From Sandaracinus amylolyticus (GTDB lineage: Bacteria; Myxococcota_A; Polyangia; Polyangiales; Sandaracinaceae): a stretch of DNA of 64,000 nucleotides. The DNA is taken from positions 7,130,001 through 7,194,000 of the forward strand of contig NZ_CP070225.1 of NCBI RefSeq assembly GCF_021631985.1, read 5' to 3'. Each line of letters starts with the position of its first letter. Within the stretch, counting starts at the first letter, position 1. The position numbers were made by a program, and so were the translations under genes. Shown in pieces: positions 1 through 64,000 of the stretch. The notes below the pieces were generated by a model. That model did no database searches. It was not told the DNA's origin and saw nothing but the letters and a program-made list of their open reading frames with translations.

Positions 1-321
1 CGCGCGCTGTGACCCGAGCCCGAACGCGATGCCGAGCGTCTCCGCGGCACGCGCGAGATCACGATTGATCGCGCGAGCGTCCGCCGTGCCACCGGTCATC
101 GCGCTGATGACGATCGGCGCCCGCAGCGTCTTGCCGAGGAAGGTGGTGCGGAGATCGACGTCACTCACCCTCCGCTCCGAGAGCGCGTGGTGGACGAGAT
201 CGACCTCCTCGAGGAGCGTGCTCTTTCGCCGGAACTCCGAGTGACGATCGACGCAGAGTCGGATGTGGTCCTGTTTGCGCCCTTCGATCAGCTGCGCTTG
301 TTCGTCGTGAGGCGGGGACAT
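1..321 (-). CDS. fni: Isopentenyl-diphosphate delta-isomerase, type 2 (partial, 3' end beyond window)
   Basis: Only the first 107 residues are inside the window. The N-terminus reads MSPPHDEQ, then RKQDHIRLC and a stretch ending in LVHHALSE, then TTFLGKTLRAPIVISAMTGG. This is the characteristic start of the FMN-dependent type 2 IPP isomerase, which interconverts IPP and DMAPP in the cytosol. The K/R-x-x-H-I segment and the P-x-x-I-x-x-M-T-G-G loop of the TIM barrel are both visible. The start ATG overlaps the TGA of the upstream mvaS gene (TGATG at 321), so the two are probably translationally coupled. The FMN- and metal-binding C-terminal part cannot be checked here. Confidence 0.9.
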   Translation of the reverse strand, partial: MSPPHDEQAQLIEGRKQDHIRLCVDRHSEFRRKSTLLEEVDLVHHALSERRVSDVDLRTTFLGKTLRAPIVISAMTGGTADARAINRDLARAAETLGIAFGLGSQRA

Positions 322-1811
322 CACGCCACCTCTTGTTCGCCGGCGCCGTCGTTCGACAGATACTGGTAGTACCGGTATCCGTGATCCGTCAGCTCCGGCG
401 TCGACAGCCGCCCGAGGCGCTGCAGCACGAACTCGTCGCGCGGCGGATGCACACTCGGAGGCGGGCCGACGAGCACGATCTCCTCGCCGGCTCCGTTCGC
501 CGCTTCCGCGCTCGCGACGACCTCCTCGTGCTCGTGCAGGCGCTCGTACTCGGCGACCGAGATCGCGATGCGCCGGCCACCCTCGGAGACGGGACGGAGC
601 TCGGTGCCGTAGTGGCGCGCCGCGACTCGCTTCCACTCCGGACCGACGGTGCCCGAGAACACCTTCGCGCTCGCGCCGCTCCCGTAGGAGCACAAGAGGA
701 CTCGTCGCCCCGTCAGGTCGACTCCATCTCTGCGCGCGGCATCCGTCATGCTGGCGAACGCGAGATAGAGCGACGCCGAGTACACGTTGCCGATCTCACC
801 GGGCAGCTCGAGCGAAGGCGCGACCGTCCGCTCGAAGTGCGCACGGAAGAAATCCGTCTTCATCAGGCGCTTCTCGAGCTCCCGCGTGTCGTCGGGCGCG
901 AGCCCCGCCGCGAGCTCTCGCATCCGCTCGCCGTGGGACTCGCTGCCCTCCCACATCAGGCGGAACACGCGCGCGGCGGCGTACTCCGCCATGCGCGGGA
1001 ACGGGACGTGGAACAGGAACGAATCGAATTCCGCGAGGAGCTGGCGCACGGAGGCGATCCCCGGCTCGAGGCCGCGCCGCGCACCAGCGCGGTCCAGGTG
1101 CTCGCGCAGCGCGTCCTCCAAGCACGAGAGATAGACGTCGATCGAGTGCTTCCCGTCGACGGTCGCCGTGCGGCTCCAATTCGGACGAAAGAAGTCGCGC
1201 GCGTCGCGGGTGGCAGTTCCGACGACGCCGGGATCCAGCGCGAGCAACCGCGGGCTCTCGCTGACCAGCATCGCGACCGCGCCCGCGCCCTGGGTGTACT
1301 CGCCGGGGCTGCGAAGTCGGTACTTCGAGATGTCGGTCGCGATCACGATCGCATAGGGACGCGTGTTCTCGCCCGCCCTCAGATGATTGACGGCCGACTC
1401 GAGCGCATAGGTCGCGCCGATGCATGCGAACTGCACCTGCGGCGTGCCGACGTGACGGAGCGACTTCCCGTAGTGTCGCTCCAACATGCCGAGCACGTAC
1501 GCGGCGATCGACTTCGACTGGTCGACCGTCGTCTCCGTCCCGACCGAGAGCAGCTCGATGTCGGAAGGATCGATTCCCGTCGCGTCGATCAGCTGCTTGG
1601 CGGCCATCGCCGCCATCGTCGCGGCGTCCTCGTGGCCATCGGCGACCGCCATCTTGCGGATCCCGATCCCCGCCACGAGCTTCCCACGCAGCAAGTCGGG
1701 CGAGCCGATGCCGAGCTGCGGCGCGCGCACCGCGCACCATTCCTGCGTCAGATCCACGTACAGCCTCGGCACGTACAGCGAATAAGCGTCGATTCCGAAC
1801 GTCCGTCGCAT
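321..1811 (-). CDS. mvaS: Hydroxymethylglutaryl-CoA synthase
   Basis: 496 residues. It condenses acetyl-CoA with acetoacetyl-CoA to HMG-CoA, the entry step of the mevalonate route. The thiolase-fold signature is clear: FGIDAYSLYVPR at the start, a general-acid glutamate region around residue 61 (DGHEDAATMA), the nucleophilic cysteine near 130 in QVQFACIGATYALESA, and a histidine in FDSFLFHVPFPRMAEY that matches the catalytic His of the family. It is longer than many bacterial homologues because of extra sequence in the C-terminal third, including an acidic stretch (residues about 425-445) of low complexity. The start ATG follows a GAGG element. Its stop overlaps the start of fni, and mvaD lies 97 bp upstream on the same strand. 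Confidence 0.95.
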   Translation of the reverse strand: MRRTFGIDAYSLYVPRLYVDLTQEWCAVRAPQLGIGSPDLLRGKLVAGIGIRKMAVADGHEDAATMAAMAAKQLIDATGIDPSDIELLSVGTETTVDQSKSIAAYVLGMLERHYGKSLRHVGTPQVQFACIGATYALESAVNHLRAGENTRPYAIVIATDISKYRLRSPGEYTQGAGAVAMLVSESPRLLALDPGVVGTATRDARDFFRPNWSRTATVDGKHSIDVYLSCLEDALREHLDRAGARRGLEPGIASVRQLLAEFDSFLFHVPFPRMAEYAAARVFRLMWEGSESHGERMRELAAGLAPDDTRELEKRLMKTDFFRAHFERTVAPSLELPGEIGNVYSASLYLAFASMTDAARRDGVDLTGRRVLLCSYGSGASAKVFSGTVGPEWKRVAARHYGTELRPVSEGGRRIAISVAEYERLHEHEEVVASAEAANGAGEEIVLVGPPPSVHPPRDEFVLQRLGRLSTPELTDHGYRYYQYLSNDGAGEQEVA

Positions 1812-1908
1812 GAGACCTCGAGAGTATGGTTGTTGGATTTCTCTGCTCGACGTCCCGCGAGAAGATCAGTCGATCGCACGAATCGACCGACTCATCTTCT
1901 GACGGGCG

Positions 1909-2898
1909 CTACTGGCGCGCCTCGACGAGCTCGGCGCCCGCGCCGGGCGAGAGCGTCAGGACGCGCTGCACACCAGGAACGCTCGCGAGCGCCCGAGCCA
2001 CTGCGCCGGCGTCGCGATCGTTCGTGAGTGCCTTGGGATGAGGGCCGGCGTCGCAGGTGAACCACGCAGCGACACCACTCCTGCGCAGCTCGCGGATGGC
2101 GTGCAGGCCCTCGATCGTCGGGCCGCGGAGATAGACGACACCAGGATCGGCGCTCATCGCGCACGCGTGCATGCGGAGCGCGCTCCGCTCGGTGATCTCG
2201 CCGAGCGCGTCGATGCGACGGTGCGCGATGGCATCGAGCGCCTCGTTCACGTCGCGCGTCGCGCTCGCGACCCACGCCGGGTAGTACGGACTCTCCTCCG
2301 AGCGCGTCATTCCGGACGTGGAGGACGTGCTCTTGGCCTGCTCCGAGACGACTCCGATCACGAGCCGGAGATCGTTCCAGTCCGCATGCTCTCCGGCAGG
2401 GCGCGCGACCGAGGACCACGGGTCTCCGGCAGCGCCACGGTCCAGCACGACCAGGCCGCCGAACAGCGATCGAGCCGCCGATCCCGAAGCTCGTCGGGCC
2501 AGCACCGAGAGCGCGGAGCGATCGAGCTCACGTCCCGCAGCCGCTGCGGCCGCCAGCGTGAGCGCGGCGAACCCCGAAGCCGACGAGGCGAGCCCCGCCG
2601 CCGTCGGGAAATCATTGTGACCCTCGACCTCTGCGAACAGAGCACGTGCCCCGCTCTCCGAGACGACACGATCGAGATGTCTCGACACGCGCTCGACGGT
2701 CCGCGAGTCCGCTTCTCTCCCGTCGAGGCGAACCCAGTCACGGCGCAGGCTCGGATCGAATCGCACCGACGTTCGCGTCGTCAGCCCCGCCAGCGTGATC
2801 GAGAGACTGGGAACGGCAGGCAGGTTCAGCTCCGGATCCGCCTTCCCCCAATATTTGACGAGCGCGATGTTCGCGCGCGCCTCGGCGACAGCGTGCAT
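1909..2898 (-). CDS. mvaD: Diphosphomevalonate decarboxylase
   Basis: 329 residues, normal length for the family. This GHMP-superfamily enzyme converts mevalonate diphosphate to IPP with ATP and CO2 release. The N-terminal ANIALVKYWGK and SLSITL segments, the phosphate-binding FPTAAGLASSASGFAAL (about 97-113), the ASGSAARSLFGG segment and the C-terminal WFTCDAGPHPKAL are all diagnostic. The usual DAGPN is DAGPH here. The start ATG has a GGAGGA element six bases upstream. It lies between the membrane protein gene (27 bp upstream) and mvaS, so the four minus-strand genes probably form one unit. Confidence 0.95.
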   Translation of the reverse strand: MHAVAEARANIALVKYWGKADPELNLPAVPSLSITLAGLTTRTSVRFDPSLRRDWVRLDGREADSRTVERVSRHLDRVVSESGARALFAEVEGHNDFPTAAGLASSASGFAALTLAAAAAAGRELDRSALSVLARRASGSAARSLFGGLVVLDRGAAGDPWSSVARPAGEHADWNDLRLVIGVVSEQAKSTSSTSGMTRSEESPYYPAWVASATRDVNEALDAIAHRRIDALGEITERSALRMHACAMSADPGVVYLRGPTIEGLHAIRELRRSGVAAWFTCDAGPHPKALTNDRDAGAVARALASVPGVQRVLTLSPGAGAELVEARQ

Positions 2899-2925
2899 GA
2901 CTCTCCTCCCGTGCTCGAGCGCTGG

Positions 2926-3549
2926 TCAGGCCGGGCTGACGGCGGTGACGCGCCGCGCGAGCTGCGCCTTCCCGAGGAGGTACATGGCGTAATAACCGAT
3001 GTTGAAGACGACACCGTGCAGCACGCCGAAGAACGAGATCGACCCGATCAGCACCGCAGTGATCTCGAGCACGCCCGATGCGAACCGGTGCTTCAGGAAC
3101 AAGTAGGTCCAGCGCACCACCCGGGAGTCCGAGCTCGCCATCCACGTGCGCTGGTCCATCGCATCGTTGAGCTTCTCGTCGAGCACGTACGCGCTCGTGA
3201 GGAGCCCCCAGGCGATCAAGTTGTCGGGCGTCAGCGTGAACGGCACACCGGCGGCGACGTGGATGGTCGCGATCGTCCCGAAGACCAACACCGTCGACAT
3301 GGCGAATCCGACGTTGTCGATCTTCTCGCACAACAAACATCCGGCGATGATCGCGGAATAGACGACGAAGGTCTCGTCGTGCGATGCCATCCCGAAGCCG
3401 ACGGACACACCGCATACGACTGCCGCGAGAATCGCAGCGTTTCTCTTGAAGAGACCATCGTCGTAGTGGAGATCGATGAATTTCGTGAGCAGGCCCCACG
3501 CGAACCAGAGCGTGAGCCTGACAACGAGCGATCCGGCGAATATCGACAC
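2926..3549 (-). CDS. Polytopic membrane protein of unknown function heading the mevalonate cluster
   Basis: 207 residues, almost entirely hydrophobic, with about six predicted membrane segments (around residues 5-22, 37-55, 62-78, 84-105, 110-123 and 150-195). Polar loops carry DLHYDDGLFKR, a cytosolic-looking DEKLNDAMDQR and several histidines. The GTG start is preceded at five bases by GAGGGGGG, an unusually strong ribosome binding site. I recognise no family. It is the first gene of the minus-strand mevalonate unit, 27 bp before mvaD. A role in isoprenoid-related membrane chemistry is possible only by context. Confidence 0.75.
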   Translation of the reverse strand: MSIFAGSLVVRLTLWFAWGLLTKFIDLHYDDGLFKRNAAILAAVVCGVSVGFGMASHDETFVVYSAIIAGCLLCEKIDNVGFAMSTVLVFGTIATIHVAAGVPFTLTPDNLIAWGLLTSAYVLDEKLNDAMDQRTWMASSDSRVVRWTYLFLKHRFASGVLEITAVLIGSISFFGVLHGVVFNIGYYAMYLLGKAQLARRVTAVSPA

Positions 3550-4370
3550 GTGACCCCCCTCGAAAGACGGACGAGTGCCTCGGGGCGCGCGAGAGAACCG
3601 ACCGATCCACCGCGAGCCCGCGCGGCGCCGAGCGATCGAGTCTCTCGCCAGCCCTGAGCGAGCGCGACGCGCTCCCAGTCCCAGGACGATTCGTAAGCAA
3701 CGAGGCGAAGCTCGCAGTCACGCACGACTCGACACGAGTCGAGCACTCCTGCGGACACGGCAGCGAGCCACGGCGTACGTCGCCGTGGCGGCCACCTCAT
3801 ACGTCTACCCAGCCAATGCCCTTCCCCCGACTCGGAGCTGGATTCGAACCATTCGTGGCAGTCGCGAGCTGGTCGACTGACACGGACGGGATTTCCAACT
3901 CCCACCGACGTGGAGGTCTATAGTGAGGTGCCCATCGGCGCGCAATGCAGAGAGCGCGATTCGAAGCGCCTATTTTCGGCAACGACACACGATCACTGGA
4001 TTCAGTGTCGGGAAGAGCAGAACGCCGCCGCGGCACATTATTCGATCGCTGCGCCGGTCACCCGAAGCTCTCGACCGAAGGTCGCAGCTCCGTGACGGAG
4101 GGCGCGTCTACGACGACGAGCCGTGATCGCAGCTCTGTGTATGAAGAACTATTGCGATCACAGGAGCGCTGCACGATTGGACGCTCCATCGCTGCGTTGT
4201 AGCGACTCGTAGTCCGACATGCACGTCCGGACGACGCGGAACGCCCCGCTCGTCAGCAGAAAGTGGCGGCGATCGCGCCGGTGCTCGGCGCGCGGCCCTC
4301 CGTGGACGACTTGCAACGTCTCGTCGTCTTTCGACCTCACCGCGCGCCGGGCGGTGGCACCATCGCGCGC
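3550..4370. other. 821-bp intergenic region between divergent gene groups
   Basis: No reading frame here has convincing codon usage. The region must contain the start signals of the minus-strand mevalonate unit and of the plus-strand sensor kinase. It includes a less GC-rich patch around 3905-4200. A GTG at 4263 could extend the kinase by 36 residues, but that extension is Arg/Pro-rich and looks noncoding. A T-loop-like string near 3840-3855 does not fold into a tRNA. Confidence 0.5.
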
Positions 4371-5486
4371 ATGCCGGTCGCTTCCACGCACGATCCGAAT
4401 CGCGCGATCGAACCCACGCTCCGCACCCTCCCGATCGGGCGCTACACGGTCTACGGGGTCGTTCTGGGCGTGCTCGTCAGTTTCCTGTCCGTGGGAGTCC
4501 GTGCCGCGTACGGCGTGCCTGGATATCGACTCGGTCTGCTCGACGTCGTGCTCACCGTCGCGGTCCTCACGATGACGATGGGCACGATCTCGATCGCGTT
4601 CCGCGCCCGCGTTCGCGCAGGTGACTCGGTGTCGCGCGCGATGGCGTTCGCGACGATGGTTTCGTGCGGCGTGCTGACCGTCGTGTACGTCGGATACGGG
4701 CTCTTGCGCCGACAGTACCCATCGCTCGTCGAGCTCGAGGCGTTCGCGCCCGACAGCCTCGACTTCCAGATCGTCACCGCGCTCGCGGACGGCATTCCCG
4801 TGGTGATGCTCTGGGCTGCCGCGCTGCTCTATCCCGCCGCGCTGCGCTCCGCAGAGGACCAGCTCCGCAGCGTCGAGGGAGCTCGCCGCGAAGCCGAGCT
4901 CCTGCGGCTCCGGTCGAACCTGGAGCCGCACTTCGTCCTCAACACCCTCAACACGATCGCAGGCCTGGTCGGGCGCGATCCGCACGCGGCGCGCAGGCTG
5001 ATCGGCGTGCTCGGCGACCTGTTCCGCGATGCGACGCACGACGCGCGCGAGCACTCGCTGCGCGAGGAGTTCGCCTGGCTCCAGCGCTACTCGCAGATCC
5101 TCGAAGCCCGCTACGGCGACGTGATCGCGTTCGAGTGGAAGCTCGGCGATACGACCGCCGCGATCGGAGTGCCTCGCCTCTTGTTGCAGCCGCTGGTCGA
5201 GAACGCCGTCGCGCACGGCGCGCTGCCCCGGGGCGGCGGTGGAGTCGTGAAGATCACCGCGTACTGCGCGGGCGATTCGCTGATCATGGAAGTCTGGGAC
5301 AACGGCAAAGGGTTCTCGACCGAGTCCCGGCGCATCGGCGCGCGAGGACTGGAGATCGCCGAGCGACGCGCCATGCTCGAGGCACCGGGGAGTCAGCTCG
5401 ACGTCGAGCGGCGCGAGGGCTGGACCGTGGTCTCGGTGAGCATGCCACTGCGGGGCTCGGTCCCTGCGCTCGTTCGAGCTGGCTGA
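4371..5486 (+). CDS. LytS-type membrane sensor histidine kinase
   Basis: 371 residues from ATG 4371. Four hydrophobic segments occupy the N-terminal half, with no recognisable extracellular ligand domain. A linker (EDQLRSVEGARREAELLRLR) leads to the His_kinase/LytS phospho-acceptor motif LEPHFVLNTLNTIAGLV. The ATPase domain shows LLLQPLVENAVAHG (N box) and VWDNGKGFS (G1 box). The HPF/N-L-N form of the H box marks the LytS/YehU class, which pairs with LytTR response regulators. The partner is encoded 17 bp downstream, and the efflux operon that follows is the likely target. An upstream in-frame GTG at 4263 is less likely because the added residues look noncoding. Confidence 0.9.
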   Translation: MPVASTHDPNRAIEPTLRTLPIGRYTVYGVVLGVLVSFLSVGVRAAYGVPGYRLGLLDVVLTVAVLTMTMGTISIAFRARVRAGDSVSRAMAFATMVSCGVLTVVYVGYGLLRRQYPSLVELEAFAPDSLDFQIVTALADGIPVVMLWAAALLYPAALRSAEDQLRSVEGARREAELLRLRSNLEPHFVLNTLNTIAGLVGRDPHAARRLIGVLGDLFRDATHDAREHSLREEFAWLQRYSQILEARYGDVIAFEWKLGDTTAAIGVPRLLLQPLVENAVAHGALPRGGGGVVKITAYCAGDSLIMEVWDNGKGFSTESRRIGARGLEIAERRAMLEAPGSQLDVERREGWTVVSVSMPLRGSVPALVRAG

Positions 5487-5503
5487 TTCATTTCGGAGCG
5501 AAC

Positions 5504-6274
5504 ATGACGGAACGTCTACGTGCGCTGGTGCTCGAGGACGAGTGGTCTGCACGCAGCTATCTGATCGAGTTGCTCCACGAGACGAAGCGAGTCCAGGTCG
5601 TCGCGGGCGTCGCGACCCTCGCGCAGGCGACCGAAGCGCTGGCCGAAGAGGCGACGCTGGGGCTCGACGTCGCGTTCGTCGACATTCGTCTCGCGAGCGA
5701 GTCTGCCCCCGACGCCGGCGTGGCGTGGATTCGCTCGCTGGAGGGCCATCCCTCGCCGCCCGGCCTGGTGATCGCGAGCGCATCACGCGAGTACGCGCTC
5801 GAGGCATATCGACTGGGCGTGCTCGACTACGTCCTCAAGCCGTATACGGCAGAGCGCGTCGCACAATGTGTCGATCGACTAGTGCGCTTGCGCGCGCCGC
5901 GTCCCGTGACGTCCGTCGTCGCACGCCGCGTCGTCGCGCGGGAGAAACGCACGCTCGTGTTCCTCGATCGCGACGAGGTCTGGGCGTTCGAGGCCGACGC
6001 TCGTCTGTCGTACGTGCACTGCGCGCGCGGCCGGCTGGACCTCGATGTCGCGCTGACTGCCATCGAGGGCTCGCTCGGTCCGCCGTTCCTGCGGGTTCAC
6101 CGCAACTGGCTCGTCAACGGCGACGCCGTTCGCGGCATGGCGCGCGACAGCGGCGAGACATCTCTGCTCGTCGGCTCTCCGGACGCGCCGCTTCGCATCC
6201 CGGTCGCCCGCGATCGCGCGACGATGGTGCGCGACGCGCTGCTCGAGGGCGCGGTCGGTCTCAAGCGCTCGTAG
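5504..6274 (+). CDS. LytTR-family response regulator
   Basis: 256 residues. The receiver domain occupies about 1-120: acidic pair in LVLEDEWSARSYLIE, phospho-acceptor Asp in VAFVDIRLAS, conserved Ser/Thr in VIASAS, and Lys in YVLKPY. The C-terminal LytTR DNA-binding domain (about 145-250) has the typical FLRVHRNWLVN strand pair. The start ATG lies 17 bp after the kinase stop and follows a TTTCGGAGCG sequence. It probably regulates the RND efflux genes that start about 100 bp downstream. LytTR operators are usually paired direct repeats; I could not assign one with confidence in 6275-6378. Confidence 0.93.
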   Translation: MTERLRALVLEDEWSARSYLIELLHETKRVQVVAGVATLAQATEALAEEATLGLDVAFVDIRLASESAPDAGVAWIRSLEGHPSPPGLVIASASREYALEAYRLGVLDYVLKPYTAERVAQCVDRLVRLRAPRPVTSVVARRVVAREKRTLVFLDRDEVWAFEADARLSYVHCARGRLDLDVALTAIEGSLGPPFLRVHRNWLVNGDAVRGMARDSGETSLLVGSPDAPLRIPVARDRATMVRDALLEGAVGLKRS

Positions 6275-6378
6275 GCGCGCGGCGCCCGGCTCGTCCGCGA
6301 CTTCGGGCCGCTCGTCGGAACTGGGCAGTCCACACGTGCGCTCCGAGCAACCCTCCGATCGTCGTTCGGAGGATGCCA

Positions 6379-7560
6379 ATGCGTACCGAGCCCTGGTTCG
6401 TGTGGATTGCCCTCTTCGCGCTCGGATGCAGCGAGCGCGCGGGCGCAGCCAGCGCTGCAGTCGGGCGCGCTCCGATCGAGATCCAGGTCGTGACGGCGGT
6501 CGCCGACGAGACACCCGACGTGCTGCGGCTCAATGGCGAGGTCGCGGCGTGGCGCACCGCAGAGCTGGCGCCGCTCGTCAGTGGCCAGGTCTCGGAGATC
6601 GTCGCCGACACCGGAACGCTCGTGCGCCAGGGCGATGTCGTCCTCCGGCTCCGCGACACCGCGGCGCGCGACGCGACGGCCGCCGCCGAGGCGATGCTGA
6701 GGCAGGCGCGAGCATCGGTTCGCGAAGGTGCCGGTGACACCGCGACGGTGCGCTCGGCTCGCGCCCGGCGCGACGCGAGCCACGACGGCTGGGAGCGTGT
6801 TCGCGCGCTCGCGGCCGCGGGATCCGCGAGCGAACGCGACTTGGTCCAAGCCGAGGCGGGCTTGCGCTCGGCCGAGGCCGAGCTGGAGGAAGCGCTGAAT
6901 TCCGAGCGCGCCGCGCGTGCGGCGGCGAGGGTCGCGGGCGCCGGACTGCGCGAACGACAGCGAGAGTTGGCAGACACGGAGTTGCGCGCGCCATTCGATG
7001 GTGAAGTCGCGGCCCGGAGCGTCGAAGTCGGAGAGGTCGTCGGTCCCGAGCGCAGCGTGGTGCGGATCGTCGAGACGCTGCCGCTCCGGGTGCGGCTCGC
7101 GATTCCGCAACCTCAGGTCGGGCTCGTGCGCGAAGGAGCGGCAGTGGAGATCGGCAGTCCGTCGTTTTCTTCGCAGCACTGGACTGGCACCGTGCGGCGC
7201 CTCGCACCGGTGTTGGACCCGGAGGCGCGAACGCTGGAGGCCGAGGTCTGGATCGAGGCCGATGTGTCCGGAGACGCGCGATTGCGGCCCGGGATGTGGG
7301 TCAGCGCGGCAGTTCGCACGGGGAGGACCACGAGCCGAGTCCGCGTGACCGAGACCGCGCTGCGCAGTCGTGCCGGCATTCATCGTGTCTTCGTCGTGCA
7401 GGACGGACGTGTCGAAGAGAGGCTCGTGCATCTGTCCGACCGCCGCGACGGTCAGGCCTGGGTGGACATCGGTCTCCACGACGGCGAGGTGGTGGTGGTG
7501 ATGCCGCCCGCCACGCTTCGCGACGGCGACTCGGTCGTGATCGCCGGAGAGAGCACGTGA
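6379..7560 (+). CDS. RND efflux periplasmic adaptor (membrane fusion lipoprotein)
   Basis: 393 residues. The N-terminal signal ends in a lipobox (FALGC, Cys at about 17), so the adaptor should be lipid-anchored in the inner membrane. The order is typical of HlyD/AcrA adaptors: a lipoyl half-motif (LAPLVSGQVSEIVADTGTLV), a helical hairpin rich in Ala/Glu/Arg (about 90-190), the second lipoyl half (APFDGEVAARSVEVGEVVG), then beta-barrel and membrane-proximal domains (IPQPQVGLVREGAAVEIG, LRPGMWVSAAV). ATG 6379 is preferred over 6373 because GGAGG at 6368-6372 gives proper spacing only for the later codon. It links the RND pump to the outer-membrane factor encoded next. Confidence 0.93.
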   Translation: MRTEPWFVWIALFALGCSERAGAASAAVGRAPIEIQVVTAVADETPDVLRLNGEVAAWRTAELAPLVSGQVSEIVADTGTLVRQGDVVLRLRDTAARDATAAAEAMLRQARASVREGAGDTATVRSARARRDASHDGWERVRALAAAGSASERDLVQAEAGLRSAEAELEEALNSERAARAAARVAGAGLRERQRELADTELRAPFDGEVAARSVEVGEVVGPERSVVRIVETLPLRVRLAIPQPQVGLVREGAAVEIGSPSFSSQHWTGTVRRLAPVLDPEARTLEAEVWIEADVSGDARLRPGMWVSAAVRTGRTTSRVRVTETALRSRAGIHRVFVVQDGRVEERLVHLSDRRDGQAWVDIGLHDGEVVVVMPPATLRDGDSVVIAGEST

Positions 7561-8948
7561 TGCCGGCGCTCCGTGGGACGCTCGCGCTGAGCGTCGCTCT
7601 CTTCCTCGTGACCGGCGCGCGAGCCCTCGCGCAAGACCCTGCGAGCGTGAGAACGGTGGACGAGGCGACGGTCGTCCGCCGCGCGCTCGAAGTGTCCCAC
7701 GAGCTCCGAGAGGCCGACGCGCGCACGCGACAGGCGAGCGCGGACACGCTCTCTGCAGTCGGCGACGTGCTCCCCGACGTGGAGATCTCCGCACGTTATA
7801 CGCGGCTCTCCGATGTTCCGATCGATTTCCGACGCATCGATCTGGGCGAGCCCGGCGCGCAATACGAGCTCCCCCAGCTCCTCGACCAATACGCGCTCCG
7901 CGCGGCGCTCGTCCTCCCAGTCACCGACATCCCGTTCCGGTTCGTGCCGATGCTCGACGCTGCCAGCACCGCGGAGCGAGCACGCCGCGTCGAGCAGACC
8001 GCCGTCGTGCGGAGCGTCGTGCTCGAGGCACGAATGGCGTATTTCGAGTGGGCCCGCGCCGTCGCGGTCGCCGCCGCGTTCGACGAGTCGATCGCTGCGC
8101 TGAGGGCTCAGCTCGAGCACGTTCGACGCGCGGTCGTGGCAGGCACGCTTCCGCGGGTCGACCTGGTCTCGCTCGAGAGTCAGCTCGCGTCGCTCCAGCA
8201 GCAGCACCTCGACGCGCTCGAGCAGGCCGAGCTGACGCAGTCCGCGTTGTGCGTGCGCCTCGCATGGCCGGAGTGCGAGGCGATGACACCCGCCGAAGAG
8301 ACGGCGCAGACGATCGCGCACACGACGATCTCCGACGCGATCGCGAGCGCACGAGCGATGCGCCCCGAGCTCACCGCGCTCTCGCTCGATCTCGCGGCGA
8401 TCGGTCGCCGGCGCGATGCCGCGATGGCGTCACTCCTGCCCTCGATTGCGATGGTGGGTGTGCTCGACTACGCGGCGCCCCATCCGCGCGCATTCGGCCG
8501 CGACGATCTCACTCCGCTCTTGTCGTGGGAGCTCGGCGCCGTCGCGTCGTTCTCCACCGGTGCGGCATTCGACGCTGCCGCGGAGCTGAGCCGTCTCGAT
8601 GCGCTGCAGGCGCAGCTCGAGGCGCAGCGCGATCGATGGGTCGCCGAGATCGACGAGTCGGTCCGCGGTGTCTTGATCAGCTGTCGGCGCGCCGCCGAGC
8701 GCGTCGAGCTCGCTCGAGAGAACGTGCGCCTCGCGGAAGAGCTGGCGGTCGTGAGGCGCGCCGAGCGACGGGCCGGCGTCAGCCTCGAGGCCGAGGCGCG
8801 ACAAGCCGAGGCCGCATTGCTCCGCGCGCGACGCGAGCACGCGGAGGCGACGCTCGCGCAGCGCGCAGCCCATGCGCGTCTGGAGCACGCAACGGGCGTC
8901 CCCGCGGACGAGCTCGCGATCGCGAGGCGCGGCGTCGTCGGCGACTGA
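7560..8948 (+). CDS. TolC-like outer membrane efflux factor
   Basis: 462 residues with a Sec signal peptide (MPALRGTLALSVALFLVTGARALA). Two repeated halves of long amphipathic helices are rich in Ala/Glu/Arg/Leu, as in the outer membrane efflux (OEP) family. Each half has a short beta-rich section (EISARYTRLSDVPIDF; MVGVLDYAAPHP). The start ATG overlaps the adaptor's TGA by one base (TGATG at 7560), so expression is coupled. It should form the trimeric outer-membrane channel of the tripartite pump. Confidence 0.9.
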   Translation: MPALRGTLALSVALFLVTGARALAQDPASVRTVDEATVVRRALEVSHELREADARTRQASADTLSAVGDVLPDVEISARYTRLSDVPIDFRRIDLGEPGAQYELPQLLDQYALRAALVLPVTDIPFRFVPMLDAASTAERARRVEQTAVVRSVVLEARMAYFEWARAVAVAAAFDESIAALRAQLEHVRRAVVAGTLPRVDLVSLESQLASLQQQHLDALEQAELTQSALCVRLAWPECEAMTPAEETAQTIAHTTISDAIASARAMRPELTALSLDLAAIGRRRDAAMASLLPSIAMVGVLDYAAPHPRAFGRDDLTPLLSWELGAVASFSTGAAFDAAAELSRLDALQAQLEAQRDRWVAEIDESVRGVLISCRRAAERVELARENVRLAEELAVVRRAERRAGVSLEAEARQAEAALLRARREHAEATLAQRAAHARLEHATGVPADELAIARRGVVGD

Positions 8949-8973
8949 CGCGCGAACAGAGAGGAGCACGGCA

Positions 8974-11900
8974 ATGCAGTGGCTCGCCGAGGTCTGCGTA
9001 CGCAGGCCCGTCTTCACGTGGGTGTTGGTCGCGACACTGACGGTCGTCGGTCTGATCGGACTGAGCGGCCTCGGTGTGAGCCGATTTCCCGACGTCCAGG
9101 TCCCGTACGTCGTCGTCACGACGATCGCGCCGGGGAGCTCACCTCGACAGGTCGAGAGCGAGATCACCGACCGCATCGAAGAGGCGATCAACGGAATCGG
9201 CGGGCTCGAGCTGCTCGAGTCGCGGAGCCTGGAGGGCGCGTCGATCGTCGTCGCGGAGTTCCGGCTCGAGGTCGACCTGCGCGACGCGACGCAGCAAGTC
9301 CGCGACCGCGTCGGCCGAATGACCAGCACGCTGCCCGCGAACGCCGAGGCGCCTCAGATCGAGGCGTTCGATCCGACCGCCGCGCCGGTCGTGCTGCTCA
9401 CCCTGCGCGGTCCGCTCGAGAGTCGCGAGCTGGGAGAGATCGCGCGCACCGACGTTCGCCGGCGCCTCGAAACGGTCCCGGGCGTCGCGTCGGTGACGGT
9501 CGTGGGCGGCGCAGAGCGGCAGTTCCGAGTCGTCGTCGATCTGGATCGTGCATCGGCGTTCGGGCTCTCGGCGAGTGACGTCGCCCAAGCGATCGCCGCG
9601 CAGAACGTCGAGGCACCGGGAGGGATGTTGAGCGCGGGTGAGCGCTCGCTGCGAGTCCGGGTGCGAGCGCGCGCGGAGACGCTCGAAGCGCTGCGCAGTC
9701 TCGCGCTCACGTCGCGCGGCGGCACGGCGGTGAGGCTCGGAGACATCGCGGACGTGATCGACGACGAGGCGCCGTTCACGTCACTCGCGCTCCGTGATGG
9801 TGAAGAGTCGGTCGTGCTCGCGGTGCGGAAGCGCTCGGGCTCGAACACCGTCGCGGTGGTCGATGCGGTGCGCCAGGAGGTGAGCGCGCTCGCCGGCGAG
9901 CTGCCCCACGGCGTCGAGCTCGAGGTGGCGCGCGACGAGAGCGAGTACGTGCGGCACGCGGTCTCGGCGGTGGGCGAGCACTTGATCGTCGGCGCACTGC
10001 TCGCGGCGCTGACCGTCCTCCTGTTCCTGCGGAGCTGGCGTGCGACGGTGATCGCGGCGCTCGCGATCCCGACCTCGATCGTCGCGACGTTCGCGCTGAT
10101 TCGCGCCGCCGGTCTGGCGCTCGACACCATGACGCTGCTCGGCCTGACGCTCTCGGTCGGCATCGTGATCGACGACGCGATCGTGGTGCTCGAGAACATC
10201 GCGCGCTTCATCGAGGAGAAGGCGCTGCCGCCGATGGAAGCCGCGATCGAGGCGACGCGAGAGATCGGTCTCGCGGTGCTCGCGACGACGCTCTCGTTGG
10301 TCGCGGTGTTCCTCCCCGTCGGGCTGATGGGCGGTCTGGTCGGACGCTTCCTCGCGAGCTTCGGACTGACGATGTCGTTCGCGATCCTCGTGTCGATGGG
10401 AATCGCGTTCACCCTGACTCCGATGCTCTGTGCACGATGGCTGCGCATCAAACGTCATGCGCCCGAAGCAGAGCGAGAGTCGAGACCGGACCTCGGATTC
10501 GACGATCCCACGCTCGCGATGAAGGTCCCGCCTCATCTCCTCGCGCGGGCCTCGGCGGAGAGCGACCCGGCGCCCGAGCCGCGGGACGAAGAGATCGCGA
10601 CGTATCGCGCGGTGCGTCGGAGCAGCGTCGAGATCGAGAGCCGCCTCGAGCGCGCGTACGTCTGGACGCTCGCCTGGGTGATGGAGCATCGCTGGGCCGG
10701 AGCGATCGCGATCGCGACGACTCTGCTGTCGACGATTCCGCTGCTCGCAGTCGTGCCCGGCGAGTTCATCCCCGCCGAGGACGAGTCGAGATTCGAGGTG
10801 ACGGTCCGGGCGCCAGAGGGCCAGTCGCTCGAGGCGACAGGACTGCTCGCCGAGCGCGTCGCGCGCGCGATGCGCGAGATGCCGGAGGTCGTGCACACGA
10901 TCACCACGGTCGGGAGCCCGCCGGGCGATCCCACCGGACGAGCGCCGCACGAGGCGAGCATCTACGTCGAGCTGGTGGGCCCGAACGATCGCGCGATGAC
11001 CCAGCAGGAGCTGATGAGCCGCGTTCGGCGCGAGGTGTTTCCGACGTTCGCGTCCCAGGCGAGCCGACTGATGGTCGGCGCGATCGACGAATTCGGCAGC
11101 AGCGGCGCGGACGCGGCGCCGATCCAGTACGTGCTGCGCGGCCCCGACGTGGAGCATCTCGCGGAGTACGCCCATCGCATGTTGGACGAGGCTCGCCAGA
11201 TTCCTGGCACGGTCGATCACGGTCTGACGCTCGAGGTCGGCAGCCCCGAGCTCTCGCTGGAGATCGACACCACGCGCGCCGTCGATCTGGGCGTGCGCGT
11301 CGTCGACGTCGCGAACGTGCTGCAGATCGTCACTGCCGATCTCGAGGTCGGTCAGATCGAGGCCGATGGACGTCAGGTTCCGATCGTGCTCGGCAGCTCG
11401 GAGGTCGCTCGCTCCGACCCGGCACGACTGAGCCTCGCGACGGTGACCAACGAGTCGGGCCAGCCGATCCCGCTCGCGCAGGTCGTGCGGTTCGTCGAGA
11501 CCCGTGGGCCGGGTGAGATCGCGCGCGGTCAGCGCCAGCGACAAGTGCGGATCTTCATGGGGCTCGAGCCCGGTGCATCGGAGGACGCAGTGACGGAGTC
11601 GCTGGATTCGATCGCCGCGGGTCTGGAGATGGATCCCGGCTACCGCGCCGACACCGGTGGTCGGGCGCGCGAGCAGGAGCGCGCGAACGAAGCGTTCCAG
11701 TTCGCATTCGGCATGGCGATCGTGTTCATGTATCTGGTGCTCGCGGCACAATTCGGGAGCTGGATCCATCCGATCACGATCCTCGCATCTCTCCCCCTGA
11801 CGATTCCGTTCGCGCTCTTCTCCATCGCGGTCACCGGGCAGTCGCTCAACGTGTTCACGAGCCTCGGCCTCCTCGTGCTGTTCGGGATCGTGAAGAAGAA

Positions 11901-12252
11901 TTCGATTCTGCAGGTGGACCACGTGCGCGCGCTCCGACGCAAAGGAATGTCGCGCGCCGAGGCGATCTTGGTCGGGAACCGCGAGCGCCTTCGCCCGATC
12001 TTGATGACCACGCTCGCGTTCGTGGCAGGCATGGCGCCATTGGTGATCTCGAGCGGCGCGGGCGCGGCGACGAATCACGCGATCGCAATCGGCGTGATGG
12101 GCGGTCAGACACTCTCTCTGGGGCTCACGCTGCTGGTCACTCCCGTCATCTACAGCTGGCTGGACGACCTCTCGCACATGAAGCTGGCGACGCGGCTGTT
12201 TGCACTGCTTCGTCGTCCGCGCGAGCTGCTGCAGGCGCGCACACCGGGCTGA
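8974..12252 (+). CDS. RND-family efflux transporter (AcrB/MexB/HAE1 type)
   Basis: 1092 residues, slightly longer than AcrB. The start MQWLAEVCVRRPVFTWVLVA is the classic first helix, and GAGGAG lies upstream. Family landmarks are SRFPDVQVPYVVVTT, the proton-relay helix GIVIDDAIVVLENIARF, LARASAE-containing inter-half linkers, QFGSWIHPITILASLPL and GIVKKNSILQVDH near TM11. The Asp-Asp pair in TM4 (VIDDAIVV) is present. A long, charged, non-conserved insert lies between the halves (about 495-565), which is longer than in AcrB. It is the inner-membrane motor of the pump formed with the two preceding products. The substrate cannot be deduced. Confidence 0.95.
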   Translation: MQWLAEVCVRRPVFTWVLVATLTVVGLIGLSGLGVSRFPDVQVPYVVVTTIAPGSSPRQVESEITDRIEEAINGIGGLELLESRSLEGASIVVAEFRLEVDLRDATQQVRDRVGRMTSTLPANAEAPQIEAFDPTAAPVVLLTLRGPLESRELGEIARTDVRRRLETVPGVASVTVVGGAERQFRVVVDLDRASAFGLSASDVAQAIAAQNVEAPGGMLSAGERSLRVRVRARAETLEALRSLALTSRGGTAVRLGDIADVIDDEAPFTSLALRDGEESVVLAVRKRSGSNTVAVVDAVRQEVSALAGELPHGVELEVARDESEYVRHAVSAVGEHLIVGALLAALTVLLFLRSWRATVIAALAIPTSIVATFALIRAAGLALDTMTLLGLTLSVGIVIDDAIVVLENIARFIEEKALPPMEAAIEATREIGLAVLATTLSLVAVFLPVGLMGGLVGRFLASFGLTMSFAILVSMGIAFTLTPMLCARWLRIKRHAPEAERESRPDLGFDDPTLAMKVPPHLLARASAESDPAPEPRDEEIATYRAVRRSSVEIESRLERAYVWTLAWVMEHRWAGAIAIATTLLSTIPLLAVVPGEFIPAEDESRFEVTVRAPEGQSLEATGLLAERVARAMREMPEVVHTITTVGSPPGDPTGRAPHEASIYVELVGPNDRAMTQQELMSRVRREVFPTFASQASRLMVGAIDEFGSSGADAAPIQYVLRGPDVEHLAEYAHRMLDEARQIPGTVDHGLTLEVGSPELSLEIDTTRAVDLGVRVVDVANVLQIVTADLEVGQIEADGRQVPIVLGSSEVARSDPARLSLATVTNESGQPIPLAQVVRFVETRGPGEIARGQRQRQVRIFMGLEPGASEDAVTESLDSIAAGLEMDPGYRADTGGRAREQERANEAFQFAFGMAIVFMYLVLAAQFGSWIHPITILASLPLTIPFALFSIAVTGQSLNVFTSLGLLVLFGIVKKNSILQVDHVRALRRKGMSRAEAILVGNRERLRPILMTTLAFVAGMAPLVISSGAGAATNHAIAIGVMGGQTLSLGLTLLVTPVIYSWLDDLSHMKLATRLFALLRRPRELLQARTPG

Positions 12253-12263
12253 CGGAGGGACGC

Positions 12264-13232
12264 ATGGAAGAGATGACACAGGGCGTCACCGTCACGGCCC
12301 CGGGCAAAGTGATGGTGTCCGGCGAGTACGTGGTGCTCGAGGGTGCCCCGGCCGTGGTGGCCGCGGTCTCGGCGCGCGCCCGGATTCGATTGCTGCCGGG
12401 CAGCGCGGACTCCGCAGCATGCGTACCGCCCGAGGCGATTCACGCGAGGCGTCTCGCAGAGGCCGCATTCGGGGCGGTTCCCGGGGCGCTCTCGGTCGAT
12501 GCCAGTCCGCTTCGCGACGGGGCTCGAAAGCTCGGCCTCGGATCATCGGCGGCGGGCGCGGCAGGGACGGTCGCGGCGGTCGCCGCGGCGCACGGCATCG
12601 ATATCGACGGAGTCGAATATCGAGCGCGGGAGTTGTTGCCTCTCGCGCTGGCCGGTCATCGCGCCGTGGCGCCCGAAGGGAGCGGCGCCGACATCGCAGC
12701 ATCGATGCTCGGTGGATTCGTGCGCTTCGAGCGCCGAGGAGAGGACGTCGACGCGCGCCCCCTCGAATGGCCGTCGAGCCTGCGAACGATGATCGTCTGG
12801 ACCGGCATGCCCGTGCGAACGAGCGACATGATCCATCGGGTCAAGCAGCTCGCCGCGACCGAGCCGAAGGCGTACGCGCGGATCGGAGAGCGGCTGGCGG
12901 ACGCTGCGCGCGCGCTGCTCTCCGCGATCGAGCGGGGCGACGTCGGAAAGGCGATCGAGGCCGCCGGAGAGCACGGGGCTGCGATGCACGCCCTCGGCGC
13001 GGCGGCAGGCGCGCCGATCGTCACGGACGAGCTGTCGGCGATCGCGAAGCTCGCGCGCGACGTGAACGGAGCCGCGAAGCCGTCGGGAGCAGGCGGTGGT
13101 GATGTCGCGATCGCGTTCGTGCCCGACGAGCGCGCCGCGAGTGAGCTCGCACGTGCGTGTGATGCAGCGGGATGGAGGGCGCTCGATCTGCGCCTCGGTG
13201 ACGACGGCCCGCAGCTCGCCCCACGCGGATGA
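12264..13232 (+). CDS. mvaK2: Phosphomevalonate kinase (GHMP kinase)
   Basis: 322 residues. It starts TAPGKVMVSGEYVVLEGAPA, the phosphomevalonate-kinase form of GHMP motif 1. Motif 2 is GLGSSAAG (about 91-98) and motif 3 is PSGAGGGDVAIAF (about 273-285). The enzyme makes mevalonate 5-diphosphate, the substrate of mvaD. A GGAGGG element precedes the ATG. It lies only 11 bp after the RND transporter on the opposite strand from the other mevalonate genes, so it is probably transcribed with the efflux operon. Mevalonate kinase is the main alternative, but the GEY-V-LEGAPA form favours the phosphomevalonate enzyme. Confidence 0.87.
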   Translation: MEEMTQGVTVTAPGKVMVSGEYVVLEGAPAVVAAVSARARIRLLPGSADSAACVPPEAIHARRLAEAAFGAVPGALSVDASPLRDGARKLGLGSSAAGAAGTVAAVAAAHGIDIDGVEYRARELLPLALAGHRAVAPEGSGADIAASMLGGFVRFERRGEDVDARPLEWPSSLRTMIVWTGMPVRTSDMIHRVKQLAATEPKAYARIGERLADAARALLSAIERGDVGKAIEAAGEHGAAMHALGAAAGAPIVTDELSAIAKLARDVNGAAKPSGAGGGDVAIAFVPDERAASELARACDAAGWRALDLRLGDDGPQLAPRG

Positions 13233-13545
13233 GACGATCAGAGTCGGCTCGCCAGCGCCGAGCGAAGCACTGCAGATCCAGATGTTCTGGGCGGCTTGAT
13301 GGACGAGCATCCCGCGACCATCGAGCGTGACCGCGCCGGCGGCCGAAGCATCGCGCAGTAGAGCGCCCAGTGCTCCCCCCACCGCTCGCGAGCCAGAGCC
13401 GACGGACGTCGAACCCGAAGGCCCACGTCAGACGCTCGGGCCGAGCCAACCGTCAAGACCCGCTCGGGCTATGGCTCCAGCGTCCGGTTCGTCCGATCAC
13501 CGGGTGTGCGTCGTCGAACGGACGATGTGGAGACGGAGGCGGACA
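13233..13545. other. 313-bp intergenic region
   Basis: No convincing gene on either strand. The plus frame can be extended upstream of the next gene, but the extension is Pro/Ala/Arg-rich without a coding pattern. No terminator hairpin of note was found after mvaK2. Confidence 0.4.
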
Positions 13546-14286
13546 ATGACGACACTCGTGGAGAAGCTCGGGAAGCTCGTCGCAGAGACGCGTGGTCGGT
13601 ACATGAATCCGGACCCGGCCAGGCCCCTGGAAGTGGGAACGTTCGGAAGAGTCAGCAACGGAGTGATGCACCCCGCTGGCCGACTCGATCGATGGTTCCG
13701 CGCGGTCGGAGTCGAGGGGATGGCCCTCGAGCGCAAGCCGTCGAACATCACCGAGGCGAGCACGCTCGCTTCCATCGGAGTGCGGGAGACCACCCTCAGC
13801 CTGTCCGGAACGTCGCAAGCGGGCGCGTTCGGGAATGCGAAGGTCGGCCTCGAGATCACGTTCACCGCGAAGGACCAGTTCTACTTCCACGTCCCTGGTC
13901 TGCGATTCGTGGGCATCGAGGACATGTGGCGCATCGGTGAGAAGCTCGTGGAGCTCGCGCGGCGAGACTCTCACGATCCGCAATTCTGGGAGGACGACTG
14001 GTGCGTCGTCACCGGCATCTACGAGGTGCCCTCGATGCTTCGCGTCCTTTCGCAGGAAGCCGGCGAGAAGGTCGCGCTGACTGCGGCGGGCGCGGGCACG
14101 GTCGACGCGCTCTACGAGATCGGCGCGGACTTCGGCTTCGTCTCGCAGAACAATTCATCGGTCGTGCTTCGCGAGACGTATCGCGCGACGACCAGCAACT
14201 GTGTCGCGTTCTACGAGATGCACAAGGTCCACTGGGACATCTTCGGGAACAAGTGGTGGAAGAGCACGACTGATCTGAACCCGTGA
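13546..14286 (+). CDS. Hypothetical 246-residue protein, beta-rich; distant gasdermin-like possibility
   Basis: 246 residues from the ATG preceded by GACGGAGG. No signal peptide. It has alternating beta-type segments (TTLSLSGTSQAGAFGNAKVG; LEITFTAKDQFYFHVPGLRF), a helical section (MWRIGEKLVELARRD), then WEDDWCVVTGIYEVPSMLRV and a beta-rich end (SSVVLRETYR, NCVAFYEMHKVHW). I do not recognise a family with confidence. The W..DW-VVT...V sequence followed by small-residue beta strands faintly recalls bacterial gasdermins, but this is weak. It is followed by a strong terminator, suggesting a monocistronic gene. Confidence 0.7.
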   Translation: MTTLVEKLGKLVAETRGRYMNPDPARPLEVGTFGRVSNGVMHPAGRLDRWFRAVGVEGMALERKPSNITEASTLASIGVRETTLSLSGTSQAGAFGNAKVGLEITFTAKDQFYFHVPGLRFVGIEDMWRIGEKLVELARRDSHDPQFWEDDWCVVTGIYEVPSMLRVLSQEAGEKVALTAAGAGTVDALYEIGADFGFVSQNNSSVVLRETYRATTSNCVAFYEMHKVHWDIFGNKWWKSTTDLNP

Positions 14287-14300
14287 GAGAGCGAGCAGAG

Positions 14301-14338
14301 GCCAGGCGAGCCGTCTCCTGCGAGCCGGCTCGCCTGGC
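14301..14338. terminator. Hairpin between convergent genes
   Basis: A perfect 13-bp stem, GCCAGGCGAGCCG (14301-14313) with CGGCTCGCCTGGC (14326-14338), has a 12-nt loop. It lies between the stop of the plus-strand gene (14286) and the stop of the minus-strand gene (14351). There is no U-tract, as is common in high-GC genomes. It probably acts in both directions. Confidence 0.7.
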
Positions 14339-14350
14339 GATCCACACGCG

Positions 14351-14767
14351 TCACTCCGGATAGTCGATCTCGAGGTTCCCGTGCCAGTCGCCGGCAAGCT
14401 TCATGCGGTCCCGGCTCTTCGGCCAATAGCGCACACCGGCGAACCGAGCCTCGACGTGATTGCTGCGGTTCCCGCTGCATTCGTCACAGTGGTCGACGAG
14501 CTCGAGCGGGTGCTCGGCGCTCGCCCACTGCTTGTCGATGCTGCGGCCGAGCACGCTGCGCTTGATGTGCCCTTCGAACCGGACTCGGCCCTCCGCCGTG
14601 AGCTCGAGACGAAGGTACACACCATCACCGCGCAACACCTGCAGCGTCTTCGAGTAGGACTCCCACCGAGCGTCGCAGATGTCGATCGCGGGCCCGCCGT
14701 AGTCGACGTACTTCACCTTGACGCTCTTGTCGGTCTTGATCGACGTTCCGAACGGAAGCTCTGCCAT
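14351..14767 (-). CDS. Hypothetical small protein
   Basis: 138 residues from ATG 14767, chosen because GGGAGG lies five bases upstream; an in-frame start nine codons earlier has no such site. The sequence is polar and beta-rich (SIKTDKSVKVKYVDYGG, DGVYLRLELTAEGRVRFEGH), with a CDECSGNR cysteine pair and several Trp/Tyr residues. No signal peptide and no recognised family. Confidence 0.65.
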   Translation of the reverse strand: MAELPFGTSIKTDKSVKVKYVDYGGPAIDICDARWESYSKTLQVLRGDGVYLRLELTAEGRVRFEGHIKRSVLGRSIDKQWASAEHPLELVDHCDECSGNRSNHVEARFAGVRYWPKSRDRMKLAGDWHGNLEIDYPE

Positions 14768-14882
14768 GAGCACCTCCCGATGCGACAACCGCATCTCGCG
14801 TCGAAGCTATGTCGGCGCGCGAGATTGCGAATGACCCACTCGGGTCATCAGCTGGCGTTCATTGCGCAGGCATCAGCTTCGT

Positions 14883-15239
14883 TCAGCGCGATCGGCCGCC
14901 CCGAATCTCGTTCGACCGCCAGGCGACCTCGATCTCCCATCGGTGCTCGGCGAACGCCGACTGCACGGGCCCAACGACGAGAACGCCGTCGACGAGACAG
15001 TACAGCGTGAGATGACTTCGGCGATCTCCGATGAACGAGAATGTGGCGGAGACGCGGTGCCGCGATGTGCGATCTGCTCGATAGTCGACGGACACGCTGC
15101 ACCGACCGGAATGCACCGTGCGATCGTCGACGGGGATCCGTTGCCCGTTGTGAACGACGGACACCACGGCGATCCCTGCACCGCCTCGCCAGGTCGCCAC
15201 GAGCGAGATCGCGTGCACGGGAGACTTCGTCCTCTCCAT
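14883..15239 (-). CDS. Hypothetical small beta-rich protein
   Basis: 118 residues from ATG 15239. The segment VHAISLVATWRGGAGIAVVSV, RVSATFSFIGDRRSHLTLYC and VDGVLVVGPV reads as alternating beta strands and has coding-like third-position GC, unlike the Arg-rich sequence upstream in the same frame. The product resembles the neighbouring 138-residue protein in size and style but shows no clear sequence relation. Function unknown. The start is uncertain. Confidence 0.5.
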   Translation of the reverse strand: MERTKSPVHAISLVATWRGGAGIAVVSVVHNGQRIPVDDRTVHSGRCSVSVDYRADRTSRHRVSATFSFIGDRRSHLTLYCLVDGVLVVGPVQSAFAEHRWEIEVAWRSNEIRGGRSR

Positions 15240-15416
15240 ACCCCACCGACGGAGCAACGGTCGTACCTCGTGCGCTCCGCCGCGCGTCCGCTTGTCGCGT
15301 CCTCTCCAGAGCACGCGCGACGCGTCGTGAGTGTCCTCTCCAGAGGGCGCGCACGTCGTATCTCCTCGCGATCGAAAGGGCCAACGCCCGGCGTTGCGCT
15401 TGCACTTCGAGCGCGC

Positions 15417-15833
15417 ATGCTCGATCCGCTCGACGAGCCCATGCATGCCGTGCTCGACACCAGTGGCACGCTCCTCTTGGCGACTCGTGCCTTCCGTCGC
15501 TGGGCGCAGTCCGCTCAACTGACGGAGATCGGAGCGGTCGTGCGTGCCACCGCAAGAGGCGTGCGGCACGAGAGCCCGAAGGACTTCGCCCTCCAGCTCA
15601 CACCGATCAGCGGTTGCGAGGGCGATGGGTACCTGGTGATCGTCCGCCCGCGCCGCGTGTCGTCACTGTCTCGCCGCCAGCTCGAGGTGGCGGAGCTCGC
15701 TGCGGTGGGCGCGACCGTTCGCGAGATCGGAGCGGCGCTTGGTATCAGCACCAACACGGTGCGGCAACATCTCAAGGCCGTCTACGCCGAGCTCGGTGTC
15801 GCGAATCGAGTGGAGCTCGCGCGCGCGGTGTGA
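15417..15833 (+). CDS. Small PAS-like/LuxR-type HTH transcription regulator
   Basis: 138 residues from ATG 15417. The N-terminal half (MHAVLDTSGTLLLATRAFRRW ... GDGYLVIVRP) has the strand-helix pattern of a PAS sensor. The C-terminal half is a GerE/LuxR HTH: LSRRQLEVAELAAVGATVREIGAALG then STNTVRQHLKAVYAELGV. There is no receiver domain. Its stop lies 29 bp from the stop of the convergent enhancer-binding protein gene. It may be a local regulator of the lipoxygenase module or of the hypothetical genes to the left. The frame remains open far upstream, but that part is Arg/Pro-rich and probably not translated. Confidence 0.8.
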   Translation: MLDPLDEPMHAVLDTSGTLLLATRAFRRWAQSAQLTEIGAVVRATARGVRHESPKDFALQLTPISGCEGDGYLVIVRPRRVSSLSRRQLEVAELAAVGATVREIGAALGISTNTVRQHLKAVYAELGVANRVELARAV

Positions 15834-15861
15834 GCGCCGGAGTCACACCTCCGAGTGTCGT

Positions 15862-17355
15862 TCAAGTCTCGCGGTGCAGGCCATGAACTCGAATGAGCGT
15901 GTAGACGTACGAGCGAGCGACATCGAGCTGGCGAGCGGTCTCGGTGATGTTCCAGTCGGTCGATTCCAGGATGGCTAGCACGTGAGCACGCTGGAACCGG
16001 CGCGTCGCTTCCTGCAGCGTGAGCGTCTCGTCCTGCCCCGGGACGGCATCATTCGTCGGGAAGAGGTCACGGACCTCCACGCGGCCGACCCCTCGCATGT
16101 GCGCGTGAAGCACCGCCGATTCGATGCGATTCGCGAGCTCACGAACGTTTCCCGGCCACTCGAGCGCGGCGAGCGTGCGCAGGACCTCGGGTGAGAGCCG
16201 CGATACCTCGAGCTCGTGGCGTCGCGCGGCGGACCGACAGAAGTGAACGGCCAGTGGGATCACATCCTCGATCCGCTCCGCAAGGGACGGTATGCGCGCC
16301 TCGAAGACCTTGAGACGATAGAACAGGTCCTCACGAAATCGCCGCTGTGCGACGGCGGTGGGCAATGCCACGTTCGTCGCCGCGATGATCCTGACGTCGG
16401 CGCGTCGCGCGTTCGTCGATCCCAATCGATAGTAGGTGCGGTCCTGCAGCAGCTGCAGGAGCTTCGCCTGCGACGAGAGCGCCAGCTCGCCGATCTCGTC
16501 GAGGAACAACGTTCCTCCCTCCGCCGCCTCCACCTTCCCGCGAACGCCTCCGCGAGGCACGGCGGAATGCGCGCCCGGGTCGGCGCCGAAGAGCTCGTTC
16601 TCGAGCAACGACTCGGGGATCGCGGCGCAGTTGATCTCGACGAAAGGTCGGTGCCGGCGGTTGCTCGCGGCGTGGATCGCGTTCGCGAACAGCGTCTTGC
16701 CGGTACCCGATTGGCCCGTGAGCAGCACGTGCACGTCGAGCGGAGCCACGAGTCGGAGCTGTTCCACGATCCGCCGCACGAGCGGACTCCGGGACACGAT
16801 CCCGGAGAACGCGCTCTCGTGCGTCACGTCCGGAAGCTCGCTCGAGTTGCGATGCAAGAGCAGCTCGGCGATCGGCGCGAGCGCCTGCGCGAAGAACATC
16901 ACGTGCTCGCCGGTCGCCGAATCGTCGAGCCCCGACGACGCGCCCTCGCGCTGCCCCTGGAGGTAGACCACACCGACCGGTCGCTCGCGACCGATCGGCG
17001 CGCAGAGGACGGCCTCGATCTCGTGCTCACGCACGCTCCCGAGCGCCGAGAACCGATCGTCGTGCATCGCCGAGGGCGTGAGGATCAGCTCGCCCGTCGC
17101 GATCGCCTCCGCGACGATCCCACGTGAGAACGTGCCGCGGATCTCGTCGATCCTCACGGTGTCGCAGCCCTCCGACACCCACCAACGCGCCCTGTCGTCG
17201 TCCTCGCCGCGGAGCTCGATGTAGGCCTCGCGCGCGCCCGTGACCTCGAGGAGAACGGCGAGCGCGCTCCGAAGCATCGGCTCGGGCGCATCGTGTGAGC
17301 CCAGCTCCAGGAGCTTCCGATAGAAGTCGCGCTCGCGATGAACGTCGAGGGTCAT
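15862..17355 (-). CDS. GAF-AAA+ enhancer-binding-protein-like regulator with degenerate GAFTGA loop
   Basis: 497 residues: a GAF-like sensor (about 20-165), a sigma-54-activator AAA+ domain (about 183-410) with Walker A TGQSGTGKT (213-221), ELFGADPG, Walker B GGTLFLDEIGE and the R-finger section FREDLFYRLKVFEARIP, then a Fis-type HTH (TETARQLDVARSYVYTLI) at the C-terminus. The loop that contacts sigma-54, normally GAFTGA, is GAHSAV (261-266). The ATPase core therefore looks intact while sigma-54 remodelling is doubtful. It is the fourth gene of the minus-strand kinase/lipoxygenase/catalase-like run, 38 bp after the catalase-like gene. Its GAF domain could sense a lipid product. Confidence 0.88.
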   Translation of the reverse strand: MTLDVHRERDFYRKLLELGSHDAPEPMLRSALAVLLEVTGAREAYIELRGEDDDRARWWVSEGCDTVRIDEIRGTFSRGIVAEAIATGELILTPSAMHDDRFSALGSVREHEIEAVLCAPIGRERPVGVVYLQGQREGASSGLDDSATGEHVMFFAQALAPIAELLLHRNSSELPDVTHESAFSGIVSRSPLVRRIVEQLRLVAPLDVHVLLTGQSGTGKTLFANAIHAASNRRHRPFVEINCAAIPESLLENELFGADPGAHSAVPRGGVRGKVEAAEGGTLFLDEIGELALSSQAKLLQLLQDRTYYRLGSTNARRADVRIIAATNVALPTAVAQRRFREDLFYRLKVFEARIPSLAERIEDVIPLAVHFCRSAARRHELEVSRLSPEVLRTLAALEWPGNVRELANRIESAVLHAHMRGVGRVEVRDLFPTNDAVPGQDETLTLQEATRRFQRAHVLAILESTDWNITETARQLDVARSYVYTLIRVHGLHRET

Positions 17356-17393
17356 CGGCGACGAGGATACTCCGCGTCACCGTGAGAGCGGAG

Positions 17394-18503
17394 TCACGGC
17401 GGCTTGCGGAGCGCATCCAGACCCCGCGCGGCGTAGTCGTCGCGGAGCGCTCGCACCGAGTCGCGTGATTCTCCAGTCGAGCGCGCCACGAGATCGATCG
17501 AGTGCCCGGTCGCGAGCATGATCAGGGCCCGCGCGCGCGCCCGCTCGCCTTCGTCGTCGGTCTCCTCGGCACGCTCACGGAGCTTCGCGTCGACGAACCC
17601 GGCGGGAGCGAGATCGGCGTCGGCGACGGGCGGATCGCTCGAGCTCGCGTGAGGGAAGAACAACAGCTCGTCGCCCGCGATCGAGATCCGGAACCGCGTG
17701 CTCAGCGAGATCACCGCGATCAAGGTTCGCTCGCCCGATTCGTCGAGCGCAGCGACGTCGTAGAGCGTGGCCCCCGGACAGAGCGTCGGATGATCGGTGA
17801 GCGTCCGCAGGAAGTCGGACCCTCCGGGCAGCGAGACCTGCACGCGCGGAACGAGCTCGAGCGCGCGAGCGCGAAGGTCCTGCCCGACGAGAGGCGCAAC
17901 CGGCAGCTCGTCGATCGCAGGCGGATGCTCGAACCCGTTCTTGCGAAGGAGATCGACTGCCTCCTGGAACGCGAGCTCGAGCACCGGCCGCAGCACCGAT
18001 TTCGTATCGGGGTCCACTCGCCCCGAGCGCGTCGAGAGCCGCGTGGCGGGTTGGAAGAACTCGGGCGCCTGCATGCCGTCGGGATCGGTGACGAAGAGAA
18101 GATTCGCGACGCTGCGCGCGCCCTCCGGCGCTCCGTCGTCGAAGAACTTCAGCGCGACGCCGATGAGGTAGTCGTTGAGTGGCGTGCGCCCGCACTCCAC
18201 CTGCAGCATCCGCGGCTCGGGCGTGTTCGAGAAGCGCGCGAGGGCGATCTGCGGGCGCGCGAGCGGGCCTCCCAGAGCGACGCGCGGAGTCCATGACACG
18301 AGCGCATACGCGCCCTGCGAGTGGAAGACGCGCGGATATCCCTCCGGACGTAGATCGCCGCGGTGTCGGAACACGATTCCGAGGCGGTGAGCGTTCGTCT
18401 GGTCCTGATATGCCTCGTCACCGGGCTGCGGCATCGGCGTGTCCGACGGGACGCAACGGTCCCAGAGCCACTGCAGCGCAGGGCTCACGCTCGGGGGCCA
18501 CAT
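17394..18503 (-). CDS. Catalase-like (heme) domain protein with C-terminal HTH-like tail
   Basis: 369 residues. The start ATG overlaps the lipoxygenase stop (TGATG at 18503). The region 56-140 follows the catalase core: YPRVFHSQGAYALVSW with a candidate distal His61, IALARFSNTPEPRMLQ, then LIGVALKFFDDG and SVANLLFVTDPDG with a candidate distal Asn134. It is shorter than catalases and I find no obvious R-x-x-x-Y proximal heme-ligand segment. Residues 320-369 (RARALIMLATGHSIDLVARS ... SRDSVRALRDDYAARGLDAL) look like a helix-turn-helix of the kind found at IS630 transposase N-termini. By analogy with catalase-related proteins that work with lipoxygenases, it may process fatty-acid hydroperoxides. 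That role is inference. Confidence 0.72.
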   Translation of the reverse strand: MWPPSVSPALQWLWDRCVPSDTPMPQPGDEAYQDQTNAHRLGIVFRHRGDLRPEGYPRVFHSQGAYALVSWTPRVALGGPLARPQIALARFSNTPEPRMLQVECGRTPLNDYLIGVALKFFDDGAPEGARSVANLLFVTDPDGMQAPEFFQPATRLSTRSGRVDPDTKSVLRPVLELAFQEAVDLLRKNGFEHPPAIDELPVAPLVGQDLRARALELVPRVQVSLPGGSDFLRTLTDHPTLCPGATLYDVAALDESGERTLIAVISLSTRFRISIAGDELLFFPHASSSDPPVADADLAPAGFVDAKLRERAEETDDEGERARARALIMLATGHSIDLVARSTGESRDSVRALRDDYAARGLDALRKPP

Positions 18504-20287
18504 CAGATCGCCACCCACAACCGCAGCCGCTTCAGCTCGAAGTCGGCCGCTCCGAGCGCGGCCTCCTCGTCCTGGAGATGCGTCATCAGCGTGACCAGGA
18601 TCGCGTGATCCGCCTCGTCGAGCACCGCAGGGTCGTCCGGGCTCCGTCGGACGTAGCGCTCGGGATTGGCGTCGATATCGACCCAGCGTCCGTACTTCGT
18701 ATTCGACAGGACGTCGGCGAGCAGACACTGCATGAGCGCATCACCACGCTCCGGCGCTGCTCGCTCGAGCCAGTCGGCGTACTCGGGCTCGGGCGGCGAC
18801 TTCGCGCGCAGCGCGAATGCCGCGAACGCGGGGTCGCCTCCGACGTCCCACTGCTGATCGTTCGCCCAGGTATGGAAGAACGTCGCGTGATAGATGGCGT
18901 GGTGAACGAGCTTGCGCAGGTCGTCGACCCTCGCAATCGGGGGGACGGGGCCCGCGCTCCAGGGTCTACCGGCGGGCGCGCGCCGCGCGTGCCCGATGGC
19001 AGCGTGGAACCGCTCGATCTCCCCCCAGTGCGCGCGGATCGCGGCGTCGTTGGCCTCGAACCAGGCCTCGAGGAACGCGTCGACACCGCGCGCGAACGCG
19101 GCGCCGGCCCGTCGATACCGGCTCGACGGATGCGGCGTGGGAGGGACCCACGTGCTCCACGCGTTCCGTTCCAGCACCTCGGTCAAGACAGTGCCGAACG
19201 CTTCGGCCGCGAGACCGCTCGTGACCGCCAGGATGCTGCCTTCGCCGAACACGAGCGGGACACCGAGGTCGTCGATCTCGACGACGGAGCGAAGGAAGGG
19301 TCTGAGGAGCGAGAAGACGGGGCTCTGCGCGTCCCCTTCGAACATGGCGTCGACGGCGCGCCGATAGACCTCGGTCACGACGTGACCACGGCCGAGGTGC
19401 CCGCGGAGCTGCCCGTCGAGCAGGAGCGCGGTCCGCGCGCAATGCTCCGCGTACTGCCACGCTGCTCCGGCGCTCGGCTCGTAGCGTTGATGTTGGGTGC
19501 CGTGGAACGCGACCGAGATTGCCTTCACCGTGCGCGCCGACGGGTCTCCGGTGAGCTCGATGCGTACCGAAGGGGCGAAGTAGCCCGCCGAACTCCCTTG
19601 AAGAGCTCGCCAGTCGATGTCGATCACGTCCTGATCGGGATCGTGCGGCGAGAGTCCGTCGAACAGGAGCTCGGCGAGCGCGGGGCGCCGCGGTGCCGGC
19701 ACCTCGATGGGATACGCTGGATCGACCAGGCGCGCGTGCTTCGCCCACTCGGCGTAGCCCTCGTGCATCCCGGCGCGGGCCCACGACTTCGACTGCTGCT
19801 CCGCGTCGGCGAACGACGGCAGGGGATTCGCGCGATTGGTGAACCACATCGACCGCGTGAACGCGAGGAGCGCCGTCCGATCGTCGGGGTACACGCCCGC
19901 GTGCGAGCCGACGTACGCATGCAGCGCGAGCATCGCGATCGGCCGCGCGATCACGCGCGACGCGTATTCTTCGTGCCAGCGCGAGTCCCGCTCACCGGGC
20001 GGCGGATTCAACAGCGCATTGGCGACCCGACCGGTGGAGAGCGCGATGAGCTCCGACGCGAGCGCCCAGGAGCCCTCGTCGAGATTCGCGAGCAGCGAGA
20101 CGAATGCCACGCGCCGCTCGAACGGGTCCGAGGTGGCCACGCCGGCCTTTTGGAGGAGCGCGTCGAGCAAGCCCCAGTCTGGGTGCTCCGGTACATTGAA
20201 CATCGCGAGACCGCCGCTCGCGTCCGGCAGCTTCAGATCGAACGCGTCATCGCCGATGTGGAATTGCAGCACTCGGTCAGAGCTCAT
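18503..20287 (-). CDS. Lipoxygenase-family protein
   Basis: 594 residues. Iron-ligand pattern of the lipoxygenase fold: W-Q-Y-A-E...LLLDGQLRGHLGRGHVVTEVYR gives H297-x4-H302, VHHAIYHATFFHTWANDQQW gives H472 and N476 four residues apart, and the chain ends exactly in Ile594 (RLWVAI), matching the C-terminal Ile carboxylate ligand. No signal peptide is visible. Lipoxygenases add O2 to polyunsaturated fatty acids to give hydroperoxides. The start ATG lies 15 bp after the kinase gene, and the stop overlaps the catalase-like gene, so product hand-off between the two is plausible. Positional specificity cannot be read from the sequence. Confidence 0.83.
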   Translation of the reverse strand: MSSDRVLQFHIGDDAFDLKLPDASGGLAMFNVPEHPDWGLLDALLQKAGVATSDPFERRVAFVSLLANLDEGSWALASELIALSTGRVANALLNPPPGERDSRWHEEYASRVIARPIAMLALHAYVGSHAGVYPDDRTALLAFTRSMWFTNRANPLPSFADAEQQSKSWARAGMHEGYAEWAKHARLVDPAYPIEVPAPRRPALAELLFDGLSPHDPDQDVIDIDWRALQGSSAGYFAPSVRIELTGDPSARTVKAISVAFHGTQHQRYEPSAGAAWQYAEHCARTALLLDGQLRGHLGRGHVVTEVYRRAVDAMFEGDAQSPVFSLLRPFLRSVVEIDDLGVPLVFGEGSILAVTSGLAAEAFGTVLTEVLERNAWSTWVPPTPHPSSRYRRAGAAFARGVDAFLEAWFEANDAAIRAHWGEIERFHAAIGHARRAPAGRPWSAGPVPPIARVDDLRKLVHHAIYHATFFHTWANDQQWDVGGDPAFAAFALRAKSPPEPEYADWLERAAPERGDALMQCLLADVLSNTKYGRWVDIDANPERYVRRSPDDPAVLDEADHAILVTLMTHLQDEEAALGAADFELKRLRLWVAI

Positions 20288-20302
20288 CCGACTCTCCCCC
20301 TC

Positions 20303-23300
20303 TCAGGCCGAACGTGTCGGCGAAACCAATCTGCAGAACGGATTCACGATCGCCCCATCTCCGTCGCATCCCGCTTCTCGCCAGAGCCTCGCGTACGTGA
20401 GCAGCCCACTCTGCTCGAGCGCGTGCGCCGCTCGATCCGAGAGCGCCGACGCTCGCTCGTCGCGCGCTGCGCGAGCCAGGTTCGCGCGCAGCACCAGCCC
20501 CAGCGCAGAAGCCCAATCGGTGCGCTCGCGATCGAGCTTCGCGATCGATGTGCGGACGATGTGGTCACGGCGTCGCGCATGCGCGATGAGACCGTGGAAC
20601 CAAGCCAGCTCGATCCGATTGGCCTGCGCACCGACGGCCCAACGCGAGCGGTCGAAACGAGCGAAGTACTCCTCGAAGCGATCGTGACGTCCCGCGCAGA
20701 GATCGATCTGCACGCGAGCGCGAAGGTAGAGGTACTCGAGCGCCGGAGGGCGCACTCCATTCCAGGGCGACATCGCCCGCTCCAGGCGCTCCAGAGCGGC
20801 CTCGGGACGATTCCGCGCGAGCTCGAGCAGATATCCAGCGCCGACCTCGAGCAGCGCACCGATCAGACGATCACCGACGACGTGCAGCGTCTCCTGCACG
20901 TCGGGGAGCTCGCGCTCCAACACGTCCAGGCGATCGAGCCAGGCATCGGCGAGACAGACGTGCGCGCGGGCGAGCGACAGGGGCCAACGCGCGCCGCCGA
21001 GTCGTTCGTACGCGAGCGCCGCGCTCGAGAGGAGCGGGCGGGCCTCCGCGAAGCGCGCGGTCATGAACGCCTCGTAGCCGCGCGCGGCGAGCACATACGC
21101 GCGCGCCTCGGGATCGTCGACGGCGTCCTCGAGCGCTCGCAGCTCGGCGTCGACGCGCAGACGTGCCGGCGCCCGCGTGCCCCGCATCACGCCCGTGTAG
21201 ACGAGCTCGTTGGCGGTCGCGCGAAGGAGCTGCGGCCCCGGACCGAGCTCACGAGCCCAGCGCAGCATCCGCGACTGGAACGTCGCGCCCGTGACCGTGT
21301 CGACGATCCCGTAGATGCTCGAGAGGGACGCGAGCGTGTCACAGCCCTGCTCGAGACGATGCGCGTCGATCGGCGCCCGCCGCGGCAGTCCGGACGAGAG
21401 GGCCAGCGAGGCGCGCTCACGGAAGAACCCCAACGCAGCGCCGACCGCGCCGCTCGGGCGGCGCATGCCCAGCGACGACAGCGCCCGGTCGATCAGTGGA
21501 AACGCGCGCTCGAGGTCTCCGCTCGAGAGGAGCAGGTTCGCTGCCGCGGCGCGAAAGCGATCTGCGCCCTCGACGCCGAGCTCCTCGCTCGCGCGCAAGC
21601 ACAGCTCCACTGCGCGCGTCGGGCGACCCGCGAGCGACAGGCAGCGCACCCATGCGTCCACGACGCGCGCGAACGCAGTGTCGTCGGCGCGCACGGCGAG
21701 CTCGTACATGTCCGCCGCCTGACCGAATGCGAGGCCTCGCTCGGCGCGCAGCGCAGCCTCGAGCGCGCGCTCGTGCGCTGCGGCCCAGTCGTGCGCAGTC
21801 TCGTACAGGCGCGCGAGCACCGCAGGCTCCGCGCGGCCGGTATCCGCCCATGCCCTCGCGACCGAGGCGGACGCGCGTCGCACGTCGTTCTGTGTGGCTG
21901 CAGCGGTGATCCGCTGTCGCATGCTCTCTTGTGAGAACGAGAGCGCCGGAGCGTCCGAGCGCCGAACCGCGTCGAGCGCTCCGGAGCGGCAGAGCCCGAA
22001 CAGAGCGCGCGCACGGTCCTCGTGCCCGCTGGCCGCGAGGATCACGTGCGCGGGAACGGGTGCTCCGCAGACCGCGATCTGCAGCAACACATCCCGCGCC
22101 GTCGCATCGAGCGCCCCATCACCGCCGCTCGCGGCCAGCACCTCGCGAGCGAGCTCGATCGTGAGGTACGCGTTGCCTTCGCTCTGGTCGGCGATCGACT
22201 CGGTGCGCGCGCCCGCTCCGTGCGCGCTCGCGAGCTCGCACGTGATCGCTCGCGGCAGCGGCCCGAGCTGCACGCCGTCACCCAGCGCGCTCCGATCGAG
22301 CGCGCTCAGCAAGGGGCCCTCGTGCGCTCGGTATGTGAGCACGACCGCAGTGCGCTCCGGCTCGTCGCGGATGCACTGCGCGAGGATCGTCGCGGAGTCC
22401 GCGTCGATCGCGTGCGCATCGTCGATCCACAAGATCGTCGGCGCTCGCTCGCCGAGCCCACGCAGGGCTCCGCGCACGGCGCCGACGAGCGCGCCGATCT
22501 CGACCGGCACTGCGGGAGGCGGCTCGACGTGGGCGACCAGTGCGGGGAACGCGTGCAGCAGCGCGGTCCGCTGCGCCGGCGGGAGCGAGCCCAGGATCTC
22601 GGGGAACGCGGGATCGTCGGCCATCGCGTCGACCACGCCGTCGAGAGCCTGGAAGCGGAGCGACTCGATCGGGTCGCAGCGGCTCGCGAGGAGCCGGGCG
22701 CCGAGCGCGTCACGGGCCATCGAAACAGCCGCGCGGACGACGGCTGTCTTCCCGATCCCCGCGGGACCGCAGACGTGCACGACTGCGAATCGCTGCTGCC
22801 CGGTCGCGATGCGTGCGGCGAGCGAGTCGATCTCGGCATCGCGCCCGACGACACGTGCCGTCGAAGGCTCGCGCGTGCTCCCACCGAGCGCTCGCGCGAG
22901 CTCGTCCGCGGAGGGCCGCCGCGTCGCATCGGGCAGGAGCGCGAGCGACAGGAGCCTCTGGAGATCGTCCGAGATCGGAGCGCGGAGATACCTCGACCAC
23001 GAAGGCGCGGGCCGCTCCGATGCCGTCATGGCCCACGGCCGCGCAAACCGCCGCCCGGCCAAGAGCTCGATCGCAGTCGCTGCGGCGGAGAACACGTCCG
23101 ACGCGGCGTCACGCCGAGCCCTGTACACCGTCTCCGGAGCTGCGTAGTGCAGCGTGCCCGCGAAGCGCCGCCCGACCGTGCCCGCGCCGGTCGACGTCGC
23201 GAGCCCGAAGTCGAGCAGCACGGCTCGTCCGGCGCGGTCGACGAGGACGTTCGAGGGCTTCACGTCGCCGTGGACGACGCCGGCGGTGTGCAGCGCGGCG

Positions 23301-23809
23301 AGCGCCTCGAACACCTGTCGAACGAGGTCGGTGGCGCCGACGAGCTCGACGGCGTCGGACGACGACGCGTCCACGATCTCCATCGATAGGACGAGGCGCC
23401 CTTCGACCTCGAGCAGCTCGTAGAACTGGACGAGCCCGCGATGCCGCAAGTGTCGCAGCAGTCGGAACTCTCGCTTCAATGCGCGCGCCTCGTCGGCGCT
23501 GCGTTGTGCCAGGAGCTTCAGCGCGACGTCCGCGCCGAGGTCGCGGTCACGTGCCGCCCATACCGTCCCCGATGCGCCGGCGCCGAGCAGCCCACGAACC
23601 TCGAATCGTTGGCCGAGCTCCGGGAGTGTCTGAGCCGCGTGGGTGGAGTGCACGTCGACCGCATGCGAGCGGCGCCATCGCCGGCTCACGACGCGAGCGT
23701 CGCCGAGGGCTCTCCGGCGTGTCAACGCGCGCCGAGCGGGCGCACGCGTCACCGCCGCAGCGTCCGCGCGCGGCAGCGCTCCGGACGCAGCGTCGCCATG
23801 ACGAGCCAT
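20303..23809 (-). CDS. Ser/Thr protein kinase fused to AAA ATPase and TPR-like region
   Basis: 1168 residues. Hanks-type kinase domain at about 69-310: glycine loop GAGASGTVW (76-84), Lys98 in VALKLL, catalytic loop HGDVKPSN with Asp182 (no preceding Arg, so a non-RD kinase), DFG at 200-202 and GTLHYAAPE. Next is an AAA/MalT-like ATPase with Walker A GPAGIGKT (348-355) and Walker B ILWIDDAHAID. A long Ala/Leu/Arg-rich helical repeat region then runs to the end. No HTH is seen. Such kinase-ATPase proteins are signal-integration hubs in myxobacteria. It heads the run that encodes the lipoxygenase and catalase-like proteins. The N-terminal 50 residues are Arg/Ala-rich and the true start may be further downstream. 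Confidence 0.9.
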   Translation of the reverse strand: MARHGDAASGALPRADAAAVTRAPARRALTRRRALGDARVVSRRWRRSHAVDVHSTHAAQTLPELGQRFEVRGLLGAGASGTVWAARDRDLGADVALKLLAQRSADEARALKREFRLLRHLRHRGLVQFYELLEVEGRLVLSMEIVDASSSDAVELVGATDLVRQVFEALAALHTAGVVHGDVKPSNVLVDRAGRAVLLDFGLATSTGAGTVGRRFAGTLHYAAPETVYRARRDAASDVFSAAATAIELLAGRRFARPWAMTASERPAPSWSRYLRAPISDDLQRLLSLALLPDATRRPSADELARALGGSTREPSTARVVGRDAEIDSLAARIATGQQRFAVVHVCGPAGIGKTAVVRAAVSMARDALGARLLASRCDPIESLRFQALDGVVDAMADDPAFPEILGSLPPAQRTALLHAFPALVAHVEPPPAVPVEIGALVGAVRGALRGLGERAPTILWIDDAHAIDADSATILAQCIRDEPERTAVVLTYRAHEGPLLSALDRSALGDGVQLGPLPRAITCELASAHGAGARTESIADQSEGNAYLTIELAREVLAASGGDGALDATARDVLLQIAVCGAPVPAHVILAASGHEDRARALFGLCRSGALDAVRRSDAPALSFSQESMRQRITAAATQNDVRRASASVARAWADTGRAEPAVLARLYETAHDWAAAHERALEAALRAERGLAFGQAADMYELAVRADDTAFARVVDAWVRCLSLAGRPTRAVELCLRASEELGVEGADRFRAAAANLLLSSGDLERAFPLIDRALSSLGMRRPSGAVGAALGFFRERASLALSSGLPRRAPIDAHRLEQGCDTLASLSSIYGIVDTVTGATFQSRMLRWARELGPGPQLLRATANELVYTGVMRGTRAPARLRVDAELRALEDAVDDPEARAYVLAARGYEAFMTARFAEARPLLSSAALAYERLGGARWPLSLARAHVCLADAWLDRLDVLERELPDVQETLHVVGDRLIGALLEVGAGYLLELARNRPEAALERLERAMSPWNGVRPPALEYLYLRARVQIDLCAGRHDRFEEYFARFDRSRWAVGAQANRIELAWFHGLIAHARRRDHIVRTSIAKLDRERTDWASALGLVLRANLARAARDERASALSDRAAHALEQSGLLTYARLWREAGCDGDGAIVNPFCRLVSPTRSA

Positions 23810-23903
23810 GCATCGGATGATCGATGACCACCCTTATCGCATCCATCCCACGAACGGGTCAGCTCGCGCATCCACGGTGACGATTGCGTCGAACGGGCGA
23901 CCG

Positions 23904-24503
23904 CTAGAACACGAGCTCGACGAAGTCCGCTCCGACGCGCGCCGAGATCGGTGCTCGGTCCACGGCGACACCAGCGAGATCGCCGCGCGGCTGGACGCCC
24001 CTCGTGAGCACCTCGCGATCGAATCGAGCGCGAGCGCTCCCGAGCATGTCGCGCAGCTCGGAGTGCTCGAACACGAGCCGCCCCTCGCCGGCGCGCGCCG
24101 TCACCCTGATCGCGTCCTCGGTGCGGACGAACGCGAGGGCCACCGCGACGTCGAGCCGCGCGACCGCACCGCGCCCGTCGTCGGTCGTCGCGTCCCCGAC
24201 AACCACTCGCCGCCGGCCGACGAGCACGAAGTGGATCGTGAGGGCCACGCCCGCGCCACTCGGAGCAGCGTCGATCGAGGCCACCTCGAGCACGAGCTGG
24301 TCGTACCGGACGTCGCCGATCGTGATCGGATCGTCCAGCCAGCTCGCGGCGTCGAGCACCGCTTCGCGAGTAGCGTTCGCCACGTCGCGTTCTGTCGTCG
24401 AGCGCTCCACCGCGACCGTCGTGGTCTGGGCCCGCGCCTCGGCCGCCACGAGCCACACGACGGCTGCGCAGACGAGCACGACGGTCGTTCGCAGAAACTT
24501 CAC
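23904..24503 (-). CDS. Exported hypothetical protein, last gene of the envelope/protease operon
   Basis: 199 residues from GTG 24503. The N-terminus VKFLRTTVVLVCAAVVWLVAAEARAQ is a clear Sec signal peptide ending in A-R-A. The mature part is beta-rich (YDQLVLEVASIDA, GVALTIHFVLVGRRRVVVGD, LDVAVALAFVRTEDAIRVTA) and ends GADFVELVF. The GTG start overlaps the preceding gene's TGA (GTGA), so translation is coupled. No family is recognised. The upstream part of the same frame is Arg-rich shadow sequence and was excluded. Confidence 0.75.
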   Translation of the reverse strand: MKFLRTTVVLVCAAVVWLVAAEARAQTTTVAVERSTTERDVANATREAVLDAASWLDDPITIGDVRYDQLVLEVASIDAAPSGAGVALTIHFVLVGRRRVVVGDATTDDGRGAVARLDVAVALAFVRTEDAIRVTARAGEGRLVFEHSELRDMLGSARARFDREVLTRGVQPRGDLAGVAVDRAPISARVGADFVELVF

Positions 24504-26119
24504 AGCGAGACCACAGCGACGTCGGCGTGCCCGAGGATGGACGCACGCACGTGGATGCCGGCGTCGGAGACTGCGAGGTCGTCGACGCGAATGGGATCGA
24601 GCGACACGTCGACGTGCACGGCATCCGACGAGGCGCTCTCGAAGGCGACTTCGATCGATCGCGTGATGCGATCGAGATGCGCGCCGACGGGCCATCTCAG
24701 CGAGGGCACGAGGCCCACCAGGAGCGCGTCGGGGTCGACCTGCCCAGCCGCGCGGCGGATCTGCGCGGCTGAGTCGTCGCGGAAGCGGAGGTTCGTGAGT
24801 CGCACCTCGCGCGCCGCGGGGTCGTAGTCGAGATCCCCGAGCACGATCACGCGTCCGGAGATCGTCCCACCGAGGTCGAGCTGCACCGCAACGGCCGAGC
24901 CGTCGTTGGCGACCACGACCCTCGCGGCACACGCGAACGGCGTTCCGGAGGGCGGAAAGCGCTGACCAGCGAGCACGCGATTCGCTTCGCGTGTGAGGAC
25001 ATTCCACGGTAGCAGCTGAGCCGCCGCGATGGACAGCGCTTCACTTGCGCCAGGCTCGAGACGCTGCAGCAGTGGAATCGGCGGCTCGGGCGTTGCGCTG
25101 GGCTCGGCGCTCGACCATTGAGCCCGGCCCGTGATCGCGATCCGACTGCGGATCGCGCCATCCTCGAGCCAGGGATCGGCGGCCGCGACTGAGGTCGGCA
25201 CGACGCGCAGCCACGCAGCGCCGTCCACGAGCTCGAGCTGCCTCGGCCGCACCAGGCTCTGCCAGAACGGCTCGACGTGGTCGCGCACAGCAGCCCGCTC
25301 GCGAACCGCGTCGTTGGCTCGCTCGACACCCTGCTCGAGCGCCCGGGCCAGCGCGCGATCCAGGCCCCGCCGCGCGGCGGGGGTGAAAAGCCGCGGAACG
25401 GTCGGGATCGCGGCGCAGAAGGGCGCCGCCCCCGCGCCGAAGGTCAAGATCGAGCCCGCGACACACGCGGCGGTGAGCCAGCCTTCGTTCTCGAGGTGCG
25501 GGTCGCAACCGACGATGTGCACAGGGTCGCGCAGACTCGCCGAGAGCTGGAGAGACCAGTCCGGCTGCCAACTCCCGCGCACATCCGCCGCGACATCGAC
25601 TCGTCGATTCGATCCGCACGTCAGGATCAACACACCGGGCGCGGTGCCCGAGTGTCGCGCGCGTGCCCAATACGTGATCTCCGAATGCAGCGCGAGCGTG
25701 TATCCGGCTCGGGGCGCGAGGATGCCAATCGGCCCACGCGAAGCGCCGAACTGGAACTGAATCCCGTCGTCCGTCGACTCCCATCCTCCACCGCCATACG
25801 CGATCGGAGTGCGCGCCGCAGCCTCGGTGGCGGCCGACGCCGGGATGGAGACCGGGATCGAGATGGCGAAATCGGTCGGGGGTGGATCGCTCGGCGTGCC
25901 CGACGCCGCCGTGGGGAGCGCGGGAATCGCGACCTGGTACGCGAGCGGCGCGGGCTCGCACGCGAACGTGGGTGTCGTGACGACGACGTCGTCGTCGAGT
26001 AGCTCGTCCCCGGTGTCCGAGTCGACGGGCTCGAGCGGGGTGGGGTCGCGGGCGGCACCACACCCCGAGAGCCACCCGACGAGGCACGCGAGAGCGGCGC
26101 CCCGCGCGTCACCGTGCAT
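24500..26119 (-). CDS. DUF4403-like lipoprotein
   Basis: 539 residues from ATG 26119. The signal ends with the lipobox LSGC (Cys about 20). After an acidic linker (PVDSDTGDELLDDD) the chain shows the DUF4403 pattern: FAISIPVSIPASAAT, the GGGGWESTDDGIQF section, LVDGAAWLRVVPTSV, paired VVVANDGSAVAVQLDLGG and VIVLGDLDYDPAAREVRLTNL blocks, and a final run of beta strands. The layout parallels the clearer DUF4403 protein at 31858-33240, so the two are likely paralogues at either end of the same operon. The fold is a tubular lipid-binding-like or BPI-like candidate, which is only an inference. It overlaps the metzincin gene by 11 bp. Confidence 0.75.
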   Translation of the reverse strand: MHGDARGAALACLVGWLSGCGAARDPTPLEPVDSDTGDELLDDDVVVTTPTFACEPAPLAYQVAIPALPTAASGTPSDPPPTDFAISIPVSIPASAATEAAARTPIAYGGGGWESTDDGIQFQFGASRGPIGILAPRAGYTLALHSEITYWARARHSGTAPGVLILTCGSNRRVDVAADVRGSWQPDWSLQLSASLRDPVHIVGCDPHLENEGWLTAACVAGSILTFGAGAAPFCAAIPTVPRLFTPAARRGLDRALARALEQGVERANDAVRERAAVRDHVEPFWQSLVRPRQLELVDGAAWLRVVPTSVAAADPWLEDGAIRSRIAITGRAQWSSAEPSATPEPPIPLLQRLEPGASEALSIAAAQLLPWNVLTREANRVLAGQRFPPSGTPFACAARVVVANDGSAVAVQLDLGGTISGRVIVLGDLDYDPAAREVRLTNLRFRDDSAAQIRRAAGQVDPDALLVGLVPSLRWPVGAHLDRITRSIEVAFESASSDAVHVDVSLDPIRVDDLAVSDAGIHVRASILGHADVAVVSL

Positions 26120-27167
26120 CACGGGCTCGAATGCGCTCCAGCGCGTGTGCAGGGTGGTTGTGCGAGCCCTCGAGACCGCTCGAGGCGCGCGCGTCCAGCT
26201 CGAGCCGCTCCGCCAGCTTCGCGCGGCGCGTCGTCAGCACCTGCAGGCCGTTCGTGGCCTCGTATGGATAGAGACGCTGGAGCGCCTCGACATCGCCACG
26301 CGACAGATGCTGTCCGTCTCCCGCGGGCGCGCACGGGCTCGGGTGGGTCTTGTAGAACAGAGAGGCGAATCGATAGAGCATCACGGACTCGGGATCGAAT
26401 CTCGAACCCGTGAGCTCGCTGGCGTTCGATGGCGCGCGGAGGTTGTGATCCACCTTCGCTTGCGACCAGCGGTTCGGATATCCGGACAGATATCGATAGA
26501 TCCCGGGGCGACGTCCGGCGTCGTCGGTCACGTAGGCGCCTCGCGCGTCTTTCTTCTCCGCGTATCCCGGGTCGTCCTCCCAGCGGAACTCCGCTTGGCA
26601 GGGCCCCTCGGGATTCTGGTGCTCGTGATGGAACGCGAGCGCATGCAGGAACTCGTGGAGCACGGTCCCTCGCCATCCCGGCGGCAAGCCCTCGGCGAAG
26701 CCTCCGAGGTTCAGGCTTCGCTGCCCCGGACCACCTCCCACCGGACCGCCGGCGCGCCCGATGCGGGTGTCCACGCTGTCCGTGCCGACCAGAGACCAGT
26801 ATCCGCCTTGGTCGAAGGAGACTCGGATGTCGGCAGCATGGTCGATGTCGGACTCCGACCAACGTCGATATCGACCGGTCGCGGGATCGCGCCCGAAGTC
26901 GAGATCGATGTTGCACGCGCTGGTGATATCGCGCGTCACGAGCTCGATCTTCTCGTGCAGGTCGAGGGATCCTCCGAGGAACGCGACACGCACGGTCTGG
27001 CCGGGCTGCCAGCCCTGCAGGTCGGCGACGAGCGACTCGAGCCCGCCGGAATCCGGTGTGAGCGACTGCATCCACTTCGCGCGGCTGGCGAAATCTGCGC
27101 GCACGTCGTCGGGGAGATCGTCGAGCACGACGTCGTTCGAGTCGAGATGAACGAGCGGATGGGTCAT
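26109..27167 (-). CDS. Metzincin-like zinc metalloprotease without signal peptide
   Basis: 352 residues. Zinc site HEFLHALAFHH (His171, Glu172, His175, His181), with Ala in place of the usual Gly of HExxHxxGxxH. A Met-turn-like SVMLY (Met263) lies about 80 residues later. There is no signal peptide or membrane segment, so the enzyme should be cytosolic, which is unusual for this class. The N-terminal third (VRVAFLGGSLDLHEKIELVT, DIRVSFDQGGYWSLVGTDS) looks like the usual upper sheet. The start ATG overlaps the protease/propeller gene's stop (ATGA at 27164-27167). The astacin/M12-like group is the nearest guess. Confidence 0.85.
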   Translation of the reverse strand: MTHPLVHLDSNDVVLDDLPDDVRADFASRAKWMQSLTPDSGGLESLVADLQGWQPGQTVRVAFLGGSLDLHEKIELVTRDITSACNIDLDFGRDPATGRYRRWSESDIDHAADIRVSFDQGGYWSLVGTDSVDTRIGRAGGPVGGGPGQRSLNLGGFAEGLPPGWRGTVLHEFLHALAFHHEHQNPEGPCQAEFRWEDDPGYAEKKDARGAYVTDDAGRRPGIYRYLSGYPNRWSQAKVDHNLRAPSNASELTGSRFDPESVMLYRFASLFYKTHPSPCAPAGDGQHLSRGDVEALQRLYPYEATNGLQVLTTRRAKLAERLELDARASSGLEGSHNHPAHALERIRARDAR

Positions 27168-30100
27168 GGGCTCAGCTCTCCTATGGAATCGGACGGCAGG
27201 GCGTCGTCGTCTTGTGGAGGTCGATTGGCGGGACCACAGAGCGCCGCGCGCACCTTGGGGCGCTGCGCGATCCGCGAGATCGGGATTCCGCGGTTGAACT
27301 TGGCCGGATCGGCCGTGTCGGCACCGTGGTGGAGCGCCACGAGCGTCCAGTGCGAGAGGCTCGTGATCGGTGCGCCCGACGCGCCCGGCTCGGTGGGAAT
27401 GTCGTGTCGCACGCGCGTCTTCGGCGGGTTCACGACACCGCGCGTCGTGACGCCGAATGCGACCTTCATCGTCTTGCCGCGCGGGTGTTGCAGGATCGCG
27501 AGACCGGGCGTGAGCTCGAACGGATATTCGTCCTCACTCAGCGCGAAATAGCCGCGGGTATCACCCAGCCGCTGTTCGATGCGGAGAAGCGCGAAGTCCA
27601 GCTCGGCCGTGCTCGGCTCGATGCGTCCCGGCGCATCGTCCGGCTGCTCGTCGCTCGGATGGCTCGGAGACTCGTCGACGCACCAGTCTTCGCGAGCGAG
27701 GGACGCGACGACGGGGGCGACGATCTGTGTTCCGTGCTCGTCGAGCTTGTAGTCGAACACCAGCTTGATCGAGCGGGAATAGGCTCGGTGATCGTCGATG
27801 ACGTGCCAGTTCGTGAGCACGAGATCGGGGCCGACCAGGAAGCCCGTGCCGACCGCGCCCCCGTTGAATCGGATCTGACAGACGCGCTGCTCCGCTTCGA
27901 ACATCCCGCGGCGAAAGGCCACCACGTCGAGGAACGCCTGATTTTCGCCGACGATCTTCTCCAGTCCGGAGAGTCGCTTGGCGCGCTCACCGAGCCTCTT
28001 CGCGACCGCGTCGGACGCTTTCGTGATCGCAGCGACCACGAGCTCGAGCGCGCGATCGATGTTGTTCGCGTGCGCGACGATCCGATCGATCAAGTCGGAG
28101 CGCGCCTCACCAGGCTCGACGGGCGCTCCGAGATAGCTCTTCGCGATATCGCGCAGCGGCGCGTCTTCGATGTCGTTCAGCGCGACGCGCAGCTCTGCTC
28201 GCAGCCGCCGGAGCAGCACCCAGCGCCGCGTGAGCACCCACGTCACGAATACCGCAACGACGAGAAGCAGCGCGACGCCGGCGAGCTGCAGACGCTGCTG
28301 CAGCCTCGCACTGATGCTCGCCGCGAGCGGAATGCGGATCATCACCGCGTCCGCTCCGATGCACAGGAGGTCGGGGCGCGCGAGATTGGCGATCGAGGAG
28401 GTGCGGCCCGGCAGTCGTGCGAGGCGCTGACAGGACGCGGTCAGGTCCGCGGGCTCGACGCGCTCCCATCGTGTTCCGGCGCGTGCGAAGTCGTGCGATT
28501 GCCAGACCGAGCTCCGTCGATTCGCGCCGTCGACACGGACCAGGAGCCGATCGGTTCCATCCTCACCGATCACTTGGGAGACTCCGGACGCAGTGGGGGC
28601 ATTGATCTCGAGCGGCCGCCCGCACCCGGCGTCGTCACAGCAGACCACCGCCGGAAGGCCGCCGCGACTCGCGGTCGAGCCCCCGGCGCACCATCGCCCG
28701 TTCGCGCCGACCCAGAGCGTCCGGGCATCGAGGCCGAGCTCCTGGTGCGGCGTTCCCTGTGACGCGCGTGACACGAGCCGATCCTCGCCGTCGACGAGCT
28801 TCACGTCGCCGTCGTGCGCGGCGGCGGCGATGACGTCGTCGATGCCCTCGAGCGGATTGTCCGCGAACACCGCGAGCGTGCGCGCGTCCACGCCTAGCTC
28901 ACGCCATCGCCCTCCCGAGGGCGCGTAGAGCCAGAGCTGTGCGCGCACGCGATCGAACGCGACGACCGGGCCGTCGGCGCGCGTTTCCCCGAATGGACGA
29001 TCGAGAACGCGACACGGTGCGTCGGCGCGGTCGCACGACCACACACTGCCGAGCGTGTCGACCGCAACGAGGAGGTCCCCGGTGCCCTCGAGCGCCGCGA
29101 CTCGTCCGGTCGGCCATCCCGCCTGCGCGTGTCGCTCCCACGTCGAGCCGGACGTTCGATGCACGCCGCAGCCCGGGCGCAGGCAGCTCGTGAACCACTG
29201 ACCGTCGAGCTCGGCGAGGAAGTATCGATCACCGAGCGGGCCGGTCCCATCGAGACCGGGCGCAGGCTCGACGTCGACGCTCGCCGCGACAGGCGACACG
29301 GCCTGATCTGCCGCGCCCCAGACCACCGGCGCGCGCGGGGCCGACGACGGGAGCGGGGCCGACCAGATTCGCCGGTCCGCGATCACCCACGCTCGGTCCG
29401 CCCCCGCGAGCGCGGCGTCGCTGCACGCGAGGTCCGTCGGTGCGCCCGCAGGGAAGACGAGCCGCGCGCGCGCGAGCGAGTCGTCGCGCTCGACGAGGAG
29501 CTCACACGTCGAGCTCGCGTAGAGGAACACGCCGCGCGAGCCGCGCGCGCGCGACCACGCGACGTCTCCCACGCCCTCGAGCCGCTCCCAGCGATCGCCT
29601 AGGAGGCGGTGGATGCGATGTCCGGCGACCGCCCTCAGCGTCCCCTCCGTCCACGCGAGCGCCTGAACGGGGAGCGACAGGTCGGGCCCGCGCGCGCAAC
29701 CCTCCGCAGTGACGATGCGAGTGCGCCCGCGATCGTCGCCGAGCCACACGCGGAGCTCCGACTCGGACGTCGAGACCACAGCTCTCGGAGAGAACGAGTC
29801 GTACAGGCAGTCGCGACGCTCGCGAAGCGCGCCGTCGCCGCACCAAAGCGCGCGCGGCGCCCCGCGTCCGATCAAGCAGCCGAAGCGGCCGTGCTCGTCG
29901 AAGTCGCCGCTTTGGATCTCGTGCCCTCGAGGCGAGCCCTCCAGCACGTGCTGGCGCCAGGCGCCGCCGGCGCTCACCACGACCGACCCGTAAGGACCGA
30001 ACGCCCACGTGGGCCCCGACGCCGACGTGCTCACGCCGCTCGACGCGAAGGTCAACGCGGGATCGGTCTCGACCGACCAGCGAGCACCGTCGAAGGTGGC

Positions 30101-30286
30101 CACCGAGCCCACGCTGCCCACGGCGACCGCAGCCGATCCCGACGTGTCTACGGCGGTCGCGCGGAAGCTGCCCGCGAGCACCTCCGGCTCGCCCGCCGGC
30201 GCGCAGCCGGCGGCGCTGAGCAGGAGTGCGCAGAGCGCCTCAGCGCCAGGTTTCCAGCAGATCCAGGATTTGTGCGGCATCGACAC
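27164..30286 (-). CDS. Propeller-like exported region - TM - EAD-like domain - trypsin-like protease
   Basis: 1040 residues. The N-terminus has a signal with lipobox-like LSAAGC (Cys about 28). Residues about 35-640 are repetitive beta sequence with G-S-V-x-x-F-D-G-x-x-W blades, suggesting one or two propellers outside the cytosol. A single strong membrane helix lies at about 665-685, followed by RRWVLLRRLR. Residues about 690-765 (LRAELRVALNDIEDAPLRDI ... LIDRIVAHANNIDRALELVV) resemble an effector-associated domain (EAD1-like). A trypsin fold follows: GTGFLVGPDLVLTNWHVID (His about 828), ELDFALLRIE (Asp about 897) and TEPGASGAPI (Ser about 969). It overlaps its neighbours on both sides. The predicted topology places the sensor outside and the protease inside. 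Confidence 0.83.
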   Translation of the reverse strand: MSMPHKSWICWKPGAEALCALLLSAAGCAPAGEPEVLAGSFRATAVDTSGSAAVAVGSVGSVATFDGARWSVETDPALTFASSGVSTSASGPTWAFGPYGSVVVSAGGAWRQHVLEGSPRGHEIQSGDFDEHGRFGCLIGRGAPRALWCGDGALRERRDCLYDSFSPRAVVSTSESELRVWLGDDRGRTRIVTAEGCARGPDLSLPVQALAWTEGTLRAVAGHRIHRLLGDRWERLEGVGDVAWSRARGSRGVFLYASSTCELLVERDDSLARARLVFPAGAPTDLACSDAALAGADRAWVIADRRIWSAPLPSSAPRAPVVWGAADQAVSPVAASVDVEPAPGLDGTGPLGDRYFLAELDGQWFTSCLRPGCGVHRTSGSTWERHAQAGWPTGRVAALEGTGDLLVAVDTLGSVWSCDRADAPCRVLDRPFGETRADGPVVAFDRVRAQLWLYAPSGGRWRELGVDARTLAVFADNPLEGIDDVIAAAAHDGDVKLVDGEDRLVSRASQGTPHQELGLDARTLWVGANGRWCAGGSTASRGGLPAVVCCDDAGCGRPLEINAPTASGVSQVIGEDGTDRLLVRVDGANRRSSVWQSHDFARAGTRWERVEPADLTASCQRLARLPGRTSSIANLARPDLLCIGADAVMIRIPLAASISARLQQRLQLAGVALLLVVAVFVTWVLTRRWVLLRRLRAELRVALNDIEDAPLRDIAKSYLGAPVEPGEARSDLIDRIVAHANNIDRALELVVAAITKASDAVAKRLGERAKRLSGLEKIVGENQAFLDVVAFRRGMFEAEQRVCQIRFNGGAVGTGFLVGPDLVLTNWHVIDDHRAYSRSIKLVFDYKLDEHGTQIVAPVVASLAREDWCVDESPSHPSDEQPDDAPGRIEPSTAELDFALLRIEQRLGDTRGYFALSEDEYPFELTPGLAILQHPRGKTMKVAFGVTTRGVVNPPKTRVRHDIPTEPGASGAPITSLSHWTLVALHHGADTADPAKFNRGIPISRIAQRPKVRAALCGPANRPPQDDDALPSDSIGELSP

Positions 30287-31049
30287 CCTGCACCTCGATC
30301 TCGACGGTGTTCGGCGTTGGGCGGATTGAGGGGCGGAAGCGCTCCGAAAGGAGGGTGCGCAGCACGGCTGCGGCCATCTGCGAGGCGCCCGGTCGACTGC
30401 ATACGATTCGGGCGCGGCCGACCCGCGATGCGTGCGAATAGGCCGCCTCGACCTGGACGACGTCGGCGAGCGCGCTGGGCGCGAGCACGTCGCTGACGAG
30501 CCGCGCGATCCTCTCGCGCGCGGCGTCGTTCAACAGGGCGGCCGCCCAGTGCGGGTGCGAGGACTCGAACCGTCGCGCCTGCGATAGCCAGGCAGGAGGC
30601 GTGGCGCGAGCGGTTGCAGCGTCGCCGAGCAGCTCCGACGACGCGGAGTAGAGCAGCACGTGGCACGCTCCGACGCTGCGAAGCGCAGCCTGGGGATTCT
30701 CGGCGAGCGCGTCGGAGTCCTCGGCCGTCGGATCGCCGTGCAACGGAACGACCACGAGCTGACCACGAGGAACGCGGACGGTGTACACGACGTCTGCGAG
30801 GTGCGTGATCCGGCGCACTCGTTCGGTGGCGATGCCGTCGAGCGACGCGCCCTGCTCTCGCAGTACTTCGGCGAGCTCGAGCGGCGCTGGTATGTCCGGG
30901 AGAGCGCGAAGGTCGACCCTCACGACCATCGTCGTGTTGCCGGGCACGAAGCGCGCGACGTCGTCGAACGAGCACGCTGCTCGAGCGCTCTGCGGGAGCG
31001 CGAGGATCGTCAGCACTGCCGCGACGATCGAGCTTCGAGTCACACGCAC
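30240..31049 (-). CDS. Exported hypothetical protein
   Basis: 269 residues from GTG 31049, chosen because GGAG lies seven bases upstream; GTG 31055 would instead overlap the previous stop as GTGA. The signal peptide is VRVTRSSIVAAVLTILALPQSARA, followed by a mature start ACSFDDVARFVPGNTTMVVRVDL. The rest alternates strands and helices (VVYTVRVPRGQLVVVPLHGD; VQVEAAYSHASRVGRARIVC) and has three cysteines. No family is recognised. Its end overlaps the next gene by about 47 bp. Confidence 0.75.
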   Translation of the reverse strand: MRVTRSSIVAAVLTILALPQSARAACSFDDVARFVPGNTTMVVRVDLRALPDIPAPLELAEVLREQGASLDGIATERVRRITHLADVVYTVRVPRGQLVVVPLHGDPTAEDSDALAENPQAALRSVGACHVLLYSASSELLGDAATARATPPAWLSQARRFESSHPHWAAALLNDAARERIARLVSDVLAPSALADVVQVEAAYSHASRVGRARIVCSRPGASQMAAAVLRTLLSERFRPSIRPTPNTVEIEVQGVDAAQILDLLETWR

Positions 31050-31051
31050 GA

Positions 31052-31759
31052 TCACTCTCCTCGCTCTTCGGCTTCCGGTGCGACCTGTGGAACGACATCG
31101 ACGTCGAACGTCGCGGCGTGCCCGTCGAGCGCGACGAGCCGCACGTCGCTCGGCATCACGCCGTACTCTGCGAGCGTTGCGATCTCGACGGTCCGACGAC
31201 CGAGCTCGCGCGAGACGGCGATCGGAACGCGCGTGCCACGGAGCGCCTGTAGTTGGATCGTCGGCTCGCTGCGCTCGTGGCGGACCGTCACGACGATCGA
31301 ACCATCGACGACCTCGGCGCGCGCGACGAGCACCGTGGCGATCGAGGCGACACGCTCCGGTCCTTCGTCGCGGATCCGCCCGGTCAGCAGATCGCGCCGA
31401 TCTCGTCGAGCGTGGAGCTCGATGACCATGGCGATCTGGACCTCGTGAGGATCCGGGCGCGGAGACAGGACGAGAGACGAGACGCTCGTTTGCGTGTCTC
31501 GATACCGCAGCAGGCCGAGATCGTACGTCTGGTAGAGCGCGGGAACGGCTCTCCGGAGCTCGGCGTCCACACCGGCGCGGATCGCGGCCTCGAGGACCTC
31601 GGTCGAGCTCCTGAGCCGTGCTGTGTAGATCCCGTCGCGCGCCGAGATCTCTTCGACCTCCACGTCGACGGCTCGGGCAGTGCGCGGTCGCGCGGAGAGC
31701 AGCGCGAAACACACGACGACGACGGCCAGGATGGCACTGCGATTCGTCCAGACATGCAT
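31052..31759 (-). CDS. Exported hypothetical protein
   Basis: 235 residues from ATG 31759, with GGGAG nine bases upstream. The signal peptide runs MHVWTNRSAILAVVVVCFAL to about A-R-A. The mature part is beta-rich (VEVEEISARDGIYTARL, VQIAMVIELHARRDR, GSIVVTVRHERSEP, VRLVALDGHAATFDVDVVP). There are no cysteines after the signal and no recognised domain. It is the second gene of the envelope operon, 98 bp after the DUF4403 gene, and is coupled to the next gene. Upstream in-frame sequence is an Arg-rich shadow of the DUF4403 gene and was dropped. Confidence 0.75.
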   Translation of the reverse strand: MHVWTNRSAILAVVVVCFALLSARPRTARAVDVEVEEISARDGIYTARLRSSTEVLEAAIRAGVDAELRRAVPALYQTYDLGLLRYRDTQTSVSSLVLSPRPDPHEVQIAMVIELHARRDRRDLLTGRIRDEGPERVASIATVLVARAEVVDGSIVVTVRHERSEPTIQLQALRGTRVPIAVSRELGRRTVEIATLAEYGVMPSDVRLVALDGHAATFDVDVVPQVAPEAEERGE

Positions 31760-31857
31760 CACGTTCCGCTCCCGTAGCGACTGCGACCCTACGCGGCGGC
31801 GAGCTGCGCCGTCGCCACCCACCCGGGGGATCCCGAGTCCGGGGACTCCGCCCGCGA

Positions 31858-33240
31858 TCAGGGCGTCACGACGGTGATCGTTCCCGGCACGGCGAGCGTC
31901 AGCCCGAGCGCCTCGGGCGTGTTGAAGACGTCCGCCGCGCGAATCGGACCCGGCACGATCCGAGTCGTCAGAGCCGGCCCGAGCGCGAGATCCTGAGCGA
32001 CCCCGGCCGCGTACTCGGTGGTGAAGTGATCGAGTTGGTCGCCGACTGGAACTCCGACGCCGACGAGCGCATCGGCGAGCCGCGCCACGTCCACGCCCAT
32101 CGTGCGGAGCACAGCCTCCGTCTCGGGCATCACTTCGGCGTGCGTGCATTCGATTCGCCGAGTCGCCTCGACGTACTCGAGCTGCGCGCCGATCCACAGA
32201 GTGCCTGAGAACGGTCTCGACACACGAACGCCGAACCAGATCGCGTCCGCCCCACCGCGCATGTCGACACCCGAGACGTCCCAGTCGGCACGCGCCTGGC
32301 GGGCCACCTGAGTCGCGCGCTCCGCGAGGTCCGCGAGGGGAAGCTCGAGATCTGCGAACACGTCGAACGACGGTCGTGGCGCGATGGGAGTGTTCGGCGG
32401 CAATGCAGCGATGGTGGGAGTCGTCGGCGAGGCGTGCCGCGAGAGCAGGGGGCGGACGGTGACCGATACGTTCGCGTGAATGAAGTCGCCTTCTGCCGAG
32501 ACGTCGGAGACGCCCACGGCATCCGGGCGCAGGAGGAGCGTCCAGCCGCCGACCGCAACCGGCTGATGCAGCGTCGTCCACAGCTGCGCGACGACAGGCT
32601 CGATGCTCTGGCTCGCGATCGCGCTGTCGATGGCGGCGGCGGTGCGCTGCTGCGCCGCACGCACGTGAGGCTCGATCCGAGGCGTGATGTCGATCCTGCC
32701 GAAGATGATGCGGCAGCGTTGGTTCCATCTGATCGCGCCGGGGGTCGAGCTGCCGACCACACGCCAGTCCTCTGCGATCGAGAGCGCCGTCGAGATCGTG
32801 ACGACGACGTCGGCGTGACAGTCACCCGCCAAGTCTGCCGAACCGTGGAGATGCGCCGGAAGGCTCCAGACGAGAGGTCCGGACGCACCGGCGACCGAGA
32901 TCGGCCCACGGTCGACTTCGTAGCTCCAGCTCGGAAATCCACCGCGCGATCCCCTCGCGAGACGCGTCGGAGTCGCGTTCGCGTGGTCGCGAATCGCCTG
33001 GATCGGAAGGCTCACACGCGCGGTCACGACCGAGACGTCGGGGATCGTCCGGGGGCTGCTGCCCGGTGTCGGTCCTTCGTAGTCGAGAACTGGCACGCTC
33101 GCGCGAGATGCAGTGTCGGTTCGAGTCGTCACCTCGACCTCGCCACCGGCGGTTCCCTCCGACCGCGCGGATTCCGACCGACCGTCACAGGCGACGAGCG
33201 TTGCAAGGAGCACTGCGCGCGTCAGTCGATGGATTGCCAT
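31858..33240 (-). CDS. DUF4403 family lipoprotein
   Basis: 460 residues from ATG 33240. The signal ends in a lipobox (TLVAC, Cys about 18). The mature sequence has the DUF4403 hallmarks: VSVVTARVSLPIQAIRDHAN near the start, SWSYEVDRGPISVAG, a long amphipathic segment (IEPHVRAAQQRTAAAIDSAI), LWTTLHQPVAVGGWTLLL, and DVFADLELPLADLAERATQV in the second half. The family is exported and common in Gram-negative bacteria, with unknown function. It starts 133 bp after drmC on the same strand and opens the protease operon, so it links that operon to the DISARM locus. Confidence 0.85.
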   Translation of the reverse strand: MAIHRLTRAVLLATLVACDGRSESARSEGTAGGEVEVTTRTDTASRASVPVLDYEGPTPGSSPRTIPDVSVVTARVSLPIQAIRDHANATPTRLARGSRGGFPSWSYEVDRGPISVAGASGPLVWSLPAHLHGSADLAGDCHADVVVTISTALSIAEDWRVVGSSTPGAIRWNQRCRIIFGRIDITPRIEPHVRAAQQRTAAAIDSAIASQSIEPVVAQLWTTLHQPVAVGGWTLLLRPDAVGVSDVSAEGDFIHANVSVTVRPLLSRHASPTTPTIAALPPNTPIAPRPSFDVFADLELPLADLAERATQVARQARADWDVSGVDMRGGADAIWFGVRVSRPFSGTLWIGAQLEYVEATRRIECTHAEVMPETEAVLRTMGVDVARLADALVGVGVPVGDQLDHFTTEYAAGVAQDLALGPALTTRIVPGPIRAADVFNTPEALGLTLAVPGTITVVTP

Positions 33241-33373
33241 ACGCAATGGCTAATCCACGCGCGAACGAGAGCCCATCCCCCGAGCGGGTCAAGTCCGGCG
33301 GAAAGTGCGCCGACGCGTCCGCGCGTCGCGCACCCGGGCGCGAGATCGGACCAGCGCCGTCAGACCCGGCGCA

Positions 33374-34150
33374 TCACTGCGCCTCCGCCACGAGCCCCGC
33401 TTCGACGAGACCGAGCCACTGGCGCGCGAGGTGTCTCGCGAATGCAGGGTCGTGGAGCAGGACGCCTGCCTCGATGTTGTGCTCCTGAGCGCGCAGGCTG
33501 AAGTTCGCGCTGGTCACGAACGCACGCTCGGCGTCGACGACGACGCACTTCGCATGAAGGCTCGACCACGGTGGACCGGGCGTGAGCGCGCGGCGGTCGT
33601 AGTAGACGCGGGGATGCGGTGCCCCGAACGGCCAAGCGGCGTGAAGGAATGCCGCGATTCTCTCGGCAGCGTGGGCTTCCGGGTCATCGGCCGCGTGCTG
33701 GAGCTGCTCGACGTGCACGAACAAGCGTGCATCGATCGCACGCTCGCGCATCACACGGTGGAGCGGCTCGAGGACGGTCGCGCCCTTCTCGAAGCTGAAA
33801 CCCGCGAGGATCACCTGACGCCGTGCGCTCTCGAACAGCGCACGCAGGACGACTGCGGTGTCGCGCGCCGTTGCATTCGAGCGCTCGGGACCGGTCCAGA
33901 CGAGCTCGGCATCGGGACGGCGCGCCCGCCGGCGCTCCGCGAGCGCGACGTCCAGCACGCTGAGGCACGCGAGCGCGGAGTGCCCGGAGAGCGCGCCCTC
34001 GAGCGCGTCGAGCTGATGACGAATGCCGTGGGCGAGCAGGGCCGATCGCGTGATCGGCGTCCCGAGCTTGCGCGACGTGATGGCCTCGCGGAGGCGCTCG
34101 AGCGTCGAGGTCGCGACCTCCGAGAGATCCGCGTGCTCGTGATCGGTCAC
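33374..34150 (-). CDS. drmC: DISARM phospholipase D-like protein DrmC
   Basis: 258 residues from GTG 34150, overlapping the drmB stop (GTGA at 34147-34150). There is a single PLD catalytic motif, H199-A-K201 ... D206 followed by SAN (214-216), in SLHAKCVVVDAERAFVTSAN. A helical N-terminal region (LSEVATSTLERLREAI) precedes it. DrmC is the PLD-fold component of DISARM and is often found dispensable in tested systems. Identification rests on the motif plus the position directly after drmA and drmB. One HKD motif implies dimerisation for activity. Confidence 0.9.
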   Translation of the reverse strand: MTDHEHADLSEVATSTLERLREAITSRKLGTPITRSALLAHGIRHQLDALEGALSGHSALACLSVLDVALAERRRARRPDAELVWTGPERSNATARDTAVVLRALFESARRQVILAGFSFEKGATVLEPLHRVMRERAIDARLFVHVEQLQHAADDPEAHAAERIAAFLHAAWPFGAPHPRVYYDRRALTPGPPWSSLHAKCVVVDAERAFVTSANFSLRAQEHNIEAGVLLHDPAFARHLARQWLGLVEAGLVAEAQ

Positions 34151-36039
34151 GGACGGTCCCTGAAGAACGCGAGGTCGGGATCGTTCCCGAGCGTCGGCAC
34201 GACGAGCGCGCGATCGAGGAACCGATTGAACCGCTCGCACGAGCACTCGGCGATGTAGAGGCAGCCATGACAGGCGGCGCCCTCGGTGCGTCGATCGCTC
34301 GAGGGGCTCGACGGATCGTGCGCCGCGCAGACCGGATCGTTCGAGCACAGGCGCCCGAGATCCCACGCTTCGCGGAGGTGGTGCCTCAGACGCCGTCCCT
34401 CTTCCACGAGCCCGCCGAGCGTGCCTTCGCTCCCGGTCGTGCCGGTGCTGAGCATGATCGCCGCCATCGCAGGCTCTCCGGGCACGCCAGGCGCCTGGCA
34501 GTAGATGCGCTCGCGGATCGCGCTCGCCGCGTAGCCACACTCCAAGCTGATCGCCGTCAGCAGTAGATGCGCGAGCGAGTGCAGCATGTAGAAGCGCGCG
34601 CCGGCGAAATCGCCGCGGCCGTCGGCCGTGAGCGCGTCCATCAGCTTATTGGCCCGCGCGACGACCGCAGGACGCCTCTCCCACGCCTGCACCGCGTCCT
34701 CGTCGAGCTCCACGAAGATCCCCTCCCCGCGCACCTGCGCGGCGGGAAGCCACTTCTGGTTCCCGCCCGGCAGCGTGAGCGCGGCGGGCTTGAGCCGCGC
34801 CCGCTCGAAGTCGAACTCGCCCTGCAGGTTCGCGCTCACCGAGTCGAAGCGGCTGAAGCTCACCTGCACCCGGATCTCACGCAGCTCCGGAAGCACGATG
34901 AGGCCTCGCACCACCCGCGGAAGATCCACACGCGCGCGCGGCACGCGGTACGCCGCGAACTCGACGCCCTCCTCGGGCTCGTTGCCCGGTTGCTCGTCGG
35001 GCGCGCTCACGATGCGCTCGAACTCGACCGAGCGGAGCGGACGCTCGGTCGCCTCCGCCTTGTCGCTCCGCTCGGCCTCGATCGCTGCGAGCACCTCGGG
35101 CAGCGCAAGCCCCTTGAGCGCGCCGGCGACGACCTCCTGGAGATCGGCGAGCATCTGCAGCTGCTCGACGTTCTTCACCTTCTGCACGAGCTTCCACACC
35201 TCGGGCTCGCGCACCCGCCGCGTCGCAAGGCTCGGTTGCGCCGGAGGGAGGCGCAGCGCGCTCACGACCTGCGCGAAGTACGCGTGCGACGCGGTGCGCA
35301 CGAGGAGCTCGCTGTGCAGGTCGCACTTCTCGCTGACCGCGCGGCCTCCGAGCCACGGGCGGTCGCCATCACATCGGAAGAGCGACCCGCGCGCGGCGGA
35401 CATCGCCATCTTCGAGCCGCAGCTCTCGCACTCGACTCTGATCTTCCCGAGATCACCGGTCGCGCCCTCGCGCAGATAGAGCTCGGGACGATCGCAGATC
35501 CCACCCTCGCGCTCGTGATGTGCGAACGCTCGCCACGGGAAGTCCGAGAGGTGCCCCTTGCGGCACGCCGAGACGAAGCGGACCGGGATCGCGCGCCCCT
35601 GCTTGTTCGTCGCGCACTGATGGCGATAGCCGCGCTTGGTCGGTTCGAACACGTCACCGGCGCGGCCGAGGCGCCGGCACTGCTGACACACGAGCCACCG
35701 CGGGAACTCGAGCGCGCGCACGCCCGCCGAAAGCGTCGGATACTTCTGGCTGCACTCGGGTGGCGTGCGGAAGTAGTCGGTCGGCGCGAGATCGAGGTCG
35801 GGAGCGAGCGCCTTGAGCCGCGGGAGCAACGCGCGGCGCAGCCGAGGATCGTCGAGCGGCGTCCACTTCACGTCGCCCCAGTGCCAGTGCTCGAGCCCTC
35901 CGACCACCACCGCGCGATCGACGAGATCGACCATCGCGCCCGGGCCGAACGTGGTCACCAGCTGGCTCTGCCGGATCTGACCGTCGGGCCGGAGCGGAGC
36001 GTGGGAATCGCGCTTCGATGCCTTGGGATGTCGACTCAT
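34147..36039 (-). CDS. drmB: DISARM protein DrmB (DUF1998)
   Basis: 630 residues. It begins with basic residues, then RQSQLVTTFGPGAMVDLVD, the conserved opening of DrmB. Cysteine pairs in WLVCQQCRRLG and VECESCGSKMAM and a C-terminal CHGCLYIAECSCERFN look like zinc-binding sites; the latter lies in the DUF1998 region. Near the C-terminus YMLHSLAHLLLTAISLECGY is also typical. DrmB forms a complex with the DrmA helicase that senses foreign DNA. The ATG lies 2 bp after the drmA stop. Frame upstream of this ATG belongs to drmA shadow sequence and is excluded. Confidence 0.93.
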   Translation of the reverse strand: MSRHPKASKRDSHAPLRPDGQIRQSQLVTTFGPGAMVDLVDRAVVVGGLEHWHWGDVKWTPLDDPRLRRALLPRLKALAPDLDLAPTDYFRTPPECSQKYPTLSAGVRALEFPRWLVCQQCRRLGRAGDVFEPTKRGYRHQCATNKQGRAIPVRFVSACRKGHLSDFPWRAFAHHEREGGICDRPELYLREGATGDLGKIRVECESCGSKMAMSAARGSLFRCDGDRPWLGGRAVSEKCDLHSELLVRTASHAYFAQVVSALRLPPAQPSLATRRVREPEVWKLVQKVKNVEQLQMLADLQEVVAGALKGLALPEVLAAIEAERSDKAEATERPLRSVEFERIVSAPDEQPGNEPEEGVEFAAYRVPRARVDLPRVVRGLIVLPELREIRVQVSFSRFDSVSANLQGEFDFERARLKPAALTLPGGNQKWLPAAQVRGEGIFVELDEDAVQAWERRPAVVARANKLMDALTADGRGDFAGARFYMLHSLAHLLLTAISLECGYAASAIRERIYCQAPGVPGEPAMAAIMLSTGTTGSEGTLGGLVEEGRRLRHHLREAWDLGRLCSNDPVCAAHDPSSPSSDRRTEGAACHGCLYIAECSCERFNRFLDRALVVPTLGNDPDLAFFRDRP

Positions 36040-36041
36040 GG

Positions 36042-39000
36042 TCAGCGCTCGTCGAGCTGCTTGAAGCGCACCCAGACGTGCGCGGTGGACTCGACGTCGC
36101 GCATCGACGTCGCCGCCTCGAACTGCTGCGCGTCGGGATCGGGTGGGGCCTCGTCGGTCGCGGTGAAGAGCAGCGCCGGACCGAGGTGCGTCTTCCGATC
36201 GAGCGGGCTGTAGGTCCGCGAGCCTCCGCCGCGCAGCGCTTCGCGCACGACGTTCTCCCACGCATCGAGGAAGTTGCGGCCACGCCTGCGCACGTGATCG
36301 GCGATGCGCTCCTCCGCGTCGTCGTCCCACCACTCTCGGTGCTTGCGGGCGCGCAGCACGAGCCGCTCGAGCACCTGCTCCGCGGCGGCGCGCTGGTCGT
36401 GGATGCTCATCGCGCCGAGCGGCGGCTCCATGCCGTCGACCCCGTGCCTCACCATCGCGATCATCGCGCCGACGAGCCCGCGATCGAGCGTCTGATGGCT
36501 GAACGGCGTCACGCTCGTCGCCTCGACCTCGCGGTAGAAGCTCTCGTGGTAGGCGACGAAGCGCTCGTAGTGCGAGCGGTCGCGCGGCCGCGCGAGGTTG
36601 AGGCAGGTGACCACGAGGCCCGGATAGCTGCGCCCGACGCGGCTCGTCGCCTGGATGTACTCGCTCGTCGTCTTGGGTTGGCCGGTCACGACCATCAGCC
36701 CGAGCCGGTTCACGTCGAGGCCGACCGAGATCATGTTCGACGCGAGCACCACATCGAGCGACTCCTGCTGCCCGGGGCGCGCGTCGGCGATGCGCACCGC
36801 GAGGCGCGCCTTCGTCTGCTTCACCCGCTCGGTGTCTTCGCGCGACGTGAGCTCCGCGGGCTCGCGCAGCTTGCGCGAGCCAGTCCACGGATGCGCGCCC
36901 ACGAAGTCGTGCGGTCGCTTGTCGTTCTCGAAGTACTGGACGCGATTCCGCACCTCGTCCTCGACGAGGCGTCGCATGCCGCCGAGCTCGCGGAGGCTGT
37001 TGAAGTAGCCGACGAGCGTCATGTACGGGTCGGCCGACTGCTCGGGCGCCCCCTTGGGATCGAAGCTGCGCTGCGCCGCCGCGAGCAGCGTGGCGTACGT
37101 GCGCACCGACACCGCGCGCAGCGCGCGCCCCGGCGCGCCCACGCCCACGTAGAGGCGGCCCGGACGCTCCTTCGTGATCGGTGCGAGGCGAGCGAAGAAG
37201 TTGTCGCCCTCGTCGATCCCGCGCGGCGGGAAGAGCGCCATCTCGCGGCCGAAGAGCGCCTGGATCTGCTCCTTCGCGCGGCGCACCGTCGCGGTCGAGC
37301 ACACCACCTTCGGCGCGCGGCGCGCCCCGTCGACGCTGCGCTCGGAGAGATAATCGACCGCGGACTCGTAGAGCCCGACCATCGTGCCCAGTGGACCGCT
37401 GATGAGGTGCAGCTCGTCCTGCACCACCAGCTCGGGCGGCAGCAGGCCGAGCGGCAGCGCCGTCGCCCCCTTCGGCGCGTCGTGCATCACGCCGTACGCG
37501 CGCCGCGCGTCGAGGTGGGTCGCGCGTCCGAAGAGCATCCCCGCCTCGCCGAGCCACGGCATCATCGCGAACTTGTCGACCGTCGCGATCAGGAAGTCGG
37601 GCAGCTCCTGATAGATCTGCTCGTCGACGAAGAGGACCGGCAGCCCTTGCCCGGGCCGCTTCGCCTCGGTGAACAGGCAGCGCTCGCCCGAGCAGTACAC
37701 GACCGCGCGCGTGTACTTCGTCTTGCTGACGTTCCCCTCGTCGTCGACGAGCTTGATGTTCTCGATGCGGATCTCGGTCTCGCACCAGGGGCAGCGTGTC
37801 AGCGGGAACGGCGAGCTCGGCCGGCCCGAGCTGAAGTCGTTCAGCGCGGCGTGCACTTCCTTGAGGCGATTCGCCGTCGCCGAGGCACCGACCCAGAGCC
37901 CGACCGTGAAGCGCGCGTTGCCGAGCTTCTTCGGCGCGCGCCACCGCATCTCCTCGAGCGCGCACATCAGCGTCGCGGCGCGACCGAGCTGATCGAGCGT
38001 CAGGAGGCGCAGCGTGTACCGCAGGATGACCGACACGCCGCGGCCCTCGTCGGGGCGCGACTTCCCGCGCAGCCGTCGCAGGAGCAGCGTGAACGCGATG
38101 AGGCCGAGGTACGCCTCGGTCTTGCCGCCACCGGTCGGGAAGTAGATCAGGTCCGCAGTCTTGCGATCGTCGTGCGCCGGGTCCGCGATCGCCGGGAGGT
38201 TCATCAGCACGAAGGCGAGCTGGAAGGGCCTCCACTCGGGCAACGCGCCGTCCTTGTAGCGCTTGTCCTCGCGCTCGCGATCGGCCTGCACCGCCGCGAT
38301 GTGCATCGCCTGATTCGCGAGCTGGAAGGCCTCGCGCACGACGTCGTCGCGCACCAGCAGTTGGATGCCCTCGGCGATGCGCTCTCTCGCGCGTTTCGCG
38401 TGGCGCACCAGCACGTCGCGCGTCTCTTCGAGCGAGGCGCGGTCGAGGCGCGCGTAGCGCTGCTCGTCGAGCCACTGGCCGTAGCTCTCGACGAGCGGAT
38501 CGAGCGCGCGCGCCAGGCCCTTGCCGTCGAGCTTCCCGAGCTCGCCCATCGCGGTGACGAGGCCCGGCAGGTTCCGGTGCTCGACGTTCGGCACCTCGTA
38601 GCGAGGCACCTGCGTGGTCACGAGCCGACGCACGCGGCCGTCGGCGTCGGGCTCGGGGACGAGGACGCTCGTGTTGTGCCCGACCGCCCACTCCTTGCGA
38701 TCGCGGAACAGCAGCGCGAGCACGCGCTGATCGTCGTCGGCTTTCGCGTCTTCACCGCGGCGATTGGGGCGCCACAGGAACCCCGGCTCGTAGCGCAGCG
38801 CGAGGCGCACCTGGAACACGAACGCGCGATCCCGCTCCTGCTCGGTCCACGTGCGCCCGTTGACGAGGAAGAGACTGAGCACGCGCGCGCCCGCGCCGAG
38901 GCCGTCCATCTCGGTGCTGCGGAGCTCGCCGCGGATCTCGAGGCCCACCGCGCCCGGCACCGGAACGCCCTCGGTCAGCGCGGCCTGATCGAGCGGGACC

Positions 39001-39473
39001 GGGAAGCGCACTGGACCATGCGGCACGCGCGTCCACGCGCGGTCCTTTCGCTCTTCGCGATCGGTCGCGATCTCGATCTTGTCGTAGTCCGCGTACCAGA
39101 CCTCGACCTCGAGCGCGTCCCGTGCGCTCGACGGAGCCTTCGGGAGGTACACGCTGAGCCCCATCGACGCCGGGAAGCGAACCGGGCGCTTCGCCTCCGG
39201 CTCCTCGCTCCCCGCGTCCTCCGCCTGGCTCTCGCTGCCGGCGCCGAGCTCACCACCGTTCGACTCGAGGTCGTCCACCTCGGGCGCGCGCGCGCCCTGC
39301 GGTGCGAGGAAGCCAGTCAGGTACCAGCGCGAGGGCGGCAGCGTGAGGGTCTCGGTGGAAGACCAGGCTTCGTCGGGATCGATGCCCGGAATGCCCGCCG
39401 CGAAGGGCCCGACGAGATCGGCCTCGAGCGCGGCCAAGAGGCGAGCGCGCACGTCGACTGGTTTCAGGGTCAC
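36042..39473 (-). CDS. drmA: DISARM helicase DrmA
   Basis: 1143 residues from GTG 39473. Superfamily 2 helicase: Walker A FPTGGGKTEAYLG (about 443-455), a DEAD-box variant VQDELHLISG (about 685), and motif VI TSRVGRSYPGLVV late in the chain, followed by NLARPRDRSHYERF. The N-terminal 400 residues are helicase-unrelated and beta-rich (LEVEVWYADYDKIEI), as in DrmA. The protein unwinds or loads on DNA with DrmB. It is the first gene of the drmA-drmB-drmC group and lies about 11.2 kb from drmMI, its usual immediate neighbour. Confidence 0.93.
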   Translation of the reverse strand: MTLKPVDVRARLLAALEADLVGPFAAGIPGIDPDEAWSSTETLTLPPSRWYLTGFLAPQGARAPEVDDLESNGGELGAGSESQAEDAGSEEPEAKRPVRFPASMGLSVYLPKAPSSARDALEVEVWYADYDKIEIATDREERKDRAWTRVPHGPVRFPVPLDQAALTEGVPVPGAVGLEIRGELRSTEMDGLGAGARVLSLFLVNGRTWTEQERDRAFVFQVRLALRYEPGFLWRPNRRGEDAKADDDQRVLALLFRDRKEWAVGHNTSVLVPEPDADGRVRRLVTTQVPRYEVPNVEHRNLPGLVTAMGELGKLDGKGLARALDPLVESYGQWLDEQRYARLDRASLEETRDVLVRHAKRARERIAEGIQLLVRDDVVREAFQLANQAMHIAAVQADREREDKRYKDGALPEWRPFQLAFVLMNLPAIADPAHDDRKTADLIYFPTGGGKTEAYLGLIAFTLLLRRLRGKSRPDEGRGVSVILRYTLRLLTLDQLGRAATLMCALEEMRWRAPKKLGNARFTVGLWVGASATANRLKEVHAALNDFSSGRPSSPFPLTRCPWCETEIRIENIKLVDDEGNVSKTKYTRAVVYCSGERCLFTEAKRPGQGLPVLFVDEQIYQELPDFLIATVDKFAMMPWLGEAGMLFGRATHLDARRAYGVMHDAPKGATALPLGLLPPELVVQDELHLISGPLGTMVGLYESAVDYLSERSVDGARRAPKVVCSTATVRRAKEQIQALFGREMALFPPRGIDEGDNFFARLAPITKERPGRLYVGVGAPGRALRAVSVRTYATLLAAAQRSFDPKGAPEQSADPYMTLVGYFNSLRELGGMRRLVEDEVRNRVQYFENDKRPHDFVGAHPWTGSRKLREPAELTSREDTERVKQTKARLAVRIADARPGQQESLDVVLASNMISVGLDVNRLGLMVVTGQPKTTSEYIQATSRVGRSYPGLVVTCLNLARPRDRSHYERFVAYHESFYREVEATSVTPFSHQTLDRGLVGAMIAMVRHGVDGMEPPLGAMSIHDQRAAAEQVLERLVLRARKHREWWDDDAEERIADHVRRRGRNFLDAWENVVREALRGGGSRTYSPLDRKTHLGPALLFTATDEAPPDPDAQQFEAATSMRDVESTAHVWVRFKQLDER

Positions 39474-39708
39474 GCTCCGCCATCGTGGCGCGGGTTGGAG
39501 TCGGATCTCAATGGCCGCGCGAGACTCGCGGTCTCACGTGAGCTGAGTCGGCGTCATCCGCGCGCGAGGCTCGTCGCTCAGCGGCGGTCGATGATGGTGT
39601 CGCGCTCGCGCGGCCGACGCGCCCCGCGCGACCGAGGGTTTCCCGAGACTGCGTCGAGCTCCACGGCCGAGGTAGTCTTCATGCACTTCGTACGGCGCGG
39701 AGGGCGCG
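39474..39708. promoter_or_regulatory. Divergent intergenic region between drmA and the M48 gene
   Basis: 235 bp between the GTG of drmA (minus) and the ATG of the M48 protease gene (plus). No gene is seen. Because drmA is no longer next to drmMI, a promoter for drmABC must lie here or within the insert. No clear -35/-10 pair can be assigned by eye. Confidence 0.4.
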
Positions 39709-41322
39709 ATGCACGAGGACGGGGGTGGCTCGCGATCGCGTGGGCCGGGCGAGGTCAATCGTTTCCGCGAGCTGACTTCGTTCTACGCGCTCGCGTGGAC
39801 GAACTGGGCGCTCACGACCGCGTTCCTCGCTCTGCTCGTCGGAAATACGTTCGCGGAGAGGACCGAGGTCGGGCCGCGGACGGCGATCATCGAAGGGCTG
39901 CCACCGCTGCCGATCGCCACGACGTTGCTCGTGCTCTTCGCCGTGCTCGCTGTCGCGCTCGCGAGGCAGCGCGCGCAGCATCGGCGCGAGCGCGAGCGAG
40001 ACGAGGCCGCGCGCGCACGAACGAGCGAGCGGCTGCGCAAGAAGCTCGCGGAGTGGGAGGCGTTCGTCGCGGAGCGCGCGGGTGCCGAGAACGCGCGCGT
40101 CGTCGTGCGGCCTTCGGATGCATCGGTCATGTGGACGGCGAGCTCGGGAACGCTCGGCGCGGGCAAGCCGTGCATCGTCGTGACGAGCGCGTTCTGGGCG
40201 GGGCTCGCGCGCGACGAGGACAAGCTGCGCGCGGCGATGGCCCACGAGGCTGGCCACGTCGCGGCGCGTGACGTCGAGCTCTTCCACTGGCTGCTCGCGT
40301 GCGAGTGGGCGCTCGCAGTGGTCGGCGCGGTGGTGCTCTCGCTGCGCATCGCGCTGTATCCACTCCTCACGTCATCGCGCCCGATCGGCTCGTTGCTGTT
40401 CTTCGTGCTTCAGACCGCGCTCGGTGCGTTCGGAGTGCTCGCGTGTTGGAGCGCGCTGCTGAAGGCGCGCGAGCTGCAGGCCGACGCATTCGCCGCCGAC
40501 GTGCTCGGCACATCCGAGTCGATGCAGGCGTTCTTGCGCGACCGCCTCGCAGCGCGCGAGCGAGAGGCGCTCCCGTGGTCGCAACGCGCGTGGCGCGCGC
40601 TCGTCCAACCGGCGCTCGCGTGGCGCGCGACGCTTCCCGCGCTCCGCGGCGAGATCGGGGGCTCGATCGAGCTGCAGCTCGGGCTCGCCACGACCGCGAC
40701 GATCGTGACGGGCTGGTGGGTGGCGACGTTCCTCGCGCGGTACGCGGCGCTCGAGGGCTACGATCTTTGGCTCTACGCGCCGATCGTCGTGGGGGTCGCG
40801 GCTGCGGGATATCTGTTCGGATGGTGGAGGGCGCACGATGCGAGCGGGGTGCGGCCGCTCGGAGCGGCGATCAGATCGTGCGTCGTCTTCCTCGCGCCCT
40901 CCGTCGTGCTGGTGCCGGCGTCGATGGGACTGCTGCAGCTCACGACCGGCGGGAGCTTGGCGGCGCCGGGCAGCGGGTTGGGCGCGCAGCTCGTCGCGAC
41001 GATCATCGCCGGAATCGTGGTGTGCGGCCTGGAGGGCTTCTTCGTCGCGATCGGCGTCGCGGGGCATGCGCTCGATGCGCTGCGAGCGCGACCCAGCCCG
41101 ACGGTCACGTCGGCCGCGGCGACGATGGTGGCGTGCGTCGGGCTCGTCGGCGCGGGCACATTCGTCGGGCTGTTCGTCGAGCAGATCGTGCAGAGCGAGC
41201 AGCCGCTCGTGTTCGCGGCGTTGTTCGCGACGGGGGGCGCGACCGCTGCGCCGTTCGCCGCGATGATCGGTCACGTGGCCGCAGGCGTCGTCCTGCGGAG
41301 ACGGCGAGGGGGGAGACGATGA
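39709..41322 (+). CDS. Polytopic M48-family metalloprotease
   Basis: 537 residues. Zinc motif HEAGH (179-183) followed by the third-ligand segment KARELQADAFAADV (Glu255, Asp259), the HtpX/Ste24 arrangement. Two membrane segments precede the motif (about 27-45 and 66-85), two lie between the halves of the active site (about 195-216 and 226-248), and four or more follow. A basic helix (RQRAQHRRERERDEAARART) links the N-terminal helices to the catalytic part. The long C-terminal membrane region is unusual for HtpX-sized enzymes. It overlaps the next small gene (ATGATG at 41319-41324). Confidence 0.87.
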   Translation: MHEDGGGSRSRGPGEVNRFRELTSFYALAWTNWALTTAFLALLVGNTFAERTEVGPRTAIIEGLPPLPIATTLLVLFAVLAVALARQRAQHRRERERDEAARARTSERLRKKLAEWEAFVAERAGAENARVVVRPSDASVMWTASSGTLGAGKPCIVVTSAFWAGLARDEDKLRAAMAHEAGHVAARDVELFHWLLACEWALAVVGAVVLSLRIALYPLLTSSRPIGSLLFFVLQTALGAFGVLACWSALLKARELQADAFAADVLGTSESMQAFLRDRLAAREREALPWSQRAWRALVQPALAWRATLPALRGEIGGSIELQLGLATTATIVTGWWVATFLARYAALEGYDLWLYAPIVVGVAAAGYLFGWWRAHDASGVRPLGAAIRSCVVFLAPSVVLVPASMGLLQLTTGGSLAAPGSGLGAQLVATIIAGIVVCGLEGFFVAIGVAGHALDALRARPSPTVTSAAATMVACVGLVGAGTFVGLFVEQIVQSEQPLVFAALFATGGATAAPFAAMIGHVAAGVVLRRRRGGRR

Positions 41323-41801
41323 TGGAGCTGGACACCGAGATTCGTTCGGAGCTCACGACCGAGCTCGAGGGGTTCTTCGACGACGCGGGGATGGAGAGCG
41401 AGGCCGAGGTGGTCGCGCTCGTCCTCGACGGCGACATGGACGAAGGTGGCGACGTGCGGGTTGCGGGCGTGCCCGGCGCGGCAATCGCCGGTCTCGCGCC
41501 CATCGTCATCGAGTGGTTCCTCGCGCTCCTGGGCGCGTTCCTCGAGCAACTCCAGAAGACGTCGCTCGAGGAAGGGGCGAAATCACTGGTCGGCCGAGTC
41601 AAAGAGTGGCTGACGGGCCGAGCCGCGAAGAAGAAGTCTCTTCGGAGGGTGGATGTCTCGGAGCGGATCGCGACGATCGCCGAAATCGCGCGGACCCTCG
41701 AGGCGGCGGGCTGGCCGCGCGAAGCGGTGGAGGGTGCAGCAAAGGACTTGTGGGAGCGCGGCGAGCGCGCGGCGAGGGCTGTCGCGAAACAGAAGGGCTG
41801 A
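41319..41801 (+). CDS. Small partner protein of the M48 protease, unknown function
   Basis: 160 residues. The ATG at 41319 overlaps the M48 stop codon, so the two are translationally coupled. The acidic N-terminus (DTEIRSELTTELEGFFDDAG, DGDMDEGGD) is followed by one hydrophobic stretch (GAAIAGLAPIVIEWFLALLG) and a basic, helical C-terminus (GRVKEWLTGRAAKKKSLRR). This could be a membrane-anchored regulator or substrate adaptor for the protease. No known family is recognised. Confidence 0.7.
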   Translation: MMELDTEIRSELTTELEGFFDDAGMESEAEVVALVLDGDMDEGGDVRVAGVPGAAIAGLAPIVIEWFLALLGAFLEQLQKTSLEEGAKSLVGRVKEWLTGRAAKKKSLRRVDVSERIATIAEIARTLEAAGWPREAVEGAAKDLWERGERAARAVAKQKG

Positions 41802-41960
41802 GAGGAGCACCAGAGTCGTCCGCTCTGAGAACCGGAACGATATTCTCGTACCTAGCAAAAGCCCTAGATACCGGAATATGGCTCCAGGCCCGTAGACGCA
41901 GTGTGAAACGTCCGATACCGTTGTCTTCGATTCTGACGCCGTGGCTGTGACGCGGCGCGA

Positions 41961-42959
41961 ATGGGGGCAGGAATGCGCGGCGGTGCGTCCGGTATTATCG
42001 GCGTCGACGCAGCGGTCTGCTGCTGGTTGCGATCAGTCGCGATAGCCCTTGCGGCGTCAGGCTTGATCGCTGCCTGCAGAGTCGACTATCGCTGTCCCGA
42101 GACGCCCGTCGTGACGGCCGCGCCGCCAGCGTGGGAGAACTGCGAGGCGCTTCTCGGGCCAACGCCGGATGGCAGTCCCGTTGGCGATCCGCTCGAGCTC
42201 GCGACGTTCTGGTGCCCGCAATATCCCGAGGGTGCCGTCGAGCTGTGCCCGGATGCGCCGCAGTCGTGCCGCCGCGCTCGGCCCGCGGACGAAGCGAATC
42301 GCATTCCGTGGAACGACTTGCGCGAGCGCATCCTCTCGGGGCGATGCGACCACCTGCTCACCGACGTGCAGATGCGCGCGATATTGGGGCGCATCCCAAC
42401 AGCGCCGGCACCGGCGGATTGCGCGGCCCCGTGCACGCCCGAGCGGATCGCGATGAACGCCGTGTTCGCGAGCGTACGCCGCTGGGCGGCGTGCCCCGGA
42501 CCGCTGTATCGCGGAGGTGGTCGGGTGCACGGCGAGTACCTCGACGACGATCACGCGATCGTGCTGTATGGCTCGACGTGCGGCGCGTCGCGCATTTATG
42601 GCGAGCCGCTGCTCGACGTCAGCGTCGTTCACCGGATGACGCTCGTCATGTGCCACGAGCTGGGGCACGCGATTCAGCACGCCGCTGGCGAGCTCCGGAG
42701 CTTGCCGGCGCGCGCGAGGGAGACACAGGCGAGCTACTTCGGCTCTCTTCTCGCGCAGTGCCTGATCGACGAGTACTCGGAGGTAATCGCCGCCGCTGCG
42801 GCGCCCGCAGTGCTCACACCGTCAGCGCTGAGTTGTTTCCAGCGACGCTGGTCGACGATGTCGACCGCGCTGGAGAGACTCCGATCCCAGCAAGTCGTGC
42901 GCTGGAGCAGGGATGCCGCAGCTCCGGTCGGGTGGGCCGGGGCTGCATGTCTCGAGTGA
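41961..42959 (+). CDS. Putative lipoprotein zinc metallopeptidase
   Basis: 332 residues as drawn; ATG 41973 is an alternative start with a GGGGG element five bases upstream. The signal ends with lipobox GLIAAC (Cys39 of the long form). The mature part has many cysteines (about 14), suggesting disulfides outside the cytosol. A zinc motif sits in VMCHELGHAIQHAAG (His232, Glu233, His236), and Glu residues in DEYSEVIAAA lie about 40 residues later. The HExxH motif is convincing; the family is not identifiable by eye. It lies within the DISARM insert on the strand opposite to DISARM. Confidence 0.72.
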   Translation: MGAGMRGGASGIIGVDAAVCCWLRSVAIALAASGLIAACRVDYRCPETPVVTAAPPAWENCEALLGPTPDGSPVGDPLELATFWCPQYPEGAVELCPDAPQSCRRARPADEANRIPWNDLRERILSGRCDHLLTDVQMRAILGRIPTAPAPADCAAPCTPERIAMNAVFASVRRWAACPGPLYRGGGRVHGEYLDDDHAIVLYGSTCGASRIYGEPLLDVSVVHRMTLVMCHELGHAIQHAAGELRSLPARARETQASYFGSLLAQCLIDEYSEVIAAAAAPAVLTPSALSCFQRRWSTMSTALERLRSQQVVRWSRDAAAPVGWAGAACLE

Positions 42960-42982
42960 CGAGGCCGAGAAGGAGGACCGTG

Positions 42983-43507
42983 ATGATCAGAACTGATCGC
43001 GCTCATGTCGTCGTCGGATTGGTGCTCGCTGCAGCGTTCTGGTGTAGTGCGAGCGACCGCGCTCGAGCCGACGGCTGGGATCTGACGATCGATCTCGCGA
43101 CCGAGACGCGCATCGAGGCGAGGGACGACGGAACCAGCGAAGAGAAGGACGAGCGCATCTGGTGGTTCGGGCCGAGCGTCGGGTTCGACGGTGTCGTCTA
43201 CGACTTCGCACTCGGACGAGTGGCTGAGTTCTCGTTCACACCAAGCGCGGGGCTGGGGTTCCGATGGAACCCGTTCACCACGGAGACCTGGCTGCCACAG
43301 TTCCTCGCCGCGGATCTGTATTTCCGGCTCGCCGTCGACAACACGGTGGACAATGCGCCGGTGCCGCTGGACATCGTGCTGACCCTGACCGTGACGTTCA
43401 TCCGTGTCGGGTTCGGCATTCGCGTCCTCTTTCCGACGGTGGACGGCTCAGAAACCGAAGCACATGGGCTCATGACGCTCGGAATCGCGCTCCCCACGTC
43501 GTCCTGA
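42983..43507 (+). CDS. Exported outer-membrane-like beta protein
   Basis: 174 residues from ATG 42983, with AAGGAGG upstream. The signal peptide is MIRTDRAHVVVGLVLAAAFW to about A-R-A. The mature chain alternates aromatic and polar residues (RIWWFGPSVGFDGVVYDFAL, EFSFTPSAGLGFRWNPF, VTFIRVGFGIRVLFP), typical of small beta-barrels or porin-like proteins. It is followed at eight bases by a strong hairpin. It probably forms an operon with the preceding lipoprotein peptidase gene (23 bp gap). Function unknown. Confidence 0.7.
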   Translation: MIRTDRAHVVVGLVLAAAFWCSASDRARADGWDLTIDLATETRIEARDDGTSEEKDERIWWFGPSVGFDGVVYDFALGRVAEFSFTPSAGLGFRWNPFTTETWLPQFLAADLYFRLAVDNTVDNAPVPLDIVLTLTVTFIRVGFGIRVLFPTVDGSETEAHGLMTLGIALPTSS

Positions 43508-43514
43508 CGAGCGC

Positions 43515-43547
43515 GGCGCGCCCTGAGCCCAGGCTCAGGTGCGCGCC
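43515..43547. terminator. Hairpin terminator after the outer-membrane-like protein gene
   Basis: An eight-bp inner stem CCTGAGCC/GGCTCAGG (43522-43529 and 43532-43539, loop CA) is extended, past one bulged T at 43540, by seven more G-C pairs (43515-43521 with 43541-43547). It lies eight bases after the stop at 43507. The stem core resembles the hairpin at 47994-48025. Confidence 0.65.
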
Positions 43548-43635
43548 GTGCTCGTTTCGGAGGAGCAGACGAAGCGCAGTGTCGACGTGTAGCCTCGATT
43601 CACGCGAGACGTGTCCCAAACCCGCGAGGCGAATC

Positions 43636-44667
43636 GTGCGAACAAGCGGTCTGCTCCCATCGCTCCTCAGTCTCGGCGCGCTCGTCGCCTCGATATCCGG
43701 TTGTGCTCAGAGCGACGCCGAGTGCCGTTGTAACGGCGCGGTGGGCTCGGGATCCGTCGACATCGCGTGCGGAGAGAGCCAGTGTGTCGAGGGCACTCGA
43801 TTCGTCTGCACCGGTGACGACGTGCTCCTCGCCGAGGGCGCTTGTAGCGGTCCGGAGCCAGTACCGAACCTACGACCGTCGGACGCACCGGACTTCGTGA
43901 TCGTCGCGGCGTCCGGGCACTGCTTCGGCATCAGCTGTCCCGAGTACAACCGCGAGTACCTCGCGGCGGACGGCACCGTGCAAGCCATCATCGACCTGAT
44001 CGAGGCCCGCGGTCGGTCGGCTGGCTACGCAGCATTCTCCGACTCGCTCCACGACTGGGAGAACACGAGCACCGGCGAAGTGCTCGCGTACGGATGGCTG
44101 TCGATGCTCGCGTTCCTCGATTTCGTCCGCACCGAGTGGATCGCCGACTTCGACAATCCGACGCGTGTGATCGTGCTCGGCCACTCCCACGGCACCGTCT
44201 GGGCGCACCTGGCTCTCATGGTGCTCGAGCTGGAAGGGGCGCCGGTACCCGTCGACGTGCTGGTCGACCTCGATGGAGTCTCGATCGGTTGGGAGGACGA
44301 TCTCGAAACGGGGTTCGTCGGCGACACGTGGGCGAGCGAGCTCATCGCGTACACGGAGCGCACTGGGACGTCGTGGCCATTCGAGGTGTGGGACGCCGCG
44401 GACTCGTTCTTCGTGCCGGGTGTGTCGGAGCTGCAGGACGTCGAGGAGATCGTGCCGAACTCGGTGCTCGCGAACCTCGAAGTCTGGAGCTCTGACGGTA
44501 TCGGGAGTATCGGTCTACGCGATGCTCAGCCCAATTGGCGGCGCGACGGCACGATGACGAACGTGTTCCGCGAGCAGTCGGTCGAGAACCACGGAGACAC
44601 TGCGCAACCGTGGTCCGACGCGATGCGGTGGGTGGTCGATTCGATTGACGCCGCGTACGAGTGGTGA
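43636..44667 (+). CDS. Lipoprotein with alpha/beta-hydrolase (lipase-like) motif
   Basis: 343 residues from GTG 43636, with GAGG about six bases upstream. The signal has a lipobox (SISGC, Cys about 22), then a cysteine-rich N-terminal segment (ECRCNGAVGSGSVDIACGES). The nucleophile elbow is in IVLGHSHGTVWAHLAL (G-x-S-x-G). An Asp-rich stretch (DVLVDLDGVSIGWEDDLE) and a late His (SVENHGD) could complete a triad. It is an exported hydrolase of unknown substrate, consistent with other lipoproteins in this insert. Confidence 0.72.
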   Translation: MRTSGLLPSLLSLGALVASISGCAQSDAECRCNGAVGSGSVDIACGESQCVEGTRFVCTGDDVLLAEGACSGPEPVPNLRPSDAPDFVIVAASGHCFGISCPEYNREYLAADGTVQAIIDLIEARGRSAGYAAFSDSLHDWENTSTGEVLAYGWLSMLAFLDFVRTEWIADFDNPTRVIVLGHSHGTVWAHLALMVLELEGAPVPVDVLVDLDGVSIGWEDDLETGFVGDTWASELIAYTERTGTSWPFEVWDAADSFFVPGVSELQDVEEIVPNSVLANLEVWSSDGIGSIGLRDAQPNWRRDGTMTNVFREQSVENHGDTAQPWSDAMRWVVDSIDAAYEW

Positions 44668-45295
44668 GGTCGGCGCCAGGTACTACCGGCCAAATCGCGG
44701 GACGATCCGCCTCCCGCACGCCGAGACCGAGGAGGAGCCGCGTACCCGTGATCTCCCTGGGCGCGGGCGCGAACCAGTACGCGGTGCACAGCACCAAGCG
44801 CTTGCCCCAAGCACCTGCAGGACTCTCGACGTGCGAGCGATCGAGCGTGGCTGCGAGGCCATCGCTCCGAGCGTCGCGCGATTCCCCGTTCTTCCTCAAC
44901 CGCGCAGACATGCGAGACGAGCGGTGACGCGCTGGGCTGGACGATTCGCCCCGTGAACGTCGTGCCCGAGTGTTCGGACCTTCCGGCGTGGTGTTCTGCG
45001 CGTCGATGGGGTTTGCCCGGAGGTCACCGGCGAACGCGGACGCCAGGTTGCGCGTCGGCTTGTTGTGCTCGGGAAGCAGAGGTGTCTACAACGCCTCACC
45101 ACCTGAGTCGCTCAGAAACAGTTCTACCCCTGCGGGCGATTGGACCACGTCGACGTGGAGCGAAGTGCGAGCGCGGAACCGACAGCACAGCACGACAACG
45201 CCAATCGCGATTGGCAACCCGTCGTCGCGATTCCCTTTCACAGCGAGACCCCACGAAGCTCCAGTCGGCGGCACGCAGTCGCAAGAGAGGCGTCG
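44668..45295. other. 628-bp region without a convincing gene
   Basis: Several overlapping frames are open on both strands, but none has coding-like composition or a good start. GC content seems slightly lower than in the neighbouring genes. A minus-strand stretch around 44680-44800 reads like a degraded membrane-protein segment, but this is too weak to call. The region must hold the promoter for the next two genes. Confidence 0.35.
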
Positions 45296-45802
45296 ATGAT
45301 GCGAGAGATCCCGACGAGGTCCCAACCCTTGCGTGGCAATGGACACACGGCAACACAAACAGACATCAGCGAAGGTCTCGAAGAGACCAAGCCGTGGTCC
45401 AAACCGCCGTCGCATGACATCGAGCAGCTCCGGCGGGCTGGCATCTCCATCTCCGCCGAGCTCATCGTCGCGGCGACGCGCGCTGCACAAGGCAGCGAAG
45501 CGTCCGAGATCGGCGCCGACTCGCAGCTGAACGCCGCCGGGAGGTTCGTTGCTGCGCGTGGCGCACAGTTCGCGCCCGCGGCGGATATCGTGCAGCTGGT
45601 CGAGGAGCTGAAGCTCGAGCTCTCCGACGATCGTCGAAACCTGTCCGTGGAATCGCTCGTCGAGCTCTGGGCACTCGCAGAGCCCAATCTCGTCGACGAC
45701 GAGAGACGAGAGCTCTGGCCTCTCGTCGTGCGCCGGCTCGGTGGCGGTGAAGCGAAGGTCGAGCTCAGTCGGAACGGTGCAGCGCAGGGGGGAGGTTACT
45801 AA
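45296..45802 (+). CDS. Hypothetical protein upstream of the crystallin-like gene
   Basis: 168 residues from ATG 45296, with AGAGAGG five bases upstream; longer in-frame extensions look noncoding. The first 50 residues are polar and Thr/Pro/Ser-rich (probably disordered). Residues about 60-168 form helices (QLRRAGISISAELIVAATRA, DIVQLVEELKLELSDDRRN, VESLVELWALAEPNLVDDER). No signal peptide. Its stop is one base before the next gene's ATG, with the shared GGGGGGAGG site inside the 3' end, so the pair is co-translated. Confidence 0.65.
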   Translation: MMREIPTRSQPLRGNGHTATQTDISEGLEETKPWSKPPSHDIEQLRRAGISISAELIVAATRAAQGSEASEIGADSQLNAAGRFVAARGAQFAPAADIVQLVEELKLELSDDRRNLSVESLVELWALAEPNLVDDERRELWPLVVRRLGGGEAKVELSRNGAAQGGGY

Positions 45803-45803
45803 C

Positions 45804-46691
45804 ATGTCCGTCACGACGACACTCTGGGAGCACAAGAACTTCGGCGGCCAGATGTTCACGTCCAACACCCAGTCCGGACGGTACTTCTGGAACACCTGGG
45901 GCAAGCACAACGACTTCTTCTCGTCGATGCGCGCCTGGGCAAACGGTCACCGCGGCAATGCCTACGCGTTCGAGCACATCGACTTCAGCGGCCGCTTCGC
46001 AGCACTCAACGTGGGTGGGCAGTTCTCGTCGAGCTGGTGGTCGTACTTCGGCGATGCCTTCAACGACAAAGTGTCGAGCTCGCTGGTCGTGGCGCGCGAG
46101 CCCCAAGATATCGAGACGGAAGTCGCCCTGCGTTCCATCGTGACCCCGCAGTTCACTTCGCTCTTCGACGCGAGAACCGCGGGTACACCGCTCTCCCGGA
46201 AGGGCGATCCCCGCGTGTACGGGACGTTCTTCCCGGACCACGACAAACAGCTCGTGTTCGCGACGATTCATCAGGACCTCTCGGTCAAGGTCCGGATCCC
46301 GCTGAAGATCACGATTCCCAACCCGTTCGGCGACGACGTCGAAATCGATCTCGGTCAGTTCCGTTGGTCGGACTATTCGGCGAACGTCCGCTACGACATC
46401 CTGTTCTTCGTCACCCGCGACGGCGTTCTTCACGGCCGCGCGAAGTGGTCGCACGTCTGGGTCGAGGCCGGACCTTTCTCGCAGAAGGTCTACGACGAGA
46501 TCGCGCCCGGTTTGCACGGCGCGAAATCGGCTCTTACATCGGCGATAGAAGGCGGCCTCGCGCTCTTCAACCGTCGGCGGCGGTTCGCAGACGCGTACGT
46601 CCTGCCCGGAACCGCGCCCGACATGAACCAGAGCGGGTTCTTCGCCAACTACGACGACGACGTCGTACTGGTCGCTGTCACGCGCCGCTGA
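45804..46691 (+). CDS. Beta/gamma-crystallin-like protein with C-terminal beta domain
   Basis: 295 residues. The N-terminal 95 residues carry a beta/gamma-crystallin-type Greek-key motif: TLWEHKNFGGQMFTSN (the W/Y-E-x-x-x-F-G-G form), then FFSSMRAWANGH, and a second key AYAFEHIDFSGRFAALNVGG. Microbial members often bind Ca2+ in pairs of such keys, although the N/D-N/D-x-x-S/T-S site is only partly matched (NDFFSS, NDKVSS). The rest (about 110-295) is unassigned beta-rich sequence with WSDYSANVRYDILFFVTRDG and no signal peptide. The ribosome site GGGGGGAGG precedes ATG 45804. Function unknown. Confidence 0.72.
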   Translation: MSVTTTLWEHKNFGGQMFTSNTQSGRYFWNTWGKHNDFFSSMRAWANGHRGNAYAFEHIDFSGRFAALNVGGQFSSSWWSYFGDAFNDKVSSSLVVAREPQDIETEVALRSIVTPQFTSLFDARTAGTPLSRKGDPRVYGTFFPDHDKQLVFATIHQDLSVKVRIPLKITIPNPFGDDVEIDLGQFRWSDYSANVRYDILFFVTRDGVLHGRAKWSHVWVEAGPFSQKVYDEIAPGLHGAKSALTSAIEGGLALFNRRRRFADAYVLPGTAPDMNQSGFFANYDDDVVLVAVTRR

Positions 46692-47199
46692 CCAACGCTC
46701 GATCTGGAATCGCCGATGTCGGCCGGCGCGAGCAACGCGCGCGCGTCGGCCGGTGCGCCTAGCGCGCCACGACGGCGATCACCGGTGTCGTGTCGCACGC
46801 GCGGCGCCCTACCCTCGTCGCCGGCCGCAGCCACTGCGTCCGCCAGCCCTGACGCGGTCGAAGAGCACGGACGAACGCAGCGCGCTCCAATTGAAGTGCC
46901 TACGCGGCACGTACAAGCGCGAAGCGCGGTGCTGCGAGTGCCGAGTGGTCGCTACGAGGGCGCCGCGTGACGATGGCGCTGCCTGCCCGGCACGAGCGAG
47001 CCCTGTTCACGGCGATCGCGATGCCTAGCGGGCAGGCGCAACCGCCGCTCGCGACGATCAGCGTGCGCTCCCGGCACCTCGGCGCTCTGCGCGCCGCGAT
47101 CGACGTGGCCTTCCGTCACCGCGCGGCTCTACGCGTCCGCGATCGAGAGTCCCTCGCCGGGGCTTTCCAACAACGCCGCCGCCGCGGTAGCGACGCGCC
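46692..47199. other. 508-bp region, at most tiny coupled ORFs
   Basis: Two short plus-strand frames, 46716-46970 and 46967-47203, chain to each other by a GTGA overlap and to the next gene by an ATGA overlap. That could indicate coupled small genes. Their products are Ala/Arg/Pro-rich with no motif, and I do not call them with confidence. No other signal is seen. Confidence 0.3.
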
Positions 47200-47988
47200 A
47201 TGACGATCGATTTCCAGCCCTACTCCCGTCCTCCCCGCATCGACGCGCTGCGCGGCATCGCGCTCGCGATCCAGCTCCTGCGCGTCGCCCCAGCGAGGCC
47301 GAGCCGCCCGGTCGCTCGCGCCTTGCGAAAGGTGCGAAGCACTGCGGTCGACCTGCAGACCGAGGTCAAGGCGCGCGGTCGCACGCGCCCCGAGAGCCTG
47401 CGTCCGCTCGACTCCGCGTTCGACGGCTCGTGGTCCGCGCTGCGCGATCGCCTCGCGGCGTGGTCGAAGGTGCAGAGCGCGTCGTTCGAGCGCCCGCGCG
47501 AGCGCGCCGAGCAGCTCCTGGCGGCGTACTTCTCCGACGGTGTGCAGTTCGTGACCCTCGCCTACGAGGCCGAGTGGGTCTACGGCGAGCAGCTCCTCGA
47601 GCGCTTCGACGAGGAGGGCGCGCTCGCCGACATCGAGCGCCTCGCGGGCGCCGAGTTCGTCGCGAACGTGCGCGAGCAGCAGGCGGCGCTGGGCGCGGCG
47701 CTGGGACTGACCGGCAAGCGCGGCACCGAGGAGGTCGCGAGCACGAGCGGCCTCGCGGAGCGCGTGAGCGCGCTGGCGAGCGCGATCGCCGACTACACGC
47801 GGCGGCTGTCGGGAGAGGTCGAGACCGACGACCCGAAGAGCGTCGCCGCGTTCCGCAAGGCAGTCGCGCCACTGGATGCGCATCGTGCCGCGACCGCGCC
47901 GAAGGCGAGCGGCGGAGAGACGCCGAGCGAGCCGGCGGAGCCGGTGGATCCGAGCCAGCCGATCCCGCCGGCGCCCGAGGAGGAGTGA
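47200..47988 (+). CDS. Hypothetical helical protein
   Basis: 262 residues, without signal peptide or membrane helix. The core is amphipathic helix (residues about 20-230: RALRKVRSTAVDLQTEVKAR, AEWVYGEQLLERFDEEGALA, FVANVREQQAALGAALGL). The tail is a Pro/Glu-rich low-complexity stretch (EPAEPVDPSQPIPPAPEEE). It resembles structural or scaffold-like proteins of unknown role. The gene is followed by a strong hairpin and then the convergent SIR2-STAND gene. Confidence 0.7.
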   Translation: MTIDFQPYSRPPRIDALRGIALAIQLLRVAPARPSRPVARALRKVRSTAVDLQTEVKARGRTRPESLRPLDSAFDGSWSALRDRLAAWSKVQSASFERPRERAEQLLAAYFSDGVQFVTLAYEAEWVYGEQLLERFDEEGALADIERLAGAEFVANVREQQAALGAALGLTGKRGTEEVASTSGLAERVSALASAIADYTRRLSGEVETDDPKSVAAFRKAVAPLDAHRAATAPKASGGETPSEPAEPVDPSQPIPPAPEEE

Positions 47989-47993
47989 AGTGG

Positions 47994-48025
47994 AGCGCGC
48001 CTGAGCCGAGAGGCTCAGGCGCGCT
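47994..48025. terminator. Perfect hairpin between convergent genes
   Basis: A perfect 14-bp stem AGCGCGCCTGAGCC / GGCTCAGGCGCGCT (47994-48007 and 48012-48025) with a GAGA tetraloop. It lies between the plus-strand stop at 47988 and the minus-strand stop at 48057, so it probably serves both. A TT follows on the plus strand. Confidence 0.75.
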
Positions 48026-48056
48026 TGCCGATGGGGCGGCGGCTGATGACGCAGCG

Positions 48057-50562
48057 CTAGAGTCCGGCTGCGAACTCGAGCTCGGCTCGACGGATGCGCT
48101 GGTTCACATCCAGCAGCTTCCTATTGCCGGGAAACCGACGAAGGCCCTGCTGCACGCGCTCCTTCGCGTCCACGAGCACCTGCTCTGCGGCTGCGCCCTT
48201 GACCCGACGCCAGAATCTGACCGCCTGGTCACCCCAGATGTGGAACGGGTACACCGAGTCACCGCGAAGAGCGATTTGGGTGCCGAGGATCCGCGTGCCG
48301 TCACGCCACAGATCAAGCGCCTGCGTCTCCGACGAGGCAACGAGCGCACGCTTCATCTGGAGATGCGCTCGAGTATTCTGAATCAACGAATCGTTAGGCG
48401 CGAGACTTTCTGCAGTCGCGATATAGGTTGCGGCGTAGTCAAGCTCTCCGAACTCAAGCTCAAGCGCGCCAAACTGGTGCCAGAACTGCGCGTCATTGCG
48501 AAAGCTGTCGCGAATGGACTCGTAGATCTCCCGCGCGTACTCAACGCGAGGCGAAAATCGCTCATGGATGCGTTGGTGATTGATAAGCGACCTGTATACC
48601 CTGAAACGTTTCGACGAACGAGTCACGTTGGGAGCGACGTCTTGCGAGAGGACTCGAAGAACTCGGCAGTAGGCTTCCTTGAGTTCGTCCCCGTTGGCAC
48701 ATGCACGGATGATGTGATCAGCGATGACTGCGTGTCGCACCCTGAGTAGAGCTGAATCGTCAGGGTGCGGCACGACAACGCCCCTGAGTTGTCGATCGAT
48801 GATTGCGAGCGCCGACGCCGGCTCCTCTGTTGAACAACTCATCAGCTGCGTTCTTCTGATCGGGTAGCGCTCCGCAGTAACCAAGGCGGCGGCGAGGCAT
48901 ACGATGCGTGCCTCGCGGCTCTCGAGATCGGAGTACTCGCTCCCGATGATTTCATCGAAGCCCTTACCTTCAGTCGCTTCCTTTAGTGCGACGAGGATCT
49001 GCTTCTCAGCGCGAACCTCGAATTCGGCTACTTGCTTCTGCGCCGACAATCCCGCGAGGTGTCCCAGGAAGTGTTCCCGTGCAAGCACCTTCAGGATGCC
49101 GGTGATGTCTCGACGCGTCAGGTTCCCGATATCCACTTCCGCGACCTGCAGTCGAGAGGTGAGCGGACCGCTTGAAGCATCGTATCTGTTGAGCCGCGAT
49201 GCGATCACGAGCACCGGAGGCTTTTCGAGATTCGAAAGGGCGTCGACAAGCCGGCCGAGCCACGAGAAAACCAGATCCGCGTTATCGAAGAACAGAAGAC
49301 AGCGTTGGCCGAGCATGTCGAGCGCGCCCGCGACGGATTCTACGCTCGGCAGGTCATCTTCGACGGCGTAGTACGTGGGAACGCCACTCGCGCCGAACGC
49401 CCACGCGACTCGCATCATTGTTGTCGTCTTCCCCGATCCTGCGGCGCCAACGAGCGCTACGCACTGAGTTCCTTCGGCCGCGAGAGCCGCCCGGATCTGG
49501 TGCTCCAGCGTGGCATTTACGTCGCGCGAACCGTCGAGGTCGAACGCCAGGTCCTGCCACGTCGGGGTGTATCCGTTGAAGAACGAGCGTTTGTTGTGCC
49601 CCTTCTTCTGCCTCATCGGCTTGACAAAATGGAAACTCTCGTAGAACTCCTCGAGCCTTCGACGTCGCGCAGGGCTGTTCGCATCGATGGTCTCGATAAG
49701 TTCGGCCGCACGTGGATTGCTTCGCCGTAGGACTTCCATCCTCCCCGGAGCGCGCTCGACTACCTGAGAGAGCCACGAGAAGAACTGCTCGCCGGTTGCT
49801 CGAAGTGGAACGACGTTCATCGCGCTGAACACAGCCGACTCCGCTTCACCAATGCTCGGCGACACCAGAAATGCTCGCGCTCTACCCTCCGGGTCGCGGC
49901 CCTGCCGACGCTCGCGCGCATCCAGATACTGGAAGAAGATCGGTTCGGAGAGCTCGGTTCCGACGAATATCGTGGGGTACTGGCAGTAGTCTTGAACAAA
50001 GTGCCAATAGAGCGGGTCGTGCTGCGACTGTCTACTTCCGTACTGTCGAGGCGAGAACGTCATTTCCGTCGGCTTGCACGGGAGTGAGCCATGCAGTTTC
50101 ACGTACTGCAGCGTATCCATGAGCGCGTCGCGCTCTCGGTAGTCGTCATTGGGCCAAATCAGCCGGTCGAGCTTGGGGGCGCCTCTGCTCCTCTGATATT
50201 GCCACCTCGACGACATTGTCGAAATTTGTCGTGTAGATTCGATACCAGTAGTACTTGGCGATCTCGTCATACCAGTTGGGCACATCAGCGGCTGCGAGAT
50301 GCTGGTCAAGGAAGCGTGAGAGTGCGTCGTGGCCCTTCGCACTCGCGAGCGCCGCGTCGTACATCCGCGCCAAGGGCGTACCATTATACGGCTCTTTGAA
50401 CTCACAGAACTCCCAAAGCGACTCGGCGAGCCGTCCACCGTTCGGGATATTTGCTCCAGCCTTGTTCGTGGCCCCCATAGAGAACCCGGCGCCGAGAAAG
50501 AGCACCGCCCGATTGGAAACCAATGCATCGACCAAGTACGCTCGATCGTTCTCTCCAATCAT
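48057..50562 (-). pseudogene. SIR2-STAND NTPase defence-like protein, split by a one-base frameshift
   Basis: Start ATG 50562 has GGAGGAG five bases upstream. The first part (to about 50180) is a SIR2-type domain: AVLFLGAGFSMGA, IPNGGRLAESLWEFC and YRIYTTNFDNVVEVA. The frame then hits a stop at about 50147. The continuation lies in another frame: LDRLIWPNDDYRERDAL, LQYVKLHGSLPCK, FVGTELSEPIFFQYL, then a STAND ATPase with ALVGAAGSGKTTTMMRVAW (Walker A) and CLLFFDNADLVFSWL (Walker B), and a helical TPR-like C-terminus. Removing one C from the run at 50175-50179 (minus strand) joins the two into about 830 residues. SIR2 effectors on STAND sensors deplete NAD+ on phage recognition. The gene follows drmMI by 68 bp on the same strand. 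Confidence 0.82.
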
Positions 50563-50630
50563 CGAACTCCTCCGTTCTAGTGGTCGTGGCCTCTTCGTGG
50601 CATTTCCCATTCACGGGAACACAGTGCCGA

Positions 50631-53600
50631 TCAGAAAAGGGTGCCCTGTCCTTTGGGGTTCCTCTTCGTGCGCGACGGGCGCCTCGCTTCGCCGCGTGTC
50701 AGATCGGGTGCAAGTCGCATCTCCGGTTGCGACCGCTCGGTGTTCAGGACGAAGAGGCGATCGATGATGTGATCTACGAAGGTTCCGAGGACGGTCTGCT
50801 CTTCGGGCGTGCTCGGGCAGAATCGCGGAACCTGGAGATCAATCCAGCCGTAGGCGGCGAGGACGGCGCAGTCCAAGTGCTCGTGAAGCCGGCGGAGGTG
50901 CCGGATAGGTTCGTCCCGGCAGGACGGGTCCTTGAGCTTGTTGTAGGTCTGCGTGAGCCCCTGTTGAGTCTCGACCATGTACGCGGCGCGGGCCTCGTAG
51001 AGGCGCCGGCCGATGTCCTCGAGCTCCGGAATCACGGTGCGCGGGTCCGACTGGGGAAACGGGAAGGTCTCGAAGCAGTCGGATGCGGCGTAGCGCAAGT
51101 CGTTCTTCATCGACGACGAGAGCAGACGTGCCCAGGGCTCGTGGATGCGGGATTGGAGGACCGCGAATGCCGAGTAGCTGCCCAGTGCGAACGCGTAGAG
51201 CGTCTGTGAGAAGAACGTCGTCGTCGGCTGGAAGGTCAACATGAGGTGCTTGCTCACGTTCGCTGCAACCAGACAGCGGTCCAAATCTCCCAGCGCAGCA
51301 TAGAGAGCTCCTCCGCTCTCGCCGGGACGCCACCAGTACGTCTTGTACGTTCCGCGATTGTCCTTCTCGCGTGCGGGCCGGACTTTCTCCTCGGCGATCT
51401 TGAGCAACTCCGGCCACTGCGCTGCTTCGTCGAGCGTCTTCGTCGAGAAGTCGATCATGAAGCGGTCGTGTGAGGCGTCGGGATTGGAGTTGACCTCTTC
51501 ACCGCCGAGATAGGGCCGCAGGACTTCTGCGTTTCGCGGGTCGGACGCGACGAGCGTCGCGTACTCCTCCCGGCTCACTGCGAGACCGACGCCGACGAGC
51601 TTGCCGCCCATGAAGGCGAGATTCGTGTTGCTCGCGAGCGGCACCGGATCTGGACGCTCGAGACCGGCACGGAGTCGACTGTTGAGCGCCTCGACGGGTA
51701 CGTCGTTCAAGCGACAGGAGCCGGTGGTCTCGCGGGCTCGCCCCACCGCGATGTTCACGATCGAGATCATGACGGCCGCCGCGCCGGGCCAAGTCGTGCT
51801 CGGAGTCGCGTCGTAGATCTTCGCGCCGCTCTCGATGAGCGTCTTGAGTGACATCAGGCGCGAATCACCTTGAGCAATCGTGTTCGTCGCGATGAGTCCA
51901 ATCGTTCCGTGAGCGCCGAGGAGCTCGGAGACGCGGCGGAAGAAATACGCACAGAGATCGGTGTTGGGCCGGCCCTTCACCTCCGGATACCGAGCCATGA
52001 ACCAGTCGAGGTACTCGGGACCGGCGGTGTCGCTGATCGCGTTCTTCCCAGCGAACGGCGGATTCCCCACGAACGCGTCCACGAACGCTGCGCCGTTCTT
52101 CTCGCCTTTCGCGAGCGGGTCCGGGCGCTCCAGGAAGAACACCTCGGGCAATTCGAGGTGCCAGTGGAACGGTGCGTGTTGCGCGCGAATCGTCTTCGCC
52201 CACTCCTCGAGCACTCCGAGCACGCTCTCGTCGCCCGCCAAATACGACTGGACCACTGCGAGGCGTCGCTGTCGCTCCTGCTCGCGCGCCTTGGGCTTCG
52301 ACTCCGCGAAGAACGCGCCGACACACGCATCGGCGACCAGCTTCACGCGCGTCATTGCGTGCTCGGCGAGCTCGAGCAGGCGGCGCTTCTCGCGCTGGGC
52401 GTGGTCGCTCTCGTCGTCCGCCAGCGCTTGGATCGCCTCGCGGTGCTCGCGCACCTCGGCGAGCGCAGCGTCGACCAGGGGACGAATCGTCGAGAGCTGC
52501 TCGTCGGGCGACCAGTGGAACGCGCGGATCTGATCGAGATCCAAGCCCACCAGCGAGTCGCCGTGGCGGAGCACGTGGTCGAGGAACGTGAACGCCTTGT
52601 CGCCGCTCAACGTCTCGAGCCACAGCGAGAGCTTCGCGAGCTCGACCGCGGCGGGGTTCTTGTCGACGCCGTACAAACAGCGCTGCGCGACGAGGCGCTT
52701 GGCGTGCAGGGTCGCGTCGCCGTGCTGCTCGATGATCGCGGGGAGCTCGCCGCTGCGACGCCACGCCTCGATCACGGCCTCGCCGAGGAAGCGGCACGCC
52801 TCGACCAGGAACGCGCCCGAGCCCATCGCGGGATCGCAGACCTTGAGCTGCAGGATCTGAGCGGCGGTGGGCGCCTCGCCGAGGCACGCGAGCACCGGCC
52901 CGAGGGTGCGGCGGACGACCTTCTCGCTCAGCGAGCGCGGCGTGTAGTGGCTGCCGGTGCTGCGCCGTGAGGCAGTGGGCTGGAGGACGAGCTGGCCCGT
53001 GCGCGCGCGGTGGCGCTGGCGCGCTTCGCGGGTGCCGGCGAGCTCGAGGAGCGCGTCGGCGAGGGCGTCGTCGCCCTCGTCCTTCGCGGCTCGCCCGAGG
53101 CGCTCGGTGATCTTGGTGATCGCGTTCTTGCTCAGCTCGCAGCGATCGGCGAGCTGCTTGTCGCGCTCGGTCTTGGTGGACGCGCGGAGCGATGCGACCT
53201 CGAGCCAGTGGCCGCCCTTCCCGAGGCGCACTGCGGGCCCGGTCAAACGCTCCACGCGGAAGCCCATCAGCGACTCGTAGACCGCGCCGATCTGCTCGAC
53301 GCTGAGGTCGCGGTAGCTGATGCGCTGGCCATCGAGGACGACGAGGCGATGCAGCACCTCGTGCACGGTGGCGTCGTCGACGGTGGGCAGGCGCACCGCG
53401 GCGCGGTCCTCGGGCAGCGTGACCGCGGCGGTCCAGTCGGGCAGGCCGCCCTCGAGGAAGGGGAACGCGCTGGGATCGAAGAGGCGGCCCTGACGCGGCG
53501 GCAGGTGCAGCGCCTGATGGCGCACGCCGAAGTAGACGGCGCGGAACAGGCTGACGAGCGCGCCGTACGCGCCGTAGCGCTGGTGCATCGACTCGGGGTG

Positions 53601-54698
53601 CGCGCCGGCATCGGCGGAGAGGCGCTCGTAGAGGCCGAGGACGCTGAGATGCGCCGCGTAGGTCGGGTGATCGACCGGGAGCAGGCTGCGGTCCTCGGCG
53701 TAGAGCAGGAAGACGAGGCGCAGGACGACGTTCAGGACGCCGTCGTAGACGTGCCCCTCTTCCATCGCGGCGCGCAGCCAGTCGGGACGATCGCCGACGC
53801 AGTCGCGCGCCGCGGCGGCCTCGAAGCCCTCGAGCAGTCGCTCGACGGCTTCGAAGACCTGCTGCGCGAGATCCTCGGTGACCTCGGCCTGACGCTTGCG
53901 GCTGTCGGCGAGGAGGCCCTCGAACGTGTAGCGAGGATCGGCGGTGTACGTGCGGCGCGCGTGGAAGAGGAGCTCGAGCGCGAGCGCGAGCGGGCGGCCC
54001 GCGGGATCGGCGAGGTCGTCGAAGCGGAAGGTGAGGTGCGAGGTCGCCTCGCCCGGCGGCGCGTAGACGAGCCGGAGGTGGCGGCGGTTCGAGACGAAGC
54101 CGATCGGGATGCCGGTGTGGCGGAGCAGGCGCTCGAGCTTCGCGGTGGGTGGGTAGCGCCAGGGGCCGGTGGTGTCCTCGGGGCCGTCGAGGTCGATCGC
54201 GGTGGTGTCGACGCCGCTCGGGACGTCGTCCGAGAGATCCCAGACCAGCGCGATGTAAGGCGACGCGGTCGCGGGGGGCGCCTGGTCGGGAGGCGCGGGG
54301 GTCTCGAATGCGGCGAAGGGATCGTCGTCGGGGGGCGCGGGCGGCGTGCGCGCGATCGCGAAGCTCGCGCGGATGTGCTGGCGACTCTCGGGCGCGTAGA
54401 AGGAGAGCTCGGGAGGTAGCGCGTCGCGCGAGACGAGCATTCCGTCACGCGAGTAGCCGAGGAACGTCTCGAAGAGCGCGCGTGTGCTGCGCAGCGCGAG
54501 GCCCTGCGTGGTCTCGACCAGCAGCGCGCGGATCGCCGCAGTGATCTCGGGACGCGGTGCGGGCGCGATCTGCGCGTCGGCGAGCGACGGCACCGAGAAG
54601 ACGAGGCCCTCGATCGGCTGCGCGAGGCCGAGCCACTCACGGTGGAAGAGGCGCTCGGCGTCGATCGGTCGACCGCCGCGCGATCGGGCGCGGCTCAT
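50631..54698 (-). CDS. drmMI: DISARM class 1 adenine methyltransferase DrmMI
   Basis: 1355 residues. Methylase motif I is DPAMGSGAFLVEACRFLGEA (about 620), the catalytic motif is FVGNPPFAGKNAISD (about 880, NPPF), and LYGVDKNPAAVELAKLSLWL lies between them. This is the N6-adenine Eco57I-type layout. A long N-terminal region precedes the methylase and a target-recognition-like region follows it. DrmMI marks self DNA in class 1 DISARM. The ATG overlaps the drmD stop (ATGA at 54695-54698). Alternative readings such as PglX or a type IIG enzyme are disfavoured by the SNF2 partner and by drmA/B/C nearby. Confidence 0.92.
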   Translation of the reverse strand: MSRARSRGGRPIDAERLFHREWLGLAQPIEGLVFSVPSLADAQIAPAPRPEITAAIRALLVETTQGLALRSTRALFETFLGYSRDGMLVSRDALPPELSFYAPESRQHIRASFAIARTPPAPPDDDPFAAFETPAPPDQAPPATASPYIALVWDLSDDVPSGVDTTAIDLDGPEDTTGPWRYPPTAKLERLLRHTGIPIGFVSNRRHLRLVYAPPGEATSHLTFRFDDLADPAGRPLALALELLFHARRTYTADPRYTFEGLLADSRKRQAEVTEDLAQQVFEAVERLLEGFEAAAARDCVGDRPDWLRAAMEEGHVYDGVLNVVLRLVFLLYAEDRSLLPVDHPTYAAHLSVLGLYERLSADAGAHPESMHQRYGAYGALVSLFRAVYFGVRHQALHLPPRQGRLFDPSAFPFLEGGLPDWTAAVTLPEDRAAVRLPTVDDATVHEVLHRLVVLDGQRISYRDLSVEQIGAVYESLMGFRVERLTGPAVRLGKGGHWLEVASLRASTKTERDKQLADRCELSKNAITKITERLGRAAKDEGDDALADALLELAGTREARQRHRARTGQLVLQPTASRRSTGSHYTPRSLSEKVVRRTLGPVLACLGEAPTAAQILQLKVCDPAMGSGAFLVEACRFLGEAVIEAWRRSGELPAIIEQHGDATLHAKRLVAQRCLYGVDKNPAAVELAKLSLWLETLSGDKAFTFLDHVLRHGDSLVGLDLDQIRAFHWSPDEQLSTIRPLVDAALAEVREHREAIQALADDESDHAQREKRRLLELAEHAMTRVKLVADACVGAFFAESKPKAREQERQRRLAVVQSYLAGDESVLGVLEEWAKTIRAQHAPFHWHLELPEVFFLERPDPLAKGEKNGAAFVDAFVGNPPFAGKNAISDTAGPEYLDWFMARYPEVKGRPNTDLCAYFFRRVSELLGAHGTIGLIATNTIAQGDSRLMSLKTLIESGAKIYDATPSTTWPGAAAVMISIVNIAVGRARETTGSCRLNDVPVEALNSRLRAGLERPDPVPLASNTNLAFMGGKLVGVGLAVSREEYATLVASDPRNAEVLRPYLGGEEVNSNPDASHDRFMIDFSTKTLDEAAQWPELLKIAEEKVRPAREKDNRGTYKTYWWRPGESGGALYAALGDLDRCLVAANVSKHLMLTFQPTTTFFSQTLYAFALGSYSAFAVLQSRIHEPWARLLSSSMKNDLRYAASDCFETFPFPQSDPRTVIPELEDIGRRLYEARAAYMVETQQGLTQTYNKLKDPSCRDEPIRHLRRLHEHLDCAVLAAYGWIDLQVPRFCPSTPEEQTVLGTFVDHIIDRLFVLNTERSQPEMRLAPDLTRGEARRPSRTKRNPKGQGTLF

Positions 54699-57600
54699 GT
54701 CAGCACCTCCGGCCAGCTGACGACGAGCCCCACCGGCGTGAGGCGAGTCATGCGGACGTCGTAGAGCGCGGCGATGGCGCCGGGCTCGGCATCGAGATCG
54801 CGCTCGAGCTCGTCCGCGCGACGCGCCATGTGATCGAGATCGAGCTGCAGCTGGCGCTGCTGCTCCTTGGTCTGCGTCGCCTCGGCGGGATCGAGGAGGA
54901 GCTCGCTCTGGCTGAGGCGCTGGATGCTGGTGCGTATCGCCTTGCGTTGGCGCTCGAGGAGGACGCGGAGATCGTCGGCCTCCTTGCGGGCGCGAGTGGC
55001 GAGCCCGCTCTTCGCGCGCGCGGCGCGGGCATCGGCTTCGTCGTGCAGGGGACGCCAGAGCGCGGTGAAGAGGGACTCGGCGCTCTCCGCGATCGCGGCG
55101 CGCACGATCTCACCAGGCGATGCGGGCTGCGTCGCGAGCACGCGCTCGGCGAGCTCGACGCTCTTCGCGGTCGTCGCCGCGTCGCGGTAGGGCTCGATGC
55201 GCGACGCGGTCTTCGGGTCTCCGTCCCAGGGCGCCGCGAGCGAGACGAGCTCGTCGTGGAGGCGCGCCGCGCCGGGACCGAAGAGGCTGAGGCGCGCGTA
55301 GACCACGACCCGGATGATGCTGTCGTCCGGCGCGACCACGGCCGCGACGCGCGAGAGGTCGTGCGCGCTGAAGCCCTGGGCGAGGAACCGATCGAGCACC
55401 CGACGCACGACCGGGTGCGCGAGATGGAGCTGCTCGACCTCGCTCGAGAGGCGCGCGATCGGCGCGAAGCTGACGGGACGCGGCGGCTCCTGACGCCAGT
55501 CCCAGAACGACTCGTCGCGGCGGCGGGGGCGGCGGAGGCTGTCGAGCGTGACCTCCCACGAACGATCGAGCGCAGGCATGCGGAACGCGGGCTTGCCCTC
55601 GGGTGTGGTGCCGGCGTCCTCGAGGCGCGGGGCGCCGGCGAGCTGGAGGCCCACGTCGAACACGCCGCGCAGCACGTCGGGGCTGACCTCGAGCGCGCGT
55701 CGCGACGACTCGTAGCGGCGGAGCGCGCGCTGGATGTCGGCGCGGAGCGCGTCCTCGTCCTTGCGCGCGTCCTCGAGCTCGTCGTCGACGGTGCGCGTCG
55801 CGACGTCGGTGCCGACACGCGCGAGGCGCGATTCGGTCTCGGGGCCGATGCCGTTCTCGAGCGCATCGTGGAGATCGTCGAGGAGGACCGCGCCGAGCGA
55901 GCCGAGCTCGCGCTGCACGACGTCGACCTTGCGGACGAGCGTCTCGAGGACGCGATCCTCGGGCCGCGCGGGATAGACGAAGTAGTGGCAGCGCACCTCG
56001 GGCGAGGGCTGGAGCGTGCGGTCGATGCGTCCGTTGCGCTGCTCGAGACGCGCGGGGTTCCACGGGAGATCGACGTGGAAGAGATCCGCGCAGAACGCCT
56101 GGAGGTTGATGCCCTCGCGCGCGGCGTCGGTGCACACGAGGATGCGGAGCGCGTCCTCGTCGGGCGGGGCGTTGAAGCGGCGCTGCACCTCCTCGCGCGC
56201 GTCGTCACCCATGCCGCCCTGGAAGACGGCGATGCGCTCCTCGCCGCGATCGGTGTGGGCGACGGCCTCGCCGAGGAGCTCGACGAGGTAGCGCTTGGTG
56301 TCGGCCCATTCGGTGAAGAGGATGACGCGGCGATCGGACCACGCGCGATCGGTGGAGGACGCATCACCCGTCGCGGCGCAGCAGTGATCGCGCAGCCACG
56401 CGAGGAGCGCGCGAACCTTGGCGTCGGGCTGGCGACGAGCGCGCTCGGCGCGCGCGCGGAGATCCGAGAGGACGGCTCGGGCCTCTTCAGTGGGCGTGGG
56501 CAGACGCGCGCTCTCGTCGGCGAGGCGCGCGTCCTCTTCGGCCTGCAGTGCCTCGTCGGTCGGGCCGTGGGTCTCGGGGTCGGCCTCGGTGAGCGCGAGC
56601 TGCTGAGGGACGGCGACGGGTCCGCCACGCTGGTCGACGGCGCGCGCGTGCACGTCGAGGCTGCGCGCGAAGGCTTCCGGGCTCGAGAGCAAGCGCTGCT
56701 GGAGACGAATGAAGGGGAGACGACCCGGGCCCTTCTTCGGCGCGCAGAGCTCGGTGTAGCGCGCGAGCAGGCGCGCGAGCTCGAGGTCGAGCGGCTCGGT
56801 GTCGGAAGAAGAGGTCAGCGCGAGCGGGGAGGTGCCACCGCCTTGGCGCACCGCATGCGCGCTCCACGAGCCATCGAGATGCTCGAGCTCGATCTTCACG
56901 AGCACGCGCTCGGGGAACTTCTCGATGCCGAGCTTGCGCAGGTCCCGCTTGAGGCGACGCACCATCACCGGTGCGAGGTCGTCCTTGCCGCGCACGGGCA
57001 CGCCACGCGTGAAGCGGATGGGATCGAGGATCTCGAGGAGCGCGCTGAAGCTGTTGGAGTGGCCGTTGTGCGGCGTGGCGCTGAGGAAGAGACGGTTGTC
57101 GAAGCGCGTCGCGAGGTCGCGGATCGTGTGGGTGATCTCGCTGTCGACGGCATAGCGGCTGCGGGTCGCGGGCGCAGCGACGTGCGCCTCGTCGAGGATG
57201 AGCAGGCTCTTCCGCGCGCGCGGGCCGAGGTGCTGTCGCAGCGGCTCGCGGTACTCGGCGCGGCGCAGGAGCTGGTGCGAGACGATGAAGCGGTTGTGCG
57301 TCGCCCAGGGGTTCACGCCGAAGCCGCGCTGCTGCCTGCGCTGCGCGATGAGCTGCCGCGTCATGACCTCGAAGTGGAGGCCGAAGCGGCGGCGCATCTC
57401 GTCCTTCCACTGCAGGCAGATGGACGCCGGGCACGCGATGAGGACGAAGTCGGCCTGCTGGCGCAGGATGAGCTCCTGCAGGACGAGGCCGGCCTCGATG
57501 GTCTTGCCGAGGCCGACGTCGTCCGCGATGAAGAGGTTCGCGCGGGGGAGCTCGAGCGCCTTCATGAGCGGCGTGAGCTGATGCGCCATGTGCTTGATGC

Positions 57601-58255
57601 CGGCGCGAAACGGCGCCTGGAAGCGGGTCGCATCCGCGGCGCTGACGGCGTTCCAGCGCAGCGTGTGGAGGTACGCGCCGAAGTGCGCGGGAGGATCGAG
57701 CCGGTCGATCCTCCCGAGGCCCTTCGATGCGGGCTCGATGATCTCGGCGCCGAGCTCGAGATCCCAGAGCACGTCGAGCGCACGGCCGGGATCGTCGTCG
57801 TCGAGGCAGACGAGCTTCACGAGCGCCGACTCGTCGGCCTCGCCCGGGTGCACTTCCTCGACGAGCCATTGTCGATGCCGGGCACGCACCACCTGACCGG
57901 CCCGGGGCAAACCGTCGCGGTGGTGCGACGGCAACGGTGGTGTCGAGCGCTTCGGGTCGAATCCCGCGGCGAGCAGCACGCGTTCCAGCAGATCGCGTCG
58001 CGAGGTCGTGTGGTCGGGAATGCCGTGCGCGCGACAGACGGCCTGCAGCTCGTCACGTCCGAGCTCGCGAAGGACGAGCGGTGCGCGCGCTTCGAGGTGT
58101 GCGCCGAGCATCGCAGCGAGGCGTGGTTTGGGTGTATTGCCCGCGCGGAGCCGCACACCGAAGAGCCGCGCGAGATCGAGGATCCGCGGCAGCGGGAGCG
58201 CCGCGAGGATCGACGAGGAGGTCGGTGAGGTCCGCGTAGGCGAGCTGGCTGTCAT
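54695..58255 (-). CDS. drmD: DISARM class 1 SNF2-like helicase DrmD
   Basis: 1186 residues. SNF2 motifs: I FIADDVGLGKTIEAGL (about 238-253), II LILDEAHVAAP (about 350), III LFLSATPHNGHSNSF (about 390), and late motifs DEDALRILVCTDAAREGINL, LFHVDLPWNPARLEQRNGRI and DR. The C-terminus has long coiled-coil-like helices (RKEADDLRVLLERQRKAIRT). DrmD is the class 1 signature gene. It starts the locus, followed by drmMI with a 4-bp overlap. No strong promoter can be placed in 58256-58455 by eye. Confidence 0.92.
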   Translation of the reverse strand: MTASSPTRTSPTSSSILAALPLPRILDLARLFGVRLRAGNTPKPRLAAMLGAHLEARAPLVLRELGRDELQAVCRAHGIPDHTTSRRDLLERVLLAAGFDPKRSTPPLPSHHRDGLPRAGQVVRARHRQWLVEEVHPGEADESALVKLVCLDDDDPGRALDVLWDLELGAEIIEPASKGLGRIDRLDPPAHFGAYLHTLRWNAVSAADATRFQAPFRAGIKHMAHQLTPLMKALELPRANLFIADDVGLGKTIEAGLVLQELILRQQADFVLIACPASICLQWKDEMRRRFGLHFEVMTRQLIAQRRQQRGFGVNPWATHNRFIVSHQLLRRAEYREPLRQHLGPRARKSLLILDEAHVAAPATRSRYAVDSEITHTIRDLATRFDNRLFLSATPHNGHSNSFSALLEILDPIRFTRGVPVRGKDDLAPVMVRRLKRDLRKLGIEKFPERVLVKIELEHLDGSWSAHAVRQGGGTSPLALTSSSDTEPLDLELARLLARYTELCAPKKGPGRLPFIRLQQRLLSSPEAFARSLDVHARAVDQRGGPVAVPQQLALTEADPETHGPTDEALQAEEDARLADESARLPTPTEEARAVLSDLRARAERARRQPDAKVRALLAWLRDHCCAATGDASSTDRAWSDRRVILFTEWADTKRYLVELLGEAVAHTDRGEERIAVFQGGMGDDAREEVQRRFNAPPDEDALRILVCTDAAREGINLQAFCADLFHVDLPWNPARLEQRNGRIDRTLQPSPEVRCHYFVYPARPEDRVLETLVRKVDVVQRELGSLGAVLLDDLHDALENGIGPETESRLARVGTDVATRTVDDELEDARKDEDALRADIQRALRRYESSRRALEVSPDVLRGVFDVGLQLAGAPRLEDAGTTPEGKPAFRMPALDRSWEVTLDSLRRPRRRDESFWDWRQEPPRPVSFAPIARLSSEVEQLHLAHPVVRRVLDRFLAQGFSAHDLSRVAAVVAPDDSIIRVVVYARLSLFGPGAARLHDELVSLAAPWDGDPKTASRIEPYRDAATTAKSVELAERVLATQPASPGEIVRAAIAESAESLFTALWRPLHDEADARAARAKSGLATRARKEADDLRVLLERQRKAIRTSIQRLSQSELLLDPAEATQTKEQQRQLQLDLDHMARRADELERDLDAEPGAIAALYDVRMTRLTPVGLVVSWPEVLT

Positions 58256-58455
58256 GACGGGCGCGCGCGAGCACGCGTACGGACGACGTTATCCGGAGTC
58301 CGTATCCGTCGACAACACGATGTTCGATTCGGGGCGGACGTCGCCCGCTCGAATCAGGTTGCTCGCGATGGAACCACGACCGCGCCGTCACCGAGGTCAT
58401 CGAGCTCCGCGGACGCGATCGACCACGCAGAGACGGTCGGAACGTCGGTGCGCGA

Positions 58456-58962
58456 TCAGGTCGACGTCGCGCAGACGCCCGTGTCGAAGTTGCAGCGCCC
58501 GGTCGCGCAGTCCGCGTCGGCCGTGCAGAGCTCGTCGGGAACGCAGTAGCCGCCGCGAACGCCGACGCCTCCTCGATCGACGAGGTCCACGCAATGAAAG
58601 CCCTCTCCGCAATCGCAGAGAGGGGTGTTCGCGTCCCCGCCGCTCGCGCGACACCGGCAGGAGCAGAACACGCGCTCGAGGCTGTTGGGAGCGGTGACCG
58701 GCAATTCCCGGCTCACGCAGTCGACGTTGTCGGGACAGGTTCCGTCCTCGAGCACCCTCGTGGGATCGCCGGCGAGCTTGAAGACCACGCAGGTCCGACT
58801 CCGGCACTGCAGCGAGCTGGTCTCGATGTAGTGCTCTCGTCGATCCAGCTGCTCGCCCTCCGTCGTCTCGGGGATGCAAGGGTCGCCGACGCCACGCGCC
58901 GCACATCCGGTCGTGAGCGCTACGACGAGCGCGAGCCCAGCGATGCACGCGTTCCACGTCAT
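58456..58962 (-). CDS. Cysteine-rich lipoprotein
   Basis: 168 residues. Signal MTWNACIAGLALVVALTTGC with the lipobox LTTGC (Cys20). The mature part has about 18 cysteines with EGF-like spacing (FCSCRCRASGGDANTPLCDC, CVPDELCTADADCATGRCNF), typical of myxobacterial surface lipoproteins with disulfide-stabilised repeats. It lies 200 bp upstream of drmD on the same strand with no close spacing, so it is probably not part of DISARM. Confidence 0.8.
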   Translation of the reverse strand: MTWNACIAGLALVVALTTGCAARGVGDPCIPETTEGEQLDRREHYIETSSLQCRSRTCVVFKLAGDPTRVLEDGTCPDNVDCVSRELPVTAPNSLERVFCSCRCRASGGDANTPLCDCGEGFHCVDLVDRGGVGVRGGYCVPDELCTADADCATGRCNFDTGVCATST

Positions 58963-59493
<531 letters not shown>

Positions 59494-60612
59494 TCACGAG
59501 TCACGTGACCTACAGTCCGCGTCCGACGCCGCGTTCGGGACGACGTCCGGCAGGTCAGACAGCGCCTGGTCGTCGAGCTGAGCCGCAAGCCGTCGAGCCC
59601 ACCCCGACCATGCGCTCTCCCGTTCGCCGCCAACTCCACGCGCCTCGATGCGCCCCGCGAGCGCACGGAGCGCGACCGCGAAGTCGAGCGCCCTCACGCG
59701 TTGCTCGGCATCTGCCACGAGCGCCTCGTGATGACGCTGAAGCGCCGCCTCCCGCTCGCGGCGAGCCTGGGCCTCGCGTTCAGCGCGCTCTCGCTTCTCC
59801 GCCGCGAGCCGGCGCGCTCGTTGAGACTCTGCTGCGACGTACAGCCCGCGGATGAACGCGTTCAGGCGCTGCTCGACGGGCCGGCCTTCCTCGTCGCGCC
59901 AGGTCGGTGGGCTGTACCCGTCCTCGATGCGGATCCGCAAACGCCCGTCGCCGAGGTAGGCGTGAGGCACCTTCCAACGGTCGTCGCCCGCGCGCTTCGC
60001 GGCCTCGGGGTCGAGCGGCGCGGAGCGCGTCCACTCGAACAGGTAGAACCGGACGCTCTCCCCCTCGATCTCGACCGCGATCGACTCGCGCTCCCTGCGA
60101 CCGTATCGCTCACGCGAGCCGAGGGGCGCGTAATGGAGGGCCCGTCGGTCCAGCTCGGTGAGGATCACGTGCATGACCCGCACTCCGCGGTCGCGAAGGG
60201 CATCGCTGACGTGGATCGCGGCATGCGCGCCGGCGTCCTCGTCGCGGCGGCCACGCTTCCGCGCGTCGGCATCACGCAGCAGCGGATGGAGTGCCTTGAT
60301 TACCTCGGGCACGACGATACGAGATGCGCCGCGCTCGGCCTCGGCCGCGACAGATCTCGGCTTCGGAGGCGTGGGAACCAGCTCGCATCCGGCAGGCGCT
60401 CCGGGGCGAAGCGCCGGAAGCGGCGGACGCTCGGGCGCCGTTCCGTGGGCGAGCTGGACCCAGTAGCCGCTCGACGGGCACGGGACATCGAGCTGGTCGC
60501 AGACCTTCGCGAGCTTGGTCGCGGTGGTTCCATACCGCGCCCCCACCTTCGTCATCGGCTCGGCCCAGACCTCGCGGTACAGAACCTCGCGCTCGATCAA
60601 CCGCCCAGGCAC
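59494..60612 (-). CDS. Hypothetical protein of the tRNA-Phe element
   Basis: 372 residues from GTG 60612; a start at 60753 would overlap the next gene by 91 bp and adds an Arg-rich stretch. The N-terminus (LIEREVLYREVWAEPMTKVG ... LAKVCDQLDVPCPSSGYWVQ) matches a widespread group of uncharacterised proteins that begin with an L-Y-x-x-V-W-A-E-P segment and a helix-turn-helix-like stretch. The middle is beta-rich, and a charged coiled-coil (about 275-340, RRLAAEKRERAEREAQARRE) follows. The function is unknown, although such genes often sit on mobile elements. Confidence 0.75.
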   Translation of the reverse strand: MPGRLIEREVLYREVWAEPMTKVGARYGTTATKLAKVCDQLDVPCPSSGYWVQLAHGTAPERPPLPALRPGAPAGCELVPTPPKPRSVAAEAERGASRIVVPEVIKALHPLLRDADARKRGRRDEDAGAHAAIHVSDALRDRGVRVMHVILTELDRRALHYAPLGSRERYGRRERESIAVEIEGESVRFYLFEWTRSAPLDPEAAKRAGDDRWKVPHAYLGDGRLRIRIEDGYSPPTWRDEEGRPVEQRLNAFIRGLYVAAESQRARRLAAEKRERAEREAQARREREAALQRHHEALVADAEQRVRALDFAVALRALAGRIEARGVGGERESAWSGWARRLAAQLDDQALSDLPDVVPNAASDADCRSRDS

Positions 60613-60662
60613 GCAGGCCACATACGCGCGGGTTTTCGCGGAACCATCTCGGCCAGTCGCCC

Positions 60663-61289
60663 TTACGGTCGCGACATCTGCGAGACGAACGCGTCCTCGC
60701 AGCGGAACACGCCCTCGTCGCTCAGGGTCGAGACGCCGCTCCGCGCCATGCACGCCTCCTCGGCGCCCGCCGACGCGATGAAGTACCGGTACACGAGTGT
60801 GACCGGGATCTCGAACGGGTCAGCCGCACGAAACGGATCGGTCATCGCGGTGCTCGGCATGTGGACGTCGAACTCCCATATGCCGCTGCACCCATCGCCG
60901 AAGTCGCGCCGACCGGAGACCGTGATGAGGTTGTACCCGGTGCTGCCGAAGATCACCGGGTGACGCGCCCCGAGGTCGACTCCGGGGATCTCCCCGAACC
61001 ACTCGGAACACCGCGAGCCGGCGTGCGGTGCCTGCGTGAGCCGGAGGTCGAGCGTCGACCCTGGCGTCACGTCGTCGAGCATTGCGCACGATGGGTGACT
61101 CGTCGTCAGGTCGAACTCTTCCTCATACCGCACGGTCGACGACTCCAGTGCGTACGCCTCGACGATGTCGACGCCGTACGTGGCCCCGAGCGCGAGCGAC
61201 TCGTCCCAGCCGCACGCCTGGTAGCGGTCACACGCGACGCATGTGAAAGCCAGCACGACACTGGCGACGCTCAGTCCTCGTCGACCCAT
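60663..61289 (-). CDS. Hypothetical lipoprotein
   Basis: 208 residues from ATG 61289. The signal ends in the lipobox CVAC (Cys about 20). The mature part has eight or so cysteines (YQACGWDESLAL, SCAMLDDVTPG, CSEWFGEIPG, CSGIWEFDVH, EEACMAR). The beta-type composition suggests a secreted Ig-like or jelly-roll domain, but no family is recognised. It overlaps the end of the interrupted beta-helix-like gene by 19 bp. Confidence 0.75.
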   Translation of the reverse strand: MGRRGLSVASVVLAFTCVACDRYQACGWDESLALGATYGVDIVEAYALESSTVRYEEEFDLTTSHPSCAMLDDVTPGSTLDLRLTQAPHAGSRCSEWFGEIPGVDLGARHPVIFGSTGYNLITVSGRRDFGDGCSGIWEFDVHMPSTAMTDPFRAADPFEIPVTLVYRYFIASAGAEEACMARSGVSTLSDEGVFRCEDAFVSQMSRP

Positions 61290-61897
61290 GCACCCACTCC
61301 GGTGATCCCGGCGCGCATCGTACCGCCGAAGTCGACGTTCACGTCGCCCGCGAGCGGCAACGCGTCGAGCGGCTCGCCGACCACGAAGACCCGCTCGTCT
61401 TCGAGCGGATAGCCGCGAGCCTCGAACTCCACCACGGCACGCGAGCCCTCCATCGGCGCGCGAGTGAATGCTGCGTTTCGCGTCGACGTGAAGCTCGCCG
61501 AGGTGCCGTGGCAGCGATGAGCGCGACCGGTATTCAGCTCACTCTCACTGAGCACGAGGCCACCGAACTCACGCAACGGACGGCACGCCATCAGCGACGC
61601 GATGTGCCAGCCGGAGACGAACGGCACGGACACGACGTTGCCCACGAACACCAGCGAGCGCGCGTCCGTCGTCGTGCGGGCGCGGTCGATGCCGGTGATC
61701 ACCGTCCCCTCGACGCCGTCCACGCCCCCGCCCGCGTACGAGAGCAGATTGTTGAACATGGCGACATCGACGATCTCGCCCGCGAGCGCGACGACGGCGC
61801 CGTCGAACGGAAGCGTCACGGGATCGGCAGCGCCCCAATCGTCTCCGACAACTGCCGTGACGTGATAGAGCTGAAGCGTGCGGAGGGGCTTGTATCT
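61271..61897 (-). pseudogene. 3' part of a beta-helix-like gene interrupted by IS110
   Basis: The intact frame runs from the IS junction (61897) to the TGA at 61271. It reads RYKPLRTLQLYHVTAVVGDD, then MFNNLLSYAGGGVDGVEGTV, SLVFVGNVVSVPF and YPLEDERVFVVGEPLDALPL, ending in GITGVGAWVDED. The repeated short-strand pattern with N-N-L and T-A-V turns looks like a right-handed parallel beta-helix. The upstream part continues at 63347-63507. Joining the two across the element at AGTG (61898/63343) gives an uninterrupted frame (AIDAGGGT followed by RYKPL). Confidence 0.7.
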
Positions 61898-61901
61898 AGT
61901 G

Positions 61902-62134
61902 CACCGGCCGATTGCCCGCCGTGGTAGGGCTGCCGGTCCAGCGGTTTCGGGAGAGGGTCGCCGCGTAGGGCTTGGGGCATCGTCCCCGTGACTGAGATTG
62001 GCGCCCTCGACCGAGTTTCTTTGCTCGAACGGTATCCAGAGGCGTGGCTCGTCCACCGTCCTCGCATGGACAAGCAAGGGCACGAAGCTCGGCTCCGAGG
62101 CTCCCGGGGACGCGAACACGAGCTCGAGAGGCAC
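61902..62134 (+). ncRNA. Candidate bridge RNA in the IS110 left end
   Basis: IS110 elements can express a structured guide RNA from the noncoding end next to the transposase. This 233-bp segment is noncoding and contains hairpin-forming GGGGCATCGTCCCC (61975-61988) and a GTCC/GGAC-rich part. It shares ACGGTATC with the right terminus (62029-62036 versus 63333-63340) and GGGCTTG with the left target flank (61968-61974 versus 61886-61892). These could be donor- and target-guide segments, but the matches are short and may be chance. Confidence 0.4.
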
Positions 62135-63304
62135 ATGAGATTCGTCGGGATCGACATCGGTTCGGAGAAGCACGTCGTCGCGATCGTGGACGAGGCGGGC
62201 AAGGCACTGCGGAAGCCGACGCCGTTCTCCGAAGACGCGTCGGGCTACGAGCGACTGCGCTCGATGCTCGGTGAGCCCGCCGACGCGTTCATCGCGATGG
62301 AGGCGACGGGGCACTATTGGCAGAACCTCTTCGCGTTCCTGCATGCAGCAGGGTTTCAGGTCGCGCTGTTGAACCCGACGCGCACGTCGCGGTTTGCAGC
62401 CGAGGATCTGCGGCGCGCGAAGACCGACGCGCTCGACGCTCTGGGCATCGCACGCTTCGCGCAGCAGAAGAGACCTGCGGCGACCCCGATGCCCGATGAG
62501 GCCACGCTCGAGCTGCGTGAGCTGATCCGGCTTCGCGACCGCCTCGTGCAGGACCTCGGCGACCGCACGCGGCAACTGCACCGCGCGCTCGACCTCTGTT
62601 TTCCGGAGTTCACCGAGCACGTGCGCGACGTGGCTTCGGCCAAAGCGACCACGCTGCTCATCGCGAGTCCGACCGCCGAGGCCTTCCGTGCTGCCGACCC
62701 GAACGCGCTGGCGGAGCTGAAGTACGACGGCCGCCACGTCATCGGTGTCGAGCTCGCGCAAGCGCTCTGCGCGGCTGCGAAGACCTCCGTGGGCCGCCAC
62801 CAGGGCACGGCGTACGAGCTTCAGATCCGCTACGCGTGCGAGGACATCGCGACGCTCCGAGCGCGGATCAAGAAGCTCGACGACGACATCGGCCAGAGCC
62901 TCGAGCGCCACGAGGTCGGCAAGCTGCTGACCACCATCGACGGCGTCGGCGACAACACCGCGGCGCGGATGATCGCCTCGATCGACTTCGACGCGTTCAA
63001 GAGCGCGGCCGCGCTCGCGGCGTACGTCGGCGTCGCCCCGATCGTGAGCCACTCAGGCAAGCGCCAGCCACTGCGAGGCCCCGCCTGCACGATGGGCGAC
63101 GCCGACCTGCGCGCGAAGCTCTGGATGCCGACGCTGCGAGCGGTGACCCACAACCCGTGGCTCAAGGCGTTCTACGGGCGCCTGGTCGCGGCCGGAAAGC
63201 CGAAGAAGCTCGCGATCATCGCTGCGATGCGCAAGCTCCTCGGCGCGATGATCAGCGTCGCGCGCACCCGCACGCCCTTCGTGCCGAGGCTCGCGGCGGC
63301 CTGA
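62135..63304 (+). CDS. IS110-family transposase
   Basis: 389 residues from ATG 62135, chosen because the protein then starts MRFVGIDIGSEKHVVAIVDE, the normal start of the DEDD RuvC-like domain. Catalytic acids are Asp in GIDIGSE, Glu in IAMEATGHYWQNL, and two Asp in AKTDALDALGIARF. The C-terminal Transposase_20 domain shows LLTTIDGVGDNTAARMI and the Ser-containing VAPIVSHSGKRQPLRG. All key residues are present, so the element may be active. Longer upstream starts would read into the noncoding left end. Confidence 0.92.
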   Translation: MRFVGIDIGSEKHVVAIVDEAGKALRKPTPFSEDASGYERLRSMLGEPADAFIAMEATGHYWQNLFAFLHAAGFQVALLNPTRTSRFAAEDLRRAKTDALDALGIARFAQQKRPAATPMPDEATLELRELIRLRDRLVQDLGDRTRQLHRALDLCFPEFTEHVRDVASAKATTLLIASPTAEAFRAADPNALAELKYDGRHVIGVELAQALCAAAKTSVGRHQGTAYELQIRYACEDIATLRARIKKLDDDIGQSLERHEVGKLLTTIDGVGDNTAARMIASIDFDAFKSAAALAAYVGVAPIVSHSGKRQPLRGPACTMGDADLRAKLWMPTLRAVTHNPWLKAFYGRLVAAGKPKKLAIIAAMRKLLGAMISVARTRTPFVPRLAAA

Positions 63305-63346
63305 CGACCGCACTTCGAGCTTGCACGAGGTCACGGTATCTCAGTG

Positions 63347-63507
63347 CCGCCACCCGCATCGATCGCGCGGTTCACGGCACCTCCGTGAGGCGTTCGCACG
63401 ACCGTGTTGTGGATGAACACGCGATCCGATGCGGTCACGGCGATGCCGCCAAGCCGACCGTCAGTCGCGTGCCAGCCGTACGTGCCTGCGAGCGTTTCGA
63501 CCAGCGA
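63347..63507 (-). pseudogene. 5' remnant of the beta-helix-like gene
   Basis: The minus-strand frame from 63507 reads SLVETLAGTYGWHATDGRLG, then IAVTASDRVFIHNTVVRTPH and GGAVNRAIDAGGG up to the IS junction. A stop lies just before it (63508-63510), so no start codon or signal peptide remains. The gene's true N-terminus was lost toward the tRNA-Phe junction. The beta-helix style (IAVT-S-DRVFIHNTVV) agrees with the fragment beyond the IS. Confidence 0.55.
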
Positions 63508-63577
63508 TCACCGCGAGGCAGCCCCCGGAGCAGCCTCTGCTGCCACCACGCGTGATCAACGCGTCGCGACGGAAAGC

Positions 63578-63603
63578 AAAAAGCCGCGAGAAAACCGCGG
63601 CTT
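63578..63603 (-). terminator. Rho-independent terminator of tRNA-Phe
   Basis: On the minus strand, just after the tRNA 3' end, AAGCCGCG and CGCGGCTT form an eight-bp stem (63596-63603 and 63581-63588) with a 7-nt loop, followed by a T-run (63578-63582). This is the clearest intrinsic terminator in the window. Confidence 0.85.
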
Positions 63604-63607
63604 CTGA

Positions 63608-63682
<75 letters not shown>

Positions 63683-63790
63683 GAAGGGACGCCGAAACTA
63701 GCCGAATCTCTTGGGCTGTCAAGCGCGACCTCCGGGAACTTGCCGGGTCCGGGCGGAGCCACGATACACTGTGATCGAAGGGCTTCCGTT

Positions 63791-64000
63791 TTGCGCGACG
63801 CACCCCACGACCGGCAGACCGCCGCGCTGTACCGGCTCCTCTCCGAGGCCGCGCACGGAGGGCAGGCCAAGGTCGACGCGCTGCTCGCGCTGATGCAGCG
63901 CACGCTCTTCGTCGCGCCCTGGCCCGCCGGCACCGAGGGCTATCGCACGCTCGTGAACAGCCAGGGCATCGCCGCGCTGCCCGTGTTCACCGAGCGCGAG
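63791..64000 (+). CDS. SseB-like protein (partial, continues beyond window)
   Basis: About 70 residues from TTG 63791 (a GAAGG lies about nine bases upstream); no ATG fits this frame. The sequence ALYRLLSEAAHGGQAKVDAL, then LMQRTLFVAPWPAGTEGYRT and LVNSQGIAALPVFTERE, follows the SseB N-terminal pattern, in which a helix is followed by V-x-V-P and a final L-P-V-F-T strand. The role of this family outside enteric type III secretion is not settled. The window cuts the gene, so domain content after residue 70 is unknown. Confidence 0.65.
   Translation, partial: MRDAPHDRQTAALYRLLSEAAHGGQAKVDALLALMQRTLFVAPWPAGTEGYRTLVNSQGIAALPVFTERE

Follow-up and report, generated by a model that had tools for sequence, protein, structure and literature searches.

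A lipoxygenase gene overlapping that of a putative catalase-fold partner in Sandaracinus amylolyticus, and recurrence of the pair in Myxococcota

To our knowledge, the functions of bacterial lipoxygenases are mostly unknown. Catalase-fold domains are joined to lipoxygenases in the coral cAOS-LOX and cHPL-LOX proteins and in cyanobacterial catalase-lipoxygenase fusions; coral cAOS uses H67, N137, R64 and R102, and Y353 is its proximal ligand (PMC5617202). Separate proteins are also described. Nostoc punctiforme reportedly has a linoleate 10S-dioxygenase and a separate catalase-related 10S-hydroperoxide lyase (Brash et al. 2014, as cited in PMC9410191, PMC9579011 and PMC13049297), and the catalase-type protein Fg-cat of Fusarium graminearum acts on a 13S-hydroperoxide (PMC11719350). 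In Pseudomonas aeruginosa PA1168-PA1169 (loxA), a lipoxygenase is co-transcribed with its neighbour (PMC8271024).

We analysed a stretch of 64,000 nucleotides from Sandaracinus amylolyticus (contig NZ_CP070225.1, positions 7,130,001 to 7,194,000; hereafter the window), in which a lipoxygenase gene overlaps the gene of a second protein, here called the partner. The features of the locus, with positions counted within the window, are as follows:
20303 to 23809, minus strand: Ser/Thr kinase with an AAA_16 ATPase domain and an extended C-terminal region; the lipoxygenase gene follows after 15 bp
18503 to 20287, minus strand: lipoxygenase gene, ATG at 20287, TGA at 18505-18503, 594 aa
18501 to 18505, minus strand: stop/start overlap TGATG of the lipoxygenase and partner genes, one base (A) common to both
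17394 to 18503, minus strand: partner gene (P0003; putative catalase fold), ATG at 18503-18501, end at 17394, 369 aa
17394 to 17537, minus strand: DNA-binding-type HTH at the C-terminus of the partner, about residues 323-369 (Pfam HTH_29, AlphaFold2 model)
15862 to 17355, minus strand: regulator with GAF, sigma54-interaction and Fis-type HTH domains, 38 bp downstream of the partner gene

The initial annotation had the coordinates of the two central genes and the TGATG overlap right: both lie on the minus strand and share a single A. It did not mention the same-strand run described next, the HTH at the end of the partner or the loss of the proximal-tyrosine helix. Kinase, lipoxygenase, partner and regulator form a four-gene run on one strand with gaps of 15, -1 and 38 bp, and this spacing makes a single transcript for the four genes likely. 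Third-position GC is high across the lipoxygenase and partner genes, including the tail of the partner, and a simple pattern search found no sigma54-type promoter near the operon. On balance we somewhat favour the reading that the lipoxygenase and its partner carry out the catalysis at the centre of a small oxylipin module under regulation.

The locus resembles the Nostoc punctiforme pair in having a separate oxygenase and catalase-related partner, and cyanobacterial members of the partner's family lie directly 3' of such a dioxygenase; however, the oxygenase of the window is an iron lipoxygenase and no COX-like haem dioxygenase lies beside the partner. As in the coral and cyanobacterial fusions, a putative catalase fold with its distal His and Asn kept accompanies a lipoxygenase, but the genes of the window are separate and run in the order lipoxygenase then partner. 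The Acaryochloris fusion (L096) also has the proximal Tyr helix, whereas the window partner does not. Fg-cat is likewise a separate catalase-type protein, and is reportedly encoded next to a lipoxygenase; unlike the partner, it is fungal and reported as a catalase, and we liken the two by description. The mycobacterial 33-kDa protein 3e4w and the y4iL-like proteins are, like the partner, small catalase-fold proteins, but the y4iL-like proteins keep the C-terminal Tyr helix and showed no link to an oxygenase gene in those Nostoc loci that we examined. The pairing of a lipoxygenase gene with a neighbouring gene also recalls the loxA operon. PA1168 itself was considered as a member of the partner family and rejected, the neighbour being a 110-aa ORF in the sole lipoxygenase-bearing Pseudomonadaceae genome found. 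The arrangement in the window had been proposed as new. The two-gene logic is already known from Nostoc punctiforme (PMC9410191, PMC13049297) and from Fusarium (PMC11719350), whereas the partner family, which lacks the proximal ligand, and the module linked to a kinase appear to be new within the literature and databases searched; a literature search on myxobacterial lipoxygenases with catalase returned nothing relevant.

Alignment with other lipoxygenases placed the iron ligands of the window lipoxygenase at H297 and H302 (HLGRGH), H472 and N476 (FFHTWAND) and the terminal Ile594, confirming the initial statement that all expected ligands, Ile594 included, are kept. A phmmer search against the PDB matched the lipoxygenase 5ek8 (E 6.8e-27), while Pfam PF00305 gave nothing even at E values as high as 1, NCBIfam was likewise blank and tblastn found no match in plasmids. 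Judged by its sequence, the protein is a divergent bacterial iron lipoxygenase. Two further lipoxygenase loci are present in the same genome (C1:236532-236864 and C1:8888115-8889398), both of which match PF00305, and no second copy of the partner family was found at or with them.

The window partner matched neither PF00199, nor the NCBIfam catalases, nor any PDB chain (phmmer); a scan of genome contigs with this sequence alone found no relatives, and among 184 genomes of the order its own copy was the sole find. Its tblastn matches in plasmids had E values of 0.6 or worse and fell mostly on the HTH, and one of them pointed to a member in Pseudomonas veronii. The first homologues, P0005 in the myxococcotal genome G455 and P0004 on a Pseudomonas veronii plasmid, came from these weak plasmid matches and from 379 Myxococcota genomes searched with permissive settings. 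A three-sequence profile found members in ten Myxococcota genomes, one of them weak, and a motif-based scan gave 24 family loci from Pseudomonas, Hydrogenophilales, cyanobacteria and Myxococcota, while the family profile drew only chance matches from the PDB sequences. The family, as defined by sequence, is apparently undescribed, and the window partner sits on a long branch within it. For many members, from other myxobacteria, Pseudomonas and Hydrogenophilales, neither a lipoxygenase nor a dioxygenase gene lies in the neighbourhood, indicating that partnership with an oxygenase is not universal in the family. The Pseudomonas members (L053 8001-8981; P0004) start with a lipoprotein-like signal (TTGC), which suggests that they are exported, unlike the oxygenase-adjoining cyanobacterial and myxobacterial members. 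At L055 (8972-9583), the gene of the Hydrogenophilales member has an alternative oxidase gene (PF01786) after it.

We compared a profile of the partner family with combined profiles of catalases and catalase-related proteins using hhalign, which gave an E value of 1.7e-5 and a score of 47.5, against 15.0 for the reversed control and 14.3 or less when the columns were shuffled; a global alignment with a small set of classical catalases was uninformative. In the profile alignments H61-x-x-G and R90-x-S92 were paired with the catalase distal motifs. AlphaFold2 run on the window partner sequence alone reached a pLDDT of 38, and a 20-row alignment gave a mean pLDDT of 63.5; several core strands reached 84-94, and residues 24-60 and 282-303, the latter including H285, were poorly modelled. 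The best Foldseek match to this model was yeast catalase A, at an E value of only 4e-3. When the Foldseek candidates were realigned with VIA-align, all of the top 50 rows were catalase-fold entries (Z 9.3-10.6); the first row was chanoclavine synthase, itself a catalase-fold enzyme, and 3e4w reached Z 9.6. Many of the structural matches span model residues 56-57 to 285-288, corresponding to human catalase 69-70 to about 337-341, and so stop short of the proximal tyrosine, Tyr358 in the human enzyme. Together with the profile comparison, the model supports, with moderate confidence, a catalase fold for the partner. The catalase core of the initial annotation is thus favoured by profile-profile comparison and model structure while staying invisible to Pfam, NCBIfam and phmmer against the PDB, and the predicted fold is, in all of the top 50 VIA-align rows, that of a catalase, where the annotation had named any other fold as a refutation.

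By its invariant residues, this family retains the distal part of a catalase-type pocket. In each of 32 aligned rows, some of them near-duplicates, H61, G64, G79, R90, S92, K119, N134, D230, F283 and H285 are present, and R or K stands at position 58. This supplies a catalase-type distal set of His, Asn and haem-propionate-binding basic residues (H61, N134, R90 and position 58), and the invariant residues fit the distal His, Ser and Asn and the haem-propionate residues of catalases, whose counterparts in coral cAOS are H67, N137, R64 and R102. H61 and N134, named beforehand as candidate distal residues, were therefore well chosen. The C-terminal helix that carries the proximal tyrosine (R...Y) is absent: the family sequences end before it and the structural matches stop short of it. 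No tyrosine is invariant in the 32 rows, and at position 276, where Tyr is commonest near the C-terminus, the window partner has Ala. Y276, which lies in a YGD motif, was rejected as a family-wide proximal ligand because it is present in 27/32 rows and missing from 5, among them that of the window. H61 and H285 are the sole invariant histidines. The end of the local profile alignment places F283-P284-H285 on the catalase F-x-P, and in catalases the proline that H285 aligns with packs against the haem on its proximal face. This position makes H285 a candidate replacement ligand, and a His-ligated haem is possible on these alignments.

The C-terminus of the partner matches Pfam HTH_29 at an E value of 7.2e-6, slightly under the Pfam cut-off, and the corresponding helices have pLDDT values mostly between 76 and 88 in the AlphaFold2 model. 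These well-predicted helices, the missing proximal Tyr helix and the flanking regulatory genes (kinase and sigma54 activator) would suit a different role, in which the partner is a one-component regulator of the locus, its catalase-fold domain binding the lipoxygenase product, with or without haem, as a sensor of hydroperoxides or fatty acids while the HTH binds DNA. We consider this unlikely. The HTH was seen in no other member of the family, which would limit a sensor to the window protein, it resembles the HTH domains of IS630-type proteins as well as falling just below the cut-off, and the distal catalytic residues are still invariant.

The partner family was also linked to a second, unrelated kind of oxygenase. 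In the loci whose neighbours were examined, the cyanobacterial family genes lie directly downstream of a COX-like haem dioxygenase (PF03098 in the one tested) and are followed by a GMC oxidoreductase and by patatin or other redox genes. In all nine Nostoc-genus genomes where the close dioxygenase has a gene of its own, a member of the partner family comes directly after it, and the other catalase-related genes examined in those genomes lie elsewhere. The family is thus associated both with a lipoxygenase and with a COX-like haem peroxidase (dioxygenase). In Nostoc punctiforme the dioxygenase and lyase genes reportedly adjoin, with the dioxygenase upstream, and both products are said to have been shown to be haem proteins. 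By analogy of gene order, the characterised N. punctiforme lyase likely belongs to the partner family; if it does, the family binds haem in the absence of the tyrosine, which would favour H285 or another ligand. As a separate observation, one Nostoc-genus genome (G525) encodes a 973-aa protein (L114 1492-4413, minus strand) in which a y4iL-like catalase-related domain, with its proximal-Tyr region present, is fused to a COX-like dioxygenase.

These comparisons bear on the chemistry that had been suggested for the partner, namely that of an allene oxide synthase. As a haem enzyme of the coral type, it would turn the hydroperoxide into an allene oxide, and the catalase fold, the distal His and Asn and the Arg and Lys of haem-propionate type are what such an enzyme would keep. 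However, Y353 and R360 of cAOS have no counterpart in the family, many catalase matches end before the proximal Tyr, and the nearest analogue in gene order, that of Nostoc, is a lyase and not an allene oxide synthase. The helix with the proximal Tyr is shared by catalases, coral allene oxide synthase and the cyanobacterial fusion and is missing from the partner, so that this chemistry is unsupported and, in our judgement, very unlikely. The loss of the proximal ligand, the tight gene overlap and the link of the family to an unrelated dioxygenase could also point to a catalytically dead helper of the lipoxygenase, shaped like a catalase but serving as a chaperone or carrier, either to present substrate or to stabilise the enzyme. 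This we find distinctly improbable, since the distal catalytic set is invariant across very divergent proteins, which would be unusual for a mere scaffold.

We looked for the pair in other myxobacteria, as the initial annotation had proposed, and found that it recurs. Among the 379 Myxococcota genomes sampled, 3 carry lipoxygenase-partner pairs, five pairs in all including that of the window; the four further pairs lie in two distant genomes, two in G455 and two in G204. In both G455 pairs the partner start overlaps the lipoxygenase stop by ATGA, and in G204 the two pairs face each other (partner-lipoxygenase and lipoxygenase-partner). The two are separate genes in all five pairs, with no single-chain fusion. 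In L016, what looks like a lipoxygenase fusion of 1425 aa is probably an open frame that extends across neighbouring genes, and it was left uncounted. A kinase with Pkinase and AAA_16 domains is found near 5/5 pairs. G455 has three full-length homologues of the window kinase; two of them accompany its two pairs, one directly beside a pair and the other about 7 kb away, and the best match in G204 adjoins a pair. For the GAF-sigma54 regulator of the window, the best of 28 matches in G455 is the gene beside its first pair (E 3.9e-95, vs 1.3e-72 for the next). The five pair-linked lipoxygenases form one group in the lipoxygenase tree (support 84/91), and none of 500 shuffles was as low; one row of the tree (own3), outside this group, was read in the wrong frame. 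That the genes are co-oriented neighbours by chance, with no functional link, might be argued from the congeners searched, which lack both the lipoxygenase gene of the pair and the partner gene, and from the absence of the pair from nearly all of the 184 genomes of the order, but is extremely unlikely given the four further pairs in two distant genomes, the overlaps in both G455 pairs, the kinase near every pair and the grouping of the pair-linked lipoxygenases.

As a genetic unit that recurs, the split system of lipoxygenase and catalase-fold partner has good support. A lipoxygenase overlapping a putative catalase-fold partner, and recurring with it in Myxococcota, makes a split oxygenase/partner system, and with it a split oxylipin pathway, plausible, and the recurrence of both with the kinase in distant relatives suggests that these bacteria make or sense oxidised fatty acids by a system that is under control. 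In the favoured oxylipin module, the lipoxygenase, judged by homology and its intact iron ligands, would use O2 to convert a polyunsaturated fatty acid to a hydroperoxide, which would pass to the partner and be transformed or cleaved in its distal His/Asn/Arg pocket, the partner acting as a hydroperoxide lyase, peroxidase or isomerase. Any haem in the partner would be held differently from that of catalase, most likely with the invariant His285 replacing the lost tyrosine. As the conserved neighbours suggest, supply would be controlled by the products of the flanking genes, the Ser/Thr kinase with its AAA domain and the sigma54 activator. A more detailed proposal, tentative and as a whole doubtful, is that the family is a widespread and undescribed branch of the catalase fold which lost the tyrosine helix, holds haem through the invariant H285 (F-x-H), keeps the distal site and converts the hydroperoxide made by the adjoining oxygenase (a lipoxygenase in Myxococcota, a COX-like enzyme in cyanobacteria), having come under kinase control as an oxylipin module in Myxococcota and gained an HTH in the window. 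If the partner binds haem lacking a proximal tyrosine, this would be a new mode of holding haem in the catalase fold, and the set of lipoxygenase, partner and kinase would give some bacteria a regulated oxylipin pathway like those of eukaryotes. The use of one kind of partner by two unrelated oxygenases would bear on the evolution of hydroperoxide-processing enzymes.

It should also be noted that the lipoxygenases of the other pairs vary. Both G204 proteins (L050 6359-8737 and 8787-11240) have Gly at the expected Asn iron ligand, and those of G455 end in Ser or Ala in place of Ile. The lipoxygenase of the second G455 pair (L049 3561-7523, contig C20) is 1320 aa long and fused at its N-terminus to a DUF7379 domain (PF24096, E 6.6e-56), which by eye is lipase-like and might release the enzyme's own substrate. 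One window-kinase homologue in G455 (L101 10177-13716, contig C19) has a stretch at its N-terminus that looks HTH-like by eye, with no lipoxygenase in the stretch read. Two related genomes (L015 and L017) carry clusters in which a patatin-like gene, so named by eye, lies between two lipoxygenase genes.

Follow-up and report, generated by a model that had tools for sequence, protein, structure and literature searches.

A coupled envelope operon next to DISARM in Sandaracinus amylolyticus encodes a candidate transmembrane trypsin and a metzincin without a signal peptide

Introduction

Trypsin-like proteases have been described in several bacterial defense and lysis systems. In bacterial immunity, such a protease activates a pro-nuclease (PMC12799240), and LypA and LypC trypsin activity is required for lysis (PMC13236601). 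In addition, a proteolytic cascade has been proposed for the NucA-trypsin/EAD1 systems (System 3 of Kaur et al. 2020, PMC7159879), some of whose trypsins are reported to be fused to transmembrane (TM) segments. The trypsin-based defense and lysis systems cited here detect their signals within the cell, by means of NTPase-type switches. Two further protein families are relevant to the present work, namely the animal and bacterial astacins, in which prosegments are reported to confer latency (PMC9848320), and the DUF4403 proteins, which are reported to have a TULIP lipid-transfer-type fold and to be predicted mainly at the outer membrane (PMC6791001).

Here, we analyzed a 64,000-nt stretch of the Sandaracinus amylolyticus genome (GCF_021631985.1, contig NZ_CP070225.1, positions 7,130,001 to 7,194,000 of the forward strand), hereafter termed the window, in which an envelope operon with two protease genes had been predicted to encode a proteolytic cascade across the membrane.

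Results

The coordinates of genes A to G (Table 1) confirm the order, strand, and coupling of the seven genes as originally predicted, with five of the six junctions overlapping (B/C, D/E, and F/G by 4 bp each, C/D by 47 bp, and E/F by 14 bp) and a 98-bp gap between A and B. Codon scores, trained on seven other genes of the window, were positive for all seven genes, and each gene's own frame scored highest of the six; a separate, earlier set of scores had been trained partly on the A to G genes themselves. Five of the seven products (A, B, C, F, and G) are predicted to be exported proteins or lipoproteins and D to have an exported part, as judged by hydropathy and not by a dedicated signal peptide program. 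B, C, and G have no Pfam match and did not match the DUF4403 profile, a comparison of weak power since each of them is a single sequence. With regard to a STAND/NLR-type ATPase partner, the adjacent gene H, a possible additional member of the operon, combines an AAA_16 domain with a kinase, but such kinases are common in myxobacteria.

Table 1. Features of the operon and its neighbors (positions in the window)
Gene	Predicted product	Position	Strand	Basis
A	DUF4403 (TULIP-type) protein	31858-33240	-	Pfam 1.2e-38; lipobox-like LVAC with Asp at +2, by eye
B	Exported protein, no assigned function	31052-31759	-	Hydrophobic N-terminus
C	Exported protein, no assigned function	30240-31055	-	Hydrophobic N-terminus
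D	Ectodomain-TM-trypsin protein	27164-30286 (or ATG 30280)	-	Pfam Trypsin_2, hydropathy, AF2/Foldseek
E	Astacin/myroilysin-like metzincin without signal peptide	26109-27167	-	Zinc motif, Met-turn, sequence match
F	DUF4403 (TULIP-type) protein	24500-26122 (or ATG 26119)	-	Pfam 7.4e-40; lipobox LSGC with Gly at +2, by eye
G	Exported protein, no assigned function	23904-24503	-	Hydrophobic N-terminus
H	Protein kinase with AAA_16 ATPase domain	20303-23809	-	Pfam; 94 bp downstream of G
drmA, drmB, drmC	DISARM, upstream neighbor	33374-39473	-	PADLOC

The predicted DISARM neighbor is also present, with PADLOC matches for DrmA, DrmB, DrmC, DrmD, and DrmMI, and gene A starts 133 bp past the end of drmC (33374) on the same strand. 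One possible reading is that the operon is an accessory to DISARM: transcription would continue into it from drmC, and it would provide a second line of defense by killing the cell if DISARM fails. No terminator-like site was found on the minus strand between 20000 and 34600, although such a scan is weak evidence, and the adjacency of the operon and DISARM is known from one genome, which leaves this explanation quite improbable.

Hydropathy analysis of D revealed a hydrophobic N-terminus, a cysteine-containing ectodomain (~25-655) that is exported or a lipoprotein, and a strong TM stretch (666-684), which is followed by a basic stretch (TRRWVLLRRLR), a helical juxtamembrane segment, and the trypsin domain (~785-1015). 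Since the basic stretch follows the TM stretch, the trypsin domain should lie in the cytosol by the positive-inside rule. Were a weaker hydrophobic stretch at 638-656 (1.81) also to span the membrane, the trypsin domain would be on the outer side. The Pfam Trypsin_2 match is strong (9e-16), and the intact catalytic triad (H826, D895, and S968, numbered on the 1038-aa product of ATG 30280) occupies invariant columns. A search of D against PDB sequences gave no match; structure prediction bears out the protease fold, with an AF2 model that is reliable for the trypsin domain only and 750 PDB matches in Foldseek (E <= 0.001). Concerning the proposed propeller, the best self-repeat score of the ectodomain was 63 as compared with 60 shuffles (mean 44.6, maximum 63), and AF2 is unreliable in this region (pLDDT mostly 24-44, rising to 50-62 over residues 381-430). 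A SAP-like pattern noticed by eye in the juxtamembrane helices had no computed support. Searches against plasmids matched 37 records for D and 3 for E, none with 80% coverage.

The effector-associated domain (EAD) predicted in D could not be recovered. Indeed, hhalign scored D at 13.3 against the EAD1 profile, which is the level of 100 shuffles (mean 10.5, maximum 16.4), whereas all 17 leave-one-out controls, 15 of them over the Pfam EAD1 cut-off, scored 42.3-95.8, and 14 controls in a stricter test, from which close relatives were also removed, scored 28.5-91.2. Pfam likewise found no EAD1 in D, but is not decisive alone because it also misses the EAD1 of another trypsin (L062). A Pfam-only search for other EAD families between the TM stretch and the trypsin domain gave no match up to E = 5. 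Elsewhere in the same genome, two EAD1 matches (17 and 13.5 bits) fall under the cut-off of 24.2, and no NucA-type endonuclease (Endonuclease_NS) was detected by Pfam in A to H, in the gene at 18503-20287, or in drmC. Phylogenetically, the D trypsin branches within a group of 18 sequences (support 91/93, midpoint root; inner order not resolved), and among its 17 branch-mates an EAD that exceeds the Pfam cut-off is present in 10 (nine EAD1 and one EAD8) and a weaker EAD1 match in three. By its sequence, the D trypsin is therefore assigned to the EAD-bearing trypsin subfamily of bacterial conflict systems. Given this position among mostly EAD-bearing trypsins, D may derive from an EAD-trypsin in which an exported ectodomain and a TM helix took the place of the adaptor.

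Protein E is a metzincin, as predicted, with an intact zinc site: it has the motif HEFLHALAFHHE (H171, E172, H175, and H181, including the Glu172 that had been named as an active-site residue) and the Met-turn SVMLY (M263). In the HExxHxx(G/A)xxH site, E carries Ala, as does L116, at the position usually taken by Gly. The best solved relative is myroilysin (2.7e-12), the Pfam Astacin score (22.1 bits) lies just under the curated cut-off of 22.5, and an AF2 model built from three sequences was uninformative on the fold (mean pLDDT 37.6). The predicted lack of a signal peptide also stands: a simple hydropathy scan found no hydrophobic N-terminus, and no signal peptide is possible since 27167 is the first ATG, GTG, or TTG of a frame that is open for 474 codons.

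The nearest sequences to E are signal-bearing, secreted relatives, and E keeps a cysteine pair (C190 and C279) that also occurs in six clear-signal sequences (L119, L120a-c, L123, and L059) and in L117, and is absent from seven signal-less ones (L112, L113, L114, L115, L116, L124, and L058). On the basis of this grouping and the cysteine pair, E probably lost its signal peptide, and it may act outside the cytosol. The same cysteines would fit a secretion or predation operon, in which E leaves by a non-classical route and acts with the exported proteins on prey or competitors while D controls its release; however, E has no export signal and no export machinery was recognized among the operon products, and we regard this scenario as improbable.

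The DUF4403 pair is well supported, with A and F scoring 133.3 and 137.3 bits, respectively, against a Pfam cut-off of 28.3 (best stretch in F, 254-537). Outside its own genome, a close tandem DUF4403 pair was found only in G168 among 377 genomes, without a D- or E-like gene, and none of 10 DUF4403 neighborhoods examined contained a D- or E-like gene. The seven-gene set, whose conservation was the check proposed for the original prediction, was found in no other genome searched. In a set of 38 genomes, E matched none but its own, and A to C and F each matched one other genome, via DUF4403; counts from the genome searches are lower bounds because several searches scored only some candidates per genome (e.g., two in one search and up to five in another). 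A synteny search with an 11.7-kb DNA query gave mostly scattered short matches, of which the best covered 1.3 kb within 15890-17253 at 70-71%, and was uninformative. Since the set was seen in a single genome, we treat the proteolytic cascade as a hypothesis and not as a conserved system.

These distributions also bear on a non-immune explanation, that of an envelope quality-control operon. Here, as in stress responses governed by regulated proteolysis, D would sense the envelope state and cut a cytosolic regulator. Lipid handling would fall to A and F, and E would be a protease, either housekeeping or exported, whose signal has been lost. The exported or lipoprotein character of most products and of part of D, the lipid-transfer-type fold reported for DUF4403 proteins (PMC6791001), and the signal-bearing relatives of E are all consistent with it. 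However, a housekeeping operon would be expected to be conserved in near relatives, in contrast to the sparse matches of A to C, E, and F, and the D trypsin sits among conflict-type, EAD-bearing trypsins. We consider this explanation possible, if on the unlikely side.

In G480, G692, Devosia, and G382, signal-less metzincins that match E adjoin conflict peptidases, and across several genomes the neighbors of signal-less metzincins include caspase, CHAT, NucA-trypsin, or EAD1 genes. In both G480 (8.9 Mb) and G692 (6.7 Mb), the sole NucA-trypsin match of the genome (E <= 1e-6) lies ~3 kb from the metzincin, the match in G692 being the query itself. No caspase, NucA-trypsin, or EAD1-trypsin match was found near the signal-less L114, L115, and L116. 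Among the other sequences, a longer start gives L118 a signal-like stretch, L117, L121, and L122 have hydrophobic N-terminal stretches, the caspase match of L120 is weak (1.9e-5), and for the Bradyrhizobium metzincin no phmmer match to E was found. The literature searched yielded no published description of a metzincin class in caspase, CHAT, or NucA-trypsin conflict loci. The presence of signal-less metzincins beside such genes in more than one phylum makes them a candidate protease class in conflict loci.

Discussion

Of the predicted cascade, the two proteases with intact catalytic residues, the large exported part of D, and the paired DUF4403 lipoproteins stand at the sequence level, whereas the EAD and the conservation of the gene set do not. 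An immune or death function gains indirect support from the branch of the D trypsin and from the signal-less metzincins near conflict peptidases. The explanation that we find most likely, at a probability of roughly 40%, casts D as an out-to-in receptor protease and E as the cytosolic metzincin that it activates. The D ectodomain would lie outside the inner membrane, with help from the TULIP-type lipoproteins (A and F) and from the exported B, C, and G. Phage entry, damage to the membrane, or a foreign lipid would be the envelope signal that switches on the cytosolic trypsin of D. The active trypsin would then cut an N-terminal segment of the translationally coupled E, and cleaved E would degrade cell proteins, resulting in death or dormancy. 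D itself would descend from an EAD-bearing conflict trypsin through exchange of the adaptor for the ectodomain and TM helix.

Several observations touch on this proposal. The 4-bp overlap of D and E, the topology signals and trypsin fold of D, its branch among EAD-bearing trypsins, the signal-less metzincins next to conflict peptidases, and the precedents cited above for trypsin-driven activation and lysis and for astacin prosegments favor it; the uniqueness of the seven-gene set, the lack of a detected EAD1 or NucA, the secreted-like character of E, the lone L114 to L116, the 638-656 stretch of D, and the 0 of 10 DUF4403 neighborhoods oppose it. In a bolder form, which we find doubtful, the operon would encode a transmembrane death receptor: the TULIP lipoproteins would pass a lipid signal to the D ectodomain, and the cytosolic conflict-type trypsin would fire a metzincin executioner, a relay across the membrane with no NTPase switch, adaptor, or nuclease. 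The operon would then be one instance of a broader and hitherto undescribed trend, in which conflict loci with caspases or trypsins have recruited metzincins that lack a signal peptide.

Among known families, E resembles myroilysin and the M12A astacins in its zinc motif, Met-turn, and sequence match, and differs from them in having no signal peptide and a subthreshold Pfam Astacin score. A and F both exceed the DUF4403 family cut-off and in this resemble the TULIP proteins described in PMC6791001, whereas the pair here flanks two protease genes. The D trypsin is related to the EAD-bearing trypsins of System 3 (PMC7159879), some of which are likewise reported to be linked to TM segments, and a proteolytic cascade is proposed for both. 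System 3 has EAD1 and a NucA endonuclease, neither of which was found in this operon; the operon in turn has a long exported D ectodomain, a metzincin, and TULIP-type lipoproteins, the latter two unmentioned in the part of that paper drawn on here. As in CARD-NLR/LypABC (PMC13236601), a trypsin-like protease would belong to a lysis or defense operon; the trypsin protein described there has CARD and ATPase domains and an NLR partner, whereas D has an apparent receptor ectodomain. The Hachiman and AVAST nuclease-protease pairs (PMC12799240) share the logic of a trypsin-like protease acting on a neighboring proenzyme, which is reported there to be a metallo-beta-lactamase-type nuclease and would here be a putative metzincin proenzyme whose activation we propose. 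If the proposal holds, a receptor protease that senses outside the cell would represent a different kind of input from that of the systems cited above and would parallel, in bacteria, the logic of death receptors.

Operon A-G beside the DISARM genes

Seven minus-strand genes (A-G) encode two DUF4403 proteins (A and F), three exported proteins (B, C, and G), a trypsin protein (D), and a metzincin (E). These genes overlap by 4, 47, 4, 14, and 4 bp at five of their six junctions, with A/B as the sole non-overlapping one (98-bp gap), and A starts 133 bp from the end of drmC. Codon scoring, with seven other window genes as the training set, backs all seven reading frames, and PADLOC matched all five DISARM genes (DrmD, DrmMI, DrmA, DrmB, and DrmC). 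The gene content suggests that the genome is probably myxobacterial. The operon is real and unusual, and the coupled arrangement beside DISARM that had been noted stands. Gene H, 3' of G, could be a switch partner. DISARM genes are normally close-set; the region between drmA and drmMI is listed in the table, where the SIR2-like N-terminus and the long ORF are possibly one frameshifted gene.

Coordinates of the features (window coordinates, unless a fetched locus is named)
Feature	Position	Description	Source
Operon A-G	33240 to 23904	Seven genes, minus strand	
H, kinase-AAA_16 protein	20303-23809	Same strand as operon, 94 bp after G	Pfam
drmA to drmMI	39474-50630	Spacing ~11 kb, holding plus-strand genes and SIR2-like stretch	
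SIR2-like N-terminus and long ORF	48057-50610	N-terminus (50146-50610) out of frame with long downstream ORF (48057-50558)	
L112	6835-10094	Signal-less metzincin adjoining caspase-like gene; caspase-like proteins homologous	Devosia search
L113	9132-10890	As L112	Devosia search
L124	6045-10279	As L112	Devosia search
L129	6726-9832	As L112	Window's phylum
L115	9337-13497	Signal-less metzincin, then large protein, then metallo-beta-lactamase-like protein	
L116	9587-13728	As L115	
L120	8377-12227	Three adjacent signal-bearing metzincins	
L071	3296-4558	Related trypsin with EAD8 in place of EAD1	
L045	4289-14451	EAD1 cluster: EAD1-trypsin, EAD1-ATPase, NucA-trypsin, subtilase	Window's phylum

Conservation of the gene set did not emerge in the genomes searched: E had no match in 37 other near-relative genomes (38 with its own), and no D- or E-like gene was present in 10 DUF4403 neighborhoods (L044, L047-L053, L056, and L057). 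D matched in at least 6 of 282 phylum genomes, namely its own and five partially. Among the 38 genomes, a joined A+B+C query matched one other, via DUF4403, and F also matched one other. DUF4403 occurred in 65 of 377 phylum genomes, with a close tandem pair only in the operon's own genome and G168.

Trypsin protein D

In D (numbered on the 1038-aa form starting at ATG 30280), Pfam revealed Trypsin_2 at 9e-16 and a sub-threshold Trypsin match, and the triad H826, D895, and S968 is invariant across 11 aligned proteins. The AlphaFold model has pLDDT 67-96 over residues 791-1010 and about 40-59 for the helices from the transmembrane (TM) stretch to the trypsin domain, with no resolved structure for the ectodomain; its Foldseek matches are chymotrypsin-like proteases. 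D begins with hydrophobic residues that may include a lipobox. Hydropathy places a strong TM stretch at 666-684, with a basic stretch after it, and picks out a second, weaker hydrophobic segment at 638-656. Reading 638-656 as part of the ectodomain, we take the trypsin domain to lie on the cytosolic side. The same hydropathy check found no internal TM stretch in any of eight related trypsin proteins.

The EAD that had been proposed for D was supported neither by Pfam on the segment nor by profile alignment. D scored 13.3 against the EAD1 profile, within the range of 100 shuffles (mean 10.5, maximum 16.4) and below all controls, which reached 42.3-95.8 in 17 of 17 leave-one-out tests (15 of these controls being Pfam EAD1 above cut-off) and 28.5-91.2 for 14 controls when close relatives were removed too.

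The pre-trypsin linker and trypsin domain of D are common to trypsins of Nostoc, Paracoccus, Bradyrhizobium, and Caulobacter plasmids. When 25 trypsin domains were placed in a midpoint-rooted tree, D fell within an 18-row branch (support 91/93; order within the branch not resolved), where 10 of the 17 other rows carry an EAD over cut-off (nine EAD1, one EAD8) and three a weaker EAD1. The simplest account would be that D swapped its adaptor for an ectodomain and TM segment. Since the L071 trypsin has EAD8 and not EAD1, the adaptor is exchangeable within this family.

Metzincin E and signal-less metzincins elsewhere

As had been noted, E lacks a signal peptide, for which the annotated frame leaves no room. 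It matches myroilysin (2.7e-12), and its zinc site and Met-turn are complete, with Ala replacing the usual Gly. In a midpoint-rooted tree of 16 rows, with L118 and L059 on long branches, E groups with seven rows (support 94/92), six with a signal peptide plus L117. E keeps a cysteine pair that all seven companions have and the remaining eight rows lack; seven of those eight are signal-less, the exception being L118, whose longest start includes a signal-like stretch. Given this grouping with cysteine-paired, mostly signal-bearing rows, signal loss in E looks secondary, which argues against a long-adapted cytosolic enzyme.

Searching contigs of 84,980 species with the D trypsin region yielded 12 loci (two weak), of which two have a metzincin motif in a called gene: Devosia L070 and Bradyrhizobium L067, the plasmid that supplied trypsin to the query. 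The L067 metzincin matches Astacin in Pfam (2.6e-24) and gave no phmmer match to E. The Devosia metzincin as query matched in 24 of 397 genomes, itself counted, and we fetched the 13 whose match falls in the metzincin domain. With the longest start used, six are signal-less (L112-L116 and L124) and seven (L117-L123) have a signal or membrane stretch. Caspase-like and NucA-trypsin or EAD1-trypsin genes lie near three of the six signal-less metzincins (L112, L113, and L124), or two of five without the Devosia locus, which was found via its trypsin, and near none of the other seven except L120, whose caspase match is weak (1.9e-5). Pfam caspase matches were 3.9e-7 (L113, the only one above cut-off), 0.0025 (L124), and 0.021 (L112), and these three proteins are homologous to each other.

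NucA-trypsin matches were found in 6 of 14 genomes, within ~15 kb of the metzincin in four (G480, G692, G389, and G390) and on other contigs in G392 and G537. Because a 30-kb stretch is ~0.3-0.5% of a 6-9 Mb genome, such proximity is unlikely to arise by chance.

Within the window's phylum, at least 4 of 376 other genomes match E. Signal-less metzincins adjoin a caspase (1.1e-8) in L129 and a CHAT protein (4.5e-19) in L131; the L130 metzincin is stop-interrupted with an adjoining caspase-like stretch (6.9e-4), and the L132 metzincin is signal-bearing and lacks a caspase/CHAT-type neighbor.

At L115 and L116, the metallo-beta-lactamase-like matches (0.0021 and 0.0012) are both under cut-off, and the large L115 protein has a weak Peptidase_M4 match. 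The third L120 metzincin, with Ser for the catalytic Glu (HSFGH), is probably inactive.

Envelope partners and comparison with known systems

The lipobox and next residue are LVAC-D in A and LSGC-G in F. If the +2 lipoprotein sorting rule, which may differ in myxobacteria, holds literally, A would be kept in the inner membrane and F sent to the outer. Predictions make DUF4403 a full-length TULIP pseudodimer and assign most of its lipidated members to the outer membrane, with +2 Asp in 2% (PMC6791001).

An immune cascade from operon A-G is plausible, but the gene set is not conserved in the genomes searched. The coupling of a receptor-type protease, D, to a metzincin suggests that E would be activated by cleavage. 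The literature passages and listings searched yielded no description of metzincin-caspase or metzincin-NucA-trypsin pairing. Precedents for cleavage activation are trypsin-activated nucleases (PMC12799240) and LypABC (PMC13236601); in the account of Kaur et al. (PMC7159879), trypsin/NucA cascades come with EAD1, some of the trypsins have TM segments, metallopeptidases are rarely the effectors, and an associated system for peptide processing includes a zincin-like metallopeptidase; and inactive zincin-like domains are mentioned for iSTAND2 systems (PMC8195603). The L115/L116 arrangement, a metzincin with a metallo-beta-lactamase-like gene, recalls nuclease-protease pairs.
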